A stretch of DNA of 64,000 nucleotides from assembly GCF_030295385.1 (NCBI RefSeq), contig NZ_AP027079.1:2728001-2792000 (forward strand). The letters are read 5' to 3'. The notes below the pieces were generated by a model. That model saw only the letters and a list, made by a program, of their open reading frames with translations. It did not search any database and was not told the DNA's origin. Positions 1-64,000 of this stretch are shown here, piece by piece (position 1 is the first letter of the stretch; each line of letters begins with the position of its first letter). Source of the DNA: Geothrix oryzae. Its GTDB lineage: Bacteria; Acidobacteriota; Holophagae; Holophagales; Holophagaceae. Both the position numbers and the translations under genes were made by a program.

Positions 1-605
1 TGAGTTTCGGCACCTGGACGGCCGCGCCCCCGGCACCTCCGGCCTCCGTCGCTCCGGCCCCCAATGCCCCGGCAACCACGACCCCGGCCACACCCAGTCC
101 GGCCGCCACGGAGCCGGGCCCGCTTCTGATCCCCGCGCCCGGCGCCCCCCTGCAGGCCCAGGTCGTGGCCGCCGCCCCCGCTGACCTCGCGCCGGAGGCG
201 GAAGCCCTGCTCATGCTGCTGCTGCCGGAGGATCCCGCCCTCTTCCCCGCGAAGCTGCGGATCGAACCGCCGTGCCTGGTGGCCACGCTGGATGGCGAGA
301 CCTCCGCCCGCGCCGCCCGGGCCAGCCTCGGTGCGCGCCTGGAGGCCCTGCGGCGGCGCGGGTTCACCGAGACGGATCTGCGCCGCGCCCGGGCCGCGTG
401 GACCGAGGGGCGGGCCCTGCTCACCCTCCATCCCGAGGCCCGGATCGCCGAGGCGATGAAGGAGATTCGCGGCCGGGCCGTCCGCCCCGCCCGCCTGGAG
501 GCCCTTACCCTGGAGGCCCTGAACGGCGCCCTGCGCCGCTGGCTGGAGCCGGCCCACCTGCGCATCGGCCTGACGGGGGACCCCGAGGTCCTGAAGAAGA
601 ATTAA
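1..605 (+). CDS. C-terminal part of a probable M16 (insulinase)-like peptidase, 5' end outside window
   Basis: The reading frame is open from the left edge and ends at the TAA at 603-605, so only the C-terminal roughly 200 residues are present. The first ~55 residues are a Pro/Ala/Thr-rich linker. After it comes a helical domain with patterns such as RRRGFTETDLRRARAAW and a terminal LRIGLTGDPEVLKK, which resemble the last M16 domain (long helix, then a strand near the end). The catalytic HxxEH would lie upstream and cannot be seen. A GTG at 165 is an internal in-frame codon and need not be a start. The family call is inference from weak similarity; a low-complexity secreted protein of another family is possible. 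Confidence 0.45.
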   Translation, partial: SFGTWTAAPPAPPASVAPAPNAPATTTPATPSPAATEPGPLLIPAPGAPLQAQVVAAAPADLAPEAEALLMLLLPEDPALFPAKLRIEPPCLVATLDGETSARAARASLGARLEALRRRGFTETDLRRARAAWTEGRALLTLHPEARIAEAMKEIRGRAVRPARLEALTLEALNGALRRWLEPAHLRIGLTGDPEVLKKN

Positions 606-611
606 GTCGAG

Positions 612-1487
612 CTAGTCGATGCCGAAGCGCCCCGCGAGGTCCAGGTAGCGGGCGCGGATCCCCTGGATCACGGCCTCCGGGAGGTGCGGCGCCGGGGGCT
701 GCTTGTTCCAATCGGGCAGGGTTTCCAGGTAGTCGCGGAGGAACTGCTTGTCCAGGCTCGGCGGATTCTGGCCGGGCGCCCAGCTGTCGGCCAGCCAGTA
801 GCGGCTGCTGTCGGGCGTGAGCGCCTCGTCGATGAGCAGCAGTTCGCCCGAGATGCTGAGGCCGAATTCAAACTTGGTATCGGCCAGCAGGATCCCCTTC
901 CGGGCCGCCAGCTCGGCGCCGCGCCGGTAGAGGGCCAGGCTGAGATCCCGCAGCCGGGTTGCCAGTTCCGCACCCACGATGCCGGCCATGCGCTCGAAGC
1001 TGATGTTCTCGTCGTGACCTTCCTCGGCCTTGGTGGCAGGCGTGAAGATGGGCTCGGGCAACCGGTCCGCCAGGCGGAGTCCCGGCGGCAGCGCCACGCC
1101 GCAGACGCTGCCGCCGGCCTGGTATTCCTTCCAGCCGCTGCCGGCCAGATAGCCCCGCACCACGCATTCCACGGGCAGGGGCCGGGTCTTCTCCACGATG
1201 ACCGCGCGCCCGGCCAGGTCCTTCCGGTGGGCCTCCAGGGCCGCGGGCCAGCCGGGGTGGCCGCGGAAGTGGTTCGGCACCAGATCCTCCGTGGCCGCGA
1301 ACCAGTAGGACGCCACCGCGGTGAGGAGGCGCCCCTTGTCGGGAATGCCTTCGGGCATCACGCAGTCGAAGGCGCTGATGCGGTCCGTGGCGACGATGAG
1401 CAGCTCGGTCCCGAGGTCGTACACATCCCGGACCTTGCCCCGGCGGAAGACGGGAAAGGGCAGGTCGGTGCTGAGCAGGACGGACAT
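612..1487 (-). CDS. purC: Phosphoribosylaminoimidazole-succinocarboxamide synthase
   Basis: PurC condenses CAIR with aspartate using ATP to make SAICAR in de novo purine synthesis, in the cytoplasm. The protein opens with the family pattern FRRGKVRDVYDLG and ATDRISAFDCVMPEGIPDKG, and later has KTRPLPVECVVRGYLAGSGW and an ADTKFEFG segment, all typical of SAICAR synthase. At 291 residues it is full length for the long (~300 residue) form. I take the ATG at 1487 as the start because a GGGGAG site precedes it; an in-frame start 27 bases upstream would add nine unconserved residues. It stands alone, converging on the M16-like gene, with no other pur genes nearby. Confidence 0.95.
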   Translation of the reverse strand: MSVLLSTDLPFPVFRRGKVRDVYDLGTELLIVATDRISAFDCVMPEGIPDKGRLLTAVASYWFAATEDLVPNHFRGHPGWPAALEAHRKDLAGRAVIVEKTRPLPVECVVRGYLAGSGWKEYQAGGSVCGVALPPGLRLADRLPEPIFTPATKAEEGHDENISFERMAGIVGAELATRLRDLSLALYRRGAELAARKGILLADTKFEFGLSISGELLLIDEALTPDSSRYWLADSWAPGQNPPSLDKQFLRDYLETLPDWNKQPPAPHLPEAVIQGIRARYLDLAGRFGID

Positions 1488-1595
1488 GGGACTCCCCGGG
1501 GCAAACCCCATCATCGCAAGACCCGGACCGCCAGGCCAAGCAGACGCTGCAGAACCGGGCTGGACCCTCCGCCTTTCAGAGCCATCAACCCGGGT

Positions 1596-2639
1596 TCAGG
1601 CCAGTTCAGGGAGATGCCGCGGCGTGGGTGCGGACCAGTGCAGCCCCCCGGGCAGCAGGGCGTAGCGGTTCATGACGCCCGCCCAGCGGGCCAGCTCCGA
1701 CTCGCGCACGGTCCCCTCGGGTCCGCTGAGCGGAAGGCCGAGGAACTGGACAAAGTCCTGGACCTCGGCCCCGGAGATGCCCAGCAGCGAGGGCAGTCCA
1801 TCCAGCCCGTGGAGCCGGTCCCCTTCCGGAGGCGCGAGGAGCCGGTAGTCGAAGGTCTCCCGCAGCACCGAGGCCGTGGCCGCCGGATCCAGCTCCTGGG
1901 CGGCGTCCAGGTGGGGGAAGGGATTCCCCCCCATCAGGCCGAGGGCCTGGGCCATGCCGAGGTGGGCCAGGAGGTGGACGGGATGGATCTTCAGCACGGC
2001 CTCGAAGGTGGCGCGGGCCTCCTGGGCGCGGCCCAGGCGCAACAGGGCCTCGCCCTGGCGCAGGTGCGCCTCCACGCGTCCGGGCTCCGCCTTGATCCAC
2101 CGCTCCGCCACCGCGGCCATCTCCTCGGCCATACCCTGGGCCCGGAAGAAGCTGGCCAGGTAGGCGAGGCTGGCCACATCCTTGGGCGCCAGCAGCAGCA
2201 GGCGGTCCAGGATCTCGGCGGCGCGCAGGGTCTGCCCCTCCTGATCCAGCCGGTTGGCCCAGTCCCGGAGCACCTCCACCTGCCGAGGCACGGGATGGTT
2301 CGGGGTGGAGTGGGCCGGATCGGCGGGATGGAGCAGCTGGGTCCGCACCCACAGGTAGCGCAGGGGATTGCGCCCCTCGGGAGCGGCCAGTTCCTCTTCG
2401 ATGGCGTGGACGATCGTCTTGAGGCCATGCTCCCAAAGGGGGGGCACCGGCATCTGCACATGGGTCCGCAGCTCGCGGCTGAGAGGGTCCAGGGGGTTCC
2501 CCGTCCGGCCCAGGTGGAGCCTGAGACGGATCAACTCGAGGCCGGGGTCGGGGCCGGGCTGGAAGGCCACGCGCAGCGCCAACTCCCCGGTATCGGGGTC
2601 GAAATCGTCCAGGATCAGGAAGCGCAGGTGGGCCCGCAT
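1596..2639 (-). CDS. TPR-containing protein of unknown function
   Basis: This is a 347-residue cytoplasmic protein with no signal peptide. Residues ~150-270 hold three or four tetratricopeptide-like helical pairs, for example RAAEILDRLLLLAPKDVASLAYLA and EARATFEAVLKIHPVHLLAHLGMAQAL. The N-terminal ~140 residues (FLILDDFDPDTGEL...) and the C-terminal ~70 residues are not from a family I can name. TPRs usually mediate protein contacts; no enzymatic motif is seen. It is flanked by purC (same strand, 108 bases away) and a divergent barrel gene. Confidence 0.75.
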   Translation of the reverse strand: MRAHLRFLILDDFDPDTGELALRVAFQPGPDPGLELIRLRLHLGRTGNPLDPLSRELRTHVQMPVPPLWEHGLKTIVHAIEEELAAPEGRNPLRYLWVRTQLLHPADPAHSTPNHPVPRQVEVLRDWANRLDQEGQTLRAAEILDRLLLLAPKDVASLAYLASFFRAQGMAEEMAAVAERWIKAEPGRVEAHLRQGEALLRLGRAQEARATFEAVLKIHPVHLLAHLGMAQALGLMGGNPFPHLDAAQELDPAATASVLRETFDYRLLAPPEGDRLHGLDGLPSLLGISGAEVQDFVQFLGLPLSGPEGTVRESELARWAGVMNRYALLPGGLHWSAPTPRHLPELA

Positions 2640-2749
2640 CCCTGGAGGGTAGCAAAGTCGCCCGGACCGTACATCCTCGATCCAAAGGAGGTTGACCGGG
2701 TGGGGTTCCGGGCCGATGATGCAGTATTCGTCTGATTTGGAGGCTTCCC

Positions 2750-3340
2750 ATGCGAAAGACGCTGTTGTTCGTGCCCATGCTGGCCGTACTTCCAGCCTTC
2801 GGTGGCGAGGTGGGCCTCCTGCTGGACAAGCAGGTGGGCAAGGCCCAGGCCGCGTCGGGTGCCCTCGGCACTCAGAAATACGACGCCGTGAGCCCCACGG
2901 GTTTCGGCATCCGCGGGGGCTTCGATGTGCTCGACCTCAAGGTGGCCGCCCTCCAGGTGAATGCCACCTGGCACAACAAGACCACCGGCGACCTGACCTA
3001 TGGCGGCACCAAGTACGGCGAGCTGGAGAACCAGTACTGGGCCGCGGGCGCCATGGTGAACTGGAAGCTCCTCGTCAATGTGGGCGCCGGCGTGGAATAC
3101 CGCTCCGAGAAGCTCAGCTTCCGCCCCACCTCCGGGGCCAGCACCGACAGCACCCTGGGTCGTCCCTGGGCCCGGGTGAATGTGGGCTTCAGCATCCCCA
3201 CCCCCGTGGTGAGCCCCTTCTTCCTCTTCGAGGTGGCCGCGCCCCTCACCAAGAAGGACACCACCAACACGCGCCAGGATCTCACTGAAGCCCTGGCACC
3301 CCAGGTGCAGATCGGCGTCTACGGCGGCATCCGGTTCTGA
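2750..3340 (+). CDS. Putative outer-membrane beta-barrel protein
   Basis: This 196-residue protein has a short signal peptide (MRKTLLFVPMLAVLPAFGG, cleavage near residue 19). It then shows alternating amphipathic strands such as LQVNATWHN, WAAGAMVNWKLLVNVGAGVEYRS and ARVNVGFSIP, and it ends in Phe (GIRF), the usual C-terminal signature of BAM-inserted barrels. Size fits an 8-strand barrel. A GGAGG site seven bases before the ATG supports the start, and a terminator hairpin follows at 3359-3386. No function can be assigned. Confidence 0.75.
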   Translation: MRKTLLFVPMLAVLPAFGGEVGLLLDKQVGKAQAASGALGTQKYDAVSPTGFGIRGGFDVLDLKVAALQVNATWHNKTTGDLTYGGTKYGELENQYWAAGAMVNWKLLVNVGAGVEYRSEKLSFRPTSGASTDSTLGRPWARVNVGFSIPTPVVSPFFLFEVAAPLTKKDTTNTRQDLTEALAPQVQIGVYGGIRF

Positions 3341-3358
3341 TCCAGGCTCGCCGGGCGT

Positions 3359-3386
3359 GAAAGGGGCGCTTCCCGGCGCCCCTTTT
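3359..3386 (+). terminator. Rho-independent terminator after the barrel gene
   Basis: A GGGGCGC/GCGCCCC stem with a six-base loop is followed by TTTT, 20 bases after the stop of the barrel gene. It separates it from the phosphodiesterase gene downstream. Confidence 0.8.
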
Positions 3387-3418
3387 CCGTATGATGGAGG
3401 CTCATTCTCCGAGGGACG

Positions 3419-4180
3419 ATGGAACTCCGGATCCTGGGCTGCAGTGGCGGGGAAGCCGACGGCGAGCGCCTGACGGGGCTGCTGGTGAACGGCTGCGTGG
3501 CCATCGACGCGGGCTCCATCACGGCCGCCCTGACCGTGGCCGAGCAGGTGAAGATCCAGCATGTGTTCCTCAGCCACTCCCACCTGGACCACATCTGCAC
3601 GCTGCCCTTCTTCACCAAGAACATCTTCGGCCACACGCACGAGGCCGTGGAGATCCACGCCCTGCCCGAAACCCTCGATGTGCTTCGGCGCCATCTCTTC
3701 AACGACGAGCTGTGGCCCGACTTCAGCGTGATCCCCAGCCCCAACGATCCCACCATCCGCTACACGGAGATCGAGCCCGAGTGCTCGTACCATGTGTGCG
3801 GCCTCCACATCACCCCCATCCGCGTGAACCACCTGGTGCCCTGCGTGGGCTACAAGGTGGATGACGGGAAGGACGCCTTCATCTTCACCAGCGACACCGC
3901 CGAAACCGACCGCATCTGGGAGGTGGCCAACGCCACGCCGAACCTGCGGCTGGTCATCACAGAGGCCAGCTTCCCCAACGAGCAGGCCTGGCTGGCGGAA
4001 GCCTCCAAGCACCTCACCCCCGCCAAGCTGGGTGCCGAGCTCGCGAAGCTCCGTCGCGCCGTGCCGGTGCGGATCTATCATCTGACCCCCGGCGACAAAG
4101 CCACCATGCTGCCCCAGCTCGAGGCCCTGGGCGATGCCCGCGTCCGCCTGCTGACCCAGGACGAGCGGCTGGTCTGGTAG
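3419..4180 (+). CDS. Metallo-beta-lactamase-fold phosphodiesterase, class II cyclic-nucleotide PDE-like
   Basis: A 253-residue cytoplasmic enzyme of the metallo-beta-lactamase fold. The metal-binding motif LSHSHLDHICTLPFF matches the HxHxDH core and resembles the class II 3',5'-cyclic-nucleotide phosphodiesterase signature. Later ligands are probably in TSDTAETDR and the HLTP segment (YHLTPGDK). The N-terminus (MELRILGCSGG) is the usual first strand of the fold and fixes the start at ATG 3419. It could hydrolyse cAMP or another cyclic nucleotide or phosphoester; substrate cannot be read from sequence. The next gene is on the opposite strand. Confidence 0.75.
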   Translation: MELRILGCSGGEADGERLTGLLVNGCVAIDAGSITAALTVAEQVKIQHVFLSHSHLDHICTLPFFTKNIFGHTHEAVEIHALPETLDVLRRHLFNDELWPDFSVIPSPNDPTIRYTEIEPECSYHVCGLHITPIRVNHLVPCVGYKVDDGKDAFIFTSDTAETDRIWEVANATPNLRLVITEASFPNEQAWLAEASKHLTPAKLGAELAKLRRAVPVRIYHLTPGDKATMLPQLEALGDARVRLLTQDERLVW

Positions 4181-4213
4181 AAGCCGCCCCGCAGGTCTGA
4201 TCGGGGCAGATCG

Positions 4214-4570
4214 TCAGGGTTCCGGGAAGGCGCTCTCGAGCGCGACCAGAGCCTCCTCGTAGGCGGCCGGCAGGAGCCCTGCCAGCCCGCGCGCCGGGTC
4301 GAGGCGACCCTCACGGGCATGGACCTCGATCTGGGCGGCAAGGTCCGCGAATTTCTGCAGCCCGAGATTGCCCAGGGCCCCCTTCAGCTGATGGGCCTCC
4401 TGGATGGCCGTCGCGGCGTCTCCAGCGGCCAGAGCGGCCTGCACGGAGGCGACGCGGGGGGGCGCATCCTCCTTGAGAAGCCCGATCAGTTCCTGCACCA
4501 GCTCCGGTCCCGCCCCGATGTCGAGGAGGTCCCGCAGGGGCCGGGGATCGAGGATCAGCAGATCAGACAA
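4214..4570 (-). CDS. Orphan HPt (histidine phosphotransfer) domain protein
   Basis: This small protein (118 residues from TTG 4570) is a single HPt domain. The phospho-accepting motif HQLKGALGNLG has His at about residue 60, within a four-helix pattern (LVQELIGLLKEDAP, AHQLKG, KFADLAAQIE, AAYEEALVALESAF). HPt proteins relay phosphate between receiver domains. I chose the TTG at 4570 because GGAG lies five bases upstream; a TTG at 4588 would add six residues and has no such site. It follows atpC by 72 bases on the same strand, with a hairpin between them. No kinase is adjacent; the multi-receiver kinases at 59-63 kb are possible partners but that is speculation. Confidence 0.75.
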   Translation of the reverse strand: MSDLLILDPRPLRDLLDIGAGPELVQELIGLLKEDAPPRVASVQAALAAGDAATAIQEAHQLKGALGNLGLQKFADLAAQIEVHAREGRLDPARGLAGLLPAAYEEALVALESAFPEP

Positions 4571-4588
4571 GAGGTCTCCAGAAAGCAA

Positions 4589-4614
4589 GCGGATCCAGGG
4601 TCACCCGGATCCGC
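4589..4614 (-). terminator. Hairpin between atpC and the HPt gene, possible weak terminator
   Basis: GCGGATCC (4589-4596) pairs perfectly with GGATCCGC (4607-4614) around a ten-base loop. Read on the minus strand it lies after the atpC stop and is followed only by TTGCTTTC, so it may attenuate rather than fully terminate transcription into the HPt gene. Confidence 0.4.
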
Positions 4615-4642
4615 ATCGTCCGCCCGCTCGCGGCGGCCAGGC

Positions 4643-5065
4643 TCAGAAGCCGTGGCCGGCGGGGTGGCCCGCGGCCTGCAGGCGGGTGAGGCTGGCGTTG
4701 AGCTTGGCCTGGGCGGCGGCGATGTCGTGCTCCGTCTGGGCTTCCTTGAGGAGCGTGAGGGCCCGCTGGCGGGAAGCCTCAGCCCGCTCCAGATCGATCA
4801 TGTCCACCGTCTCGCTTTCGCGGGCCAGGATGGTGACGCGGTCGGGGCCCACCTCGGCGAAGCCGCCGAAGACCGTGATCCAGTGTTTCTGGCCTTCCTG
4901 GATGTAGTACAGGAGGCCGTCGCCGACTTCGGTCATCAGCGGCGTGTGGCCCGGCAGGATGCCGTAGTACCCGCGGGTGGCGGTGGGGAACTGCACCTCG
5001 GCCACCTCGGCCGAGAACACCGGCCGCTCCGGGGTCACCACTTCCAATTTGATGGTCTGAGACAT
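4643..5065 (-). CDS. atpC: ATP synthase F1 subunit epsilon
   Basis: A 140-residue epsilon subunit of F1Fo ATP synthase, part of the central stalk and an inhibitor of hydrolysis. The N-terminal beta-sandwich (KLEVVTPERPVFSAEVAEVQFPTATRGYYGILPGHTPL) is the family hallmark, followed by the two C-terminal helices (ERAEASRQRALTLLKEAQ). It is the last gene of the atp operon. A 12-bp perfect hairpin lies in its leader after atpD. Confidence 0.95.
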   Translation of the reverse strand: MSQTIKLEVVTPERPVFSAEVAEVQFPTATRGYYGILPGHTPLMTEVGDGLLYYIQEGQKHWITVFGGFAEVGPDRVTILARESETVDMIDLERAEASRQRALTLLKEAQTEHDIAAAQAKLNASLTRLQAAGHPAGHGF

Positions 5066-5083
5066 GGCGGGCTCTTTTCAAGG

Positions 5084-5111
5084 CTCGGAATCCGCCTGCG
5101 CGGATTCCGAG
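5084..5111 (-). promoter_or_regulatory. Intercistronic 12-bp hairpin between atpD and atpC
   Basis: CTCGGAATCCGC (5084-5095) pairs perfectly with GCGGATTCCGAG (5100-5111) around a four-base loop. It sits between the atpD stop and the atpC Shine-Dalgarno site. There is no U-run after it on the transcribed strand, so it looks like an mRNA stability or processing element rather than a terminator. Confidence 0.55.
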
Positions 5112-5127
5112 TTGGAGAAAGACAAGA

Positions 5128-6582
<1,455 letters not shown>

Positions 6583-7464
6583 TTAGGCGTTGGCGCCGGA
6601 CACGATCTCGATGATCTGGTTGGTGATGCTGGCCTGGCGGATCTTGTTCATGGTCAGGGTCAGCTTGGCGATCATGTCGCCGGCGTTGCTGCTGGCCTTG
6701 TCCATGGCCGCCATGCGGGCGCCATGCTCGGAGGCGCTGCTCTCCAGCAGGTTGCGGAGCAGCTCCGTCTCCACGAAGCGGGGCAGCAGGGTCTCCAGCA
6801 CCGCGTTGGGATCGGGTTCGAGCAGGTGGGACACTTCGACGGCATCGCGGCCTTCGGCACGGCGATCCAGCTCCATGGGGAAGACCCGGAACACCGTGGG
6901 CGTCTGCGCCACGGCACTGTTGAAGTAGTTGTAGATCACATAGAGCGCGTCGATCTCGCCCGCATGGTACTGGGCGGCGGCGCTTGCGGAGATCTCGGTC
7001 ACCACCCGCTGGAAGCCCGTGAGCGGGAGGCCGAGATACTCCCCGGCCGGTGTCATGTTGCGCTTCCGCGCCCATTCGGCCGCGCGCTTGCCCACCACAT
7101 CCAGATGGACGATCTCGGCGGGGCACTCGGCCACGAAGGCGTTGGCGGCCTTGAGCACATTGGCGTTGAAGCCGCCGCAGAGGCCCTTGTCCGAGGCCAC
7201 GAGAACCACGCGGATGCGCTTCTCCTCGCGGGGGGACAGGAAGGCCTGGGCGGCGGGGCCCGGCTGGATCTCGGCGTCACCCTTGATGCGGCCCACGACG
7301 CGGCGGACGACTTCCATCATCTTGCCGGCGTAGGGGCGCAGGGCCACCAGGCGCTCCTGAGACTTCCGCAGCTTGACCGCGGAGATCATCTTCATCGCTT
7401 TGGTGACCTGCTGGGTGTTCTTCACCGACCGGATGCGGCGGCGAATGTCCTGGAGACCGGCCAT
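6583..7464 (-). CDS. atpG: ATP synthase F1 subunit gamma
   Basis: The 293-residue gamma subunit forms the rotating central shaft. The N-terminal DIRRRIRSVKNTQQVTKAMKMISAVKLRK and the C-terminal NAGDMIAKLTLTMNKIRQASITNQIIEIVSGANA helices are diagnostic and would form the coiled-coil axle; the central domain includes SDKGLCGGFNANV. It begins four bases after the atpA stop, so the two are probably translationally coupled. Confidence 0.97.
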   Translation of the reverse strand: MAGLQDIRRRIRSVKNTQQVTKAMKMISAVKLRKSQERLVALRPYAGKMMEVVRRVVGRIKGDAEIQPGPAAQAFLSPREEKRIRVVLVASDKGLCGGFNANVLKAANAFVAECPAEIVHLDVVGKRAAEWARKRNMTPAGEYLGLPLTGFQRVVTEISASAAAQYHAGEIDALYVIYNYFNSAVAQTPTVFRVFPMELDRRAEGRDAVEVSHLLEPDPNAVLETLLPRFVETELLRNLLESSASEHGARMAAMDKASSNAGDMIAKLTLTMNKIRQASITNQIIEIVSGANA

Positions 7465-7468
7465 CGGA

Positions 7469-9073
<1,605 letters not shown>

Positions 9074-9616
9074 TTAAGCGGAGAGAAGCTGGGTCTTGAG
9101 CTGGCGGAGCTGGCCCTGGAGCGAGGCATCCAGAACCGTGGAGCCCACCTGCACCTTGAGACCGCCCAGAAGGGCGGCATCCTGGCTCCAGGTGAGGCGG
9201 ATCGTCTTGCCCGTGCGGGCGGCCAGGGAGGCCACCAGCGCCTGGGCCTGGGTCTCGCTGAGGGGCTGGGCGCTGGCCACCTTGGCCTCGACGATGCCCG
9301 CCCGCTCATCCACCAGATCCGCGAAGGTCCGGCGGAGCTCCGGCAGGAGGTTCAGGCGGCCAGCCTCGGCCACCACGCGGAAGAAGTGCCGCAGGGTCTG
9401 GCTGACATTGGCCTTGGCGAGAATGGTCTCGAAGACTTCCGCCTTCTTGGTGGGGAGCACCAGGGGCGAGGCCACCAGACGGGAGAGGTCGGCGTTGGCA
9501 GCCACGGCGGCGGCCACCATGTCCAGCTCCTGCTGCAGCTGGGGCACATTGCCCTGCTGGTCGCCGATCTGGAGAAGGGCCTTGGCGTAGCGCCGGGCGG
9601 TCAGGCGGCTGCTCAC
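9074..9616 (-). CDS. atpH: ATP synthase F1 subunit delta
   Basis: The 180-residue delta subunit links the b subunits to the top of F1. The N-terminal helical domain (LTARRYAKALLQIG) and the C-terminal patterns EAKVASAQPLSETQAQALVASLAARTGK and LLGGLKVQVGSTVLDASLQGQLRQLK are characteristic. It starts with GTG at 9616, overlapping the stop of the upstream b-type gene by four bases (GTGA). Confidence 0.95.
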   Translation of the reverse strand: MSSRLTARRYAKALLQIGDQQGNVPQLQQELDMVAAAVAANADLSRLVASPLVLPTKKAEVFETILAKANVSQTLRHFFRVVAEAGRLNLLPELRRTFADLVDERAGIVEAKVASAQPLSETQAQALVASLAARTGKTIRLTWSQDAALLGGLKVQVGSTVLDASLQGQLRQLKTQLLSA

Positions 9617-10395
9617 TGGGCGCCTCCAATCTGCTGAATGGCACGATCAATGACCCCGCCGGCGGCCTTGGCGGCCTCGGGCCCCTGCAGCTTGGCCTCC
9701 AGGCGCTTGGCGGCACCTTCCACGGCCAGCTCCGCCACGAGGGCGCGCAGTTCCTGTTCGGCCTGGCGCTTCTGGAAGCCGATCTCGGCCTGGGCCTGCG
9801 CCAGGATCTGGACGGCCTCGGCCTTGGCGGCCTCGAGCAGCCGCTGCTTCTCGACCTCGCCATCCGCCTCGGCCTTGGCGAGGATGCCCGCCAGCTCGCC
9901 TTCGAGCCCGGCCATCTTCGCTTCCATGTCCTTCATCTGGGCCTCGCCCTCGGCCTTGTCCTTCGCCGCCTGGGCAAGCAGCGTCTCCAGCTCTTCCTTG
10001 CGGGACTTGAACATGACCGACAGGGCGCCCTTCAGCATGAAGAACAGGGCCGCGCCATAGATGGCGAAGTTCATCAGCTGGACCAGGAAGGCGCCCAGGT
10101 TGCCGTATTCCTTGCCGAAGAGCTTCATGGCCGGGCCATGGTGGGCGCCACCGTGGGTGTCGCCATGCCCGGGGGCGGCCTCGTGGCCAGCCTCGGGGAC
10201 CCCGTGACCGGCGGCCGGGGCGTCATGCCCTGCGGCCTGGCCGTCATGCCCCGAGGGCTGGGCCTCATGGCCGGCGGGCTGAGCTTCGTGCTTCTCGGCG
10301 GCGGGGGCCGCGTGGGCGTCGTGCGCCTGGGCCGCGAGCCCCAGGGGGCTGAACGCCAGGGCGGCGGAGAGGGTCAGTCGGGTCAACATTGTCAT
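9613..10395 (-). CDS. atpF: ATP synthase Fo b-type subunit with His-rich N-terminal extension
   Basis: This 260-residue protein is a b-type peripheral-stalk subunit. Residues ~90-120 form the membrane segment (LGAFLVQLMNFAIYGAALFFMLKG) and the rest is a long charged coiled coil that reaches F1. What is odd is the first ~85 residues: a signal-peptide-like start (TRLTLSAALAFSPLGLAAQA) and then a low-complexity stretch rich in AGH and PSGHD units with 12 histidines. Because b subunits have their N-terminus outside the cytoplasmic membrane, the extension should lie in the periplasm. The start is ATG 10395 or ATG 10389; 10395 overlaps the stop of the upstream b gene by nothing but is only two bases away from it. 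Confidence 0.9.
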   Translation of the reverse strand: MTMLTRLTLSAALAFSPLGLAAQAHDAHAAPAAEKHEAQPAGHEAQPSGHDGQAAGHDAPAAGHGVPEAGHEAAPGHGDTHGGAHHGPAMKLFGKEYGNLGAFLVQLMNFAIYGAALFFMLKGALSVMFKSRKEELETLLAQAAKDKAEGEAQMKDMEAKMAGLEGELAGILAKAEADGEVEKQRLLEAAKAEAVQILAQAQAEIGFQKRQAEQELRALVAELAVEGAAKRLEAKLQGPEAAKAAGGVIDRAIQQIGGAQ

Positions 10396-10397
10396 GC

Positions 10398-10910
10398 TCA
10401 GGCCTGCTTCAGAAGGGTCTGGGCCATGGACTCGGAGAGCGCATCCACCTGGGCCAGCAGGTTCTGACGGGCTTCCGCCTGCTGCGCCTTCAGGGATGCC
10501 ACCGCCGTCTGCCGTTCGGCCTGGGCCTTGGTGCGCGCCTCGTCGAGCAGGCCCTGCTTCTCCCGGCTCGCGGCGTCCGCCAGGGCCTTGCGCCGCTCGA
10601 AGGCCTGGGCGCGGAGATCCTTCAGGCGCCCCTGGTAGTCCTTCTGCCGGGCCTCGAGCTGCGCGGAGGCCTGGGCCTTGGCGTCGCCGCCGGCACTCAG
10701 GTCGCGGTCGCGGTCCGCCATCACCTTCGTGATGGGCTGGAAGAAGACCACGCGGAGGTAGAGGTAGAGCACCACGAGCAGGACGATCACGAAGAGGATG
10801 GCCGGCAGGTCCGGCCGCATGGGATCCGGCATCTGGGCCAGGATGCGCGCCACGGGGCCGTCCCCGTCCGGGGTTCGGAGCGTCAGATTCGCCAGTTCCA
10901 GCAGCGCCAC
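10398..10910 (-). CDS. atpF: ATP synthase Fo b-type subunit (first of two)
   Basis: A 170-residue b/b'-type stalk subunit. One membrane span (AILFVIVLLVVLYLYLRVVFFQPI) is followed by a charged coiled coil (DAKAQASAQLEARQKDYQGRLKDLRAQAFERRKALADAASREKQ). The GTG start at 10910 has GGAGGG seven bases upstream. It is the first gene of the operon. With the His-rich gene next to it, the enzyme probably has a b/b' heterodimeric stalk, as in photosynthetic bacteria. Genes for subunits a and c are not in this window. Confidence 0.9.
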   Translation of the reverse strand: MALLELANLTLRTPDGDGPVARILAQMPDPMRPDLPAILFVIVLLVVLYLYLRVVFFQPITKVMADRDRDLSAGGDAKAQASAQLEARQKDYQGRLKDLRAQAFERRKALADAASREKQGLLDEARTKAQAERQTAVASLKAQQAEARQNLLAQVDALSESMAQTLLKQA

Positions 10911-11103
10911 AGGCCACCCTCCAGAAACATCCCTAGGCCACGGCCGATGGGTCGACCAGGGTCACACCGACGCCAGCGTTGGTCCGCGGGAACCCCTGGC
11001 ACGGAAGTCTTAAAACCTTACCAGACCAGTCTGGATCCCTCAACGCAGAGCTTTGGCCTTGACCCCTCCCGCATCGTGTGTGAACATCAGGGTTCGGCGA
11101 TTC

Positions 11104-11179
11104 GGGCGATTAGCTCAGTCGGTAGAGCAGCTGCCTTACACGCAGCATGTCGGCGGTTCGAGCCCGTCATCGCCCACCA
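11104..11179 (+). tRNA. tRNA-Val (anticodon UAC)
   Basis: The acceptor GGGCGAT pairs with ATCGCCC, and a CCA end is encoded. The D arm GCTC...GAGC, anticodon stem GCTGC/GCAGC with loop CTTACAC (anticodon TAC), and a T arm GGCGG TTCGAGC CCGTC are all intact. Confidence 0.96.
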
Positions 11180-11207
11180 GTTACCTGGTGAAATGCAACA
11201 AACGCAA

Positions 11208-11284
11208 GGGGTTGTAGCTCAGTCGGTTAGAGTGCCAGCCTGTCACGCTGGAAGTCGCGGGTTCGAGCCCCGTCAGCCCCGCCA
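11208..11284 (+). tRNA. tRNA-Asp (anticodon GUC)
   Basis: Acceptor GGGGTTG pairs with CAGCCCC, with an encoded GCCA end. The anticodon stem CCAGC/GCTGG has loop CTGTCAC (anticodon GTC), and the T arm GCGGG TTCGAGC CCCGT is intact. It is 28 bases after tRNA-Val, so both are probably one transcript. Confidence 0.96.
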
Positions 11285-11314
11285 AAAAACGCGCCCCCTG
11301 GGCGCGTTTTTTTT
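11285..11314 (+). terminator. Rho-independent terminator of the tRNA operon
   Basis: CGCGCC (11290-11295) and GGCGCG (11301-11306) form the stem, preceded by six A and followed by eight T. It starts directly after the tRNA-Asp CCA. Confidence 0.9.
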
Positions 11315-11471
11315 GCGGCGGGGCCGAGGGGCCCGAACCCGCGAGTGGGCTCGCCGAGGCGCCACTTGATGTGGCGCCGAACGAGACCGGCGGATCCTAG
11401 CCCAAAGGGCGACGGAGACGCGTTCGAGCCCTCGATGGTATGGGACGAGGTGAAAGGCGGGGCTGTCCCCC

Positions 11472-11873
11472 CTATTCCCTCAACGACCACATCCGCACGA
11501 TCTTCCCTGCCTTCACCTGGTAGATGGTGACGGCCACGAGGGGCTCCTTGCCCGCCCGGCCCTTGATCTTCTCCTTCTGGATCACGAAGTCCCCGGACAC
11601 CATCTGGGCCTCCGCGGAGGCGTGAAGGTCGGGATTCGCCTGGAAGCGCGCCGCGTAGAGTTCCCGGAGCCGGGCCTTGCCGGTGGGGGCCGAGGTGGCG
11701 GGAATCTCGGAGACTTCCACCTCCTCCGCGAAGAGGGCCAGGAAGCCCTCCAGGTCGTGGGCGTTGAAGGTCTCGATCTGCTTCTGCACCGTGGCGGTGG
11801 GACTGAGGACCTTCGGGGTGGGGGCCGCCGTCAGAATCGAGGAGACGACGAGCATGGACAGAGGACGGATCAT
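11472..11873 (-). CDS. SnoaL/NTF2-like secreted protein
   Basis: The 133-residue product begins with a signal peptide (MIRPLSMLVVSSILTAAPTP). It then shows the NTF2-like fold pattern: TVQKQIETFNAHDLEGFLALFAEEVEV, a middle helix LRELYAARFQANPDLHA, and a strand end GKIVRMWSLRE. Proteins of this fold include ketosteroid isomerases and many small-molecule binding proteins; there is no specific catalytic clue. The ATG at 11873 follows GGGGTG. It is divergent from der, about 100 bases away. Confidence 0.75.
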   Translation of the reverse strand: MIRPLSMLVVSSILTAAPTPKVLSPTATVQKQIETFNAHDLEGFLALFAEEVEVSEIPATSAPTGKARLRELYAARFQANPDLHASAEAQMVSGDFVIQKEKIKGRAGKEPLVAVTIYQVKAGKIVRMWSLRE

Positions 11874-11972
11874 GGACACCCCGGGGAAGATCGGTCCACT
11901 GTAGCCGCCCCCGCGAAATCCGCCCGTGCCCTTTCGCCCCATGCCCGATAGACTGGAAGGCTTGGAACAACT

Positions 11973-13553
11973 ATGAAACTGCCCCTCGTCGCCCTCTGCG
12001 GACGCCCCAATGTGGGCAAGTCCACCCTCTTCAACCGGCTCACCCGCAGCCGCGCGGCCCTGGTCCACGACCTGCCGGGCATGACCCGGGACCGCAGCTA
12101 CGGCCGCGTCACCTGCCTGAGCGAGGAGGGCGAGGCCGAGGAGATCTTCGAGCTGGTGGACACCGGCGGCCTGGACTTCGAGGGCGACGATGTCATCACC
12201 CAGGGCATCACCCGCATGGCCGAGGCCGCGCTGGGCGAAGCCCATGTCGCCATCCTGCTGGTGGACGGCCACGACGGCCTCACCGCCGGCGACGAGGAGA
12301 TCGCCGCGCGCCTGCGCCGCCAGGGCAAGCCCATCCTCCTCGTCATCAACAAGCTCGACGGCATGAAGGGCGGCGCGCCCGATGCCGGCTTCTACGGGCT
12401 GGGCTTCGACGAGGTGCTGGCCATCTCGGCCGCCCACGGGGCGGGCGTCCCCGAGCTGATCGAGGCCCTGCGGGCCCGCCTGCCCTTCCACCGCACACCG
12501 GAGGAGGCCGAGAGCCACTCCCTGTCCGACGAGCTGCGCTTCGCCCTCATCGGCCGGCCCAATGTGGGCAAGTCGTCCCTCACGAACCGCCTGCTGGGCT
12601 ACGAGCGCAGCCTCGTCAGCGAGGTCGCCGGCACCACGCGCGATACCGTGGACACGGTCTTCCATGTGAAGGACCGGGTCTACCGGATGATCGACACCGC
12701 CGGCATCCGCAAGAAGGGCAAGACCCACGAGGGTGCAGAGAAGCTCAGCATCCTCAAGGCCAAGCAGGCCATGGCCCGGGCCGATGTGAGTCTGCTCCTG
12801 CTGGATGCCGTGGAAGGCGCCACCCATCAGGACGCCGTCATCGCCGGCTACGCCCAGGAGGCCGGGGCCGCCGTCATCCTCGTGGTGAACAAGTGGGATC
12901 TCGTCGAGAAGGACACCCACACCATCTACGGCGCCGAGGAGGACCTGCGCCGCAGCCTGGGTTTCCTGCACCACGCGCCCATGATCTTCCTTTCGGCGCT
13001 CACGGGACAGCGCGTGTCGAAACTCTTCGGCATGATCGATACGCTGGCGGAGGCCCACGGCCGCCGCATCCCCACGGGCGAGCTGAACCGGTTCCTGCGT
13101 GAGACCGTGAGCGCCATGAGCCCACATGCCATCGACGGCAAGCTCCCCAAGCTCTACTTCATGACCCAGGTGGGCGTGCGGCCCCCCAGCTTCGTGGTGA
13201 AGGCCAACACGGACCGGGGCCTGCACTTCAGCTATGTGCGCTACATGGAGAACCGGCTCCGGGAGCAGTTCGGCTTGGCGGGCGTGCCCCTGCGCCTCAG
13301 CGTCCAGAAGAAGAAGACCGGCGAGGGCGAGGAGCCGGAAGTGGCCCCGGTGCGCCGCATCCTGGATCCCGGCGAGGGCTTGAAGCCCTCCCGCAGCAAC
13401 GAGTCCCTCCAGGCCCAGCGGGTGGACAAGGTCAAGGCCCGGCCGCGCCCCAAGAAGAAGGAAGGCCCCAAGCCCGCCGCCAAGCAGGCGCCGAAGAGGG
13501 GCAAGGGCGCGCCGCCCAAGCGCATCCGGCAGAAGTCCACCAAGAAGGTGTAG
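11973..13553 (+). CDS. der: Ribosome-associated GTPase Der (EngA)
   Basis: Der acts in assembly of the 50S ribosomal subunit. Two GTPase domains in tandem are visible: GRPNVGKSTLFN with DTGG and NKLD in the first, and GRPNVGKSSLTN with DTAGIRKKGK and NKWDLVEK in the second, followed by a KH-like domain (RHAIDGKLPKLYFMTQVGVRPPSFV-type segment). At 526 residues it is longer than the usual ~440-490. The last ~65 residues are a Lys/Pro-rich basic tail (KARPRPKKKEGPKPAAKQAPKR...), which could strengthen rRNA binding. Confidence 0.96.
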   Translation: MKLPLVALCGRPNVGKSTLFNRLTRSRAALVHDLPGMTRDRSYGRVTCLSEEGEAEEIFELVDTGGLDFEGDDVITQGITRMAEAALGEAHVAILLVDGHDGLTAGDEEIAARLRRQGKPILLVINKLDGMKGGAPDAGFYGLGFDEVLAISAAHGAGVPELIEALRARLPFHRTPEEAESHSLSDELRFALIGRPNVGKSSLTNRLLGYERSLVSEVAGTTRDTVDTVFHVKDRVYRMIDTAGIRKKGKTHEGAEKLSILKAKQAMARADVSLLLLDAVEGATHQDAVIAGYAQEAGAAVILVVNKWDLVEKDTHTIYGAEEDLRRSLGFLHHAPMIFLSALTGQRVSKLFGMIDTLAEAHGRRIPTGELNRFLRETVSAMSPHAIDGKLPKLYFMTQVGVRPPSFVVKANTDRGLHFSYVRYMENRLREQFGLAGVPLRLSVQKKKTGEGEEPEVAPVRRILDPGEGLKPSRSNESLQAQRVDKVKARPRPKKKEGPKPAAKQAPKRGKGAPPKRIRQKSTKKV

Positions 13554-13636
13554 AGGCCCCGGGCCCCCGAGGTCATGGAAACGGGGGGCGCGGGATGGGG
13601 CTTTGGGCTATCGTAGGCCACCTCCCCGGAGCCCCC

Positions 13637-14893
13637 ATGATCCTGCGCTGCCTCCTCGTCAGCCTCCTCGGCCTCGCGCTCTGCGCCCAGGAGCGCCCGC
13701 TCGTCCTGAAGGCGGCGCGGCTGCTGGATGTCCGTACCGGGAGGGTCGAGACCCCTGGCCAAGTCTGGGTGAAGGATGGCCGCATCCAGCCCGGCGCCCC
13801 GCCCGCGGGTGCGGAAACGCTCGATCTGGGTGATCGCACCCTGCTGCCGGGCCTCATCGACTGCCATACCCACCTGCTCATCCCCGCGGGCCTGGGCGAG
13901 CTGGGCTACCTCAAGCGCAGCCAGGGGGCTCTGATCCTCGATGGCGTGGTGAATGCCCGCAAGGTCCTCCAAGCCGGCTTCACCACGGTGCGGGATGTGG
14001 GCGCCTCCGCCGGATTCGGCGATGTGGCGCTGCGCGAAGCCATCGCCCGCGGCGATGTCCCCGGCCCCCGCCTGCTGGTGGCCGGCCCCGCCCTCTCCAT
14101 CACCGGAGGACACGGTGACCTCAACGGGTTTCCCCCCCACCTCCACACCCAGGATGAGCACATCGTGGATTCCCCCGATGCGGCCCGGCACACCGTCCGG
14201 GAATGGCGCAAGCGCGGCGTGGACCTCATCAAGATCCACGCCACGGGCGGCGTGCTGTCCAACCACGACGATCCCGCCGCCCCCAGCTTCAGTCCGGCGG
14301 AGTTCAAGGCCATCGTCGACGAGGCCAACCGGCGCGGCATGGATGTCTGCGCCCACGCCCACGGCGACGCCGGCATCCTCGAGGCCACGGTGGCCGGCGT
14401 CCGTTCCATCGAGCACGGGAGCCTGCTGAGCCCCGCCACCGCCAGGGAGATGAAGGCCCGCGGCACCTTCCTCGTGCCCACGCTCTATGCCCTCGAATCC
14501 ATCCTGCTGCCGGGCAATCCCTACAAGGTGCCCCAGGGTTCCCTGGCCAAGGCCCGCGCCATCCTGCCCCTGCGCCGGGCCGGGTTCAAGGCCGCCCTGG
14601 AGGCCGGCGTTCCCATCGCCTACGGCACCGACATCGGCGTCTTCGAGCACGGCCAGGTGGCCATGGATTTCCGGTACCTCGTGAGCTACGGCATGACGCC
14701 CCTGCAGGCCATCCAGAGCGCCACCGTGACCGCCGCCCGACTGCTGCGGCTCGAGGGCGAGATCGGCACGCTGGAAGCCGGCCGCACCGCGGACATCATC
14801 GCGGTGGACGGCGACCCCCTGAAGGACATCACCACCCTCGAACAGGTGCGGTTCGTGCTGCGCGAGGGCCGCATCGTCCGTCGCGAGCCTTGA
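13637..14893 (+). CDS. Secreted amidohydrolase (imidazolonepropionase/prolidase-like)
   Basis: This 418-residue protein has a signal peptide (MILRCLLVSLLGLALCAQ) and a metal-dependent amidohydrolase fold. LLPGLIDCHTHLL gives the HxH metal pair, DLIKIHATGG carries the usual carbamylated-lysine region, HAHGDAGI and SIEHGSLL give the next His ligands, and YGTDIGVF gives the Asp. The C-terminal EIGTLEAGRTADIIAVDGDPLKDI is the classic composite-domain ending. Homologues include imidazolonepropionase-like and Xaa-Pro dipeptidase-like enzymes; the substrate is unknown. The ATG at 13637 has GGAG upstream and starts the signal peptide. Confidence 0.88.
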   Translation: MILRCLLVSLLGLALCAQERPLVLKAARLLDVRTGRVETPGQVWVKDGRIQPGAPPAGAETLDLGDRTLLPGLIDCHTHLLIPAGLGELGYLKRSQGALILDGVVNARKVLQAGFTTVRDVGASAGFGDVALREAIARGDVPGPRLLVAGPALSITGGHGDLNGFPPHLHTQDEHIVDSPDAARHTVREWRKRGVDLIKIHATGGVLSNHDDPAAPSFSPAEFKAIVDEANRRGMDVCAHAHGDAGILEATVAGVRSIEHGSLLSPATAREMKARGTFLVPTLYALESILLPGNPYKVPQGSLAKARAILPLRRAGFKAALEAGVPIAYGTDIGVFEHGQVAMDFRYLVSYGMTPLQAIQSATVTAARLLRLEGEIGTLEAGRTADIIAVDGDPLKDITTLEQVRFVLREGRIVRREP

Positions 14894-15004
14894 TCAAAAC
14901 CTCCAATTACGATTCACAGATATGTTATTAATTATTTTAAATAATATAGTTAGATCGTATTTTGTCAAATAGAATTGATTCTCATAAAAATTAACAAGCC
15001 TTAA
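14894..15004 (+). promoter_or_regulatory. AT-rich island before the M4 protease, with a possible promoter
   Basis: About 110 bases, roughly three quarters A/T by eye, stand out sharply in a GC-rich chromosome. Inside is a possible sigma-70 promoter: TTGTCA at 14962-14967, 17 bases, then TAAAAA at 14985-14990. A small inverted repeat ACAAG/CTTGT lies at 14994-15009. It could be a promoter with UP-like A/T tracts or a site for a silencing protein. Confidence 0.4.
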
Positions 15005-15010
15005 CTTGTG

Positions 15011-15110
15011 GGGCCCTGGACGGGCCGGGAAGCTGACGGTCTCACTTCCGTTCTTTCTTCCCCCCCGTGATCCCAAGGTCTTCGCTCGCGAAGCCTGGGC
15101 GCCGTCCAGG
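15011..15110 (+). promoter_or_regulatory. Structured 5' leader of the M4 protease gene
   Basis: CCTGGACGG at 15015-15023 is the reverse complement of CCGTCCAGG at 15102-15110, and an inner hairpin CTTCG/CGAAG with a flanking AGG/CCT lies at 15072-15099. Together they could fold the leader into a long closed stem ending about 40 bases before the protease Shine-Dalgarno site. Confidence 0.35.
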
Positions 15111-15164
15111 CCGGAAGAGCCGGGGCGGTCGCGAACCCTCTTCCCCTTCCTGAAGGAGTTGCCC

Positions 15165-17594
15165 ATGGCAACGACTAAGGGCCGCATGGCCCTGTCCTTC
15201 CTGACCGCGGCCCTCGCCGCCGGTTCCCTGACCGCCCGTTCCCCGCAGGAATCCCTGCGCGTGAACGCCGCCGCCGACCGCCTCCTGGCGGAGCGCACCC
15301 AGCTGGGCCTGGATGCCGATCATGCCTTCCGGCTCCGCGACTCGCACTCAGACCAGCTGGGCCAGACCCATGGCCACTTCCAGCAGACCTACAAGGGCGT
15401 GAAGGTCTGGGGCGGCGACGCCATCACCCACACCGGCAAGGACGGCGCCGAACTCCCGCTGACCAACGCCCTGCACCGGAACATCACCATCAATGTGATG
15501 CCTTCGCTGAGCGAGGGGGAAGCGCTGGCGGCGGCCCAGTCCGACCTGGCCCCCAAGGGCCCCTTCGCCTACGCCCCGACCACGGAGCTGGTGGTCTATC
15601 CCGAGATGGTGGAAGTCACCCGCCCCGGGAAGCGCGCCCTCGACCAGCTGAATGCCGACGATGTGACCCGCCAGGTGCTCCGGCACACCTTGGCCTACCA
15701 TGTCCACACCGAGCTCGAGAACGAGGCCGACGGCATCCGCCACACCGACTACCTCGTGAACGCCCACACCGGCGCCATCCTGAAGAAGTGGAACACCCTC
15801 CACACCACGGCCGCCACCGGCACCGGCAACAGCCAGTACAACGGCGTCGTCTCCCTCCCCACGAACTACACCGGCACCACCTACGAGCTGCGGGACATGA
15901 CCCGCGGCACCGGCGGCACCTTCGGCAACAATGTGGTGACCAACTCGGCCCACGCCGCGACCACCTCTACGGCTGCCGGCACCCTCTACACGGACGCCGA
16001 CAACACCTGGGGCGATGGCGCCAACTATGTGGAAGGCTCCTCCACCACGGCCGCCAACGGCGAAACCGCCGCGGTGGACGCCATGTTCGGCATGGTCAAG
16101 TCCTGGGACTTCTACAAGAGCGTCTTCGGCCGCAACGGCATCGATGGTGCCGGCACCGCCACCTACAGCCGCGTCCACATCGGCAACAGCTACGACAACG
16201 CCTTCTGGTCCGACAGCTGCTTCTGCATGACCTACGGCGACGGCTCGTCCTTCACCACGCTCACCGCCCTCGATGTGGCCGGCCACGAGATGAGCCACGG
16301 CGTCTGCGCCCGCACGGCGAACCTCACCTATTCCGGTGAGTCGGGCGGCCTGAACGAATCCAATTCCGACATCTTCGGCACCATGATCGAGTTCTACGCC
16401 CGCGGCGGCTCCGGCGCCACCATCGGCAACACCGGCGGCAACTGGACCATCGGCGAGCAGCTCGCGTCCACGCCCCTGCGCTACATGTACAAGCCCAGCC
16501 TGGACGGCTCCAGCCCCGATGCCTGGTCCTCGACCGTCGGCAGCCTGGATGTGCACTACTCCAGCGGCCCCATGAACCGCTGCTTCTACTTCCTGAGCCA
16601 GGGCGCCACCACCACCGGCAACACCAGCACCACCTACCTGCCCAGCGGCATGACGGGCATCGGCAATGACAAGGCCGCCGCCATCTGGTTCCGGGCCCTG
16701 ACCACCTACCTCACCTCCAGCTCCAACTACGCCGCGGCCCGCACGGCCGCCATCAGCTCCGCCAAGGATCTCTACGGCGCCGGCGGCGCCGAGGAACAGG
16801 CCGTCTGGAATGCCTTCCACGGCATCAATGTGGGCGCCGCCTGGTCGGGTGGATCCACGGACACCACCGCCCCCACCGTCTCGGCCACCGAGTCCGGCAC
16901 CAGCGGCACCATCACCTTCTCCGCCACCGCCTCGGACAATGTCGGCGTGAGCCGGGTGGAGTTCTATGTGGACGGCGCGCTGAAGGGCACGGACACCACC
17001 AGCCCCTACAGCATGACCTTCGACAGCACCACCCTGACCAACGGCAGCCACAGCCTGGTGGCCAAGGCCTATGACGCGGCCGGCAATGTGGGCACCAGCA
17101 CCACCGCCACCTTCTCCGTGTCCAACGCCACCTCCGGCGCCGAGCTGATCCTGAACGGCGGGTTCGAAAGCGGCGCCACCAGCTGGACCCAGACCAGCGG
17201 CGTCATCGGCACCTTCACCGGCCAGGCCGCCCACACCGGCTCCTACGACGCCTGGATGTGCGGCTACGGCTCCGCCCACACCGACTACATCTACCAGCAG
17301 ATCGCCATCCCCAGCACCGCCACGGGCACCCTGACCTTCTGGCTCCATGTCGACTCGGCGGAAACCACCACCACCACCGCCTACGACACCCTGAAGGTCC
17401 AGGTCCTCAACACCTCCGGCACCGTGCTCGCCACCCTCGCGACCTACTCGAACCTGAACAAGGGCGCCGGCTACACGCAGAAGTCGCTGAGCCTGGCGGC
17501 CTACAAGGGCCAGACCGTCCGCCTGCGCTTCTATGCCGTGGAGGACAGCAGCCTCCAGACCTCCTTCGTCGTCGACGATGTGAGCGTCAAGTAG
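15165..17594 (+). CDS. Secreted M4 family (thermolysin-like) metallopeptidase
   Basis: A large zinc endopeptidase of 809 residues made as a preproenzyme. A signal peptide (~1-25) is followed by an FTP/PepSY propeptide (to ~210), the M4 catalytic domains (~220-560), an Ig-like domain (~570-660, TAPTVSATESGTSGTITFSA) and a C-terminal beta-sandwich (~665-809, ELILNGGFESGATSW...FVVDDVSVK). Zinc ligands are H374 and H378 in HEMSH and E398 in GGLNESNSD, at the exact M4 spacing; E375 is the catalytic base. The ATG at 15165 has GGAG upstream. It probably degrades extracellular protein. An AT-rich island and a foldable leader precede it, and a terminator follows. Confidence 0.95.
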   Translation: MATTKGRMALSFLTAALAAGSLTARSPQESLRVNAAADRLLAERTQLGLDADHAFRLRDSHSDQLGQTHGHFQQTYKGVKVWGGDAITHTGKDGAELPLTNALHRNITINVMPSLSEGEALAAAQSDLAPKGPFAYAPTTELVVYPEMVEVTRPGKRALDQLNADDVTRQVLRHTLAYHVHTELENEADGIRHTDYLVNAHTGAILKKWNTLHTTAATGTGNSQYNGVVSLPTNYTGTTYELRDMTRGTGGTFGNNVVTNSAHAATTSTAAGTLYTDADNTWGDGANYVEGSSTTAANGETAAVDAMFGMVKSWDFYKSVFGRNGIDGAGTATYSRVHIGNSYDNAFWSDSCFCMTYGDGSSFTTLTALDVAGHEMSHGVCARTANLTYSGESGGLNESNSDIFGTMIEFYARGGSGATIGNTGGNWTIGEQLASTPLRYMYKPSLDGSSPDAWSSTVGSLDVHYSSGPMNRCFYFLSQGATTTGNTSTTYLPSGMTGIGNDKAAAIWFRALTTYLTSSSNYAAARTAAISSAKDLYGAGGAEEQAVWNAFHGINVGAAWSGGSTDTTAPTVSATESGTSGTITFSATASDNVGVSRVEFYVDGALKGTDTTSPYSMTFDSTTLTNGSHSLVAKAYDAAGNVGTSTTATFSVSNATSGAELILNGGFESGATSWTQTSGVIGTFTGQAAHTGSYDAWMCGYGSAHTDYIYQQIAIPSTATGTLTFWLHVDSAETTTTTAYDTLKVQVLNTSGTVLATLATYSNLNKGAGYTQKSLSLAAYKGQTVRLRFYAVEDSSLQTSFVVDDVSVK

Positions 17595-17611
17595 GCTGAA
17601 CGAATCCAGGG

Positions 17612-17640
17612 AAAAGGGCCGCTTCCGAGCGGCCCTTTTT
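17612..17640. terminator. Bidirectional terminator between the M4 protease and recN
   Basis: AGGGCCGCT/AGCGGCCCT stem with loop TCCG, flanked by AAAA on one side and TTTTT on the other, so it can serve both converging genes. Its T run reaches the last base of the recN stop. Confidence 0.85.
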
Positions 17641-19337
17641 CATCCCTCCAGCAGCACCTTGGCGTGCTCCAAGGCCTCGGGGCGGTCGGGATGGCCGGAC
17701 AGGAGCCGCGCCAACTCGCGGTTGCGCGCCTCGCCTGCCACCCAGCCCAGGGCGCTGCGGGTGCGGCCGCCTTCGGTCTCCTTGTGCAGACGGCCATGCC
17801 GGTCGGCGCGGGCCGCCACCTGGGCCAGGTGCGTGACGGCCAGCACCTGGTGGGCCCGCCCCAGCTCCGCCACGGCCTTGCCCACGGCCAGGGCCGTTTC
17901 GCCCCCCAGGCCCGCATCCACCTCGTCCAGCACCAGGGTCAGGGCGTCCTTCACCCCGGCCCCCCGAACGCCGATACCCGGGGCGAGGCCGGCGCCCACC
18001 AGGGCCAGCATGAGGCGGCTCAGCTCGCCGCCGGAGGCGATCTTGGCCAGGGGCCGGAAACCCTCGCCGGGATTGGGTTCGATCCAGATGGCCAGGGCCG
18101 AGAAGCCCTGCGCGGCCACGCGCACGGACCGGCCGCTCTGCTGCACCGGACTGCCAGCCTCCTCCGCCAGCGACAGCCGCAGCTGAAGGCGCGCCCCCTT
18201 CATGCCCAGGCGCCCCAGACGCTTCTGCACCTCGGCCTCCAGCTTCGGGATGGCCGCGGTCCGCTTCCCATGCAGGACCTCCGCAGCGGCCCGGTAGGCC
18301 TCCACCACCTTGGCCAGGGCGACCTCCAGTTCCTTCACGGACGCATCCCCGGCCAGGAGGGAGCGCTGCTCGTCCCTCAGGGCCTGCGCCCGGACCGGCA
18401 GTTCCTCCGGTTCGCAGCGGTGGCGGCGGGCCAGGCGCTCGTACTGGGCCAGCCGGGCCTCCATGGCCTCGATGCGATCGGCCCCGGCGCTGGCCCAGCG
18501 GATGGCCTGGTCCTGGACCAGCGCCAGCAGATCCTCCAGTTCCAGGGTCACGGAGCGCAGGCGGTCCTGCTCGGCAATGGCGTCCGGCCAGTGGTTCACG
18601 GCCCGCACCAGCGCCTTGTGGGCCAGTTCCACTTTCGGCAGTCCCGCATTCAGGGCTTCCGCGGCCTCCCGGAACGCCTGCTCGAGATGCACGGCGTGGC
18701 GCAGGGGCTCGCGATCCGCCCGGAGCTGGGCCCACTCGCCGGGCTTCGGCGCGAGCTTGTCCAGGTCGGCCAGGGCTTCGGCCAGCTGCTCCAGGCGCTG
18801 CTCCCGCTCGGCCTCGCTGCGGCGCCGGGCCTTCAGCGCGGCCTCGGCCGCGCGTACCGCCGCTGCCTCGACCTCCAGACAGGGCTCGAGGCCCAGCACC
18901 TCGTCCACCAGCGCCAGGTGGCGCTCCTCGCCCAGCAAGGACTGATGATCATGCTGGCTCGTGAGGCGCATCCAGAGGCGGCCCGCATCCCGCAGATCCG
19001 CCAGGGCGCAGCTGGCCCCGTTGATCCAGGCCCGGCTGCGACCGGCCCCCACCTCCCGGCGCAGCACCACGGGCTGCTCCTCCGGCAGGCCCCGCTCGGC
19101 GAGAAAGCCCCGCCAGGCTTCGAAGCGCCCTTCCACCACAGCCTCGACCGTGGCCCGCTCCGCCCCGTGGCGCACCAGTTCCCCATCGCCCCGGGCTCCC
19201 ACCAGGAGGGAGAGCGCGTCCACCAGCAGGGACTTGCCCGCCCCCGTCTCGCCCGTGAGCACCGTGAAGCCCGGCCCCCAATCCAGGGACAGATCCTCCA
19301 CCAGGGCCAGGTTCTGGATTCTCAGGGATGAAAGCAT
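17640..19337 (-). CDS. recN: DNA repair protein RecN
   Basis: RecN is an SMC-like ATPase acting in double-strand break repair. The N-terminus has LRIQNLALVEDLSLDWGPGFTVLTGETGAGKS with the Walker A motif; long coiled-coil segments occupy the middle (EAALKARRRSEAEREQRLEQLAEALADL...). The C-terminus has the ASGGELSRLMLAL signature and LVLDEVDAGLGG (Walker B/D loop). Length (565) is normal. It converges with the M4 protease and shares its terminator. Confidence 0.96.
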   Translation of the reverse strand: MLSSLRIQNLALVEDLSLDWGPGFTVLTGETGAGKSLLVDALSLLVGARGDGELVRHGAERATVEAVVEGRFEAWRGFLAERGLPEEQPVVLRREVGAGRSRAWINGASCALADLRDAGRLWMRLTSQHDHQSLLGEERHLALVDEVLGLEPCLEVEAAAVRAAEAALKARRRSEAEREQRLEQLAEALADLDKLAPKPGEWAQLRADREPLRHAVHLEQAFREAAEALNAGLPKVELAHKALVRAVNHWPDAIAEQDRLRSVTLELEDLLALVQDQAIRWASAGADRIEAMEARLAQYERLARRHRCEPEELPVRAQALRDEQRSLLAGDASVKELEVALAKVVEAYRAAAEVLHGKRTAAIPKLEAEVQKRLGRLGMKGARLQLRLSLAEEAGSPVQQSGRSVRVAAQGFSALAIWIEPNPGEGFRPLAKIASGGELSRLMLALVGAGLAPGIGVRGAGVKDALTLVLDEVDAGLGGETALAVGKAVAELGRAHQVLAVTHLAQVAARADRHGRLHKETEGGRTRSALGWVAGEARNRELARLLSGHPDRPEALEHAKVLLEG

Positions 19338-19405
19338 GGGACCAGTCTAGCGGGAGGACGGGTCGAGGCCGGACCCCCTAAGCTCCGGCTCAGGTCTCGA
19401 TCGGC

Positions 19406-19858
19406 CTATTCCGAGACGCCCTGATTCCCCAGCTGCTCCAGTCGGCGCTTCGCCTCTCGCTTCCCGATCTTCCTCAAGGCGGCGATGGCCGCCAGCTGGG
19501 CCTGCCGGGGGCGGCTCTTCTCGGCCTCCCAGTGGTAGATGGATTGGCCGGAGACCCCGAGCAGCAGACCCATGTCTGCGGCAGAGAGTCCGAGCTTCTG
19601 GCGCTGCGCGGCGAACCGCTTCGCACTGAAGCGAATGGGGGAGGTGCTCTCTTCGCTTTTCGGGGGGGTCGGCCTCCCCAGAACCTGTTTGGAAACCCGT
19701 GCTTGCAGCTTCTCGAGCTGATCCGTCCGACGCTTCAGCTGTGCGATCTCCGAGCGTGAGTGGCTCAAGGCCTTCTTGAGGCTCTCGAGTTCGTTGCGGA
19801 CTTCTTTTCGGGCGAGGCGGAGAATCTCGGCCTTCAGCAGTGAGGCGATGTTGGGCAT
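19406..19858 (-). CDS. XRE-type helix-turn-helix regulator with N-terminal coiled coil
   Basis: A 150-residue protein. Residues 1-60 are a charged helix likely to form a coiled coil (EVRNELESLKKALSHSRSEIAQLKRRTDQLEKL). Residues ~80-125 are a Cro/CI-type HTH (RQKLGLSAADMGLLLGVSGQSIYHWEAEKSRP). The ATG at 19858 follows GGGAG. Targets are unknown. It lies between recN and an amidohydrolase gene, all on the minus strand. Confidence 0.85.
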   Translation of the reverse strand: MPNIASLLKAEILRLARKEVRNELESLKKALSHSRSEIAQLKRRTDQLEKLQARVSKQVLGRPTPPKSEESTSPIRFSAKRFAAQRQKLGLSAADMGLLLGVSGQSIYHWEAEKSRPRQAQLAAIAALRKIGKREAKRRLEQLGNQGVSE

Positions 19859-19998
19859 GGGGGCTCCCCTGGGGTGGCGCGGTTCCTGGCATTCCATTTT
19901 GATCGCAATCCAGGTGAAACAAGACCAGTGATTTAGGCGAAGGCTCACCAGGGATCGGGGGCGCGTGCCCCGGGATCGGCGTTTCTTGCCGACCCAGG

Positions 19999-21192
19999 TT
20001 AAAGCAACCGGACGCTTCGGGCCGCCTCGTCCACGGCCAGCTCCCCCCAGGCTGGATTCCCCGGCGCGGAGCCATAGCCCGCCAGCAGTTCCGCCAGGGT
20101 CAAGCGCTGGCCCTCGAACAGCGGGAAGAGGCCCCACTGGGCCGCGTAGGCCAGTCCGTGGGGCATGCCGTCCGAACCGAAGATCAGGTCCCGCCCCGGC
20201 CTGAACCCCACTTCGTCGATGAGCATCCGGAAGGGGTTGTTCCGCGCCAGACGCGGCCCGTCCAGGCGGTCCGCATAGTCCGCGCTGTCGCTGGAGAAGT
20301 TCGGCTGCATGGAGAGCACCAGGCCCAGGTCCCGGGCCCGCCTGGCCTGCGCCCGGGTGATGAACTGGACATGCTCCAGGCGGACCAAGGGGAAGCGGAG
20401 TCCCTGCCGCTCCAGGTCCTCCAGCCCGTTCAGCACCTGCCCGATGGCCCGGTCGCCGATGGCGTGGATGGCGATGGCCTTGCCATGGGGATGGGCGGCC
20501 GCCAGCATCTGCCGCAGCGCCTCGTCGGCGTGGAGGAGCAGGCCCGGCTCGCCGCCGAGGAAGGGTGAATCCAGAGCCGCCGTCCGGGCGCCCAGGGCCC
20601 CGTCGGTGAAGAACTTCAGCCCGGCGCACTCGGCCTGGGCCTCGGCGGGCAGGGTCTCGAAGATCGCCGGGACGGTCCACCAGGGCATGCGGTCGGCCCA
20701 GCGCGAGGCGCGCATCGCCCGCCAGGCCTCCGTCCCCGTCAAGAGCATGTCCTCCACCGCACCGATGCCCACGGCCTCCAGGCCCTGGATCCAGGTCTCC
20801 AGCTTGGCGGGCGAAAGCCCCGCGGTACGGCCGTACAGGCCCAGGAGGCGCCCCAGGTTCCGCTCGCTCCAGTCGGCGTCGGCGCATCGCTCCACCAGTT
20901 CGGGATCCGTGTCCCGGAGCAGTCGGGCCCCCTCCGGGCTGAGCCTCAGCCCGTGCAGGCTGAAGTTCACCAGGAGCACCGGGGGCAGACCGGCCAGATC
21001 CGCCTCCGACAGGGGCAGGCGCCCACTGTGCCAGCCCATGACCAGGGAGAGCCGGTCTTCTGGAAGCCCCCGCATGAGCTCCAGCGCCGCACCCGAATCC
21101 GCGCAGGTCGAGAGGCCCGGCGTGCCCTGCAGGGCGGCGTAGAGGCTCACATGGGAATGGTGGTCGAAGATGGCCTTGAATCGGTGCGGCAT
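19999..21192 (-). CDS. Compact YtcJ-like amidohydrolase
   Basis: This 397-residue protein belongs to the Amidohydro_3 group: FDHHSHVSL (HxH metal pair), GLKFFTDGALGARTA, AIHAIGDRAIG, RLEHVQFI and FGSDGMPHG are all in order. It is short for the group (usually ~540). It begins right at the first metal motif, so the N-terminal composite beta domain seen in relatives is missing. There is no signal peptide. It may act as a cytoplasmic amidohydrolase; substrate unknown. The gene is divergent from the cysteine synthase-type gene. Confidence 0.8.
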   Translation of the reverse strand: MPHRFKAIFDHHSHVSLYAALQGTPGLSTCADSGAALELMRGLPEDRLSLVMGWHSGRLPLSEADLAGLPPVLLVNFSLHGLRLSPEGARLLRDTDPELVERCADADWSERNLGRLLGLYGRTAGLSPAKLETWIQGLEAVGIGAVEDMLLTGTEAWRAMRASRWADRMPWWTVPAIFETLPAEAQAECAGLKFFTDGALGARTAALDSPFLGGEPGLLLHADEALRQMLAAAHPHGKAIAIHAIGDRAIGQVLNGLEDLERQGLRFPLVRLEHVQFITRAQARRARDLGLVLSMQPNFSSDSADYADRLDGPRLARNNPFRMLIDEVGFRPGRDLIFGSDGMPHGLAYAAQWGLFPLFEGQRLTLAELLAGYGSAPGNPAWGELAVDEAARSVRLL

Positions 21193-21312
21193 GGAACCCC
21201 GAGGGCCCACCACCGGGGCACCCTTGCGCGCGGATGGAGGGAACTTGAAGCCCCCATTGTGGCTCGGATCTGAGACCGGCGCAGCGGTCATACTGGCCTC
21301 CGGAGGATCCCC

Positions 21313-22335
21313 ATGCTCTACCGGAAGCCCTGCGGCAGCGTGCTGGAAGCCATCGGCAACACGCCCCTGGTCCAACTGCGCCGCGTCGTCGAGAACCTGC
21401 CGGTGGAGGTCTTCGCCAAGCTCGAGTTCCTGAACCCCATGGGGAGCAGCAAGGACCGCATCGCGAAGCACATGATCGAGGCCGCGGAGCGCGACGGCCG
21501 CCTGAAGCCCGGCGGCCTCATCATCGAGAACTCCTCGGGCAACACGGCCATGGGGCTCGCCCTCATGGCCATCCAGAAGGGCTACCGGCTCAAGGTGGTG
21601 GTGCGCGACACCATCTCCCAGGAGAAGCTGAACCAGCTGCTGGCCCTCGGCGCCCAGGTGCACAAGGTGGACACGAGCCTGCCGCCGGAGCACCCCGACA
21701 GCTACAACAACATCACGCCGCGCCTGGCCCGGGAGACGCCCGGCTGCTTCTTCCCCGATCAGCACGGCAACCGCGAGAACAATGCGGCCCACTATGCAGG
21801 CACGGGCCCCGAGATCTGGGAGCAGATGGAGGGTCGCATCGACTACCTGGTGGCCGGCGCCGGCACCGGCGGCACCATCGGCGGCGTGGGCCGCTACCTG
21901 AAAGAGAAGGACCCGACGATCAAGGTCGTGGCCGTGGATCCCGTGGGCTCGGTGTTCACGCCCCACTTCCGCGGCGAGAAGAACCCCAAGGCCGGCCCCT
22001 ACCGCATCGAGGGTCTGGGGGACGAATTCCTCATCCCCACCATGGAGTTCGAGCTCATCGACGAGATGTACCAGGTATCCGACCGCGACGCCTTCCAGCA
22101 GGCGCGCAGGCTCGTCAGGGAGGAGGGCGTCCTCGGCGGCGGCTCCAGCGGCGCGGCCCTGTGGGCGGTGCTCCAGGTCGCGAAGAGCCTGCCCGCCCTG
22201 GGCCGCCCGGCGCGCATCGTGACCGTGTTCCCGGACGGCGCGGGCCGCTACCTCAGCAGCATCTTCAACGATGCCTGGCTCGCGGAGCGCGGATTGCTGG
22301 ACGACGAGCGGGGGTTGCTCGAGGCGGGGGAATGA
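21313..22335 (+). CDS. Cysteine synthase / cystathionine beta-synthase family PLP enzyme
   Basis: A 340-residue fold-type II PLP enzyme. AIGNTPLVQL and NPMGSSKDRIA (PLP lysine) open it, NSSGNTAMGLA binds the substrate carboxylate, and VAGAGTGGTIGGVGRYLKE forms the phosphate-binding loop. It lacks CBS regulatory domains. It could be an O-acetylserine sulfhydrylase or a cystathionine beta-synthase; the GGGSSGAALWA and DxxxRYLSS C-terminal patterns fit both. GGAGG lies upstream of the ATG. The stop overlaps the next start (ATGA), so it is coupled to an E1-beta gene. Confidence 0.88.
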   Translation: MLYRKPCGSVLEAIGNTPLVQLRRVVENLPVEVFAKLEFLNPMGSSKDRIAKHMIEAAERDGRLKPGGLIIENSSGNTAMGLALMAIQKGYRLKVVVRDTISQEKLNQLLALGAQVHKVDTSLPPEHPDSYNNITPRLARETPGCFFPDQHGNRENNAAHYAGTGPEIWEQMEGRIDYLVAGAGTGGTIGGVGRYLKEKDPTIKVVAVDPVGSVFTPHFRGEKNPKAGPYRIEGLGDEFLIPTMEFELIDEMYQVSDRDAFQQARRLVREEGVLGGGSSGAALWAVLQVAKSLPALGRPARIVTVFPDGAGRYLSSIFNDAWLAERGLLDDERGLLEAGE

Positions 22336-23294
22336 CCGCCTTCTCCGGCACCTACCTCGAGGCCATCCGCCAGGCGCTCTTCGATGCGATGGCGGCCGAT
22401 GCCCGGGTCTGCTGCCTGGGCGAAGACATCGGCAACTACGGTGGAGCCTTCCGCGCCACCGAGGGGCTGCTGGAGCGCTTCGGCCCCGACCGCGTCATCG
22501 ACACGCCCATCTCCGAGCAGGCCATCGCCGGGTCGGCCATCGGCGCGGCCCTCATGGGGCAGCGGCCCGTGGCGGAGTTCCAGTTCATGGACTTCGCGCT
22601 GCTGGCGGCGGACCTCATGGTGAACTTCGCCGCCAAGGCCCACTGGCGGTGGGGGCAGTCCGTGCCCGCCGTCTTCCGCGGACCTTCGGGCGGCGGCAAC
22701 GGCGGCGGCCCCTTCCACAGCCAGAACCCCGAGGGACACTTCCTGGGCAGCCCGGGCCTCAAGGTCGTGGCGCCGGGGACCGTGCGCGATGCCTACGCCC
22801 TGCTCCGCGCCGCCATCGACGACCCAGATCCCGTGCTGGTCTTCGAGCACAAGCACCTCTACCGCCGCCTCAAGGACCAGTGGCACGAGGCCCCCACGGC
22901 GCGCCTGGGTGAGGCGGCCCTGCGCAAGAACGGCACCCGCGCCTGCGTGATCACCTACGGCGCGGCCCAGCATGCGGCCCTGGAAGCCGCGGCCGGCCTC
23001 GATGTCGCCGTGCTGGACCTGCGGACCCTCTGGCCCCTGGACGACGCCGCCATCGCGGACCTGGTGAAGCGCACCCACCGGGTGCTGGTGCTCACCGAGG
23101 CCAGCCTCACCTACGGCCCCGGCGCCGAGCTGGCTTCCCGCATCGGCGAAGCCTGCTTCAGCTGGCTCGACGCCCCCGTGATGCGCCTGGGTGCGGCCGA
23201 CACGCCCACCCCCGCCAGCCCGCCGCTGGAGGCGGCCTTCCTGCCGGGCCCGGCCGCCGTGGCCGCCTCGCTGGAGCGGCTGCTGGCCTGGTAG
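22332..23294 (+). CDS. 2-oxoacid dehydrogenase E1 component, beta subunit
   Basis: This 320-residue protein is the beta chain of a pyruvate or branched-chain 2-oxoacid dehydrogenase E1. It has LGEDIGNYGGAFRATEGL, TPISEQAIAGSAIGAALMG, EFQFMDFALLAADLMVNFAAK, and RGPSGGGNGGGPFHSQNPEGHF, all conserved in the family. The C-terminal transketolase domain (ACVITYGAAQHAALEAA, LDLRTLWPLDD) is complete. The alpha chain, E2 and E3 genes are not adjacent. It overlaps the upstream cysteine synthase-type gene by four bases and ends four bases before the convergent barrel gene. Confidence 0.9.
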   Translation: MTAFSGTYLEAIRQALFDAMAADARVCCLGEDIGNYGGAFRATEGLLERFGPDRVIDTPISEQAIAGSAIGAALMGQRPVAEFQFMDFALLAADLMVNFAAKAHWRWGQSVPAVFRGPSGGGNGGGPFHSQNPEGHFLGSPGLKVVAPGTVRDAYALLRAAIDDPDPVLVFEHKHLYRRLKDQWHEAPTARLGEAALRKNGTRACVITYGAAQHAALEAAAGLDVAVLDLRTLWPLDDAAIADLVKRTHRVLVLTEASLTYGPGAELASRIGEACFSWLDAPVMRLGAADTPTPASPPLEAAFLPGPAAVAASLERLLAW

Positions 23295-23298
23295 CGCG

Positions 23299-24990
23299 CT
23301 ACCAGCGCCAGGGGCCGGCCACCCGGAGGCCCCAGCGGAAGCTCTGCTCGCGATAGGTGTTCGGGTCGGTCACGCTTACCGCGTTCAGGCCCGAGGTGCT
23401 GTCGGACCAGCCGAGCAGCAGCGTGACGGGGCTGCGCCCGAGGCCCCAGCTCAGGTTCGCGGCGTAGCCCTTGCCCGTGGTCCAGGCCTGCTGATCCGTC
23501 ACCTGGCGCCCCCAGCGCCCCTCCACCAACAAGGCGAAGCGGCCGTTCTCGAAGGCCGCGGTGCCCGTGGCGCCATGGAAGAGGTAGTGCCTCGGATTCC
23601 AGAAGCCGAGCGGCAGCGTTTCCGAATAGCCCATGCCGCGGCTGGTGAGCCCGGCGGACAGGGTGATGGGCGAGAGGCGCCAGCGGTGCTCGTAGGCACC
23701 GCTCCAGGTGGTCCGGCGGTTCCCCGCGGAGACCGAGGCGGTGCCGGCCTGGAGCCGGAGGACATCCGCGAAGCCGGCCAGCGTGAAGGCCAAGTCCGTG
23801 CTCTGGATGCCGACCCGCTGAGCCACCGCCTGGGGCGTAAAGACGATCACGCTCCGGCCTTGGGTCAGGTTCACCTCCGCGCCATGCCCCAACCGCCAGA
23901 GAAGGCCCAGGCGATGGAACCCGGCGGGATCCCCGCCCAGCCCCGTGAGGCGGCCCAGATCGGCCGAGAGGCGCAGCGGTCCCAGGGGATAGGCCACGGT
24001 AGCGGCCGTCTCGTGCGCATCGGATTCCGCGCCGCTCAGTTCCGCGCGGTGCAGGGTGTGGCTCAGGCCGATGCTGCCATCCCCGAGGGGCAGCTTGGCG
24101 CGCACGGAGCTGTCCAGCATGCGCAGGGGCTCGCTGGTGAGGGTGCGGGTCTGGCCGATCTCCACCGAGGGGCCGTTCGCCTCGGCGGCGGCCCGGATCA
24201 GATCCTCCGCGTCCCGCTGCACGGGGCTGCCCTGCCGGGCCAGCGGCGTCAGCTGCGCCAGTGCCGCCCGCCGGCGGCCTTCCGCCAGCCGGACCTGCCC
24301 TTCCAGGAGTTTCCCTTCGGGCGTCTCGCGGGTCTCCTTCGGCAGCTGGTCCACTTCCACCCGGGCCTCCTCGACCCGGCCGCTCCACAGCGACACCTGG
24401 GCCAGCCCCAGGCGGGCATCCCCCAGATCGGGATGCTGGGCCACCAGCTGCTGGAAGGCCCCATGGGCCGCCCTCAGACGGCCATCCCAGCTCAGCACGC
24501 GGGCCTGCATGAGGAGGGCATCCCGATCCTTCGGGTGCGCGGCGATCCAGGTCGAGGTGCGGGCCAGCGACTCGCGGTAGCGGCCGGCCCAGCTCAGGTA
24601 CTTGGCGCTGTCGAGGATCGCCCAGCGCTCGCCCTTCTGGGCATAGGGCTCCAGGGTCGTGAGGGCCACCTCGAACTTCCGCCCCCAGCTCGCCATCATG
24701 GCCAGGTTCTGGTCCGCTTCCCGCGCCCGCCAGGGCGCGCGCTCCCGGAAGAGGCGCCAGGCCGTCACGCACTCCGGATACCGCTGGGCCCATCCCAGGG
24801 TCTGCGCCCGCTCGAAGAGGGCCGTCTCGTGCCAGCCATCCTTGGCCAGCAAGGCGTCGTAGCCCTTGATCGCCTCGTCCCAGTGGCTCTGGTTCCGCGC
24901 CTGCCGGGCCTGGGTGAGCAGGCGGCCCATCTCGGCGTCGCTGGGGGTCGGAGCCGCTTGCAGGGTGGCTGGGAACAGAAGGAGGATCAT
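23299..24990 (-). CDS. TPR plus outer-membrane beta-barrel protein (YaiO/PgaA-like exporter candidate)
   Basis: This 563-residue protein has a short signal peptide (MILLLFPATLQA), about seven TPR-like units (~20-290: WDEAIKGYDALLAKDGWHETALFERA, GRYRESLARTSTWIAAHPKDRDALL...), then a beta-rich domain (~300-563) with alternating strands and a terminal aromatic (GPWRW). TPR repeats followed by an outer-membrane barrel is the layout of PgaA, BcsC and YaiO-like proteins that pass polysaccharide through the outer membrane. Its ATG overlaps the stop of the upstream glycosidase-like gene (ATGA). It is the last gene of the minus arm of the polysaccharide cluster. Export function is inference from layout and neighbours. 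Confidence 0.75.
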   Translation of the reverse strand: MILLLFPATLQAAPTPSDAEMGRLLTQARQARNQSHWDEAIKGYDALLAKDGWHETALFERAQTLGWAQRYPECVTAWRLFRERAPWRAREADQNLAMMASWGRKFEVALTTLEPYAQKGERWAILDSAKYLSWAGRYRESLARTSTWIAAHPKDRDALLMQARVLSWDGRLRAAHGAFQQLVAQHPDLGDARLGLAQVSLWSGRVEEARVEVDQLPKETRETPEGKLLEGQVRLAEGRRRAALAQLTPLARQGSPVQRDAEDLIRAAAEANGPSVEIGQTRTLTSEPLRMLDSSVRAKLPLGDGSIGLSHTLHRAELSGAESDAHETAATVAYPLGPLRLSADLGRLTGLGGDPAGFHRLGLLWRLGHGAEVNLTQGRSVIVFTPQAVAQRVGIQSTDLAFTLAGFADVLRLQAGTASVSAGNRRTTWSGAYEHRWRLSPITLSAGLTSRGMGYSETLPLGFWNPRHYLFHGATGTAAFENGRFALLVEGRWGRQVTDQQAWTTGKGYAANLSWGLGRSPVTLLLGWSDSTSGLNAVSVTDPNTYREQSFRWGLRVAGPWRW

Positions 24991-27554
24991 GGCGCGCTCG
25001 GTTTGGGTTGGGCCGGAAGGGCGGCGAAGGCATCCCGGACGGCATCGAAGGCCTTCTTCCGGAAAGGATGCCAGCGGGGCTGCTCCCAGGTGGGCCAGGT
25101 GAAGAGGGGAGGGATGGGAATGCCGTTCCGGTTCGCGGCAGGCAGGGTTTCGAGAACCTCCGCCGGCCCCTCGGGCCCTTTGCGGCGCGTCCGCACCAGG
25201 CTGGCGCGGAATCCGTCGGTGGTCACCGAGCCGTGGTCCTCCATCGACAGCAGGTCCGCCGGATCCTGGAGCACGCGGCGCGAGCTTGGATCGGTGACAT
25301 GGATCAGCGTCCAGGGGATGCGGACTTCCAGGAACCCGGGGCCGTCCATCCATTCGCCCAGCGAATCGAAGGCGGGGTCGCGGCGGTCCTGGGTCCCCTT
25401 GTGCAGGGCCCCGATGTCGTAGCGGCGGGCCTGATAGACCGTCAGGTCCTGCCCCACCCGCAGGCGGTTGGTCTCCGTCTGCATCTGGCGCCAGGGGCCG
25501 TCTTCGTGGGCGATGGTGCGGGAAGGGCCCGGGTGGCGGTGGGGCGAGAACTCGTAGGGGGCGTCCACCCAGACGCCGCAGCTTTTCGCGGACAGTTCGA
25601 GGGTGAACTCCATTCCCGCACCGTTCCGCACGGGAACGCCGAAGGGGAAGCGGTGGTTGCCCAGGTCCGGCCCCAGGGTGTCCAGCCCCAGCAGGAAGGT
25701 GTCGCGGTTCCAGTCGACGGCCCCCTTCCAGAAGAGGCCCACATGGAACCAGCCCTCGTCGGCAAAGAGCTTCATCTCCAGATTCTCGTTCTTGAGGTAG
25801 GTGGGGATGTTCTTCCAGTCGTCGGCCCGGCCGTCGATGAGGATGTTCGGCCCCTTGGCCCCAGGATGATGCCCGATCAATCCGTAGTTCTCCTCCGCAT
25901 CCATGGCGTTGAACCAGAGGGGCTTCCGCTCGGGCGGCAGCTCGAGCGGCGAGACCTGCCAGGTCTTCTTGAACCACTCGTCCATCCAGGCGAAGACGAT
26001 GCTCCCGGCGTACCCCGTGTCGTAGATGTTCCGGATCAGGCGCTTCATCAGGCGGGCCTGGTCCTTCTCCTCGAGGCCCCCGTGGGTCATGCCCTGGGGC
26101 TGCCAGTGGGCCGGCATGCGGGAGGAACTGAGCCCGAACTCGGACACCAGCACCGCGTGCTTCTTGTGGTAGGCCCGGAGCTCCTTGAGATACCCCAGGT
26201 AGCTGTTGGGCCCCTCCTCGTCCCGAGCCTTCGCGTATCCGGCGTCGAGGTTGATGAACTCCGGATAGTTCGGATAGACATGGTAGCTCGCGAACAGCCC
26301 CCCCCTGAACGCCGGGAGATCCGAGAACTTCTCCATGTCGATGGACACGCTGTCGTCGTCGAAGACTTCGGACTTCACTTCCTCCGTATAGGGCAGGCCG
26401 AGTTTCTTCAGGATCCGCTGTTCCTCGAAAAACGAGGTCTCGCTGGGGTGCGTCATGGCGTCGAGCGTGGGCCAGTTGGTGAAGGCCACCGGCCGCTGCA
26501 CATGGTAGGTGTCGTGTTCGAGCCCGATGAAGGTGTCCAGGGCCTTGGCCATGAAGACTTCCGTCGCGTGGGCCCGGCGCACCTCCACGAACCGGCCCTT
26601 CCAGTCGGAATCGCCCGGATGCCGCCGGTTGTAGGCGATGACATTGAAGGGCTCCCATTCGCGGCCCAGGATCGTCCCGATCCACCAGCGGCTCACATCC
26701 GCGCGGTAATGGCCCCCGGCGGCCCCCGGCCGGGGCGGGAAGCTGGCGCGGCCGTGCATCAGGTCCACCACGCGCCGCATGTCCTCGCGGTAGGCCGCGA
26801 ACCAGACGGGATCGCCGAAGTCGTCCCCCGGCGGGGGCTCCACCCAGACGCCGTGCAGCAGGTAGATCGGGTGCGCCGCCTTGAGGTTGTGCTCTCGCAG
26901 GGCCTCGTAGAAGGCAGGAGGGTGGATGGTGTAGAGGCGGAGGGCGTTGATCCCGAGCTGCCCCATCTCCGCCAGCCACCCGGCATAGACCTCCTTGCCC
27001 GGGAATTCCGTGGGGAACCGCCCCGGCAGGGCCGCGCCCAGGTTCACCCCCTTCAGATACACGGTCTTCCAGCCCGCCCCATCGCGGATCTGGAAGCCGG
27101 CCGGAACAGTGCGGAAGGGCACCCGCAGCTCCGCGGGGAGAGGCGGAGGCGGGGGAATCGAGTCTTCCATCGGGGAGACCCGGGCCAGGAGGGTCTGGAA
27201 GTCCTCGCGGGCCGGATCGAGGCGCACCGCCTCCTTGGCCAGACGCCGGGCCTCGGCCGTTTTGCCCAGGCGTTCCTGGCACAGCGCCGAGCCATAGGCC
27301 GCATCCGCATAGGCGGGCGACAGCGCCAGCGCCCGTTGGAAATGGGCCAGCGCTTCCGGAATGCGCTCCTGGCGCAGGGCCGTGAACCCGGCTCCGACCA
27401 GGCCGTCCACATCCTGGGGCGCCTTGGCCAGCACGGCATCGAAGGCCTTCCGGGCCGCCTCCAGGCGATTCTCCCGGAGCAGCCGGTGGCCCTCGGCCGG
27501 ATCCTGGACGAGACCGGCCAGGGCCAGGCAGATGGGCAGCCAGGTCAGGGTCAT
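24987..27554 (-). CDS. TPR, glycoside-hydrolase-like and CBM9-like three-part protein
   Basis: This 855-residue protein has a short signal peptide (to about residue 17), then TPR units at ~20-125 (ARKAFDAVLAKAPQDVDGLVGAGF, ALAHFQRALALSPAYADAAYG), then a TIM-barrel-like domain at ~150-560. Candidate clan GH-A catalytic acids are the Glu residues of GREWEPFN and of LVSEFGLSSS; the region KGVNLGAALPGRFP is the typical first strand. Residues ~590-740 (ILIDGRADDWKNIP, a CBM9/DOMON-like start) form a sugar-binding-like sandwich. It may cut or trim the exported polysaccharide, as the glycosidase half of PgaB does. It overlaps the next gene by four bases and lies three bases after the deacetylase stop. 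Substrate unknown. Confidence 0.7.
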   Translation of the reverse strand: MTLTWLPICLALAGLVQDPAEGHRLLRENRLEAARKAFDAVLAKAPQDVDGLVGAGFTALRQERIPEALAHFQRALALSPAYADAAYGSALCQERLGKTAEARRLAKEAVRLDPAREDFQTLLARVSPMEDSIPPPPPLPAELRVPFRTVPAGFQIRDGAGWKTVYLKGVNLGAALPGRFPTEFPGKEVYAGWLAEMGQLGINALRLYTIHPPAFYEALREHNLKAAHPIYLLHGVWVEPPPGDDFGDPVWFAAYREDMRRVVDLMHGRASFPPRPGAAGGHYRADVSRWWIGTILGREWEPFNVIAYNRRHPGDSDWKGRFVEVRRAHATEVFMAKALDTFIGLEHDTYHVQRPVAFTNWPTLDAMTHPSETSFFEEQRILKKLGLPYTEEVKSEVFDDDSVSIDMEKFSDLPAFRGGLFASYHVYPNYPEFINLDAGYAKARDEEGPNSYLGYLKELRAYHKKHAVLVSEFGLSSSRMPAHWQPQGMTHGGLEEKDQARLMKRLIRNIYDTGYAGSIVFAWMDEWFKKTWQVSPLELPPERKPLWFNAMDAEENYGLIGHHPGAKGPNILIDGRADDWKNIPTYLKNENLEMKLFADEGWFHVGLFWKGAVDWNRDTFLLGLDTLGPDLGNHRFPFGVPVRNGAGMEFTLELSAKSCGVWVDAPYEFSPHRHPGPSRTIAHEDGPWRQMQTETNRLRVGQDLTVYQARRYDIGALHKGTQDRRDPAFDSLGEWMDGPGFLEVRIPWTLIHVTDPSSRRVLQDPADLLSMEDHGSVTTDGFRASLVRTRRKGPEGPAEVLETLPAANRNGIPIPPLFTWPTWEQPRWHPFRKKAFDAVRDAFAALPAQPKPSAP

Positions 27555-28474
27555 GGCGCGTGCTCCTTGAGGGCCGTCTTCCCGCCCTCCAGCAGGGCCT
27601 CCAGGCGCTGGACCTCCGCCACGAGCATGCGCCGCTTCCGCGCCAGGGCGCCGAGGTGGCTTTCGCTGTAGCCCATGGTCGACAGGTCTTCCGCGTAGAT
27701 GGGATCCCGGTAGGCCTCCTCCGGGCCCACCACCTTCCAGCCGTTCGCATCCAGCATCCGGAGCAGGTCTGGCATGACGAGGGCATTCAGGAGGTTGTGG
27801 TGGAGGAGGAGCGTGTGGACCGGATCCTTGCCGAGGAGCCGGTCGCCCAGGTCGCGGTAGCCCCGGAGGACCTCGTCCAGGTGCCGCAGGTAGAGGGTCC
27901 GGATGGGCGCGATGTCGGCTTCGGGCCGGGCCTGCAGCAGCAGCTGGAGGCGCTCATTGAAGAGCCAGTCGTAGGTCGGGATGCTCACCGGCGCGACGCC
28001 GTATCCCAGATCCTTCAGCATGGCCTGGGCGGCTCGCCGTTCCGCCCCCGCCCTTCCCTCGCGCAGGTACGGGAACCGCAGCATGGGCCAGTAGCCGGGA
28101 ACGCCGCGGATCAGGCGGTCCAGCTGAAGCACCTCTTCCTTGAATCGGGGCAGGCCGACCTCTTCGAGGTTGGGGTGACCGTAGGTGTGATTCCCGATGC
28201 GGTGGCCCGCCCGGCCCCAGGCCTCCAGCCACCGGATCCCCTCCGGGCTGTCCCCGCCGCGGATGCCGTTGGCAAAGAGGACCACGCGCACGCCCCTCTC
28301 CCGGAAGGCCTCCAGCAGGCGCCGGTTCCGTTCGTCGCCCGAAAGCCGCGGGGTCGAGCTGAGGTTGGGCCCGTCGTCCAAGGTGATGGACAGCGACTGG
28401 CCAGTCAGGACCGCGCAGCAGAAACCCCAGGCGACCGCCCGGATGAGGGCCCGGATGAGAGACGGGAAGCTCAT
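27551..28474 (-). CDS. NodB-family polysaccharide deacetylase
   Basis: This 307-residue protein (from ATG 28474) has a signal-like hydrophobic N-terminus and a CE4 deacetylase domain. SITLDDGPN holds the Asp pair (D33, D34) for catalysis and metal, HRIGNHTYGHPN holds the metal His pair, and LRFPYLREG is motif 3. The C-terminal ~50 residues are a charged helix. It would remove acetyl groups from an N-acetylated glycan in the periplasm. A GTG at 28495 could add seven residues. It overlaps the glycosidase-like gene by four bases and is divergent from the response regulator gene, 133 bases apart. Confidence 0.88.
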   Translation of the reverse strand: MSFPSLIRALIRAVAWGFCCAVLTGQSLSITLDDGPNLSSTPRLSGDERNRRLLEAFRERGVRVVLFANGIRGGDSPEGIRWLEAWGRAGHRIGNHTYGHPNLEEVGLPRFKEEVLQLDRLIRGVPGYWPMLRFPYLREGRAGAERRAAQAMLKDLGYGVAPVSIPTYDWLFNERLQLLLQARPEADIAPIRTLYLRHLDEVLRGYRDLGDRLLGKDPVHTLLLHHNLLNALVMPDLLRMLDANGWKVVGPEEAYRDPIYAEDLSTMGYSESHLGALARKRRMLVAEVQRLEALLEGGKTALKEHAP

Positions 28475-28607
28475 GGATGCGCGGCTCCGTCCCACGGGCG
28501 GGCGCAGTCCTGGACGGGGGCGTGGAATCCTCGTGTCATGGGGGAACCGGGTGCTCCTAATCCATGGAAATCGTCAGGTTTGATTCATACCTTGCTAGAC
28601 TTTTTTC

Positions 28608-29012
28608 ATGAGCCGACGCTGGCCCGAACATACCACGGTCCTGGTGGTCGAAGATGACCTCACGACCGCCCGGATCATTCAGGCCCGCCTGGAGATGGAG
28701 GGGCTGAAGGTGTTCGTGGCCCTCCATGGCGTGGAGGGCCTCGAGATCCTGAACCGCGAAGCCATCGACCTCATCACCACCGACCTCATGATGCCGTCCA
28801 TGAATGGCTTCCGGCTGGTCCAGGAAATCCGCGACCTCCCGCCCCCCAAGGGGCGCATCCCCATCCTGCTCATCTCCAGCAACCAGAATGAGCAGGACAT
28901 GGTCCGCTGCCTGGCGGCCGGGGCCGACGACTACATGATCAAGCCGATCTCCGTGCAGGTGCTCATGGAGCGGCTGTGGCGGCTCTTCGAACGCTCCCGC
29001 CGGGCGGGGTGA
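28608..29012 (+). CDS. Single-domain response regulator (receiver only)
   Basis: A 134-residue CheY-like receiver: VLVVEDDLTTARII has the acidic pair, D59 in LITTDLMMPSMNGF is the phospho-acceptor, and K112 in YMIKPIS is the conserved Lys. No output domain follows before the TGA at 29010. It is the first gene of the plus arm of the polysaccharide cluster, so it may control the glycosyltransferase or HEAT protein by contact. The cognate kinase is not nearby. Confidence 0.9.
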   Translation: MSRRWPEHTTVLVVEDDLTTARIIQARLEMEGLKVFVALHGVEGLEILNREAIDLITTDLMMPSMNGFRLVQEIRDLPPPKGRIPILLISSNQNEQDMVRCLAAGADDYMIKPISVQVLMERLWRLFERSRRAG

Positions 29013-29075
29013 TCCATCCTTCCCCTGTCCCAGGACCTCTTCCTTCCCGCGCTGCATGCGGCCACCGTCATCCTG

Positions 29076-30170
29076 GTGGCCCTGGTCTCCGGCCTGGTGC
29101 TGGTCGGGGCCATTCTGCAGGTGCGCCGGGACCGCCAGAACCGCCATCGCATCGCCTGCTACCAGGCCTGGGAAGTCCAGCTGACGGACTACCTCTTCAA
29201 GGGCGGCTACGAGCGCGGCTCCTTCGGGCCCATCCCGCACGCCGACCGTTGGCTCTTCCGGAATTTCCTGGCCCGCTACCAATCCACGCTGGCCGGGCAG
29301 GAATCCGAGGTCCTCCGCCAGCTCTACCTGGGCCTGGACATCCACCTCTCCCTCCCCCGCCGCCTCCGGAGCCGGGACCCCCGGGTCCGGGCCATGGCCG
29401 CCCAGGAGATCGGCGCCTTCCGGCTGGACGAACTCACCGAGACCCCGCCCCCGCCCGTCGCCGACCGGCCCTGGCGCTGGAATCCGGGCCTCCGCATCGA
29501 GGGCTACCTCAACCTGGTCCTGCCCCTCCTGGACGATCCCGTCCCCTATGTGGCGCATGTGGCGGCCCGGACCCTCACCCACAGCCAGGACCTGCGTTTC
29601 GCCAGCCCCGTCCTGGCCTGGGTCATGCGCGAGGAGGTCTACCAGCGCGAGCGCCTGCTGCGGGTCCTGGAGGGCTTCGGCCCCGGCCTGCTGCCCTGGA
29701 TGAAGGACCACCTCGAGTCCCCGGATCAGAACCCGGAACCCTGGATCCTCTTCGCGCTGCTGGTCGGCTCCCACCGGCACCGGGACTCCCAACCCCGCCT
29801 GCTCTGGCTGCTGGAGGTCCCGCATGTGAACCTCCGGGTCTCGGTCCTGAAGTCGCTCATCATCCTCGCGGACCCGACCATCTACCCCAAGGTGCTGCCT
29901 TTTGCCTCCAGCCCCGTCTGGGAGATCCGCACGCAGGCGGCCCGGGCCCTGGGCGTGCTCGGGGGACCCTCCGCCATTCCGGCCCTCCTCCCCCTGCTGG
30001 CCGATCGCGTGTTCGAAGTGCGCCGGAACGCGGCCCAGAGCCTCGTGGATCTCGGCCGGGCCGGTGTCTCGGCCCTGACCTGGATCGCCGAGGATGCCTC
30101 GGCGGACCGCTTCGCCCGGGACATCGCCCGCGAGCGGCTCGAGTGGGCGGATGAACGGGGTCACCTGTGA
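29076..30170 (+). CDS. Membrane-anchored HEAT-repeat protein
   Basis: One membrane span (starting before 29076: ATVILVALVSGLVLVGAIL) is followed by ~330 residues of HEAT-like helical repeats, clearest near the end (VWEIRTQAARALGVLGGPSAIPALLPLLADRVFEVRRNAAQSLVDLG). The frame is the same as the response regulator and is open from just after its TGA (29010-29012). I see no good ATG, GTG or TTG between that stop and GTG 29076, yet GTG 29076 would cut the membrane helix. A CTG at 29025, 14 bases after GGGGTGA, is possible. It ends in GTGA overlapping the glycosyltransferase start. Likely a scaffold of the synthase complex. Confidence 0.75.
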   Translation: MALVSGLVLVGAILQVRRDRQNRHRIACYQAWEVQLTDYLFKGGYERGSFGPIPHADRWLFRNFLARYQSTLAGQESEVLRQLYLGLDIHLSLPRRLRSRDPRVRAMAAQEIGAFRLDELTETPPPPVADRPWRWNPGLRIEGYLNLVLPLLDDPVPYVAHVAARTLTHSQDLRFASPVLAWVMREEVYQRERLLRVLEGFGPGLLPWMKDHLESPDQNPEPWILFALLVGSHRHRDSQPRLLWLLEVPHVNLRVSVLKSLIILADPTIYPKVLPFASSPVWEIRTQAARALGVLGGPSAIPALLPLLADRVFEVRRNAAQSLVDLGRAGVSALTWIAEDASADRFARDIARERLEWADERGHL

Positions 30171-31597
30171 GCTTCCGCGTATTCGTCACCGCCTTCGCCC
30201 AGTGGGGCATCCTCGCCTACTTCCTGGCCATGAACCTCACGCACCTGGGGCTGATCCTCCGGGCCTTCTTCTCCATCCGACGGCACCTGGACGAGGCCGA
30301 AACCGACCGCCTCGACACGGCCTTCGAGTCCAGCCACTTCAAGCCCATGTCCTTGATCTGCCCGGCCTACAACGAAGAGGCCGGCGTGGTGGCGAGCATC
30401 AACAGCCTGGTCAGCCTCCGCTACCCGGAGTTCCAGGTGGTGGTGGTGAACGACGGGAGCACGGACGCCACCCTCCAGCGGCTCATCACCGCCTTCAAGC
30501 TCCAGCCCAGCCACCGTGTGATCCGCCAGCTGCTCCCCACCCAGGAGGTGCTCGGCGTCTATGAAAGCGCCTATGTGCCCAACCTGGTGGTGGTGGACAA
30601 GGCGAACGGCGGCAAGGCGGACGCTTTGAACTGCGGCGTGAACCTGGCCCGGTATCCCCTGGTGTGCTGCATGGACGGGGACAGCCTCCTGGAGAACGAT
30701 GCCCTGCTCCGCATCGCGCGGCCCTTCATGGACCGGCCGGACCTGATCGCTTCCGGCGGCGTGGTCCGGCCCGTGAACGGCTGCAAGGTCACGCCCATGG
30801 GCATCCGCGGCATCTACCTCCCGGACTCCTGGCTGGCCCGGTTCCAGATCGTGGAGTATCTGAGAGCCTTCCTCTTCGCCCGGGTGGGGCTGGCTTCGCT
30901 GGACTCCCTGTTCATCGTCAGCGGCGCCTTCGGCGTCTTCCGGAAGGACCTGGTCGTGGCCGCAGGCGGGTTCGACACGGCCACCATCGGCGAGGACTTC
31001 GAGCTGGTCGTGCGCCTCCACCGCTGCCTGCGGGACTGGAAGCGCCCCCACCACATCGCCCTGGTGCCGGATCCCGTGTGCTGGACCGAAGTCCCCGAAC
31101 ATTTCAGGGAGCTGGGACGCCAGCGCAACCGCTGGCAGCGGGGCATGCTCGAGACCATCTGGCGGCACCGGCGCATGTGCTTCAACCCGAAGTACGGGCG
31201 CATCGGGATCTTCTCCATGCCCTATTTCCTCGTCTTCGAGGCCCTGGCCCCGATCATCGAGGTCGCCGGCTACCTCGTGTTCGCCGGGTCCCTCTGGACC
31301 CACTCGGTGGGTGGCACCTTCGCCCTCCTGTTCTTCTATGTCGCCCTCCTGCTCGGCGTGCTGAACTCCGTGGTGTCCGTGGTCCTCCACGAAATCAGCA
31401 GCCACCGCTACCAGGGCCTCAAGGCCTGGAGCATCCTATTGCTCCTCGCCGTGGCCGAGAACTTCGGCTACCGCCAGCTGACCCTCTGGTGGCGGCTGCG
31501 GGGTACCCTCGACTGGATCCGCGGGAAGGACCAATGGGGGCACCTGAAGCGCCTGGGGCTCACCACACACCCGGCCCCGAAGCCCCCCGAAGCTTGA
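30167..31597 (+). CDS. Processive family 2 glycosyltransferase
   Basis: This 476-residue inner-membrane synthase has an N-terminal span (WGILAYFLAMNLTHLGLIL), a cytosolic GT2 domain and about four C-terminal spans (to ~residue 450). The GT2 motifs are VVVNDGSTDATL, VCCMDGDSLLE (DxD), GEDFELVVRL and QRNRWQRGML (QxxRW), the set found in PgaC, BcsA and hyaluronan synthases that build long chains and pass them across the membrane. The GTG start overlaps the HEAT gene by four bases. With the deacetylase it suggests an N-acetylhexosamine polymer. No PgaD or PilZ domain is seen. Confidence 0.88.
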   Translation: MSFRVFVTAFAQWGILAYFLAMNLTHLGLILRAFFSIRRHLDEAETDRLDTAFESSHFKPMSLICPAYNEEAGVVASINSLVSLRYPEFQVVVVNDGSTDATLQRLITAFKLQPSHRVIRQLLPTQEVLGVYESAYVPNLVVVDKANGGKADALNCGVNLARYPLVCCMDGDSLLENDALLRIARPFMDRPDLIASGGVVRPVNGCKVTPMGIRGIYLPDSWLARFQIVEYLRAFLFARVGLASLDSLFIVSGAFGVFRKDLVVAAGGFDTATIGEDFELVVRLHRCLRDWKRPHHIALVPDPVCWTEVPEHFRELGRQRNRWQRGMLETIWRHRRMCFNPKYGRIGIFSMPYFLVFEALAPIIEVAGYLVFAGSLWTHSVGGTFALLFFYVALLLGVLNSVVSVVLHEISSHRYQGLKAWSILLLLAVAENFGYRQLTLWWRLRGTLDWIRGKDQWGHLKRLGLTTHPAPKPPEA

Positions 31598-31650
31598 CGG
31601 TCGCCATCCCCGCAGCGCATGCTGTCCCCTCGATCTTTGGCAGTCCGATA

Positions 31651-31755
31651 GCGCTATCCAGAAAGGTGGAGGGAAAGGCCCTGTGAAACCTTGGCAACCT
31701 GCGAAAGCAAGGTGCCAACTCCTGCCTCCGGCGTCGCCGGGGGGAAGATACCGAA
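31651..31755 (+). promoter_or_regulatory. SAM-I (S-box) riboswitch upstream of the Hcy methyltransferase/MTHFR gene
   Basis: The S-box core is clear: CTATCCAGAAAGGTGGAGGGA, then GGCCCTGTGAAACCTTGGCAACC, then AAGGTGCCAACTCC, and a closing GAAGATACC. TATC (31655-31658) pairs with GATA (31747-31750) in P1, and a CTCCGGCGTCGCCGGGG hairpin forms P4. No U-run terminator follows. CCTGG at 31779-31783 could pair with CCAGG near the Shine-Dalgarno of the next gene, so control may be translational (inference). Ligand is S-adenosylmethionine. Confidence 0.9.
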
Positions 31756-31818
31756 CCGTCCCGACTGACCCGAGACCTCCTGGATGCCGATCAACGGACT
31801 GCCCTCCCAGGCGCAGCC

Positions 31819-33684
31819 ATGACCCATCCCACCTTCCAGCAGGCCCTCGACGCGGGCGAATGCTTCCTCTTCGACGGCAGCACCGCCACGGCCCTGCACG
31901 ACCGCGGGATCACGCTCCAGCGCAGCTTCGAGGAATGCAACCTCAAGGCGCCGGATCTGCTGCTGGCCATCCACGGGGAGTTCCTCGCGGCGGGCGCCCA
32001 GGTGCTCACCACCAACACCTGGGGCGCCGGACGCCTGAAGCTCGCGGCCCGGGGCCTCGAGGGGCAGATGGATGCCATCAACCGCGAGGGCATGGCCCTC
32101 GCGAAACAGGCCATCACCCAGCAGGGCGCCCGCGCCTGGGTGGCCGGCTGCATCGGTCCGCTGGGGGTGCGCATCGAGCCCTGGGGGCCCACCTCCTTCG
32201 ACGAGGCCCGCGCCCTGTTCCGCGAACAGGCCACGCCCCTGATCGAGGCCGGGGCCGACCTGATCGTCCTCGAAGCCTTCGAGGACCTCAATGAGATCCA
32301 CCAGGCCATCCTCGCCGTGCAGGAGCTCGGCGACCTCCCCATCGCCGCGCTGATGACCACCAATGACGAGGGTCAGGCCCTCTTCGGGGCCGAACCGGAC
32401 TGGTTCATCAAGCAGCTGGACACCTGGGGGGCTCATTTGGTGGGCCTCATCGGCGGCAACGGGCCGGCCCCCCACCTGCGCCTGCTCGAACGCCTGAAGG
32501 CCGTCACCGCCAAGCCCATCGTCCTCCAGCCGAACCCCGGCCTGCCCCATCTGGTGGATGGCCGCCTCATCTATGGCGCCAGCCCCGAGTACCTGGGCGG
32601 GTTCGCCGCCCGGGCCCTCGCCGCCGGCGCCCGGGGCGTGGGCGGGTGCAGCGGCACCACCCCTGCCCACATCCGCGCCATGCGCGGGGCCTTCCGCCAG
32701 GAGCGGGCCTTCGTCCAGGCCGGCGGCGGCTTCGAGCTGAAGCCCCACGAGCAGCCCCAGCCCGAGGTGCCCTTCGCCTACCGCAGCCGCTTCAGCCTCA
32801 AGCTGGCCCAGGGCGAGTTCACCTACACCGTGGAGCTGGTGCCCCCCAAGGGGATGGAGTACGACAAGCTCGTGGCCAAGACCCGCCAATGCCGGGCCCT
32901 GGGCGTGGACGCCATCAATGTGCCGGACGGCCCCCGCGCCATGGCCCGCATGTCCGCCCTGGCCACGGCCCTCATCATCGAGCAGCAGGTGGGGCTCGAG
33001 ACCATCCTCCACTACGCCTGCCGCGACCGGAACCTGCTCGGCATGCAGAGCGATCTTCTGGGCGCCGCGGGACTCGGCCTGCGCAACATCCTGGCCGTCA
33101 CCGGCGATCCGCCGAAGCTGGGGCCCTACCCCCAGGCCACCGCCGTCTTCGATGTGGACGCCATCGGCCTCGTGAACATGCTCAAGCGCCTGAACACAGG
33201 GCTCGATCTCGGCGGCGCCGGCATCGGCAAGCCCACCTCGTTCAGCGTGGGGGTGGGGGCCAACCCCGTGGCGGCGGACCTGGACCGCGAGAAGGCCCGC
33301 TTCCGCTACAAGGTGGAGGCCGGCGCCCAGTGGGCCATCACCCAGCCCGTCTTCGACGCCGACACCCTGTTCCGCTTCCTCGACTTCACCGAGGCCCTCG
33401 ACGGCAAGGGCGGCGTGCCGATCATCGCGGGCATCTGGCCCCTCAAGAGCCTGCGCAACGCCGAGTTCATGGCCAACGAGGTGCCCGGCGCCTTCGTGCC
33501 GCCCTCCGTGCTCACCCGCATGGCGAAGTGGACCCGCGCCGAGGATCAGGTCAAAGAGGGCCTCGCCATCGCCCAGGAAGTCATCGAGATCATCCGTCCC
33601 CGCGTCCGGGGCCTCCAGCTCAGCGCCCCCTTCGGCCAGGTCGAGCTCGTGGCGCCGCTCCTGCCCAAGCGGGAGGACGCATGA
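31819..33684 (+). CDS. Homocysteine S-methyltransferase / methylenetetrahydrofolate reductase fusion with altered zinc ligands
   Basis: This 621-residue protein has an N-terminal homocysteine-methyltransferase barrel (~1-300) and a C-terminal MetF-like domain (~320-600: YTVELVPPKGMEYDKLVAKT, HYACRDRNLLGMQSDLLGA, ITQPVFDADTLFRFLD). MetF reduces 5,10-methylene-THF to 5-methyl-THF. In the first domain the first zinc Cys region reads LIGGNGPAP instead of a GxNCxxGP pattern (Gly212 where Cys is expected). The second reads GGCSGTTPAHI (C277, Ser278) instead of GGCCGTTP. Only one of three usual Cys ligands remains, so the methyltransferase half may be inactive or use other residues. It follows a SAM-I riboswitch. 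Confidence 0.85.
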   Translation: MTHPTFQQALDAGECFLFDGSTATALHDRGITLQRSFEECNLKAPDLLLAIHGEFLAAGAQVLTTNTWGAGRLKLAARGLEGQMDAINREGMALAKQAITQQGARAWVAGCIGPLGVRIEPWGPTSFDEARALFREQATPLIEAGADLIVLEAFEDLNEIHQAILAVQELGDLPIAALMTTNDEGQALFGAEPDWFIKQLDTWGAHLVGLIGGNGPAPHLRLLERLKAVTAKPIVLQPNPGLPHLVDGRLIYGASPEYLGGFAARALAAGARGVGGCSGTTPAHIRAMRGAFRQERAFVQAGGGFELKPHEQPQPEVPFAYRSRFSLKLAQGEFTYTVELVPPKGMEYDKLVAKTRQCRALGVDAINVPDGPRAMARMSALATALIIEQQVGLETILHYACRDRNLLGMQSDLLGAAGLGLRNILAVTGDPPKLGPYPQATAVFDVDAIGLVNMLKRLNTGLDLGGAGIGKPTSFSVGVGANPVAADLDREKARFRYKVEAGAQWAITQPVFDADTLFRFLDFTEALDGKGGVPIIAGIWPLKSLRNAEFMANEVPGAFVPPSVLTRMAKWTRAEDQVKEGLAIAQEVIEIIRPRVRGLQLSAPFGQVELVAPLLPKREDA

Positions 33685-33701
33685 AGGGACTGATAAAAAT
33701 A

Positions 33702-33772
33702 GTCACCACAGAGAACACAGAGGAAAGACAGAGATCGTTCTTCTCTGTGCTCTCTGCGTCCTCTGTGGTTAA
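33702..33772. repeat. Imperfect inverted repeat, ACCACAGAG-type dispersed element
   Basis: ACCACAGAG at 33705-33713 is the reverse complement of CTCTGTGGT at 33761-33769. Between them CACAGAG-type units recur on both arms (AACACAGAGGAAAGACAGAGA and TTCTCTGTGCTCTCTG). Elements of this wording are known to be scattered in many bacterial genomes; no transposase is present. It lies in the spacer between the MTHFR fusion and the ferredoxin gene. Confidence 0.75.
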
Positions 33773-33793
33773 CCATCTTTTTCAGGATCCGAC

Positions 33794-34081
33794 ATGCCCG
33801 TGAAGGTCCATTTCCTGCTAGAGGATCTGCTGGTCGAAGCGCCAGAGGGTACGCCCCTGCAGGCGATCGCGGATGCGGCGGGCGCCGACATCACCTTCGG
33901 CTGCCGCACGGGCTCCTGCGGCACCTGCCGGGTGCGCATCGCGGGGGGGCTCGACCACTGCGGCGAGCCGGGCTCCGAGGAACGGGACTTCCTGAAGGGC
34001 CTGGACGCCCCCGGCGACCAGCGTCTCGCCTGCCAGGTGGTCGTCACCGGTGATGTGGACATCGAGTATTTGGGGCTTTGA
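33794..34081 (+). CDS. Plant-type 2Fe-2S ferredoxin
   Basis: A 95-residue ferredoxin of the beta-grasp fold. The cluster ligands are GCRTGSCGTCRV plus a fourth Cys in QRLACQ. The stop at 34079-34081 is one base from the metH start, so they are translationally coupled. Reduction of the cobalamin of MetH needs an electron donor (flavodoxin or ferredoxin-like in known systems), so this protein may supply those electrons. That role is inference from position. Confidence 0.9.
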   Translation: MPVKVHFLLEDLLVEAPEGTPLQAIADAAGADITFGCRTGSCGTCRVRIAGGLDHCGEPGSEERDFLKGLDAPGDQRLACQVVVTGDVDIEYLGL

Positions 34082-34082
34082 C

Positions 34083-37000
34083 ATGACGACCCTCGAGACG
34101 ATCCTGCGCGACAAGGTGCTGCTGCTGGACGGCGGCATGGGCACCCAGATCTTCGCCCGCAAGCCCACGGCGGACGACTATGGCAGCGCGGCCCTGGAAG
34201 GCTGCGTGGACCTGCTCACCGAACGCCGGCCCCAGTGGATCCGGGAGATCCACGAAAGCTACTTCCGCGCGGGCGCCGACGCCGTGGAGACCAACACCTT
34301 CGGCGCCAACCCGCTGGTGCTGGGCGATTTCGGACTGTCGGACCGGGCCTACGCCCTCAATGTGCAGGCCGCATCCATCGCCAAGGAGGTGGCCCGCAGC
34401 TTCGACCGGCCCCGCTTCGTCATCGGCTCCGTGGGCCCCGGCACCAAGCTCATCACGCTCGGCCATGTGGGGTACCGCGAGCTGCTCGCCTCCTACCGCG
34501 TGCAGATGGACGGCCTGCTGGACGGCGGCGCCGACGCCATCCTCATCGAGACCTGTCAGGACCTGGGGCAGATCAAGGTGGCCGTCCGCGCCGCCCGCGA
34601 GGCCATGGCCGCCAAGAAGCGGAAGGTCCCCCTCTGGGTGCAGGCCACGGTGGAGACCACGGGCACCCTCCTGGTGGGTTCGGACATCTCCGCCGTGCTC
34701 ACCAGCGTGGAGCCCCTCGGCATCGATGTGCTCGGGCTCAACTGCGCCACGGGACCCGACGAGATGCACTCGCACCTCCAGACCCTGTCGGAAGCCAGCC
34801 CCTTCTCCATCAGCTGCCTGCCCAACGCCGGCCTCCCGGAGAATGTGGGGGGGCAGGTGGTCTACCCCCTGGATCCCGCGGCCTTCGCGCCGAAGGTCCT
34901 GCACGCGGCCTCGGAATTCGGCCTGGCCATCGTCGGCGGATGCTGCGGCACCACGCCCGACCACATCCGGGCCCTGGCCCCGGGTGTGGAAAAGCTGAAT
35001 GTGCCGCGGCGCGCGCCGAAGCTGGAGCGCAGCGCCGCCAGCCTCTATCAGAGCGTGACGCTCCGGCAGGAACCCGCGCCTCTGATCGTGGGCGAGCGGA
35101 CCAACGCGAACGGCTCGAAGAAGTTCCGCGACCTGCTGGCGGCCGAGGACTGGGACGGCATGATCACCCTCGCCAAGGAGCAGCAGCGGGAAGGCGCCCA
35201 CCTGCTGGATCTCTGCGTGGCCTATGTGGGCCGGGACGAGGTGCGCGATGCCGACGAGCTGCTGAGCCGCCTCGTCTCCCAGATCACCCTGCCCCTCGTC
35301 ATCGACAGCACGGAGGTGCCCGTCATCGAGCGGGCCCTGCAGCGGTCCCCCGGCAAGTGCGTGGTGAACTCCATCAACTTCGAGGATGGGGACGCCAAGG
35401 CCCGCAAGATCCTGGACCTCTGCAAGACCTACGGCGCCGCCGTGGTGGCCCTCACCATCGATGAGCGCGGCATGGCCAAGACCCGCGAGCAGAAGCTGGC
35501 CGTGGCGAAGCGTCTCCACGCCCTGGCCGTGGGCGAGTTTGGCCTCGACCCCGGCGACCTCATCATCGACCCGCTGACCTTCACCCTGGGCAGCGGCGAC
35601 GAGGAGTTCCGAGGTTCCGCGGTGGAGACCCTGGAGGCCCTGAAGCTCATCAAGGCCGAGCTGCCCGGCGTGATGACCATCCTCGGCGTGAGCAATGTCA
35701 GTTTCGGCCTGAATCCAGCCTCCCGCCATGTGCTCAACGCCCTCATGCTCTATCACGGCGTGAAGTTCGGCCTCGACATGGCCATCTTCAACGCCTCGAA
35801 GGTGATCCCCGTGGCGAAGATCGATCCCGAGGACCGCCGCATGATCGAGGACCTCATCTTCGACCGCCGCACGGAAGGCTACGATCCCCTCAAGGCGGTC
35901 CTGGCCCGGTTCAGCGACCGCAAGGCCGTCGCGGCGGAGGACCACCGCGAGGATCTCCCGGTGCTGGAGCGGCTGCACCGCGGCATCCTCGACGGCGAGA
36001 AGCAGGCCATCCTCGCGGATGTGGACGAGGCCCTGAAGGACCACGATCCGCTCATCCTCATCAACGAGGTGCTGCTGGGGGCCATGAAGGTGGTGGGCGA
36101 GCGCTTCGGCGCCGGGGAGATGCAGCTCCCCTTCGTGCTGGAAAGCGCCGAAGCCATGAAGGAGGCCATCAAGCGCATCGAGCCCCATCTGCCCAGGGAA
36201 TCGAACTACCAGAAGGGCCGCATCCTGCTGGCCACCGTGAAGGGCGATGTCCACGACATCGGCAAGAACCTGGTGGACATCATCCTCAGCAACAACGGCT
36301 TCGAGGTGAAAAACCTGGGCATCAAACAGCCCATCGAAGCCATTCTCAAGGAGCTCGAAGCCTGGCCCGCCGATGCTGTCGGGCTGTCGGGCCTGCTGGT
36401 GAAATCCACCGTCATCATGAAGGAGAACCTGCACTTCATGGAGGAGCAGGGGCTGAAGGTGCCCGTGATCCTGGGCGGGGCGGCCCTCACCCGGGACTAT
36501 GTCGAGGGCGACTGCCGGCGCTCGTATGCGGGCCCGGTCTTCTACGCCGAGGACGCCTTCGAGGGTCTGCGGCACATGCAGGCTCTGGTGGCGGGGGAGG
36601 CCGGCGTTCCAGCACCTGCGCCATCCGCCTCCGCGGCGGGCGACATCAAGATCCTGAAGCGGGGTGGCGCGGCCGTGCCGCTGACTCCGCTCCAACAGAG
36701 CAGCTGGGTGCGGCACGATGCGCCGACACCGGAACCCCCGTTCTGGGGCGTGCGAGAGCTCGCAGATGCGCCGGTGGACCTGTTCGAGCACCTCGACGCC
36801 TTCGCTCTGATCCGCAACCGCTGGGGCTTCAGCCAGGGCAGCCAGACCGACGAGGCCTTCGCCGCCGTGCTGCGCGACAAGGCCGTGCCCCAGCTGGTGC
36901 GCTGGAAGGAGCGGCTGGCCGCGGACCCGCTTTTCCACCCGAAGGCCCGCTACGGCTATTTCCCGGTGCGTGCCGAGGGGGATGCGCTGCGGGTGCTCGA

Positions 37001-37505
37001 TCCGGTCGCCCCTGCCCGGACGCTCGCGGTGCTCGCCTTCCCGCGCCAGGGCACGGGAAGAAGGCTCTGCATCGCGGACTTCTTCCGCGCCGACCGGACC
37101 GATGTGCTGGCCCTCCAGCTCGTCACACTGGGCCAGGCCGCCGCGGATCACGCGGCCAAGCTCTACCGGGAAGACGGCTACGCGGACTACTTCGCCTTCC
37201 ACGGCCTGGCTACGGAGCTGACGGAAGCCTATGCGGAGCGCATCCACGCCCGCATCCGCCGGGAGCTGGGCATCGCGGCCAAAGACCTGCCGGGCCGCGC
37301 CCTCTTCGCCCAGGGCTACCAGGGCTCCCGCTATTCCTACGGCTATCCGGCCTGCCCGGACCTGGAGGGCAACGGGCCCATCCTGGACCTCCTGCGCGGC
37401 CAGGAGATCGGCGTCCACCTCTCCGACAGCCACCAGATGGACCCCGAATACAGCACCAGCGCCCTGGTGGCCTGGCATCCCCAGGCGCGGTACTTTTCGG
37501 CGTAG
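34083..37505 (+). CDS. metH: Cobalamin-dependent methionine synthase
   Basis: MetH methylates homocysteine from 5-methyl-THF through cobalamin. The 1,140-residue protein has all four parts: the homocysteine barrel (~1-320; GLNCATGPDE and GGCCGTTPDHI give the three Cys ligands), the pterin-binding barrel (~340-610; GERTNANGSKKF), the cobalamin cap and Rossmann domain (~630-870; DVHDIGKN with the axial His), and the AdoMet activation domain (~900-1140; QGSRYSYGYPACPD). Length is slightly short of the 1,227 residues of the E. coli enzyme. ATG 34083 is one base from the ferredoxin stop. Confidence 0.97.
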   Translation: MTTLETILRDKVLLLDGGMGTQIFARKPTADDYGSAALEGCVDLLTERRPQWIREIHESYFRAGADAVETNTFGANPLVLGDFGLSDRAYALNVQAASIAKEVARSFDRPRFVIGSVGPGTKLITLGHVGYRELLASYRVQMDGLLDGGADAILIETCQDLGQIKVAVRAAREAMAAKKRKVPLWVQATVETTGTLLVGSDISAVLTSVEPLGIDVLGLNCATGPDEMHSHLQTLSEASPFSISCLPNAGLPENVGGQVVYPLDPAAFAPKVLHAASEFGLAIVGGCCGTTPDHIRALAPGVEKLNVPRRAPKLERSAASLYQSVTLRQEPAPLIVGERTNANGSKKFRDLLAAEDWDGMITLAKEQQREGAHLLDLCVAYVGRDEVRDADELLSRLVSQITLPLVIDSTEVPVIERALQRSPGKCVVNSINFEDGDAKARKILDLCKTYGAAVVALTIDERGMAKTREQKLAVAKRLHALAVGEFGLDPGDLIIDPLTFTLGSGDEEFRGSAVETLEALKLIKAELPGVMTILGVSNVSFGLNPASRHVLNALMLYHGVKFGLDMAIFNASKVIPVAKIDPEDRRMIEDLIFDRRTEGYDPLKAVLARFSDRKAVAAEDHREDLPVLERLHRGILDGEKQAILADVDEALKDHDPLILINEVLLGAMKVVGERFGAGEMQLPFVLESAEAMKEAIKRIEPHLPRESNYQKGRILLATVKGDVHDIGKNLVDIILSNNGFEVKNLGIKQPIEAILKELEAWPADAVGLSGLLVKSTVIMKENLHFMEEQGLKVPVILGGAALTRDYVEGDCRRSYAGPVFYAEDAFEGLRHMQALVAGEAGVPAPAPSASAAGDIKILKRGGAAVPLTPLQQSSWVRHDAPTPEPPFWGVRELADAPVDLFEHLDAFALIRNRWGFSQGSQTDEAFAAVLRDKAVPQLVRWKERLAADPLFHPKARYGYFPVRAEGDALRVLDPVAPARTLAVLAFPRQGTGRRLCIADFFRADRTDVLALQLVTLGQAAADHAAKLYREDGYADYFAFHGLATELTEAYAERIHARIRRELGIAAKDLPGRALFAQGYQGSRYSYGYPACPDLEGNGPILDLLRGQEIGVHLSDSHQMDPEYSTSALVAWHPQARYFSA

Positions 37506-37524
37506 GCGAAAGCTCCGAGCGCTC

Positions 37525-38031
37525 TTACTGAGCGCGGGCCTTGTCCATGACCTTCTGGCGGAGCTCCCGGAACTCCACCTCGGTGATGAGCCCATCTTTC
37601 TTCAGCTTCTCCAGCTTTTCCAGCTCGACGCGCAGGTCGAACGCCGGCCCGGCAGGGGTGGCCGGCTGCTTCTGGGTAGCTGCTTCCCGTGCCTCCGGGT
37701 TCGCCTTGGCGCGGGCCTCCGAAGAACGCCAGGAAGACCGTCCGGCCTTCAGATCCTCAAGCGTTCCAAAGGCGTCCACCCGACCGTTCACGAAACGGAT
37801 GTACTGGGTGCGGCTGTTGATCTTGATGGCCCCGTACCGATCGTAGGCTTCGTACTCATGCACTTCGGTGTCGTTGGTGGCCGTCGTTCGGGTTGGATTC
37901 CCCACCCGCTCGATCACCTCCTTCTTGGTCATCCCCACCCTGAGCTTGGACACATCCAGATCCGGCTTGGTGCAGCCCATGGACACAACGGCGGGAATCC
38001 CGATCATCAGGGCGGCAAGGTGTCGTTGCAT
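37525..38031 (-). CDS. SHOCT-domain lipoprotein with SmpA/OmlA-like start
   Basis: This 168-residue protein has a lipoprotein signal: hydrophobic MQRHLAALMIGIPAVVSMG then Cys-Thr (lipobox ending at Cys20). Next comes LRVGMTKKEVIERVGNPTRT, like the SmpA/BamE repeat, then a Pro-rich link and a C-terminal SHOCT motif (LEKLEKLKKDGLITEVEFRELRQKVMDKA). I use the ATG at 38031 (GGAG upstream); an earlier ATG at 38058 would add nine polar residues before the signal. Likely an outer-membrane lipoprotein; function unknown. Confidence 0.8.
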   Translation of the reverse strand: MQRHLAALMIGIPAVVSMGCTKPDLDVSKLRVGMTKKEVIERVGNPTRTTATNDTEVHEYEAYDRYGAIKINSRTQYIRFVNGRVDAFGTLEDLKAGRSSWRSSEARAKANPEAREAATQKQPATPAGPAFDLRVELEKLEKLKKDGLITEVEFRELRQKVMDKARAQ

Positions 38032-38256
38032 GGCACGGCTCCAATCAGGGCAGGTCATCCGCCCCGGGAGGCGGCACCTGGTAAGAGCAGTGTGCCAGAG
38101 GCTGCCGTCCCGGAAGAGGCGCCCCGTTCCGATCCCGGCTGGCCCCAGCCCTTCCCTTTTTCAATGAAGGCTGCGATGGCCCTTGCCAGGAGGCTCCCGC
38201 GGCGCTACCTTTTTTGACCGGCCCTTCGGGGCCGTTCTCTTACGAGATCCTTGTCA

Positions 38257-39787
<1,531 letters not shown>

Positions 39788-39789
39788 CC

Positions 39790-40725
39790 ATGCCCGTCAA
39801 AGTCCCCTCCTCCCTGCCCGCCCGGGGCATCCTCGAGGCGGAAAATGTGTTCCTGATGGAGGAGCCCCGCGCCCTCCATCAGGACATCCGGCCGTTGCGC
39901 ATCGCCATCCTCAACCTGATGCCCACGAAGATCGCCACGGAGACCCAGCTCCTCCGCCTGCTGGGCAACACCCCCCTGCAGGTGGAGGTCACGCTGCTCC
40001 ACATGGCCTCCCACGAGGCCAGGAACACGCCGGCGGAGCACCTGCTGGAACACTACGCGTCCTTCGCGGAGGTGCGCCACCAGGCCTTCGACGGTCTCAT
40101 CATCACCGGCGCCCCCGTGGAGCAGCTGCCCTTCGAGGCGGTGGACTACTGGCCCGAGCTCACCGAGCTGCTGGACTGGGCCGGCACGAATGTCTTCTCC
40201 AGCCTCTTCATCTGCTGGGGCGCCCAGGCCGCGCTCTACCGCTATTACGGCATTCCAAAACACCCCCTCCCCGAGAAGAAGTTCGGCGTCTTCCCCCACC
40301 GCCTGAAGGTGCGCCATGAGCGCATCGTGCAGGGGTTCGACGATGTCTTCTTCGCGCCCCACTCGCGCCACACGGAGACCCGCCGGGAGGACATCCTGGC
40401 GGAGCCCCGGCTGACCCTCCTCGCCGAGTCCGACGAGGCCGGGGTCTACATCGTCCAGTCCACGGATCGGCGCCAGGTCTTCGTCACGGGCCATTCGGAG
40501 TACGACTCGGGCACCCTCCAGGGCGAGTACGCGCGGGACCTCCGGAGAGGCCTGCCCATCGGCCTTCCACGGAACTACTTCCCGGACGACGACCCCGCCC
40601 GGGAGCCCCTGGTCCGCTGGCGGGGGCACGCCAACCTCCTCTTCTCCAACTGGCTGAACCACTGCGTCTACCAGGAGGCGCCCTACGACCTGGGCACACT
40701 CCCCGCGAAAGGAGGGCAGGCATGA
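39790..40725 (+). CDS. metA: Homoserine O-acetyltransferase (MetA family)
   Basis: This 311-residue MetA activates homoserine for sulfhydrylation. Catalytic Cys is C142 ([10 protein letters not shown]); His is in VTGHSEYD, and Glu follows. The key specificity residue is E111 in [16 protein letters not shown]. Work on MetA from Bacillus versus E. coli links Glu at 111 to acetyl-CoA use and Gly to succinyl-CoA use, so this enzyme should make O-acetylhomoserine. This fits the O-acetylhomoserine sulfhydrylase just upstream. The stop overlaps the aspartokinase start (ATGA). Confidence 0.93.
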
Positions 40726-42086
40726 GCCTGAAGGTCCTGAAGTTCGGCGGCAGCTCCGTGGGCAGCGCCGAGGCCTTCCGCCGCGCGGCCGCCATCGTCT
40801 CCGAGGAGCTGCCCGCGGGCGGCCTCGTGGTGGTCTCGGCCCTGCGCGGCACCACCGACCGCATCCTCGAGGCGTGCGCCGCCGCGGGGGGAGGTCAGCT
40901 CCCCAGTGCGCGGGAGCATCTGGTCGCCCTGCGGGACCGGCACCGCCAGGTGGCCTCCGAGCTGGGCCTCTGGACCGAGGTCCGGCCGACCTGGACGCCC
41001 CTCCTCGACCGGCTGGACCGGCTGCTCACGGGCATGGCCATGCTGGGCGAGGCCACGCCCCGGGGTCGGGACGCCGCCCTGGCCGTGGGCGAGACGCTGT
41101 CGGCCCACCTTGCGGCCGCCTGCTTCGGCGGTGCCTTCCGCGAGGTCCGCGAGGTGCTGCGGACGGATGCCCGCTTCGGCAAGGCCCGGCCCCACCTGGC
41201 GGCCCTGCGCACGGCGGCGGCCCCCTGGCGCGAGGCCCTGGAGGCCGGAGGCCTCTGGGTCACCCAGGGATTCCTCGGCATCACGGCGGAAGGCCACACC
41301 ACCACCCTGGGCCGGGGGGGATCCGACACCAGCGCCACCCTCTTGGGCGAGGCCCTGGGGGCCGAGGAGGTTCAAATCTGGACCGATGTGGATGGCGTGC
41401 TGACGGCGGATCCCAGCCTGGTCCCCGGCGCCCGCCCCATCCCCCAGATGAGCCTGGGCGAGGCCGAGGCCCTCAGCGCCTTCGGGGCGAAGGTCCTCCA
41501 CGCGGATTCCCTGGCCCCCGGCGCGCGGGCGGGGTTCCGCCTCGTGGTCGCCAACACCCTGCGGCCCGGCGCCTCCCGCACGGAGATCCTGCCGGTGCCG
41601 CCGCTCCGTCCCCCCGGCGCCGTCACCTCCGTGGCCTACAAAGAGGGAATCAGCCTGTTGCGCTTCCCGGCCTCGGCCGGACTCGAACCGCCGCTCAAGG
41701 CCGCGCGCAGCCTGGAGGAAGCCGGTGCCCTGCGCTTCGGGCTGATCGCCAGCCCCGCGGGCACCCTGCTGGCGGTGAGACCGGAGACCCCAGCCGCCGC
41801 CGAGGTACTTGGGACCCTCGCCGCGTCCGGTCTCGCCTGCGAATCCGGCTGGGCCGTCGTGGCCCTGGTGGGCGAGGGCCTGCGGGCCGATCCCCTGGCG
41901 GCCCTGCGCCACCTCGCGGCCCTGGGCCCAGAGCCCGTGGGTGGCCTGCTGACGGGCAGCAGCACCGTCTCCATCGCCTTCCTCGTGCCCGAGTCCCGGC
42001 TGGGGGACCTCATCCCCCGCCTGCACGACCGCTGCGTGGATGGCCAGCCCCCGCTCCGGATCCCGGAGCGCCAGAAGACCGGCTGA
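40722..42086 (+). CDS. Aspartokinase
   Basis: A 454-residue amino-acid-kinase-fold enzyme that phosphorylates aspartate, the first step towards homoserine. [11 protein letters not shown] and [13 protein letters not shown] start it, [23 protein letters not shown] and [13 protein letters not shown] complete the active site, and [14 protein letters not shown] is conserved. The ~150 C-terminal residues resemble paired ACT domains but are divergent. It resembles the kinase half of ThrA/MetL without the homoserine dehydrogenase half. Being last in the SAM-regulated operon suggests a methionine-directed isoform. Confidence 0.9.
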
Positions 42087-42092
42087 CCCGGT

Positions 42093-42323
42093 TTAACCCT
42101 GCCGCAGCAGCCAGGCCGTCAGGCGCAGGTGGAAATCCTCGGGATGTTCCAAGTCGGTCTCCCGCAGGCGGGCCGGATGGGCGGGATCGGCCAGCACGAG
42201 GGGGATCGCATCCACCAGGTTGGGCAGGCGATGGCCATCCGGCAGGGACCAGAGGGCCCCCCGGCCCTCACCCTCCCTCAGCTCCGACGCATGCCGCCGG
42301 TCGCCCTGCGTCTCGCAGCCCAT
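42093..42323 (-). CDS. Small protein of unknown function
   Basis: A 76-residue reading frame with a strong ribosome site (AGGAG, six bases, ATG 42323). The sequence is acidic in the middle with conserved-looking pieces (LPNLVDAIPLVLADPAHPARLRETDLEHP, LRLTAWLLRQG), no signal peptide or membrane span. It converges with the aspartokinase gene (stop at 42086). I do not recognise a family. Confidence 0.55.
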   Translation of the reverse strand: MGCETQGDRRHASELREGEGRGALWSLPDGHRLPNLVDAIPLVLADPAHPARLRETDLEHPEDFHLRLTAWLLRQG

Positions 42324-42427
42324 CGCTTTCTCCTGTGAATCCTAAAAGATAGGCCGCCGAACCCCCCGCGCCACCGGGCGGCATCCGGCCTCCTCCGGAT
42401 CTGGCACCCTCTTGGAAGGGAGGTCCC

Positions 42428-43180
42428 ATGACCCGCACCATCCTCATCACCGGCGGTTCCCGCGGCCTGGGTCGCGCCTGCGCGCTGCACCTGGCCCGCA
42501 CGGAGTCAGCCCATCTGATCCTCCTCGGGCGGGACGCCGCGGCGCTTGCCGAGGCCGCCGCCGCCGTCCGGCAGGCCGGCGGCACGGCGGAAACCCACGA
42601 GGCGGATGTGACGGACCGCACCCGCCTGGCGGCCGTGGCCAAGGATCTCGGCCCGGTGGACGGGCTGCTGGCCGCGGCGGCCATCTCGGGCATGACGCCC
42701 GTCGACGGCGACTCCGACGCCTTTTTCGACCAGATCCTCGCCGCGGATCTGGCGGGGCCCTGGAACACGGTGCGGGCCTTCCTCCCCCGCATGGGGCCCG
42801 GCGGGCGCATCGTGCTGGTGGCCAGCGTCCTGGGCCGCTTCGGCGTGCCGGGCTACGGGGCCTACTGCGCCGCCAAGCACGGCGTCCACGGGCTCGCCAA
42901 GGCCCTGGCCCTCGAACTCATCGACCGGGGCATCGTGGTGAATGCCGTGGCCCCGGGGTGGGTGGACACGGACATGGCCCAGACCGGCCTCCGCCAGATC
43001 GCCGCCGCCACCGGGCAGACCGAAGCGCAGACGCGGGCCCAGGCCGAGGCGGCCGTGCCCGTGAAGCGGTTCTTCCAGCCGGAGGAGATCGCCCACGGCA
43101 TCGCCTGGCTGCTGGATCCCGCCAACACCATGCAGGTGGGGCAGTGTCTCAACCTCGATGGGGGCGTGATCCAGGTGTGA
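42428..43180 (+). CDS. SDR family oxidoreductase (FabG-like)
   Basis: A 250-residue short-chain dehydrogenase. NAD(P) motif TGGSRGLGRA near the start, catalytic Ser in VLVASVLG and YGAYCAAKHG giving Tyr-x3-Lys, and LNLDGGVIQV at the end. The usual NNAG is replaced by AAAISG. It may be a 3-oxoacyl-ACP reductase or act on another carbonyl; context does not say. GGGAGG precedes the ATG. Confidence 0.9.
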   Translation: MTRTILITGGSRGLGRACALHLARTESAHLILLGRDAAALAEAAAAVRQAGGTAETHEADVTDRTRLAAVAKDLGPVDGLLAAAAISGMTPVDGDSDAFFDQILAADLAGPWNTVRAFLPRMGPGGRIVLVASVLGRFGVPGYGAYCAAKHGVHGLAKALALELIDRGIVVNAVAPGWVDTDMAQTGLRQIAAATGQTEAQTRAQAEAAVPVKRFFQPEEIAHGIAWLLDPANTMQVGQCLNLDGGVIQV

Positions 43181-43269
43181 CTTTTTCGGCGGCGCCTCTG
43201 ACGCGACCGCCCCGTGGAATGTACATTTCCCCCTGCGCGGATGCATCCCCGCGAGAACAGGGGAATGCC

Positions 43270-43818
43270 ATGAGATCGCTCTCGGAATGCCCTGCCGCCT
43301 CCCTGGCCTGGCGGCGGGGAGGCTACTCGCCGCCCGACTTCGCGTTGCAAGCGAACGGCGAGACCTTCGCCACCCTCACCTTCCTCGATGGGGAACATAC
43401 GCTGGCCCGCGTCGAAACGGCCGAAGGCTCCTGGACCCTCAAGCACCTGGGTCTCCTGGCCCCGGCCGTGACCCTGCGCGAGGAGGGCGAGAAAACGAAC
43501 CTGGCCACCTTCCATCCCCATGCCCTCCGACACGGGAAGCTCGAATTCCTGGACGGGGCCGTCTTCGACTGGACCTGGCATCCCGATGGCGGGGCCTTCC
43601 TGGATCCCGGGGGCGTCGCCCTGGTCCGGCTCCATGCCTACCCGGGACGGGATCTCACCTCGCCCGCGGGACTGGAGCGTTGCGATGTGGATCTGAACCT
43701 GACCTCCTTCGCCCGGTTCAGGCACGCGCTGCTTGCCGCCTTCGGCTGGTATCTGGTCCTCTTCGACCACCAGAAGGAGCGCGACGCCATGGCCGCGGAG
43801 ACCGCGCTGCGGCTGTGA
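43270..43818 (+). CDS. Hypothetical protein, beta-rich
   Basis: This 182-residue protein has no signal peptide. It is rich in predicted strands (ETFATLTFLDGEHTLARVETAEGSWTLKHLG, GKLEFLDGAVFDWTWHP) and ends in a hydrophobic helix (ARFRHALLAAFGWYLVLFDHQKERD). The strand pattern resembles tubby-C or LURP-like folds but I cannot confirm this. ATG 43270 follows GGGGAA. It lies 89 bases after the SDR gene on the same strand. Confidence 0.65.
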   Translation: MRSLSECPAASLAWRRGGYSPPDFALQANGETFATLTFLDGEHTLARVETAEGSWTLKHLGLLAPAVTLREEGEKTNLATFHPHALRHGKLEFLDGAVFDWTWHPDGGAFLDPGGVALVRLHAYPGRDLTSPAGLERCDVDLNLTSFARFRHALLAAFGWYLVLFDHQKERDAMAAETALRL

Positions 43819-43836
43819 GGGGATGAGATCAAGTCC

Positions 43837-43869
43837 GGCCGCCCCTCCCGGGCCCTCCGGAGGGGGGCC
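43837..43869. terminator. GC-rich hairpin between converging genes
   Basis: GGCCGCCCCTCC can pair with GGAGGGGGGCC with one bulge, between the converging genes that end at 43818 and 43900. There is no clear U-run, so terminator function is only likely. Confidence 0.35.
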
Positions 43870-43899
43870 TGAGGGGGGATCGGTCGCGACGGGAACGGC

Positions 43900-46800
43900 C
43901 TATTTCGTCCGTACCGGATAGGGCGGACGCTGCAGCTTCTGCGGCGGGTTCTTCTTCAGCTCGGCCTTCATCAGGTCGATGGCCTTCTCCAGCTGGGGAT
44001 CGCGGCCGGCGATGATGTCCTTGGGCAGCTGCTCCACCTCGATGTCCGGCGCCACGCCTTCGTTCTCCACCACCCAGCCCTTCTCGGTCCAGATGGCCAG
44101 GTTGGGGGCGGTGATGGTGCCGCCGTCCATGAGCGTGGGGAAGCCCAGGATGCCCACGAGCCCCCCCCAAGTGGGCCGGCCCACCAGGGGCCCCAGGCCG
44201 AACTTGCGGAACATCCAGGGCAGCAGGTCGCCCCCGGAGCCGGCGGTCTCATCCACCAGCATGACCTTGGGACCCTGGATGGAGGCCTGGGGTGACTTCA
44301 GGTCCTGGCCGTAGCGCATGGCCCACATGGCGGTGAAGGGCCGGCGGAGCAGGTCGATGTAGTAGTCCGCCACCTGGCCGCCGCCGTTGTAGCGCTCGTC
44401 GATGATCACGGCCTCCTTCTGCGCCTGGGGATAGAAGTAGCGCTTGAAGTAGGTGTGGCCCAGGGTGGTGGTGTTCGGCACATAGACATAGGCCACGCGG
44501 CCCTCAGTGGCCGCCTGGACCTTGCGGAGGTTCCCCTCCACCCAGTCCCGGTTGCGCAGGCCCACTTCGCTTCCCACCGGCACCACGCTGACCGTCCGCG
44601 CATCCTTGCCCGCGGGATCGCTGCCCACGGTGAGTTCCACCAGCTTGCCGGCCGTGTTCTCGAACCGGGCGTAGAGGTTCTCGGGCGCCTTCAGGTCGCG
44701 ACCATTCACCGCCAGCAGATAGTCGCCCGGCTTCACATTCACGCCCGGCTCCGTGAGGGGCGAGCGCAGCTCGGGGCTCCAGTTCAGGCCGCCGAGGATC
44801 TTCGCGAACCGGTAGCGGCCGTTGGCCACCTCCAGATCCGCGCCCAGCAGGCCGCCCGGGACGGGCTTGCCGGCATCGGGCAGGTCGCCGCCGCCGCCGC
44901 GGTGATGGCCCACGGCCAGCTCGGAGCACATCCACTGGATGACCCGGTTCAGGTCGGCCCGCGTGCCGAGATCGGGCAGGAAGGCCGCGTACTTGGCCTT
45001 CATGGCCTTCCAGTCCGCGCCGTGCATGTTGGGGGCGTAGAAGAAGTCACGGTTGATGCGCCAGACCTCATCGAGGATCTGGGCCCATTCCTGCCGGGGC
45101 TCCACCTTCACCTGCAGGCCTTCCAGCGCCACCTTGCCCTTGCCGGGCTCGGGCTTGCCGGCGGTGGGGATGATCGTCACCGCGTCCCGCAGCCGGTAGA
45201 GGGCCTTCTTGCCGTCGGCGGAGAGGCCGTAGCCATCGGCCTTTTCCACCAGCACGGTCTCCTCCCGCTTCTTCAGGTCGAAGCGGCAGAGGGCCATGGA
45301 CTCGCTCCGGTTGAAGCGGTTCGCGCCGCCGGTCTGGCGGAGGTAGAAGAGCGTGCCGGCCTCGCCGGCCTGCAGGTCCGTGAAGAAGGCCGTCTTGGCG
45401 GCTTCGATGGGCACGATGCGCTCGGCCAGGCCGTCGAAATCGATGCGCACCTTCACCTCGGCCTTGGCGCCCTTCTTGTCCTCGGGCTTGCCGTTCTTCT
45501 CCTCGGGCTTGGCAGCTCCGCCCTCCTCGTCGCTCTCCTTGGCCAGGGGCGACGGGGTGTCCTTGGCCAGCACCATCAGGTAGAGGTTCCCCCGCATGAG
45601 GGCATCGGCATTGGACTGGGCGAACCAGTCCCGCACCGGCCCGGCGTCCGTGCTGGCGGTGAAGTAGAGGTACTTGCCGCTGCGGTCGAAGACCGGGTCG
45701 CTGGCGTCGGCCAGGCCGTCGGTCAGGGCCGTCGATTTGTCCTCCTCCACCGCGTACACATGGATGCGCAGCATCCCGGATTCCGTGTTGCGGGTGTAGG
45801 CCAGGAACCGGGAATCCGGTGACCAGCTGTGGTTGAGGGTGGGCGCGGGCGTGTAGAGCACCTCGCTGGAGACGGCCTTCACGGCGCCGGTGCCCAGGTC
45901 GAGGATCCGCAGCGCGAGGGCGTTGTCGGTGTAGGCGATCTTCTTCCCGTCCGGCGACCACTTGAGGTTGTCGTAGAAACCCGCCCCCTTCAGGGCGAAC
46001 GACCGCACCTCGCCCTTGCCATCCTGCGCCTGGACCTTGAGGGCGTACTCGCCCCCGGCGTCCGACAGGTAGGCGAGGGACTTCCCGTCCGGGGACCAGG
46101 CGGGGTTCCGTTCGTGGGTTCCCGGCGCGTTCGTCAGGTTGCGCGCATCCCCCTTCTCCGCCGGAACGCTCAGGATCTCGCCCCGGTATTCCACCGCCAC
46201 CCGGCTGCCGGAAGGCGAGAGTTCCAGGTTGCTCGCCCACTTCGCACCGGTGGCCCAGCGGCTCCGGGCCTCAGGCAGGTCTGCCGCCACGGCCACCTTC
46301 AGGCGGGTGCTCTGGCCGGTGGCTGGATCGAACCGATGGAGCCAGCCCGCCTGCTCATAGACGATCCGGCCCGCGCCGTGGCTGGCGGCCAGGATGGGGA
46401 AGTCCGCATGCGTCGTCAGCTGCGCGACCGCCTTCGTGGCCAGGTCGTAGCTGAAGAGGTTGAATTCGCCCGCCCGGTCGGACACGAAGTAGACCTTCCC
46501 GCCGATCCACATGGGGTCGATGTCGTTGCAGCGGCCCTCAGGTTGGGGAATCTGGACGACCTCGTGGTCCTTGACCCGGTAGATCCAGAGCCGCGAGGCC
46601 GTGCCTCCGCGGTAGTGCTTCCACTGGCGGAAGGCATCGGACAGCGGGTTGTAGACGATGTGGCTGCCGTCCGGCGAGTACGAGGCCCGGGCCGCGTTGG
46701 GGATGGGCAGCTGGGTGGGCATGCCCCCGGCGAGGGGCACCGTGAACAGCTGGGTGTAGCGCGTCGTATGCACCGAGCGCCCCGAGGTGAACAGCACGGC

Positions 46801-47205
46801 CCGGCCGTCCGGCGTCCAGTCCTGCACCACATCGGCGCCCGGGTGCCAGGTGAGGCGCCGGGGCTCGCCACCAGCCGCGGGGATCACCCAGACATCGGCA
46901 TTCCCCTCCAGCGCCGTCGTGTAGGCGATCCAGGTCCCATCGGGGCTGAAGCGGGGCGTGCCCATGCAGCCGCCGCGGGTGGTGAGGCGCTTCGCGGCCC
47001 CACCGTCCGGGGCGCAGGTCCACAGGTCCCCCGCGTAGAGGAAGGCCACCTGCCGGGCGCTTACGGCAGGCTGGGCCACCAGCCGGGTGTCCTGGAGGTC
47101 CACGGCGGGGAGCGGCTGGACGAGGGCCGCGGCCATCACCAGGGCCAGGGGGTTCAGGGAGGAAGGTCGGCGGGTCATGGGTCCATCCATAAGAAGACGA
47201 GGCAT
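43900..47205 (-). CDS. Tricorn-type protease (S41 family)
   Basis: This 1,101-residue exported peptidase follows the tricorn layout. A signal peptide (core LNPLALVMAAALVQPLPA) leads into a WD40/beta-propeller-like N-half (~40-520; FSPDGTWIAYTTA, WSPDGKSLAYLSDAGGEY, WSPDSRFLAYTRN). A C1-like helical region follows, then PDZ (~800-880; VKPGDYLLAVNGRDL) and the C2 tail-specific-protease domain with the nucleophile Ser in DETAGSGGDLLPWMF. It probably degrades peptides in the periplasm. The start could be ATG 47205 (GGAGGGG upstream), or ATG 47178 at the signal peptide proper. Confidence 0.92.
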   Translation of the reverse strand: MPRLLMDGPMTRRPSSLNPLALVMAAALVQPLPAVDLQDTRLVAQPAVSARQVAFLYAGDLWTCAPDGGAAKRLTTRGGCMGTPRFSPDGTWIAYTTALEGNADVWVIPAAGGEPRRLTWHPGADVVQDWTPDGRAVLFTSGRSVHTTRYTQLFTVPLAGGMPTQLPIPNAARASYSPDGSHIVYNPLSDAFRQWKHYRGGTASRLWIYRVKDHEVVQIPQPEGRCNDIDPMWIGGKVYFVSDRAGEFNLFSYDLATKAVAQLTTHADFPILAASHGAGRIVYEQAGWLHRFDPATGQSTRLKVAVAADLPEARSRWATGAKWASNLELSPSGSRVAVEYRGEILSVPAEKGDARNLTNAPGTHERNPAWSPDGKSLAYLSDAGGEYALKVQAQDGKGEVRSFALKGAGFYDNLKWSPDGKKIAYTDNALALRILDLGTGAVKAVSSEVLYTPAPTLNHSWSPDSRFLAYTRNTESGMLRIHVYAVEEDKSTALTDGLADASDPVFDRSGKYLYFTASTDAGPVRDWFAQSNADALMRGNLYLMVLAKDTPSPLAKESDEEGGAAKPEEKNGKPEDKKGAKAEVKVRIDFDGLAERIVPIEAAKTAFFTDLQAGEAGTLFYLRQTGGANRFNRSESMALCRFDLKKREETVLVEKADGYGLSADGKKALYRLRDAVTIIPTAGKPEPGKGKVALEGLQVKVEPRQEWAQILDEVWRINRDFFYAPNMHGADWKAMKAKYAAFLPDLGTRADLNRVIQWMCSELAVGHHRGGGGDLPDAGKPVPGGLLGADLEVANGRYRFAKILGGLNWSPELRSPLTEPGVNVKPGDYLLAVNGRDLKAPENLYARFENTAGKLVELTVGSDPAGKDARTVSVVPVGSEVGLRNRDWVEGNLRKVQAATEGRVAYVYVPNTTTLGHTYFKRYFYPQAQKEAVIIDERYNGGGQVADYYIDLLRRPFTAMWAMRYGQDLKSPQASIQGPKVMLVDETAGSGGDLLPWMFRKFGLGPLVGRPTWGGLVGILGFPTLMDGGTITAPNLAIWTEKGWVVENEGVAPDIEVEQLPKDIIAGRDPQLEKAIDLMKAELKKNPPQKLQRPPYPVRTK

Positions 47206-47278
47206 GATGGGAAGACCCCTCCACCATGCCTCCCGCCTTCTCCCGGGTCAATGACCCCGGGCTGGAGTCAGCCGGCCC

Positions 47279-47671
47279 TCAGCCGAGGAACCCCTTCAAG
47301 AGGTTCATGACATTTCCCCCTTCGGGCAGGTTGCCCTCGGGGCTGAGCTTGTCCACCACCTGGGGCAGGAGCCCGGCCAGACCCGAGGCGGCCTCCTCGT
47401 GGGACACGCCCAGCTGACCCGCCAGCTGCTGCAGCTGGTCGGAGCCCAGGGCATTCTGGATGTGCTCGGCGCTGATGGGCTGGTTCGCGCCCGTGCCGAT
47501 CCAGGACGCCACCTGGTCCCCCAGACCCTTCTCCTGGAACTGGGCCAAGAGACCCTGAATCCCCCCGGGGTGATTCTGGATGAGGCCCATGACCGCCCCC
47601 ATGAGGGGGTTGTTGCCCTGCGCCTGGCCGCCCTGCCCCAGCAGGCCACCCACCATGTCCAGCAGACCCAT
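47279..47671 (-). CDS. YidB / DUF937 family protein
   Basis: A 130-residue protein of the YidB family: MGLLDMVGGLLGQGG at the N-terminus, VMGLIQNHPGGIQGLLAQFQEKGLGDQVASWIGTGANQPISAEHIQNALG in the middle, and EEAASGLAGLLPQVVDKLSPEGNLPEGG. AGGAGGG lies upstream of the ATG. The role of the family is not established. It is followed by the tricorn gene on the same strand. Confidence 0.92.
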   Translation of the reverse strand: MGLLDMVGGLLGQGGQAQGNNPLMGAVMGLIQNHPGGIQGLLAQFQEKGLGDQVASWIGTGANQPISAEHIQNALGSDQLQQLAGQLGVSHEEAASGLAGLLPQVVDKLSPEGNLPEGGNVMNLLKGFLG

Positions 47672-47830
47672 GACGCCCTCCTTGGTTGTCGGAGCCTCAA
47701 GGATCGGTTGGATCGGGGGCCGGGCAAGCCTCCCCGAAGCGATTCAAATGATTCTCCGTCCATTCGTTGACGGGGGTGCCCGGCCGGCGTAGGGTTGCAC
47801 CGCACCCCATCAAAACGGAACGGAGGCTCC

Positions 47831-48085
47831 ATGCTCCACCTCATCTGGACCTGCATCATCGGTCTCATCGCGGGCGCCGTGGCCAAGCTGCTCATGCCGG
47901 GCAAGGATCCCGGCGGGTGGATCATCACCATGATCCTCGGCATCGCCGGCTCCTTCCTGGGCACCTGGATCGGGCGGGCCGTGGGTCATTACCAGGAAGG
48001 CCAGGGGGCCGGCTTCCTGATGTCGGTGGTGGGCGCGGTGATCCTGCTGGGCGCCTACCATCTCTTCAAGAAGTTCACGGCCTGA
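47831..48085 (+). CDS. GlsB/YeaQ/YmgE family membrane protein
   Basis: This 84-residue protein has three membrane segments, with the family pattern IGLIAGAVAKLLMPGKDPGGWIITMILGIAGSFLGTWIG and a last span GAGFLMSVVGAVILLGAYHLF. Members are small inner-membrane proteins linked to general stress. GGAGG precedes the ATG. The stop is one base before the DUF4126 gene, so the two are probably coupled. Confidence 0.95.
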   Translation: MLHLIWTCIIGLIAGAVAKLLMPGKDPGGWIITMILGIAGSFLGTWIGRAVGHYQEGQGAGFLMSVVGAVILLGAYHLFKKFTA

Positions 48086-48086
48086 G

Positions 48087-49031
48087 ATGGGCCCACTGCA
48101 GACCCTGGCGGCCATCCTCGGCCTCTCCACCGTCTCTGGCATCAACCTCTACCTCACGGTGCTGCTCGTGGGCGCGGGGCAGCGCTTTGGCTGGATCCAC
48201 GGCCTGCCCGCAGATCTGACGATCCTGAGCCATCCCGTGGTGCTGGCCGTCGCGGGGCTCCTCTTCCTGCTGGAGTTCCTGGCGGACAAGGTGCCCTTTG
48301 TCACGCCCGTCTGGGACGGGCTCCACACCTTCATCCGCCCCCTGGGCGGCGCCCTCCTGGCCCTGGGCGCGGCGGGGGAGCTGCATCCCGTGGCCAAGGT
48401 CGTGGCCCTGCTGGCGGGCGGCACCATCGCCCTGGGCACCCACGGCAGCAAGATGGGCGTCCGGCTCCTGGCCCACACCGCGCCTGAACCCGCCAGTCAC
48501 AGCATCCTCAGCGTGGCGGAGGATGTGGGCGTGGCCGCCCTGTTGGCCCTGGCCTACAGCCACCCGGCCCTCGCCCTCCCGGTGCTCGGGGCGGTGCTGG
48601 TGGCCACGGCCTTCCTCCTGCCCCTGCTGCTGAGGGCCCTGGCCTTCGTGCTCACGGGTTTCCGCGGCGCGCTGCGCGCCCTGTTCGGCCAGGGGAACCG
48701 GGACGAAGTCCCCACCTGGGTCGAGCTGAAGGCCCTGGAGCTGACCCCGGGGGGGGCCGCTGGAATCCTGCCCTGCTACGCCCGCCGGGTGAGGGGGGTG
48801 CCGCGGCTCGGGGCCGCCTACCTGGTCTGGGCCGAGGGGCGCTGGCACCTCGTCTACCGCCGCTGGTTCCGCGCCCGCCACCTGGCTTTCGACGAGGCGC
48901 CGGGACCCGTGCGCGTCTTCCCGGGTTTCCTCTGGGATGCCGCCGTGTTCCTTCGGGACCGGAAGCCCCAGGTCGTGCTCGTCGGGCGCGACTGGCGGCA
49001 CGCGCTGCCCGCTGCCGCCCCCACCGCCTGA
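48087..49031 (+). CDS. DUF4126 membrane protein
   Basis: A 314-residue inner-membrane protein. The N-terminal ~200 residues hold several membrane helices (ILGLSTVSGINLYLTVLLVG, VVLAVAGLLFLLEFLADKVPFV, VVALLAGGTIALGTHGSKMGVRLLAH), matching DUF4126. The C-terminal ~110 residues are a soluble domain (GILPCYARRVRGVPRLGAAYLVWAEGRWHLVYRRW) that I do not recognise. Function is unknown. Confidence 0.85.
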   Translation: MGPLQTLAAILGLSTVSGINLYLTVLLVGAGQRFGWIHGLPADLTILSHPVVLAVAGLLFLLEFLADKVPFVTPVWDGLHTFIRPLGGALLALGAAGELHPVAKVVALLAGGTIALGTHGSKMGVRLLAHTAPEPASHSILSVAEDVGVAALLALAYSHPALALPVLGAVLVATAFLLPLLLRALAFVLTGFRGALRALFGQGNRDEVPTWVELKALELTPGGAAGILPCYARRVRGVPRLGAAYLVWAEGRWHLVYRRWFRARHLAFDEAPGPVRVFPGFLWDAAVFLRDRKPQVVLVGRDWRHALPAAAPTA

Positions 49032-49147
49032 AGCCTGGACGGGGTCCTCAGGCGACAGATATCCAACGACCAGGGGGTGAGTATCATTCTCTTCGCCCCC
49101 TGGCGGGCGTCCTCCGTTCCACCTGCAATCCATCGGGGTTCTTTCAC

Positions 49148-51223
49148 ATGCATCGAGCGTTGCCTTCCCTCACCTTCTGCCTGGCCGTCCCCGCACTCGT
49201 GGCGGCCCCGCCCAAGGCCAGCCCGGCCCCGGCTAGCCTGGCCCCGGCGGTGCACGGCCTCGACCTGGCGGGCATGGACCGCTCCGTGGCCCCCGGAAAC
49301 GACTTCTTCGCCTACGCCAACGGGGGCTGGGTGAAACGGACGGAGATCCCGGCGGACCGGGGCTCCTTCGGCGTCGGGCACGAGGTGGCCGACCTCACGG
49401 ACCGGCGCACGGCCGCCCTCATCCGGGCCGCGGCGAAGGCCAAGGCCCCGGCCGGGTCCGAGCGCCGCAAGATCGGGGACTATTTCACGAGCTTCATGGA
49501 CGAGAAGGCCATCGAGGCCAGGGGGCTGACCCCCCTCCAGCCCGCGTTCCAGGCCATCGGCGCCATCCGGGACCGAAAGGACCTGGCCCGCTACCTCGGC
49601 CGCACCCTGCGGGCCGATGTGGATGTGCTGAATGCCACCCACATCGACACCGCCAACCTCTTCGGTTTGTGGGTGGCCCAGGATCTGGACGAGCCCACCC
49701 GCTATGCCCCCTTCCTCCTGCAGGGCGGCCTGGGGATGCCCGAACGGAGCTACTACCTCGATCCTGCCGAAGGCATGGCGACCGTCCGCGCCCAGTACCG
49801 GGCCCATGTGGCGGCCATGCTGAAGCTCGCAGGCCTGTCGGACAGCGAGCGACGGGCGGCGGCCGTGATGGACTTGGAGACCCGCATGGCCAAGGTCCAC
49901 GCCAGCCGGGAGGACTCGGGCGATGTGCTGAAGGGGAACAACCACTGGAAGCGGGCCGAGTTCGGCACCAAGGCCCCCGGCCTGGACTGGGAGACCTTCT
50001 TCGCCGCCGCGGACCTGAAGCAGCCTGAGGTGTTCGTGGTCTGGCAACCCGGCGCCTTCACGGGCCTCTCCGCCCTGACCGCGGAAGTCCCTCTCGACAC
50101 CTGGAAGGACTACCTGACTTTCCACGCCCTCCAGCACCGGGCCCGGGTGCTCCCCAAGGCCGTGGCCGACCAGTCCTTCGCCTTCTACGGCCGGGTGCTG
50201 AGCGGCGCCTCGAAACCCCGGGAGCGCTGGGTCTACGGCGTGGCCCTCACGAACCAGGCCCTGGGCGAGGCCGTCGGCAAAGCCTATGTGGCCAAATACT
50301 TCCCGCCCTCTGAGAAGGCCCGGGCCCAGCACATGGTGGCCAAGATCAAGGACGCCTTCCGCGCCCGCATCGAGGCGCTGACTTGGATGTCGCCCGCCAC
50401 CAAGGCCAAGGCCTCGGCCAAGCTGGATGCCCTCAAGGTCGGCGTCGGCTACCCCGACCGCTGGCAGGACTACCGCGGCCTCCAGATCGTGGCCGGCGAT
50501 GCCTTCGGGAACGCCGAGCGCGCCGAGCGCTTCGAGTACGCCCGGAACCTGCGCAAGCTGGGCCAGCCCATCGACCGTACTGAGTGGGTGATGACGCCCC
50601 AGACCGTGAATGCTGTGAACCTGCCCGTCATGAACGCCCTCAACTTCCCGGCGGCCATCCTGCAGCCCCCCTACTTCGACCCCAAGCGCCCCATGGTCAT
50701 GGACTACGGCGCCATCGGGGCCGTCATCGGCCACGAGATCAGCCACAGCTTCGACGACTCGGGCTCCCTCTTCGACGCCACCGGCAAGCTGAACAACTGG
50801 TGGACGCCGGAAGACCTGAAGCATTTCCAGGCCTCCGCCGACCAGCTGGTGGCGCAGTTCGACGCCTACGAGCCCTTCCCGGGCCTCCACATCAAGGGCC
50901 GGCAGACCCTCGGCGAGAACATCGCGGATGTGGCGGGCCTCGCCGCCGCCTATGACGCCTACCGCCTGTCCCTGGGGGGCCGGGAGGCGCCGGTGGTGCA
51001 GGGCCTGACCGGGGACCAGCAGTTCTTCCTCAGCTACGCCCAGAGCTGGCGCGAGAAGGCCCGCGAGCCCCTGCTCCGCCAGCAGATCCTCACGGACGGC
51101 CATGCCCCCGCCCCCTTCCGCCCCGCCACGGCGCGGAACCTCGATGCCTGGTACCCGGCCTTCCAGGTGAAACCCGGCCAGGCCCTCTATCTGGCCCCCG
51201 CGGACCGCGTGAAGATCTGGTAG
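49148..51223 (+). CDS. M13 family metallopeptidase (neprilysin/PepO-like)
   Basis: This 691-residue zinc endopeptidase has a signal peptide (HRALPSLTFCLAVPALVAA). It shows the M13 start DRSVAPGNDFFAYANGGWVKRTEIP, a long helical lid, NALNFPAAILQPPYFDP, and the zinc motif HEISH (H529, H533) with the third ligand E590 in GENIADVAGL. It degrades peptides up to a few kDa, probably in the periplasm. The end is KPGQALYLAPADRVKIW, where the family usually ends CxxW. The isochorismatase gene follows nine bases later. Confidence 0.95.
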   Translation: MHRALPSLTFCLAVPALVAAPPKASPAPASLAPAVHGLDLAGMDRSVAPGNDFFAYANGGWVKRTEIPADRGSFGVGHEVADLTDRRTAALIRAAAKAKAPAGSERRKIGDYFTSFMDEKAIEARGLTPLQPAFQAIGAIRDRKDLARYLGRTLRADVDVLNATHIDTANLFGLWVAQDLDEPTRYAPFLLQGGLGMPERSYYLDPAEGMATVRAQYRAHVAAMLKLAGLSDSERRAAAVMDLETRMAKVHASREDSGDVLKGNNHWKRAEFGTKAPGLDWETFFAAADLKQPEVFVVWQPGAFTGLSALTAEVPLDTWKDYLTFHALQHRARVLPKAVADQSFAFYGRVLSGASKPRERWVYGVALTNQALGEAVGKAYVAKYFPPSEKARAQHMVAKIKDAFRARIEALTWMSPATKAKASAKLDALKVGVGYPDRWQDYRGLQIVAGDAFGNAERAERFEYARNLRKLGQPIDRTEWVMTPQTVNAVNLPVMNALNFPAAILQPPYFDPKRPMVMDYGAIGAVIGHEISHSFDDSGSLFDATGKLNNWWTPEDLKHFQASADQLVAQFDAYEPFPGLHIKGRQTLGENIADVAGLAAAYDAYRLSLGGREAPVVQGLTGDQQFFLSYAQSWREKAREPLLRQQILTDGHAPAPFRPATARNLDAWYPAFQVKPGQALYLAPADRVKIW

Positions 51224-51232
51224 GAGGACCCG

Positions 51233-51823
51233 ATGCCTCTTCTTGATTCCAGCCGCAGCATCCTCGTGGTCATCGACCTGCAGGGCAAGCTCGTCCACAT
51301 GGTGCAGCGCCCGGCCCTGGTGCTGGAGGCCACCCGGCGCCTGCTGAGGCTGGCGGACCTCTTCGCGGTGCCCGTGGTGCTGACGGAGCAGTACCCCAAG
51401 GGCATCGGCCCCACGGAACCGAGCATCCGTGAGGCCTACGACGGGCTGTCCACCCCGACCTTCTTCCTGGAAAAGACGGCCTTCGGCTGCTGCGGGGACG
51501 CGGGCTTCGAGCCCCTCCTCCAGCGGGCCCGCCCCGGACTTCCCCCCGAGAAGCGCCAGATCGTGGTGGCGGGCATCGAGGCCCATGTCTGCGTGATGCA
51601 GACCGTGCTCGAACTCCTGGCCGCAGGGCACGAGGTGCACCTGTGCTGGGATGCGGTCAGCGGTCGGGGCGAGGAATACCGGAAGCATGCCCTGGACCGC
51701 ATGGCCGCCGCCGGGGCCACGATCACCAACCACGAGTCCGTGGCCTTCGAGTGGGCCCGCGACAAGAACCACCCCCAGTTCAAGGCGCTGTCCGCGCTGA
51801 TGAAGGAAGGGCAGCCCACTTAA
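51233..51823 (+). CDS. Isochorismatase-family hydrolase
   Basis: A 196-residue cysteine hydrolase. The catalytic triad of the family is visible: Asp in VVIDLQGKLV, Lys in FLEKTAFGC, and Cys in IEAHVCVMQT. Relatives hydrolyse amides or enol ethers (YcaC-like, nicotinamidase-like). Substrate unknown. GGAGG lies seven bases before the ATG, and it follows the M13 gene closely. Confidence 0.9.
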   Translation: MPLLDSSRSILVVIDLQGKLVHMVQRPALVLEATRRLLRLADLFAVPVVLTEQYPKGIGPTEPSIREAYDGLSTPTFFLEKTAFGCCGDAGFEPLLQRARPGLPPEKRQIVVAGIEAHVCVMQTVLELLAAGHEVHLCWDAVSGRGEEYRKHALDRMAAAGATITNHESVAFEWARDKNHPQFKALSALMKEGQPT

Positions 51824-51851
51824 CCCGCCGCCTCAAAAGAAAAGATCTCTG

Positions 51852-51889
51852 CCACAAAGGGCACAAAGATCAGGCGGCCATCCTTTGTG
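51852..51889. repeat. Degenerate CACAAAGG-type inverted repeat
   Basis: CACAAAGG (51853-51860) pairs with CCTTTGTG (51882-51889), and a second CACAAAG unit lies inside. It looks like a decayed copy of a dispersed palindromic repeat, like the CACAGAG element at 33.7 kb. It is between the isochorismatase gene and the glycosylase-like gene. Confidence 0.55.
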
Positions 51890-51936
51890 ACTTATTCATC
51901 TTTTCCATCTTCCACCTTGCGGTCTTCCCATTTCGG

Positions 51937-52560
51937 ATGGTCATGACTGGCCCCACTGCTCGCATCCGCGGTCTTGCGGTTCCAGCCCTCTTTCCCGACT
52001 CCGGTCCTGTCTCCGTCCTGCTCTTCGGCGAGGCCCCAGGCCCCCGGGGGGCGGACCAGTCCGGCATCCCCTTCTGGGGCGATGGCGCCGGCATCACCGT
52101 CTACCGCGCCCTGGCCGCCACGGGCCGGGCCGAGGTGCCCGGGGCGGCCTGGGAGGACTGGGATGGTGCCCGCTTCAAGGCCCTGGGCCTGAGACCGAAG
52201 CTCCTCGGCACGGCCCTCAGCAACGCCTACCCCGCCTGCCCCACCAAGGATGGTGAGCATTTCCAGGCGCCTTCCAACAAGGACCTGCTGGCTCCCGCCA
52301 ACCTCGCCCGGCTGGCGGCGGAGCTGGCCCGGGCCGCGGCAGGAAGCCTTTCGCCCCTGCGGGTCATCGCCTTCGGCAAGCGCGCGGAGTGGGTGCTCCG
52401 CCGCCTGCCGGAACCCCCTGTCTTCGACCTCCAGGCCCTGCCGCATCCCAGTGCCCAGGGCCTGCTGCAGGGGGCACCCAACCGCGGTAAAGGAATGAAA
52501 TTAGACGACTTGAGAATCGCCTGGCAGATGCGGCTCCAGACCCTGCTGGCCCCTTCTTAA
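51937..52560 (+). CDS. Uracil-DNA glycosylase superfamily-like protein
   Basis: This 207-residue protein has the superfamily start VLLFGEAPGPRGADQSGIPFWGDG (GEAPG followed by a G-x-P-F/Y turn), a middle segment LGTALSNAYPACPTKDG, and the C-terminal ALPHPSAQG (HPS motif). These match the outline of family 4/5 uracil-DNA glycosylases but the 4Fe-4S cysteines of those families are not obvious. It may act in base-excision repair or on another nucleotide. The start is ATG 51937 or ATG 51943. Confidence 0.65.
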   Translation: MVMTGPTARIRGLAVPALFPDSGPVSVLLFGEAPGPRGADQSGIPFWGDGAGITVYRALAATGRAEVPGAAWEDWDGARFKALGLRPKLLGTALSNAYPACPTKDGEHFQAPSNKDLLAPANLARLAAELARAAAGSLSPLRVIAFGKRAEWVLRRLPEPPVFDLQALPHPSAQGLLQGAPNRGKGMKLDDLRIAWQMRLQTLLAPS

Positions 52561-52572
52561 CAATTCTTAACA
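52554..52572 (+). promoter_or_regulatory. Tandem TTCTTAACA direct repeat upstream of the M16 gene
   Basis: TTCTTAACA occurs at 52554-52562 and again at 52564-52572, ten bases apart, on the same face of the helix. The first copy covers the stop codon of the glycosylase-like gene. Tandem half-sites at such spacing are used by OmpR/PhoB-type regulators, but no regulator is linked here. Confidence 0.3.
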
Positions 52573-52643
52573 GCCCGGCGGCCCAAGACCCCTCGTATGC
52601 TGGGGCCTTCCCCCTGCGGAATCTTTCCCAACCTGGAGGTCTC

Positions 52644-55490
<2,847 letters not shown>

Positions 55491-55506
55491 CGTCCTCGTT
55501 CCGTCG

Positions 55507-55535
55507 AAAAGGGAGCGGCCATGCCGCTCCCTTTT
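55507..55535 (+). terminator. Rho-independent terminator after the M16 gene
   Basis: AAAAGGGAGCGG (55507-55518) pairs with CCGCTCCCTTTT (55524-55535) around a five-base loop, 17 bases after the stop. It has A and T tracts on both sides. Confidence 0.88.
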
Positions 55536-55620
55536 CGTTAGGCATCAAGGCCTTTCCGTGATCTGCTAGGTGTCCGCTTGGCGTTTGCAAGGATGCTGGG
55601 CGATGACGGAGGGCGTCGCC

Positions 55621-57321
55621 ATGGCACGCATCGAACGGGAATGGCAGGCGGAGCACGAAGGCGCGGCCTTGGCTTCGGAACTGCACAGGGTGATGGTGAT
55701 CAGCCACCGCCAGGCCAAGGGTTTCATCGATGGCCGCTGCGTGACCGTGAACGACCAGCTCGCCGAGAAGCACGGCCAGCGGCTCAAGGTCGGCGACAAG
55801 GTCAAGGTGGCCTTCGACCCCGAGCAGACCTACGAGGTGCTGCCCCCCGCCCGCAAGCTCCAGGCCGGCCCCTATGAAACGCTGTGGGAGGACACCCACC
55901 TGCTCTTCGTGTTCAAGCCTGCGGGCCTGCTCACCGTGCCGGCGGAAAAGCCGGGCGAACCCAGCCTGGCCGAGGCCATCACCGAGTCCTATCGCCGCCG
56001 CGGCTTCAAGCGCTTCAACCTCTACATCGTGCACCGCCTCGACCGCTTCACCAGCGGCGTGCTGGTCTTCGCCAAGACTCCCGAGGCCCTCCACGGCCTG
56101 AAGAAGCACTTCGAGCTGCACCGCCTCCAGCGGGTCTATTTCGCGATCCTCGTGGGCGAGCTGCCCGAAAACAGCGGCACCCTGGCCGGCCATCTCATCG
56201 AGCACGCCAAGTCCCTGAAGATGTCCGTGGCCACGGTCCGCAAGGGCCCCGGCGGCGGCAAGCGCATGCCCGCCGGCGCCAAGGAGGCCGTGACCCACTA
56301 CCGCGTGATCGAGCGCCTGCCGGGCCATACCGTGGTGGAAGTGAAGCTGGAGACGGGCCGCCGCAACCAGATCCGCGTGCAGTTCGCCGACCGGGGCTAC
56401 CCCCTGCTGGGCGATCAGGTCTACGGCGTGGAGAGCCCCCTGCTCGACCGCCAGGCCCTGCATGCCGAGCTGCTGGGCTTCAAGCATCCCGTCACCGAGG
56501 AGCAGGTCACCGTCACCGCCCCCATGCCCGCGGACATGGAAGCCGCCCTCAAGGCCCTCCGCAACCAGGCCCGCATCGTCCGCGCCAGCACCGGCGTGAA
56601 GGGCGAGGAGGGCATTTTCCAGCCCACGGAGAGCCGCGACCACAAGCTCAAGCGCGTGGCCCGCGCCAAGCGCTACGACGAGCAGGAGGGCGCGCCCGCC
56701 CGCCCCATGCGCCCCCGGCGCGAGGATGGCGACACCCGGCCCCACCGGCCCTCCGGCCCGAACGACCGCCCGGCCCGGCCCCGCCGCGACGGTGAAGACG
56801 AACGCCCCCGCCGCACCTTTGGCAGCACGGACCGTCCCACCCGTCCCCGGCGCGAGGACGGCGATGCCCGCCCCCACCGGCCTTCCGGCCCGAACGACCG
56901 CCCGGCCCGGCCCCGCCGCGACGGTGAAGACGAACGCCCCCGCCGCACCTTCGGCGCCGCGGATCGTCCCACCCGCCCTCGACGCGAGGACGGCGATGCC
57001 CGCCCCCACCGGCCCTCAGGCCCGAACGACCGCCCCGCCCGGCCCCGCCGCGACGGTGAAGACGAACGCCCCCGCCGGACCTTCGGCGCCGCGGATCGTC
57101 CCGCCCGCCCCCGGCGCGAGGACGGCGACGCAAGGCCCCGTCGGCCCTCTGGCCCGAATGACCGTCCGGCCCGGCCTCGCCGCGAGGATGGTGAAGCCCG
57201 GCCCCGCCGGACCTTCGGCGCCGCGGACCGTCCCTCCGGCCCCCGGCGGGAAGGCCCCGCCGACCGCCCGACGCGCAAGCCCGCGCCCCGGACGGGAAAG
57301 CCCAAGCCGCGAAAACCCTAA
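55621..57321 (+). CDS. RluA-family pseudouridine synthase with Arg-rich repeat tail
   Basis: This 566-residue protein has an S4 RNA-binding domain (~15-75; VISHRQAKGFIDGRCVTVNDQ) and an RluA-type catalytic domain (~85-305). D141 in HRLDRFTSG is the catalytic Asp; ETGRRNQIRVQFADRGYPLLGDQVYG is conserved. Known family members convert uridine to pseudouridine in rRNA or tRNA. The rest (~360-560) is a long disordered tail of about four 44-residue repeats (units such as RPRREDGDARPHRPSGPNDR). The ATG at 55621 has GGAGGG seven bases upstream. Most relatives lack such a tail. Confidence 0.92.
   Translation: MARIEREWQAEHEGAALASELHRVMVISHRQAKGFIDGRCVTVNDQLAEKHGQRLKVGDKVKVAFDPEQTYEVLPPARKLQAGPYETLWEDTHLLFVFKPAGLLTVPAEKPGEPSLAEAITESYRRRGFKRFNLYIVHRLDRFTSGVLVFAKTPEALHGLKKHFELHRLQRVYFAILVGELPENSGTLAGHLIEHAKSLKMSVATVRKGPGGGKRMPAGAKEAVTHYRVIERLPGHTVVEVKLETGRRNQIRVQFADRGYPLLGDQVYGVESPLLDRQALHAELLGFKHPVTEEQVTVTAPMPADMEAALKALRNQARIVRASTGVKGEEGIFQPTESRDHKLKRVARAKRYDEQEGAPARPMRPRREDGDTRPHRPSGPNDRPARPRRDGEDERPRRTFGSTDRPTRPRREDGDARPHRPSGPNDRPARPRRDGEDERPRRTFGAADRPTRPRREDGDARPHRPSGPNDRPARPRRDGEDERPRRTFGAADRPARPRREDGDARPRRPSGPNDRPARPRREDGEARPRRTFGAADRPSGPRREGPADRPTRKPAPRTGKPKPRKP
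56707..57240 (+). repeat. Four tandem 132-bp repeats inside the pseudouridine synthase gene
   Basis: The unit encodes 44 residues, itself built of two similar halves (RPRREDGDA...DRPA and RPRRDGEDE...ADRPT). Copies differ by a few silent and conservative changes; the fourth is more divergent (EDGEARPRR). Such arrays can expand or contract by slippage or recombination. Confidence 0.9.
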
Positions 57322-57365
57322 CCCCGGAAGCCCAGCCTCACCTCGTTCGTGATCTCCTTGATCCC

Positions 57366-57821
57366 ATGAACGCCCTGTCCTGCCTTCTGCTCCCGCTGGC
57401 CCTGGCTGCCCAGGAACCGCCGGCCCTCGGCTTGGCCCTGGATGTGCGGACGGAGCTGGGTGGCGACCCCATGGCGGGGATCCGCCTGGCTCCGCGGGGT
57501 TGCTGGGACGGACTGCTGCTTGGGAGCCCCCCGCGGCCGCTGCCGCCCGCCTCGCGGCGTGCCCCCGAAGCCACGGTGGAAGTGTGGGACATCGCCCTCC
57601 AGGAGCCCCCCCGCCACCGGGCCTTCCGCCTGTTCCTGGGGGATTTCCGGGCCCGCCTGAACCGGGCCCTGGCGATCCCCCCGTTCAGCCACGGCGCCAT
57701 CGAGCTGGGCGAATTCATGATGAGCGACCCCAGCCAACCTCAGTGGCTGGACTCGGTCAAGGTGCGGTCCCTCCAGGAGCGCTTCAACCGGCAGCCGCCC
57801 CACGGATCGCCGGTGCGGTAG
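57366..57821 (+). CDS. Secreted hypothetical protein
   Basis: This 151-residue protein has a short signal peptide (MNALSCLLLPLALAAQ). The rest has an even mix of helix and strand, including ATVEVWDIALQEPPRHRAFRLFLGDFRARLNRAL; I recognise no family or motif. It follows the repeat-bearing gene by 44 bases on the same strand and converges with the dehydratase gene. Confidence 0.65.
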   Translation: MNALSCLLLPLALAAQEPPALGLALDVRTELGGDPMAGIRLAPRGCWDGLLLGSPPRPLPPASRRAPEATVEVWDIALQEPPRHRAFRLFLGDFRARLNRALAIPPFSHGAIELGEFMMSDPSQPQWLDSVKVRSLQERFNRQPPHGSPVR

Positions 57822-57847
57822 CCGGAGGGCGGCCCGGGAAACGGGCG

Positions 57848-58156
57848 CTAGATGTGCTCCTGGTACAAGCGGTCCAGCGCCTCGGCCAGATCCAGGTCCC
57901 GCTGGGTGACGCCGAGGCTGACATGGGTGGTGAGGACGGCCACCACCCAGCGGTAGCCGAGGGTGAGGTCGGGATGGTGGTCCACCTTCTCGGCATGTTC
58001 GGCGGCTGCCACCACGAATCCGAGACCGCGGGGATAGGCGGAGAACACATAGCGCCGGCGGAGAGTCAGGCCGTGGGCGTCCCCCTGCGCGACCCAATCG
58101 GGGTGCGCCTTCAGGAAGGCCTCCATGGCGTCGGGACTCACCAGATCCTTGGACAT
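57848..58156 (-). CDS. phhB: Pterin-4-alpha-carbinolamine dehydratase
   Basis: A 102-residue protein matching the dehydratase that recycles tetrahydrobiopterin-type cofactors (and DCoH). HPDWVAQGDAHGLTLRRRYVFSAYPRGLGFVVAAAEHAEKVDHHPDLTLGYRWVVAVLTTH shows the conserved EKxxHHPD and the THxxxG-type segment (here THVSLGVTQRDLDLA). GGGGGGAAG precedes ATG 58156. No aromatic amino acid hydroxylase is adjacent, so the physiological partner is unknown. Confidence 0.88.
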   Translation of the reverse strand: MSKDLVSPDAMEAFLKAHPDWVAQGDAHGLTLRRRYVFSAYPRGLGFVVAAAEHAEKVDHHPDLTLGYRWVVAVLTTHVSLGVTQRDLDLAEALDRLYQEHI

Positions 58157-58202
58157 GCTTCCCCCCCTGCGGCATCCTAATTCGTTGCATCTGGATCTTG
58201 CC

Positions 58203-58961
58203 ATGCCCTTCAACCAGCCCCCCCTGCTCGGCCGCATCGCCTTCGTCACCGGGTCCTCCCGGGGCATCGGGCGGGCCATCGCCGTCGAATTCGCCCGCTG
58301 GGGGGCCGATGTGGTGGTCCACGCCCACAAGAATCTGGATCTGGCCGAGGCCGTGGCGGAGGAAATCCGCGGCACGGGCCGCCGGGCCATGGCCGTGCTG
58401 GCGGATGTGCGCGTGAAGGCGGAGCTCGAAGCCGCCGCCGACCGCGTGAAGGCGGAACTGGGCCCAGTGGACATCCTCGTGAACAACGCGGGCACCCGCC
58501 AGGATGGTCCCTTCATCCTCATGGGCGACGAGAAGTGGGAGGAGGTCATGAATGTGAACCTCCGCGGCACCGTGTACGCCACCAAGGCCTTCGTGCGGGG
58601 CATGATGAACCGCAAGTGGGGGCGCATCGTCAACATCGTCAGCCCCACGGGCATCATCGGAAAGGCGGGCCAGACCAACTACGGGGCCAGCAAGGGCGCG
58701 GTGATCGCCCTCACCCGCAGCCTCGCCCGCGAGATGGCGCCCTTCGGCGTGCTGGTGAACGCGGTGAATCCCGGCCTCATCCACACCGAGCTGACCCAGG
58801 ATGTGCCCGAAGAGGCCCGCCGGCAGATGCTCGCCCCGACCATCCTCAAGCGGGAGGGCGAACCAGAGGAGGTGGCGGGCGTGGTGGCCTTCCTCTGCTC
58901 CGATTGGGCCAGCTACATGAGCGGGCAGATCATCAATGTGGACGGGGGCCTCTGTCCATAG
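58203..58961 (+). CDS. SDR family oxidoreductase (3-oxoacyl-ACP reductase-like)
   Basis: A 252-residue short-chain dehydrogenase with all family motifs: TGSSRGIGRA, NNAGTRQDG, Ser in VNIVSPTG, YGASKGAVIAL (Tyr-x3-Lys), NPGLIHTEL and the C-terminal MSGQIINVDGGLCP. It is close to FabG in layout and may work on acyl or other ketones. It is divergent from the dehydratase gene, and its last 29 bases overlap the convergent kinase gene. Confidence 0.92.
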   Translation: MPFNQPPLLGRIAFVTGSSRGIGRAIAVEFARWGADVVVHAHKNLDLAEAVAEEIRGTGRRAMAVLADVRVKAELEAAADRVKAELGPVDILVNNAGTRQDGPFILMGDEKWEEVMNVNLRGTVYATKAFVRGMMNRKWGRIVNIVSPTGIIGKAGQTNYGASKGAVIALTRSLAREMAPFGVLVNAVNPGLIHTELTQDVPEEARRQMLAPTILKREGEPEEVAGVVAFLCSDWASYMSGQIINVDGGLCP

Positions 58962-60141
58962 ATCCCTCCTCCACCAGGGGGATCTCCACCACGAAGGCCG
59001 CCCCCTGGCCAGGTTCGCTTTCGATCCAGACCTGGCCGCCGTGCAGCTCAACCATCTGCTTGACGATGGAAAGCCCGAGCCCGGTGCTGTACTCGCCGCC
59101 GGTGGGAAGGGCGGAGAGACGCTGGAACGGCTCGAAGGCCCGTTCCAGGTCCGCCGGCGTGAAGCCCGGCCCCTGGTCGCGCACTTCGATGCGGGCCCGG
59201 CGTCCGGCCCCGGCCGCCTGGAGGCCCAGCTCCACCCGGACCTCGCGGCCACTGGGGGAGTACTTGATGGCGTTGTTCACGAGGTTGTCGATGGCCTGGG
59301 CCAGCCGCGTGCCGTCCACGGCCCCCCGGCACCCCGCGGCGGAGGCCGGGCCATGGAGGCGGATGTCCTTGCTCGCCGCATAGAGCTCATTTTCCTGGAT
59401 CACGCGATGGATCAGCTCGCCCAGATCGGTCACCTCGAAGCAGGGGCTCACCTCGCCCATCTCCTGGACCGTGGCGTCCAGCAGGCCGTTGATGATGTGG
59501 ACCATCTTCTGGACCACATCATGGACCCGCCCCGCCTGGGTCGCGATGCGGGCGTAGGAGCCCCCCGCCTCGGCCTCCATGCGGATGCCGTCGGATAGCA
59601 GGACGATGCCGCCGAGCGGATTCTTCAGGTCGTGGGCGGCGGTGGCGAGGAAGCGGCTCTTCAGCTGGTTGGCGCGAAGGAGCTGCTCATTGGCCGCCTT
59701 CAGCTGGGCGCTGATGGATTCCACCTGCTGGGTGTACTGCTGCTCCAGGTCCTGCAGCCGCTTCTTCTCGAGGCTGGCTGCGATGCGGGCTTTGAGGAGC
59801 TGCTGGTTGATGGGTTTCGGCAGGTAGTCCTGGGCCCCCAGCTGGATGCACTTCAGGATCGTCTCCTGTTCATGGAGGGCGGAGAGCATGATCACGGGGA
59901 TGCGCTTGAGCCGCTCATCTTCGTGCATGACCTGGATCACCTGGATGCCGTCGATGCCCGGCATCATCACATCCAGGAGCACCAGGTCATAGGTCCCGCT
60001 GCGGAGCTTCGCCAGCCCCTCGGCGCCATCGACGGCCGTGGCCACCTCATGGCCCTCGCGCTCGAGGATGCGGGTCATCACCTCGCGGTTGGAATCCGCG
60101 TCATCGACCACGAGCAGGCGGGCTGGATTTCCGTGGATCAT
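58933..60141 (-). CDS. Receiver plus histidine kinase protein
   Basis: This 402-residue cytoplasmic protein has an N-terminal receiver domain (~8-125; phospho-Asp in LVLLDVMMPGIDG, Lys in YLPKPIN), a coiled coil (~130-165), a HisKA domain with His in TAAHDLKNPLGG, and a HATPase domain (N box DNLVNNAIKYS; G1 DQGPG; G2 STGLGLSIVKQM). There is no transmembrane sensor, so its input is probably the receiver. It overlaps the upstream response regulator gene by four bases (ATGA) and converges with the SDR gene. Confidence 0.93.
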   Translation of the reverse strand: MIHGNPARLLVVDDADSNREVMTRILEREGHEVATAVDGAEGLAKLRSGTYDLVLLDVMMPGIDGIQVIQVMHEDERLKRIPVIMLSALHEQETILKCIQLGAQDYLPKPINQQLLKARIAASLEKKRLQDLEQQYTQQVESISAQLKAANEQLLRANQLKSRFLATAAHDLKNPLGGIVLLSDGIRMEAEAGGSYARIATQAGRVHDVVQKMVHIINGLLDATVQEMGEVSPCFEVTDLGELIHRVIQENELYAASKDIRLHGPASAAGCRGAVDGTRLAQAIDNLVNNAIKYSPSGREVRVELGLQAAGAGRRARIEVRDQGPGFTPADLERAFEPFQRLSALPTGGEYSTGLGLSIVKQMVELHGGQVWIESEPGQGAAFVVEIPLVEEGSMDRGPRPH

Positions 60142-60518
60142 GGCGCATCACCCTCGCGTCCCAGCAGCTGCCGGATCTTGGCCACCAGCCGGGTCAGGTC
60201 CACGGGCTTGGTGTCGTAATCGTCGCATCCGGCCTCGAAGGCCGCCTCCCGGTCGGAGGTCAGGGCCCGGGCCGTCAGGGCCACCACCGGAATCCCCTGC
60301 GTGGCGGGATCGGCCTTGATCCGGCGCGTGGCCTCGAATCCGTCGATGCCAGGCAGCCCCAGGTCCATGAGCACCAGGTCGGGCAGGGTCTCGCCGCAGA
60401 GGCGCACCCCCTCCTCGCCATCCGGCGCCGTCAGCAGGGTGAATCCCCGACGCTCCAGCAGCCGGGAGATGGCATCCCGGTTCATCTCGTTGTCCTCGAT
60501 CAGCAGGATCCGGCTCAT
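60138..60518 (-). CDS. Single-domain response regulator
   Basis: A 126-residue CheY-like receiver: ILLIEDNEMNRDAI, phospho-Asp in LVLMDLGLPGIDG, and the Lys in YDTKPVD. No output domain is present. It lies between two kinases, overlapping each by four bases, so all three are likely made in linked amounts and exchange phosphate. Confidence 0.95.
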   Translation of the reverse strand: MSRILLIEDNEMNRDAISRLLERRGFTLLTAPDGEEGVRLCGETLPDLVLMDLGLPGIDGFEATRRIKADPATQGIPVVALTARALTSDREAAFEAGCDDYDTKPVDLTRLVAKIRQLLGREGDAP

Positions 60519-62872
60519 GGTCGCCCCCCTTCCGGCTTCAGGACGGCACTCCGGCGGATGGCGCGCTGGACCTCCTCGATCAGTTCCCCCTTGGTGTAGA
60601 GCCCCTTCTGCATCACGGCCGCCACCTGGCCGCGGCGCAGCCGCTCCTGCTCGGCGGTGCCGAGCTCCCGGGCGGTGAGGACCACCACTGGAACACCCGC
60701 CCACTCGGGATTCGCCTGCTTCTCCGCCAGGAAATCGAACCCGTCCATGCCCGGCATCATCAGGTCCAGGAGGATCAGGTTCGGAACGCCTTCCCGCAGG
60801 AGGTCGAGGGCCTCGGCGCCATCGGAGGCCGAGCGGGATTCCCAGCCCTCGGCGAGCAGGATCCGCCGCAGGGTGTGCTGGGTCGCCTGGTCGTCCTCGA
60901 CCACCAGCACCTGGAAGGGGGGCGAGGCGGGCTGGAACTTCAGGAGCACCCCCGTGAGCTGGGCCCGGTCGATGGGCTTGAAGAGGTATTCCGCCGCCCC
61001 CAGGGCCAACCCCCGCTCGACCTCGTCGAGAATCGTGAGCATCACGACCGGGATGGGCTCCAGGACCGGATCGGCTTTGAGGGTCTTCAGCACCTCCCAG
61101 CCATCCATCAGGGGCATCATCACATCCAGCACGATGATCCCCGGGTGGAACTCCCGGGCCATGCGCAGTCCCTCCGCGCCGTTCTGGGCCATCCGGACCT
61201 CATAGCCGTCCCGGGCCAGCAGCCGGGACAGGGCCTCCAGGAGCGTCGGATCGTCATCGATGAGCAGGACCGGGCCCTTCGGCACCTCCTTCGACAGCCC
61301 GGCCGCCAGGGGGCCCTGCGCGGAAGGCGTTTCGGGAGCCGGCGGGGCCGGCGCGGGCGACAGGGGCAGGAGCATGGTGAAGACCGAGCCCTTGCCCGCC
61401 TCGCTCCGGACGCGGATGTCTCCGCCGAGGATCTGGCAGAACTTGCGGCTGAGGGCCAGGCCCAGGCCCGTGCCGCCGAACTGGCGGCTGGTGCCTTCCT
61501 CCGCCTGGATGAACTCGCTGAAGATCCGCTGCAGCTGGTCCGGGCTGATGCCGATGCCCGTGTCCTCCACGGAGAGGTGGAGCCAGGGGGTCTCCGAGCC
61601 CGGCAGGGGATCCACGGCGGCCCGCACTTCGATGTGGCCCTCCCGGGTGAATTTGCACGCGTTGCTCAGCAGGTTGAAGAGAGACTGCCGCACCTTGATC
61701 GCATCCGAGTGGATCTCCTCCACATCGGGAGCGCAGGTGAAATGGAGCGTGTTGCCGTTCTTGGCGGCCAGGGGCTCCACGGTGGCGAGGACATCGCGGA
61801 TCATGCCCGGCACATCGAAGGTTTCGCAGGAGACGGTCATCTTCCCGGCTTCGATCTTGGAAAGGTCCAGGATGTCGTTGATGAGGCTCAGCAGATGGCG
61901 CCCGGCGGACTCGATGCGGCGCACATCCGGCAGGATCTCGGCGTGCCCCGCGGCCTCGGAGTCCTCGCGCACCAGCTCGCTGTAAAGCAGGATGGCGTTG
62001 AGGGGCGTGCGGAGCTCGTGGCTCATGTTCGCCAGGAAGGTGCTCTTGGCGCGGTTGGAGACCTCGGCCCGCTCCTTGGCGATGAGCAGTTCGTTGTTGG
62101 TCCGGACGAGCTCGCCCGTGCGCGCGGCCACCTGCTCCTCCAGCTGGCCGCGGTGCTCGGCCAGGTGGCGGTCCTGTTCCTGGATGCGCTCCAGCATCCC
62201 GTTGAACGCCCCGATCAGAGCTCCCAGCTCGTCGTCGGAGCGCGACTGGGCCCGCAGGCTGTAGTCCCGGCTAGTGGACACCCGCGAGGCGACCCCCGCC
62301 AGCTCCAGGACCGGCTCCGTGATCACCCGGGCCCAGCGCCGGACGAAGGCCGTGACCACGAGGCCGATCAGGAGCAGCATGCCGGCCAGGAACAGGCTCG
62401 CCAGGACCAGGCGGGCGTTCAGGTGGCTCATGTCCGAGGCCAGGAAGACGAAACCGGTGGGCTGCCCTTCCGGGTTGTGGACGAGCTTCGTCAGCTCGAT
62501 GTGGCCCCCGGAAAACCAGACCCGGTCGCGGGCGGCGTCCAGCGGGTGGATGACCACGGGGCGCCCGTCCGCGGGGTACGAGGCCAGCAGTTCCCCCGAG
62601 GCCATGTGGACCTGGGCCCGAGTGATGTGGCCGTGCGTCTTCAGGCTCTCGAGGATCTGGGTGGCCGGGCCCCCGTCGTGGAAGGCCACGAAGGGCGCCG
62701 TGTTGTAGGCGATGATCTCCCCGAGGGCCTGCAGATCCTGGGCCGCCGCCCGCCGCAGCGCGTAGCCCTCATAGCCCAGGAAAGCCAGGGCCGAGAGCAG
62801 CAGGGCCGTGGTCGTCGTGGCGAGGACCAGCGTGATCACCTTGCGGCGGATGGAGGAGGTCAGTGCGGTCAA
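60515..62872 (-). CDS. CHASE8-like hybrid histidine kinase with two receiver domains
   Basis: This 785-residue membrane kinase has a first span (~12-35), a periplasmic domain (~36-170) that resembles CHASE8 of YfiN-type proteins (LQALGEIIAYNTAPFVAFHDGGPA), a second span (ASLFLAGMLLLIGLVVTAFV), HAMP, HisKA (His in NMSHELRTPLNA) and HATPase (NLLSNACKFT, GTGLGLALS). Two receivers follow: IIVLDVMMPLMDG and LILLDLMMPGMDG. The second receiver ends with MQKGLYTK in place of the usual KP. It overlaps the next gene by four bases. The upstream YfiR-family gene suggests regulation from the periplasm. Confidence 0.93.
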   Translation of the reverse strand: MTALTSSIRRKVITLVLATTTTALLLSALAFLGYEGYALRRAAAQDLQALGEIIAYNTAPFVAFHDGGPATQILESLKTHGHITRAQVHMASGELLASYPADGRPVVIHPLDAARDRVWFSGGHIELTKLVHNPEGQPTGFVFLASDMSHLNARLVLASLFLAGMLLLIGLVVTAFVRRWARVITEPVLELAGVASRVSTSRDYSLRAQSRSDDELGALIGAFNGMLERIQEQDRHLAEHRGQLEEQVAARTGELVRTNNELLIAKERAEVSNRAKSTFLANMSHELRTPLNAILLYSELVREDSEAAGHAEILPDVRRIESAGRHLLSLINDILDLSKIEAGKMTVSCETFDVPGMIRDVLATVEPLAAKNGNTLHFTCAPDVEEIHSDAIKVRQSLFNLLSNACKFTREGHIEVRAAVDPLPGSETPWLHLSVEDTGIGISPDQLQRIFSEFIQAEEGTSRQFGGTGLGLALSRKFCQILGGDIRVRSEAGKGSVFTMLLPLSPAPAPPAPETPSAQGPLAAGLSKEVPKGPVLLIDDDPTLLEALSRLLARDGYEVRMAQNGAEGLRMAREFHPGIIVLDVMMPLMDGWEVLKTLKADPVLEPIPVVMLTILDEVERGLALGAAEYLFKPIDRAQLTGVLLKFQPASPPFQVLVVEDDQATQHTLRRILLAEGWESRSASDGAEALDLLREGVPNLILLDLMMPGMDGFDFLAEKQANPEWAGVPVVVLTARELGTAEQERLRRGQVAAVMQKGLYTKGELIEEVQRAIRRSAVLKPEGGRP

Positions 62873-62945
62873 AAACAGCTCCGGTGGCGTGACGCGTCCA
62901 GGGGGCAGCGGTCAAGGGTCAGGGGGCAAGGATCAGGGGCGAGGG

Positions 62946-63491
62946 TCAGGGGATGGGTCGGGCCGGGGGGAGGATCCGAGTGTACGGGAGCAGGCGGGTG
63001 AGGGTGATCCCGGCGGCGGCGGCGGCGCTGGGACTCACGGCCAGGCGGACGAGGTGGCCCTCCAGGACCAGGTTCACCATCACCCCCCGCCGGGCGAGGC
63101 CCTCGTCGTCGGAGACCGTCAGGACCTGGTGGTTCCTCGCCCAGGCCAGGACCGCATCGGCGCGGCCCGCCTCCGAGCGGCAGATGAAGATTGCGTGGCA
63201 GGGCCCCACATCGGCCGCCTTCGCCTGGTAGCGGACACGGATCGGGCGGCGCTGGATGGTGCGGGCGCGCGCGTAGTCGTCCAGGTAGGTCCCAAACGGG
63301 GACTTCCCCACCACCACGATGTCGATGGGCCACCCCGCCGGCTCCAGGCCCGACGGCCACTGCACATAGGAGAGCACCTTGAGGAGGACCTCCGCCTTCA
63401 GCGCGTACTCCGGCACGGGGGCCTGGGCCTCGAGCGGGGCGCTTCCCACCGCCACGGTCGCCAGCACCAGGCAGGCGGAGGTGCGTCTCAT
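62946..63491 (-). CDS. YfiR-family (DUF4154) periplasmic protein
   Basis: This 181-residue protein has a signal peptide (SACLVLATVAVGSAPLEAQA) and matches DUF4154: EYALKAEVLLKVLSYVQWP, PIDIVVVGKSPFGTYLDDY, CHAIFICRSE, VLTVSDDEGLARRGVMVNLVLEG, and LRLAVSPSA-type end. In Pseudomonas YfiR holds the YfiN cyclase in check from the periplasm. Here the likely target is the CHASE8-like kinase encoded 73 bases downstream. That pairing is inference from the domain match and location. Confidence 0.88.
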   Translation of the reverse strand: MRRTSACLVLATVAVGSAPLEAQAPVPEYALKAEVLLKVLSYVQWPSGLEPAGWPIDIVVVGKSPFGTYLDDYARARTIQRRPIRVRYQAKAADVGPCHAIFICRSEAGRADAVLAWARNHQVLTVSDDEGLARRGVMVNLVLEGHLVRLAVSPSAAAAAGITLTRLLPYTRILPPARPIP

Positions 63492-63750
63492 GAAACCGCC
63501 CGGGCGCGGTCAGGCTTCATGTTCATGGGGTCGATCCATGGACGCATGGGATGGCTGCAGTATGAAGGTGGGGAAGTGGCCTGAGACCCGATCGCAGGAT
63601 TTGCCCCGAAAAGACTTCGGGTGACCTGCATGGAACCGGGATTCCCTCCTGTTTCGGCGGTCCCGGACCCGGACTTGATTCCGGCCCCCGATGTCGGGAT
63701 TCGGCGTCGGGATTCATGGATTCCATGTTGAACTGCCGAAAGGAACCCAT
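63492..63750. promoter_or_regulatory. Divergent intergenic region with three GGGATTC copies
   Basis: This 259-base region separates the YfiR and TonB-receptor genes and must hold promoters for both. GGGATTC occurs at 63638-63644, 63696-63702 and 63709-63715, the last two as TCGGGATTC 13 bases apart. An inverted repeat CATGG/CCATG (spacer ATT) follows at 63715-63727. I see no cobalamin-riboswitch or c-di-GMP-riboswitch core. Confidence 0.35.
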
Positions 63751-64000
63751 ATGAATCCCTTGACCGGAGGTCTGGTGCCGCGCGCCCGCCTGCTCCCCCT
63801 GCTCTCGCTGCCGCTCCTGGGACAGGACTCGCTCCCGCCCGGCCAGCAGCCCGACGACATGGCCCGCCTGCTGAACACCCCCGTCATCATCGCCAGCCGC
63901 CTCCAGCAGAACCAGGAGGAGGCACCCTCGGCGGTCTCCGTGGTCACGCGGACGGACATCGAGCGGTACGGATGGCGCGAGCTGGCCGACATCCTCCGCA
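63751..64000 (+). CDS. N-terminal part of a TonB-dependent receptor, 3' end outside window
   Basis: The first 83 residues are present, from the ATG at 63751 (AAGGAA upstream). After an unusual N-terminus (residues 1-25 weakly signal-like: LLPLLSLPLLGQ) comes the plug domain start: TPVIIASRLQQNQEEAPSAVSVVTRTDIERYGWRELADILR, the standard pattern before the first plug strand. TonB receptors bring siderophores, cobalamin, sugars or other large molecules through the outer membrane. The ligand is unknown. It is divergent from the YfiR gene. Confidence 0.88.
   Translation, partial: MNPLTGGLVPRARLLPLLSLPLLGQDSLPPGQQPDDMARLLNTPVIIASRLQQNQEEAPSAVSVVTRTDIERYGWRELADILR

Follow-up and report, generated by a model that had tools for sequence, protein, structure and literature searches.

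The window, the whole 64,000-nucleotide stretch of Geothrix oryzae DNA that was analyzed, contains a six-gene cluster that a sequence-only reading had placed at 23299-31597, and all six frames were found in the sequence. Three genes lie on the minus strand and encode a TPR-barrel protein that is a predicted export channel (23299-24990, 563 aa), a TPR-containing protein that is a probable glycosidase (GH; 24987-27554, 855 aa) and a NodB-type polysaccharide deacetylase (27551-28474, 307 aa, or 314 aa from an alternative GTG start at 28495). The plus-strand genes encode a receiver-only, CheY-like regulator (28608-29012, 134 aa), a membrane-anchored HEAT-repeat protein (29013-30170) and a family 2 glycosyltransferase (GT2; 30167-31597, 476 aa). 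The deacetylase and GH genes, and the GH and barrel genes, overlap by four bases as had been read, and the HEAT and GT2 genes are joined by a four-base overlap as well. The spacer between the two arms (28475-28607, no strand) has the 133 bases first reported for it, and at Rfam gathering scores it showed no riboswitch. Two SAM riboswitches, both outside the six genes, were the only regulatory RNAs that Rfam identified in the window. Pfam matches across the six proteins were to Polysacc_deac_1, TPR, Response_reg, HEAT_2 and GT2.

The GT2 matched the Pfam glycosyltransferase 2 family (3.5e-20), and its best NCBIfam family was TIGR03937 PgaC_IcaA, at 135.4 bits against a cut-off of 422.3 that was not reached; the score against CelA, 36 bits, was lower still. 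PDB matches to the GT2 profile included hyaluronan synthase (profile positions 60-371) and cellulose synthase. The protein contains the motifs DGS, DGD (170), GED (275) and QRNRW (319), and the last of these, a QxxRW motif, suggests that it is a processive inner-membrane synthase. Since its score is far under the PgaC cut-off, the sugar it polymerizes could be another hexose.

The model of the barrel protein (pLDDT 90.6; all structure models were of monomers) has 16 helices of TPR type followed by 16 strands. Its top five Foldseek matches were three BcsC structures, PgaA 4y25 (TMt 0.80) and PelB 9h80, and in VIA comparisons it aligned with 6tzk over 328 residues (Z 27.0, 3.6 A) and with 4y25 over 275 (Z 26.3, 2.6 A). 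At the sequence level, eight of the 17 family members, but not the window protein, matched PF21197 (PgaA_barrel) at E<=0.1, the best of them at 6.3e-7. The modeled fold points to an outer-membrane export channel resembling BcsC, PgaA and PelB. The barrel gene was near in 24 of 26 non-Bacillota loci versus 0 of 27 Bacillota loci, a contrast to be expected if the product serves exit through the outer membrane of diderm bacteria.

The GH protein (model pLDDT 82.9) has TPR helices at ~19-126, a (beta/alpha)8 barrel of clan GH-A at ~135-590 and a beta-rich C-terminal domain at ~590-850, so that what had been described as "GH-like" was borne out by the predicted fold. Among the families listed by VIA, on which this comparison rests, the model aligned with GH157 over 308 residues (Z 29.4, 2.7 A) and with GH2 over 291 (Z 26.2, 3.3 A). 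A candidate catalytic pair, E299 and E472, showed no exception across all 110 rows, which form 104 clusters at 97%; in the model E299 falls just after the strand 291-296 and E472 within the strand 467-473. A glutamate at the end of each of strands 4 and 7, combined with this fold, is the signature of a clan GH-A retaining glycosidase, and the product is probably a periplasmic glycosidase. The GH and C-terminal domains of the window protein had no Pfam match at E<=1 and received no usable family name from Pfam, NCBIfam or PDB sequence searches; the GH family profile had one match among PDB sequences at E<=10, to a non-glycosidase, and similarity to GH157 was not detected by sequence. The profile of the C-terminal domain, which had been read as CBM9-like, gave a single weak PDB match, the CBM9 of xylanase 10A (E = 0.83), and no Pfam CBM row.

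The deacetylase is encoded in its own frame, distinct from that of the GH, as the sequence-only reading had it. It matched PF01522 (Polysacc_deac_1, 7.3e-13), has an N-terminal hydrophobic stretch (residues 13-31 of the 314 aa form) and contains the NodB-type motifs DDG, HTYGH, DW and LHH. Its best NCBIfam rows were a PgdA-type model (1.3e-10, far below cut-off) and NodB (1.6e-8), with no PgaB row in NCBIfam. The deacetylase is an accessory, optional member of the system: it adjoins the GH in 11 of 20 GH-bearing Geothrix genomes, and a pattern count, which misses some, found one in just 6 of 80 named loci. Three kinds of deacetylase occur near the GH across loci, namely NodB, PgaB/IcaB-like (L154 and L164, TIGR03938 at 6.7e-39 and 6.1e-39) and YdjC (L214, 3.6e-54; L216 has a protein 79% identical). 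Within Geothrix, an adjoining deacetylase accompanied the GH with TPRs in 11 of 12 genomes, the exception (G299) being at a contig edge, and no adjoining deacetylase accompanied the GH without TPRs in 8 of 8 (upstream of G133 was not visible). This co-occurrence probably reflects a single evolutionary event; a general link between TPRs and deacetylase was set aside, as TPR-bearing GH genes in other families have no deacetylase.

Relatives of the locus occur in Acidobacteriota, Gemmatimonadota, Geobacteraceae, Nitrospirota, Bacteroidota and Bacillota, and members of at least a dozen phyla beyond Acidobacteriota, including many Bacillaceae, carry the system. In a sample of 297 Acidobacteriota genomes, 30 had GH-domain matches and 81 had GT2 matches, and even within Geothrix the distribution is patchy: of 47 genomes, many of them incomplete, 27 had the GT2 and 20 the GH. 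Carriers include Geothrix fermentans (L132), Geothrix paludis (L130, with the GH) and a Rossellomorea relative that has no barrel. The neighborhood search found the set kept together in Acidobacteriota and deltaproteobacteria, rather than the two arms occurring apart. The GT2 was at most five genes from the GH in 23/23 and 53/53 loci carrying both, and the HEAT gene was directly upstream of the GT2 in 23/23, 35/36 and 43/52 loci of three locus sets. Flanking genes differ between Geothrix and other families, yet the set persists, and we consider that the six genes are not a chance grouping because they recur in distant genomes with different surroundings. Flank genes named by eye included CBS, PDH-like and methionine genes. 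Two Thermus loci and one cyanobacterial locus had the GH with no GT2 within the stretch examined.

The idea that the divergent, two-arm layout is characteristic of the system was rejected, as relatives are mostly co-directional (22/23 loci of the phylum set, 49/53 of the named set and 3/5 of the extra genus set). The exceptions were the lineage of the window itself (L033, L127 = L217, L218) together with L139, L147 and L153, three loci of Gemmatimonadota in which the arms are also rearranged. On the evidence of gene order in relatives, the layout in the window is a local inversion of the deacetylase-GH-barrel block in a normally one-way operon, with one junction inside the 133-base spacer. Five short pairs of inverted repeats were found across the block, none of them at its two ends. 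The candidate divergent upstream partners in other families (c6 and c7) were read by eye as DprA and TopA, which are housekeeping genes, and were rejected. At the same site in other Geothrix genomes, such as G198, beside the same receiver-HEAT-GT2 core, there is a different cassette encoding a TIM-barrel-like protein, a TPR protein, a sulfatase/phosphotransferase-like protein and a YaiO barrel.

The receiver matched PF00072 (Response_reg, 7.3e-27) and has no other domain within its 134 residues, in agreement with its first description; its phospho-acceptor, Asp59, is retained and is nearly invariant across 16 aligned rows. The HEAT protein matched PF13646 (HEAT_2, 2.6e-17), with the repeats C-terminal and an N-terminal hydrophobic peak of 2.74 at residues 17-35. 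The first in-frame ATG, GTG or TTG of its frame is the GTG at 29076, upstream of whose position the Geothrix relatives L034 and L040 have an ATG. The HEAT gene is not universal, since none of four Bacteroidota loci carries it; a receiver gene is nearby in two of these. The proposal that the HEAT protein and regulator replace PilZ was misdirected, as the Pga system itself has no PilZ and c-di-GMP instead binds PgaC and PgaD, according to an extract of PMC8461298. The locus itself has no PilZ domain (no match in contig positions 2752990-2759594; eight in the genome, seven of them above cut-off, the nearest ~45 kb away). Among 23 Bacillota regulators encoded immediately before HEAT, 13 have a GGEEF motif, so members of the family may be under c-di-GMP control, and the one such regulator checked in Pfam (L173) is Hpt-REC-GGDEF-REC.

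Taken together, these results make it probable that the six genes specify a synthase-dependent machine for exopolysaccharide, as had been proposed. Gene content, predicted folds, catalytic-residue conservation, linkage and the diderm/Bacillota barrel contrast were all computed directly. The features of the broad class are there: a GT2 with a processive motif, a predicted TPR-scaffolded 16-stranded barrel, and predicted periplasmic modifying and cleaving enzymes. We favor this reading because the barrel's top five folds are all polysaccharide secretins, the GT2 is nearest PgaC/IcaA and has QxxRW, the GH-A fold has an invariant glutamate pair, HEAT-GT2 adjacency and GT2-GH closeness are conserved, the barrel is kept in non-Bacillota and missing in Bacillota, and three deacetylase kinds occur near the GH in a set that persists despite differing flanks.

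It is possible, although we think it doubtful, that the locus is a divergent PNAG (pga/ica) system in which the GT2 is PgaC, the barrel PgaA, the deacetylase and GH a split PgaB, and HEAT stands in for PgaD. PgaC_IcaA is indeed the best family of the GT2, the barrel is near PgaA, the L154 and L164 deacetylases match the PgaB deacetylase domain, and PMC7112194 reports pga-like loci that have no pgaD as well as clades of PgaB whose GH domain is missing. Against this, the GT2 scores 135 bits versus the 422 cut-off, the Geothrix deacetylase fits PgdA/NodB models and not PgaB, the GH is of clan GH-A and near GH157/GH2 by fold, many relatives have no deacetylase, and a sulfatase-like cassette replaces the GH cassette in related loci. 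A cellulose- or laminarin-like glucan is an improbable product: the fold search was topped by GH157 chains in complex with laminaribiose or laminaritriose, but likeness within clan GH-A says little about substrate, the GT2 is closer to PgaC/IcaA than to CelA, and three deacetylase types recur close to the GH. That the GT2 and deacetylase act on a lipid-linked or cell-wall glycan, with no secreted polymer, is very improbable. In its favor, GT2s and NodB enzymes are frequent in envelope biogenesis and the best NCBIfam row of the deacetylase is a peptidoglycan deacetylase model; against it, the GT2 bears the processive motif and the operon includes a secretin-type barrel that is near in diderm and not Bacillota loci.

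For the exopolysaccharide machine, we infer the polymer chemistry, the gating and the direct protein contacts as follows. In association with the membrane HEAT protein, the GT2 would polymerize and translocate a beta-linked sugar chain, most likely based on an amino sugar and resembling PNAG or chitin. The NodB enzyme would take off part of the acetyl groups in the periplasm, where the GH-A enzyme would trim or proof-read the chain, scaffolded by TPRs both on the GH itself and on the barrel protein, before the chain leaves via the 16-stranded barrel. The phosphorylatable receiver would probably gate the synthase through the HEAT protein.

More tentatively, and with slightly less than even confidence, we suggest that these loci form a separate, phylum-spanning secretion class with a fixed receiver-HEAT-GT2 core, in which c-di-GMP gating of the PgaD/PilZ type is replaced by a phospho-receiver that acts via a scaffold of HEAT repeats. 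The processing/export cassettes (deacetylase, GH-A and TPR-barrel, or the alternative set found in other Geothrix) would be interchangeable and swapped at one chromosomal site, and the monoderm form would lack the barrel. The system is widely conserved and apparently undescribed; full-text searches of open-licence PMC literature brought up no description of it, which supports its novelty weakly. This route to biofilm polymers may have been overlooked. If this view is right, a sizeable minority of Acidobacteriota would have an unnamed biofilm polymer machine with a glycosidase belonging to no Pfam or NCBIfam family, processive synthases would have a testable alternative to PgaD/PilZ gating, and the two cassettes within one genus would be a natural experiment on how processing enzymes affect the polymer.

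Comparison with known systems places the locus near several of them. The GH shares the clan GH-A barrel with LaGH157 (GH157, Z 29.4) and the GH2 beta-glucuronidases (Z 26), whereas a sequence search with the GH family profile at E<=10 matched no glycosidase chain in the PDB. The BcsC/BcsA cellulose and PelB/PelA systems likewise have a TPR and 16-strand secretin (Z 26-27), a glycosyltransferase and a periplasmic hydrolase, the hydrolase here being a different one, and Pfam and NCBIfam gave no row of PilZ, BcsB or Pel type for any of the six proteins. In Clostridium perfringens, NELoc-2 is listed, in the excerpts of PMC2879425 and PMC11677781, with CP4_0466-0468 as a hypothetical protein (685 aa), a HEAT protein (377 aa) and a GT2 "chitin synthase" (466 aa), and the later paper puts a deacetylase in the same locus. 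The clostridial relative L193 has a GH of 710, a HEAT protein of 386 and a GT2 of 470 aa in that order, a likeness between gene lists; the gene of 685 aa could encode the deacetylase instead of the GH. With PgaABCD/IcaADBC the locus has in common a PgaC-like GT2, a TPR and 16-strand barrel, and predicted deacetylase and glycosidase activities. It differs in having no PgaD, in agreement with the first reading (PF13994 had no matches in the whole genome, with a positive E. coli control), in a GT2 well below the PgaC/IcaA cut-off, in a deacetylase and a GH on separate genes, the latter of clan GH-A and near GH157/GH2, and in that its operon also has genes for HEAT and a receiver.

Open reading frames and Pfam domains bear out the six genes that the sequence-only reading had recognized in the window (2,728,001-2,792,000 in a genome assembled as one contig of 3.27 Mb), at the positions it gave. 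On the minus strand are the deacetylase (27551-28474), TPR+GH (24987-27554) and TPR-barrel (23299-24990) genes, each neighboring pair overlapping by 4 bases, and across a spacer of 133 bases on the plus strand are the receiver (28608-29012), HEAT (29013-30170) and GT2 (30167-31597) genes, the last two also overlapping by 4 bases. The HEAT frame opens directly after the receiver stop codon and its first ATG/GTG/TTG, at 29076, is within a membrane segment; in two Geothrix relatives (loci L034 and L040) the HEAT gene has an ATG further upstream than this. It is possible that the window HEAT gene has a non-standard start, and we are unsure of the true one. Two SAM riboswitches were found on the plus strand, at 31651-31754, directly after GT2 and ahead of a methionine-related gene at 31819, and at 38267-38375, ahead of a gene at 38498.

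A search with the GH protein matched 270 of the 297 Acidobacteriota genomes at E≤1e-3, mostly through the TPRs only. Counted from the listed rows, matches ran through the GH domain in at least 30 genomes, a lower bound as three candidates were scored per genome, and the 29 loci other than the window's own were fetched. The 23 phylum GH loci with a near-full GT2 all have GT2 no more than five genes from GH and HEAT directly upstream of GT2. Their commonest order is GH - barrel - receiver - HEAT - GT2, with L048 and L058 carrying the same set in a different order. When GT2 was searched separately, 81/297 genomes matched at E≤1e-30, and HEAT was directly upstream in 35 of 36 further GT2 loci, all of which came from matches of about 1e-93 or better. 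Within Geothrix the system is patchy, since GT2 occurs in 27/47 genomes and GH in 20/47.

The divergent layout is real in the window, but it is not typical of the system, as 22 of the 23 phylum loci with GH and GT2 are co-directional. Genome G236 has, in one direction, PDH-like - deacetylase - GH - barrel - receiver - HEAT - GT2 - methionine gene (the flank names were assigned by eye), and in the window, G040 and G297 the deacetylase-GH-barrel block is reversed between the same flanks. G307 has an identical divergent start before a contig end cuts the locus. Judged from gene order, one inversion accounts for the two arms.

Relatives beyond the phylum were sought with the GH alignment in named genomes, and the best 80 of at least 584 were all analyzed; at least six of these loci (L130-L133, L138 and L152) come from genomes also in the phylum set. 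They belong to Bacillota (34), Gemmatimonadota (16), Acidobacteriota (9), Bacteroidota (5), Thermodesulfobacteriota (3) and eight other phyla (1-2 each), with two unassigned. GT2 is present in 53 of the 80, always within five genes of GH; two Thermus loci and one from a cyanobacterium have no GT2 within the fetched stretch, and several of the remaining loci are short contigs. Around the Thermus GH relatives (L155 and L163) no HEAT or barrel label was found in the fetched stretch either, and in L155 a gene of the AMP-binding (acetyl-CoA synthetase-like) kind adjoins the relative. In 52 named loci the gene directly upstream of GT2 can be seen, and in 43 of them it is HEAT; among the nine others are four Bacteroidota loci, L197 (a split GT2 call) and L165 (a regulator there instead). 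Among the named loci with GT2, a barrel gene is near in 24/26 from outside Bacillota (the other two being Acidobacteriota) vs 0/27 from Bacillota, which is the pattern predicted by outer-membrane exit. Reversal of the barrel gene or of an arm is frequent in Gemmatimonadota. The monoderm form is seen in L173 (4783-15305) and other Bacillota loci; L173 holds an Hpt-REC-GGDEF-REC regulator, HEAT, GT2, a GH relative of 1077 aa with a longer N-terminus, a receiver and a hybrid histidine kinase.

The predicted barrel structure (pLDDT 90.6) has 16 helices and 16 strands, and its top five PDB fold matches were BcsC (three), PgaA (TM 0.80 on target) and PelB. By VIA it aligned with BcsC 6tzk over 328 residues (Z 27.0, 3.6 A) and with PgaA over 275 (Z 26.3, 2.6 A). 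The GH model (pLDDT 82.9) starts with seven helices, continues as a TIM barrel of eight strands and ends in a beta-rich C-terminal domain; VIA matched this predicted model to GH157 (Z 29.4, 2.7 A, 308 residues) and to GH2 enzymes (Z about 26). E299 comes after strand 4 and E472 sits on strand 7, the positions that hold the acid/base and the nucleophile in clan GH-A. Both are invariant in 110/110 aligned rows, which come from the window, 29 loci of the phylum set and 80 of the named set and amount to 105 distinct sequences or, clustered at 97%, to 104 groups. Neither the GH domain nor the C-terminal domain of the window protein had a Pfam match at E≤1. The sole match of the latter to PDB sequences was a CBM9 at E 0.83, so its earlier description as CBM9-like stays a hint. 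In L058 (7841-10689) two genes encode the protein, one for TPR+GH and one for a C-terminal part with a hydrophobic segment of its own at the start, a split that points to a self-contained C-terminal module.

Deacetylases of three kinds, NodB, YdjC-type and PgaB/IcaB-like, recur near GH, but deacetylation is not universal. The window deacetylase retains the NodB-type motifs, and its genome has a second NodB paralog at another site. By coordinates, nine of the 20 GH-bearing genus genomes have a NodB gene beside GH (G000, G040, G236, G276, G297, G298, G303, G304 and G307), and G310 and G313 have a deacetylase of the YdjC type in its place. Such a gene (L214:3540-4484, PF04794 3.6e-54; L216, 79% identical protein) is on the opposite strand at the NodB place of sister genomes. 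Loci L154, L157, L161 and L164, from Geobacteraceae, other deltaproteobacteria, Thermodesulfobacteriota and Nitrospirota, have a 256-264 aa Polysacc_deac_1 protein between GH and barrel; the two run against NCBIfam (L154 and L164) match the PgaB and IcaB models. A pattern count picked up a deacetylase no more than two genes from GH in 6/80 named loci.

Six GH-less loci of genus or family members (L091-L094, L208 and L209) have another cassette adjoining the same core. Besides a 302-326 aa protein, TIM-barrel-like by eye (L091's had no Pfam match), it encodes a TPR protein, a membrane protein of the sulfatase superfamily (818-835 aa) and a protein with TPR and a YaiO-type barrel (PF19413 2e-59 in L091). 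In L091 it spans 2196-7720, between flanks 80-93% identical to those of the GH cassette in sisters, and in L094 the same flanks enclose it with the core reversed. On a tree of 33 GT2s, a chosen subset, five changes are required to explain the GH/sulfatase labels, and well-supported branches force three or more of them; G161 (GH) and G185 (sulfatase) are neighbors with 87/89 support, under the starred level. We are unsure of the number and direction of cassette exchanges, because the labels are clustered (five changes vs a shuffled mean of 8.9), the Geothrix-internal forks lack resolution, L095 is a long branch and the L102 sulfatase label comes from a partial gene.

By analogy, the machine probably works on Pga/Pel lines, the roles proposed for synthase, editing enzymes, TPRs and barrel being taken from PMC9384988. 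GT2, which has the DGS, DGD, GED and QRNRW motifs, would synthesize the chain and carry it over the inner membrane, periplasmic enzymes scaffolded by the TPRs would edit it, and it would exit through the barrel. We infer that HEAT may hold or gate the synthase and that the receiver, whose Asp is retained, may switch HEAT. Larger regulators include Hpt with two receivers (L095, L096, L098 and L108), GGDEF with a receiver (L106) and the L173 protein, and GGEEF is found in 13/23 Bacillota regulators directly upstream of HEAT. The closeness of GT2 to PgaC/IcaA and the recurrence of deacetylases point to an N-acetylhexosamine as the most likely sugar of the polymer.

Because PgaD was absent from the whole genome searched, no PilZ gene lies closer to the locus than about 45 kb and the best family of GT2, PgaC_IcaA, scores 135 bits, far below its 422-bit cut-off, the locus appears by these tests not to be a pga system, though it would work like one. 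Pga-like loci without pgaD and PgaB variants without a GH domain have already been noted in PMC7112194. Full-text searches of open-licence papers turned up no description of the system as such; the C. perfringens NELoc-2 entries in published gene lists (in PMC2879425 and PMC11677781) include HEAT and GT2. The new element relative to Pga and Pel is the coupling of a HEAT gene to the synthase gene, with a receiver gene ahead.
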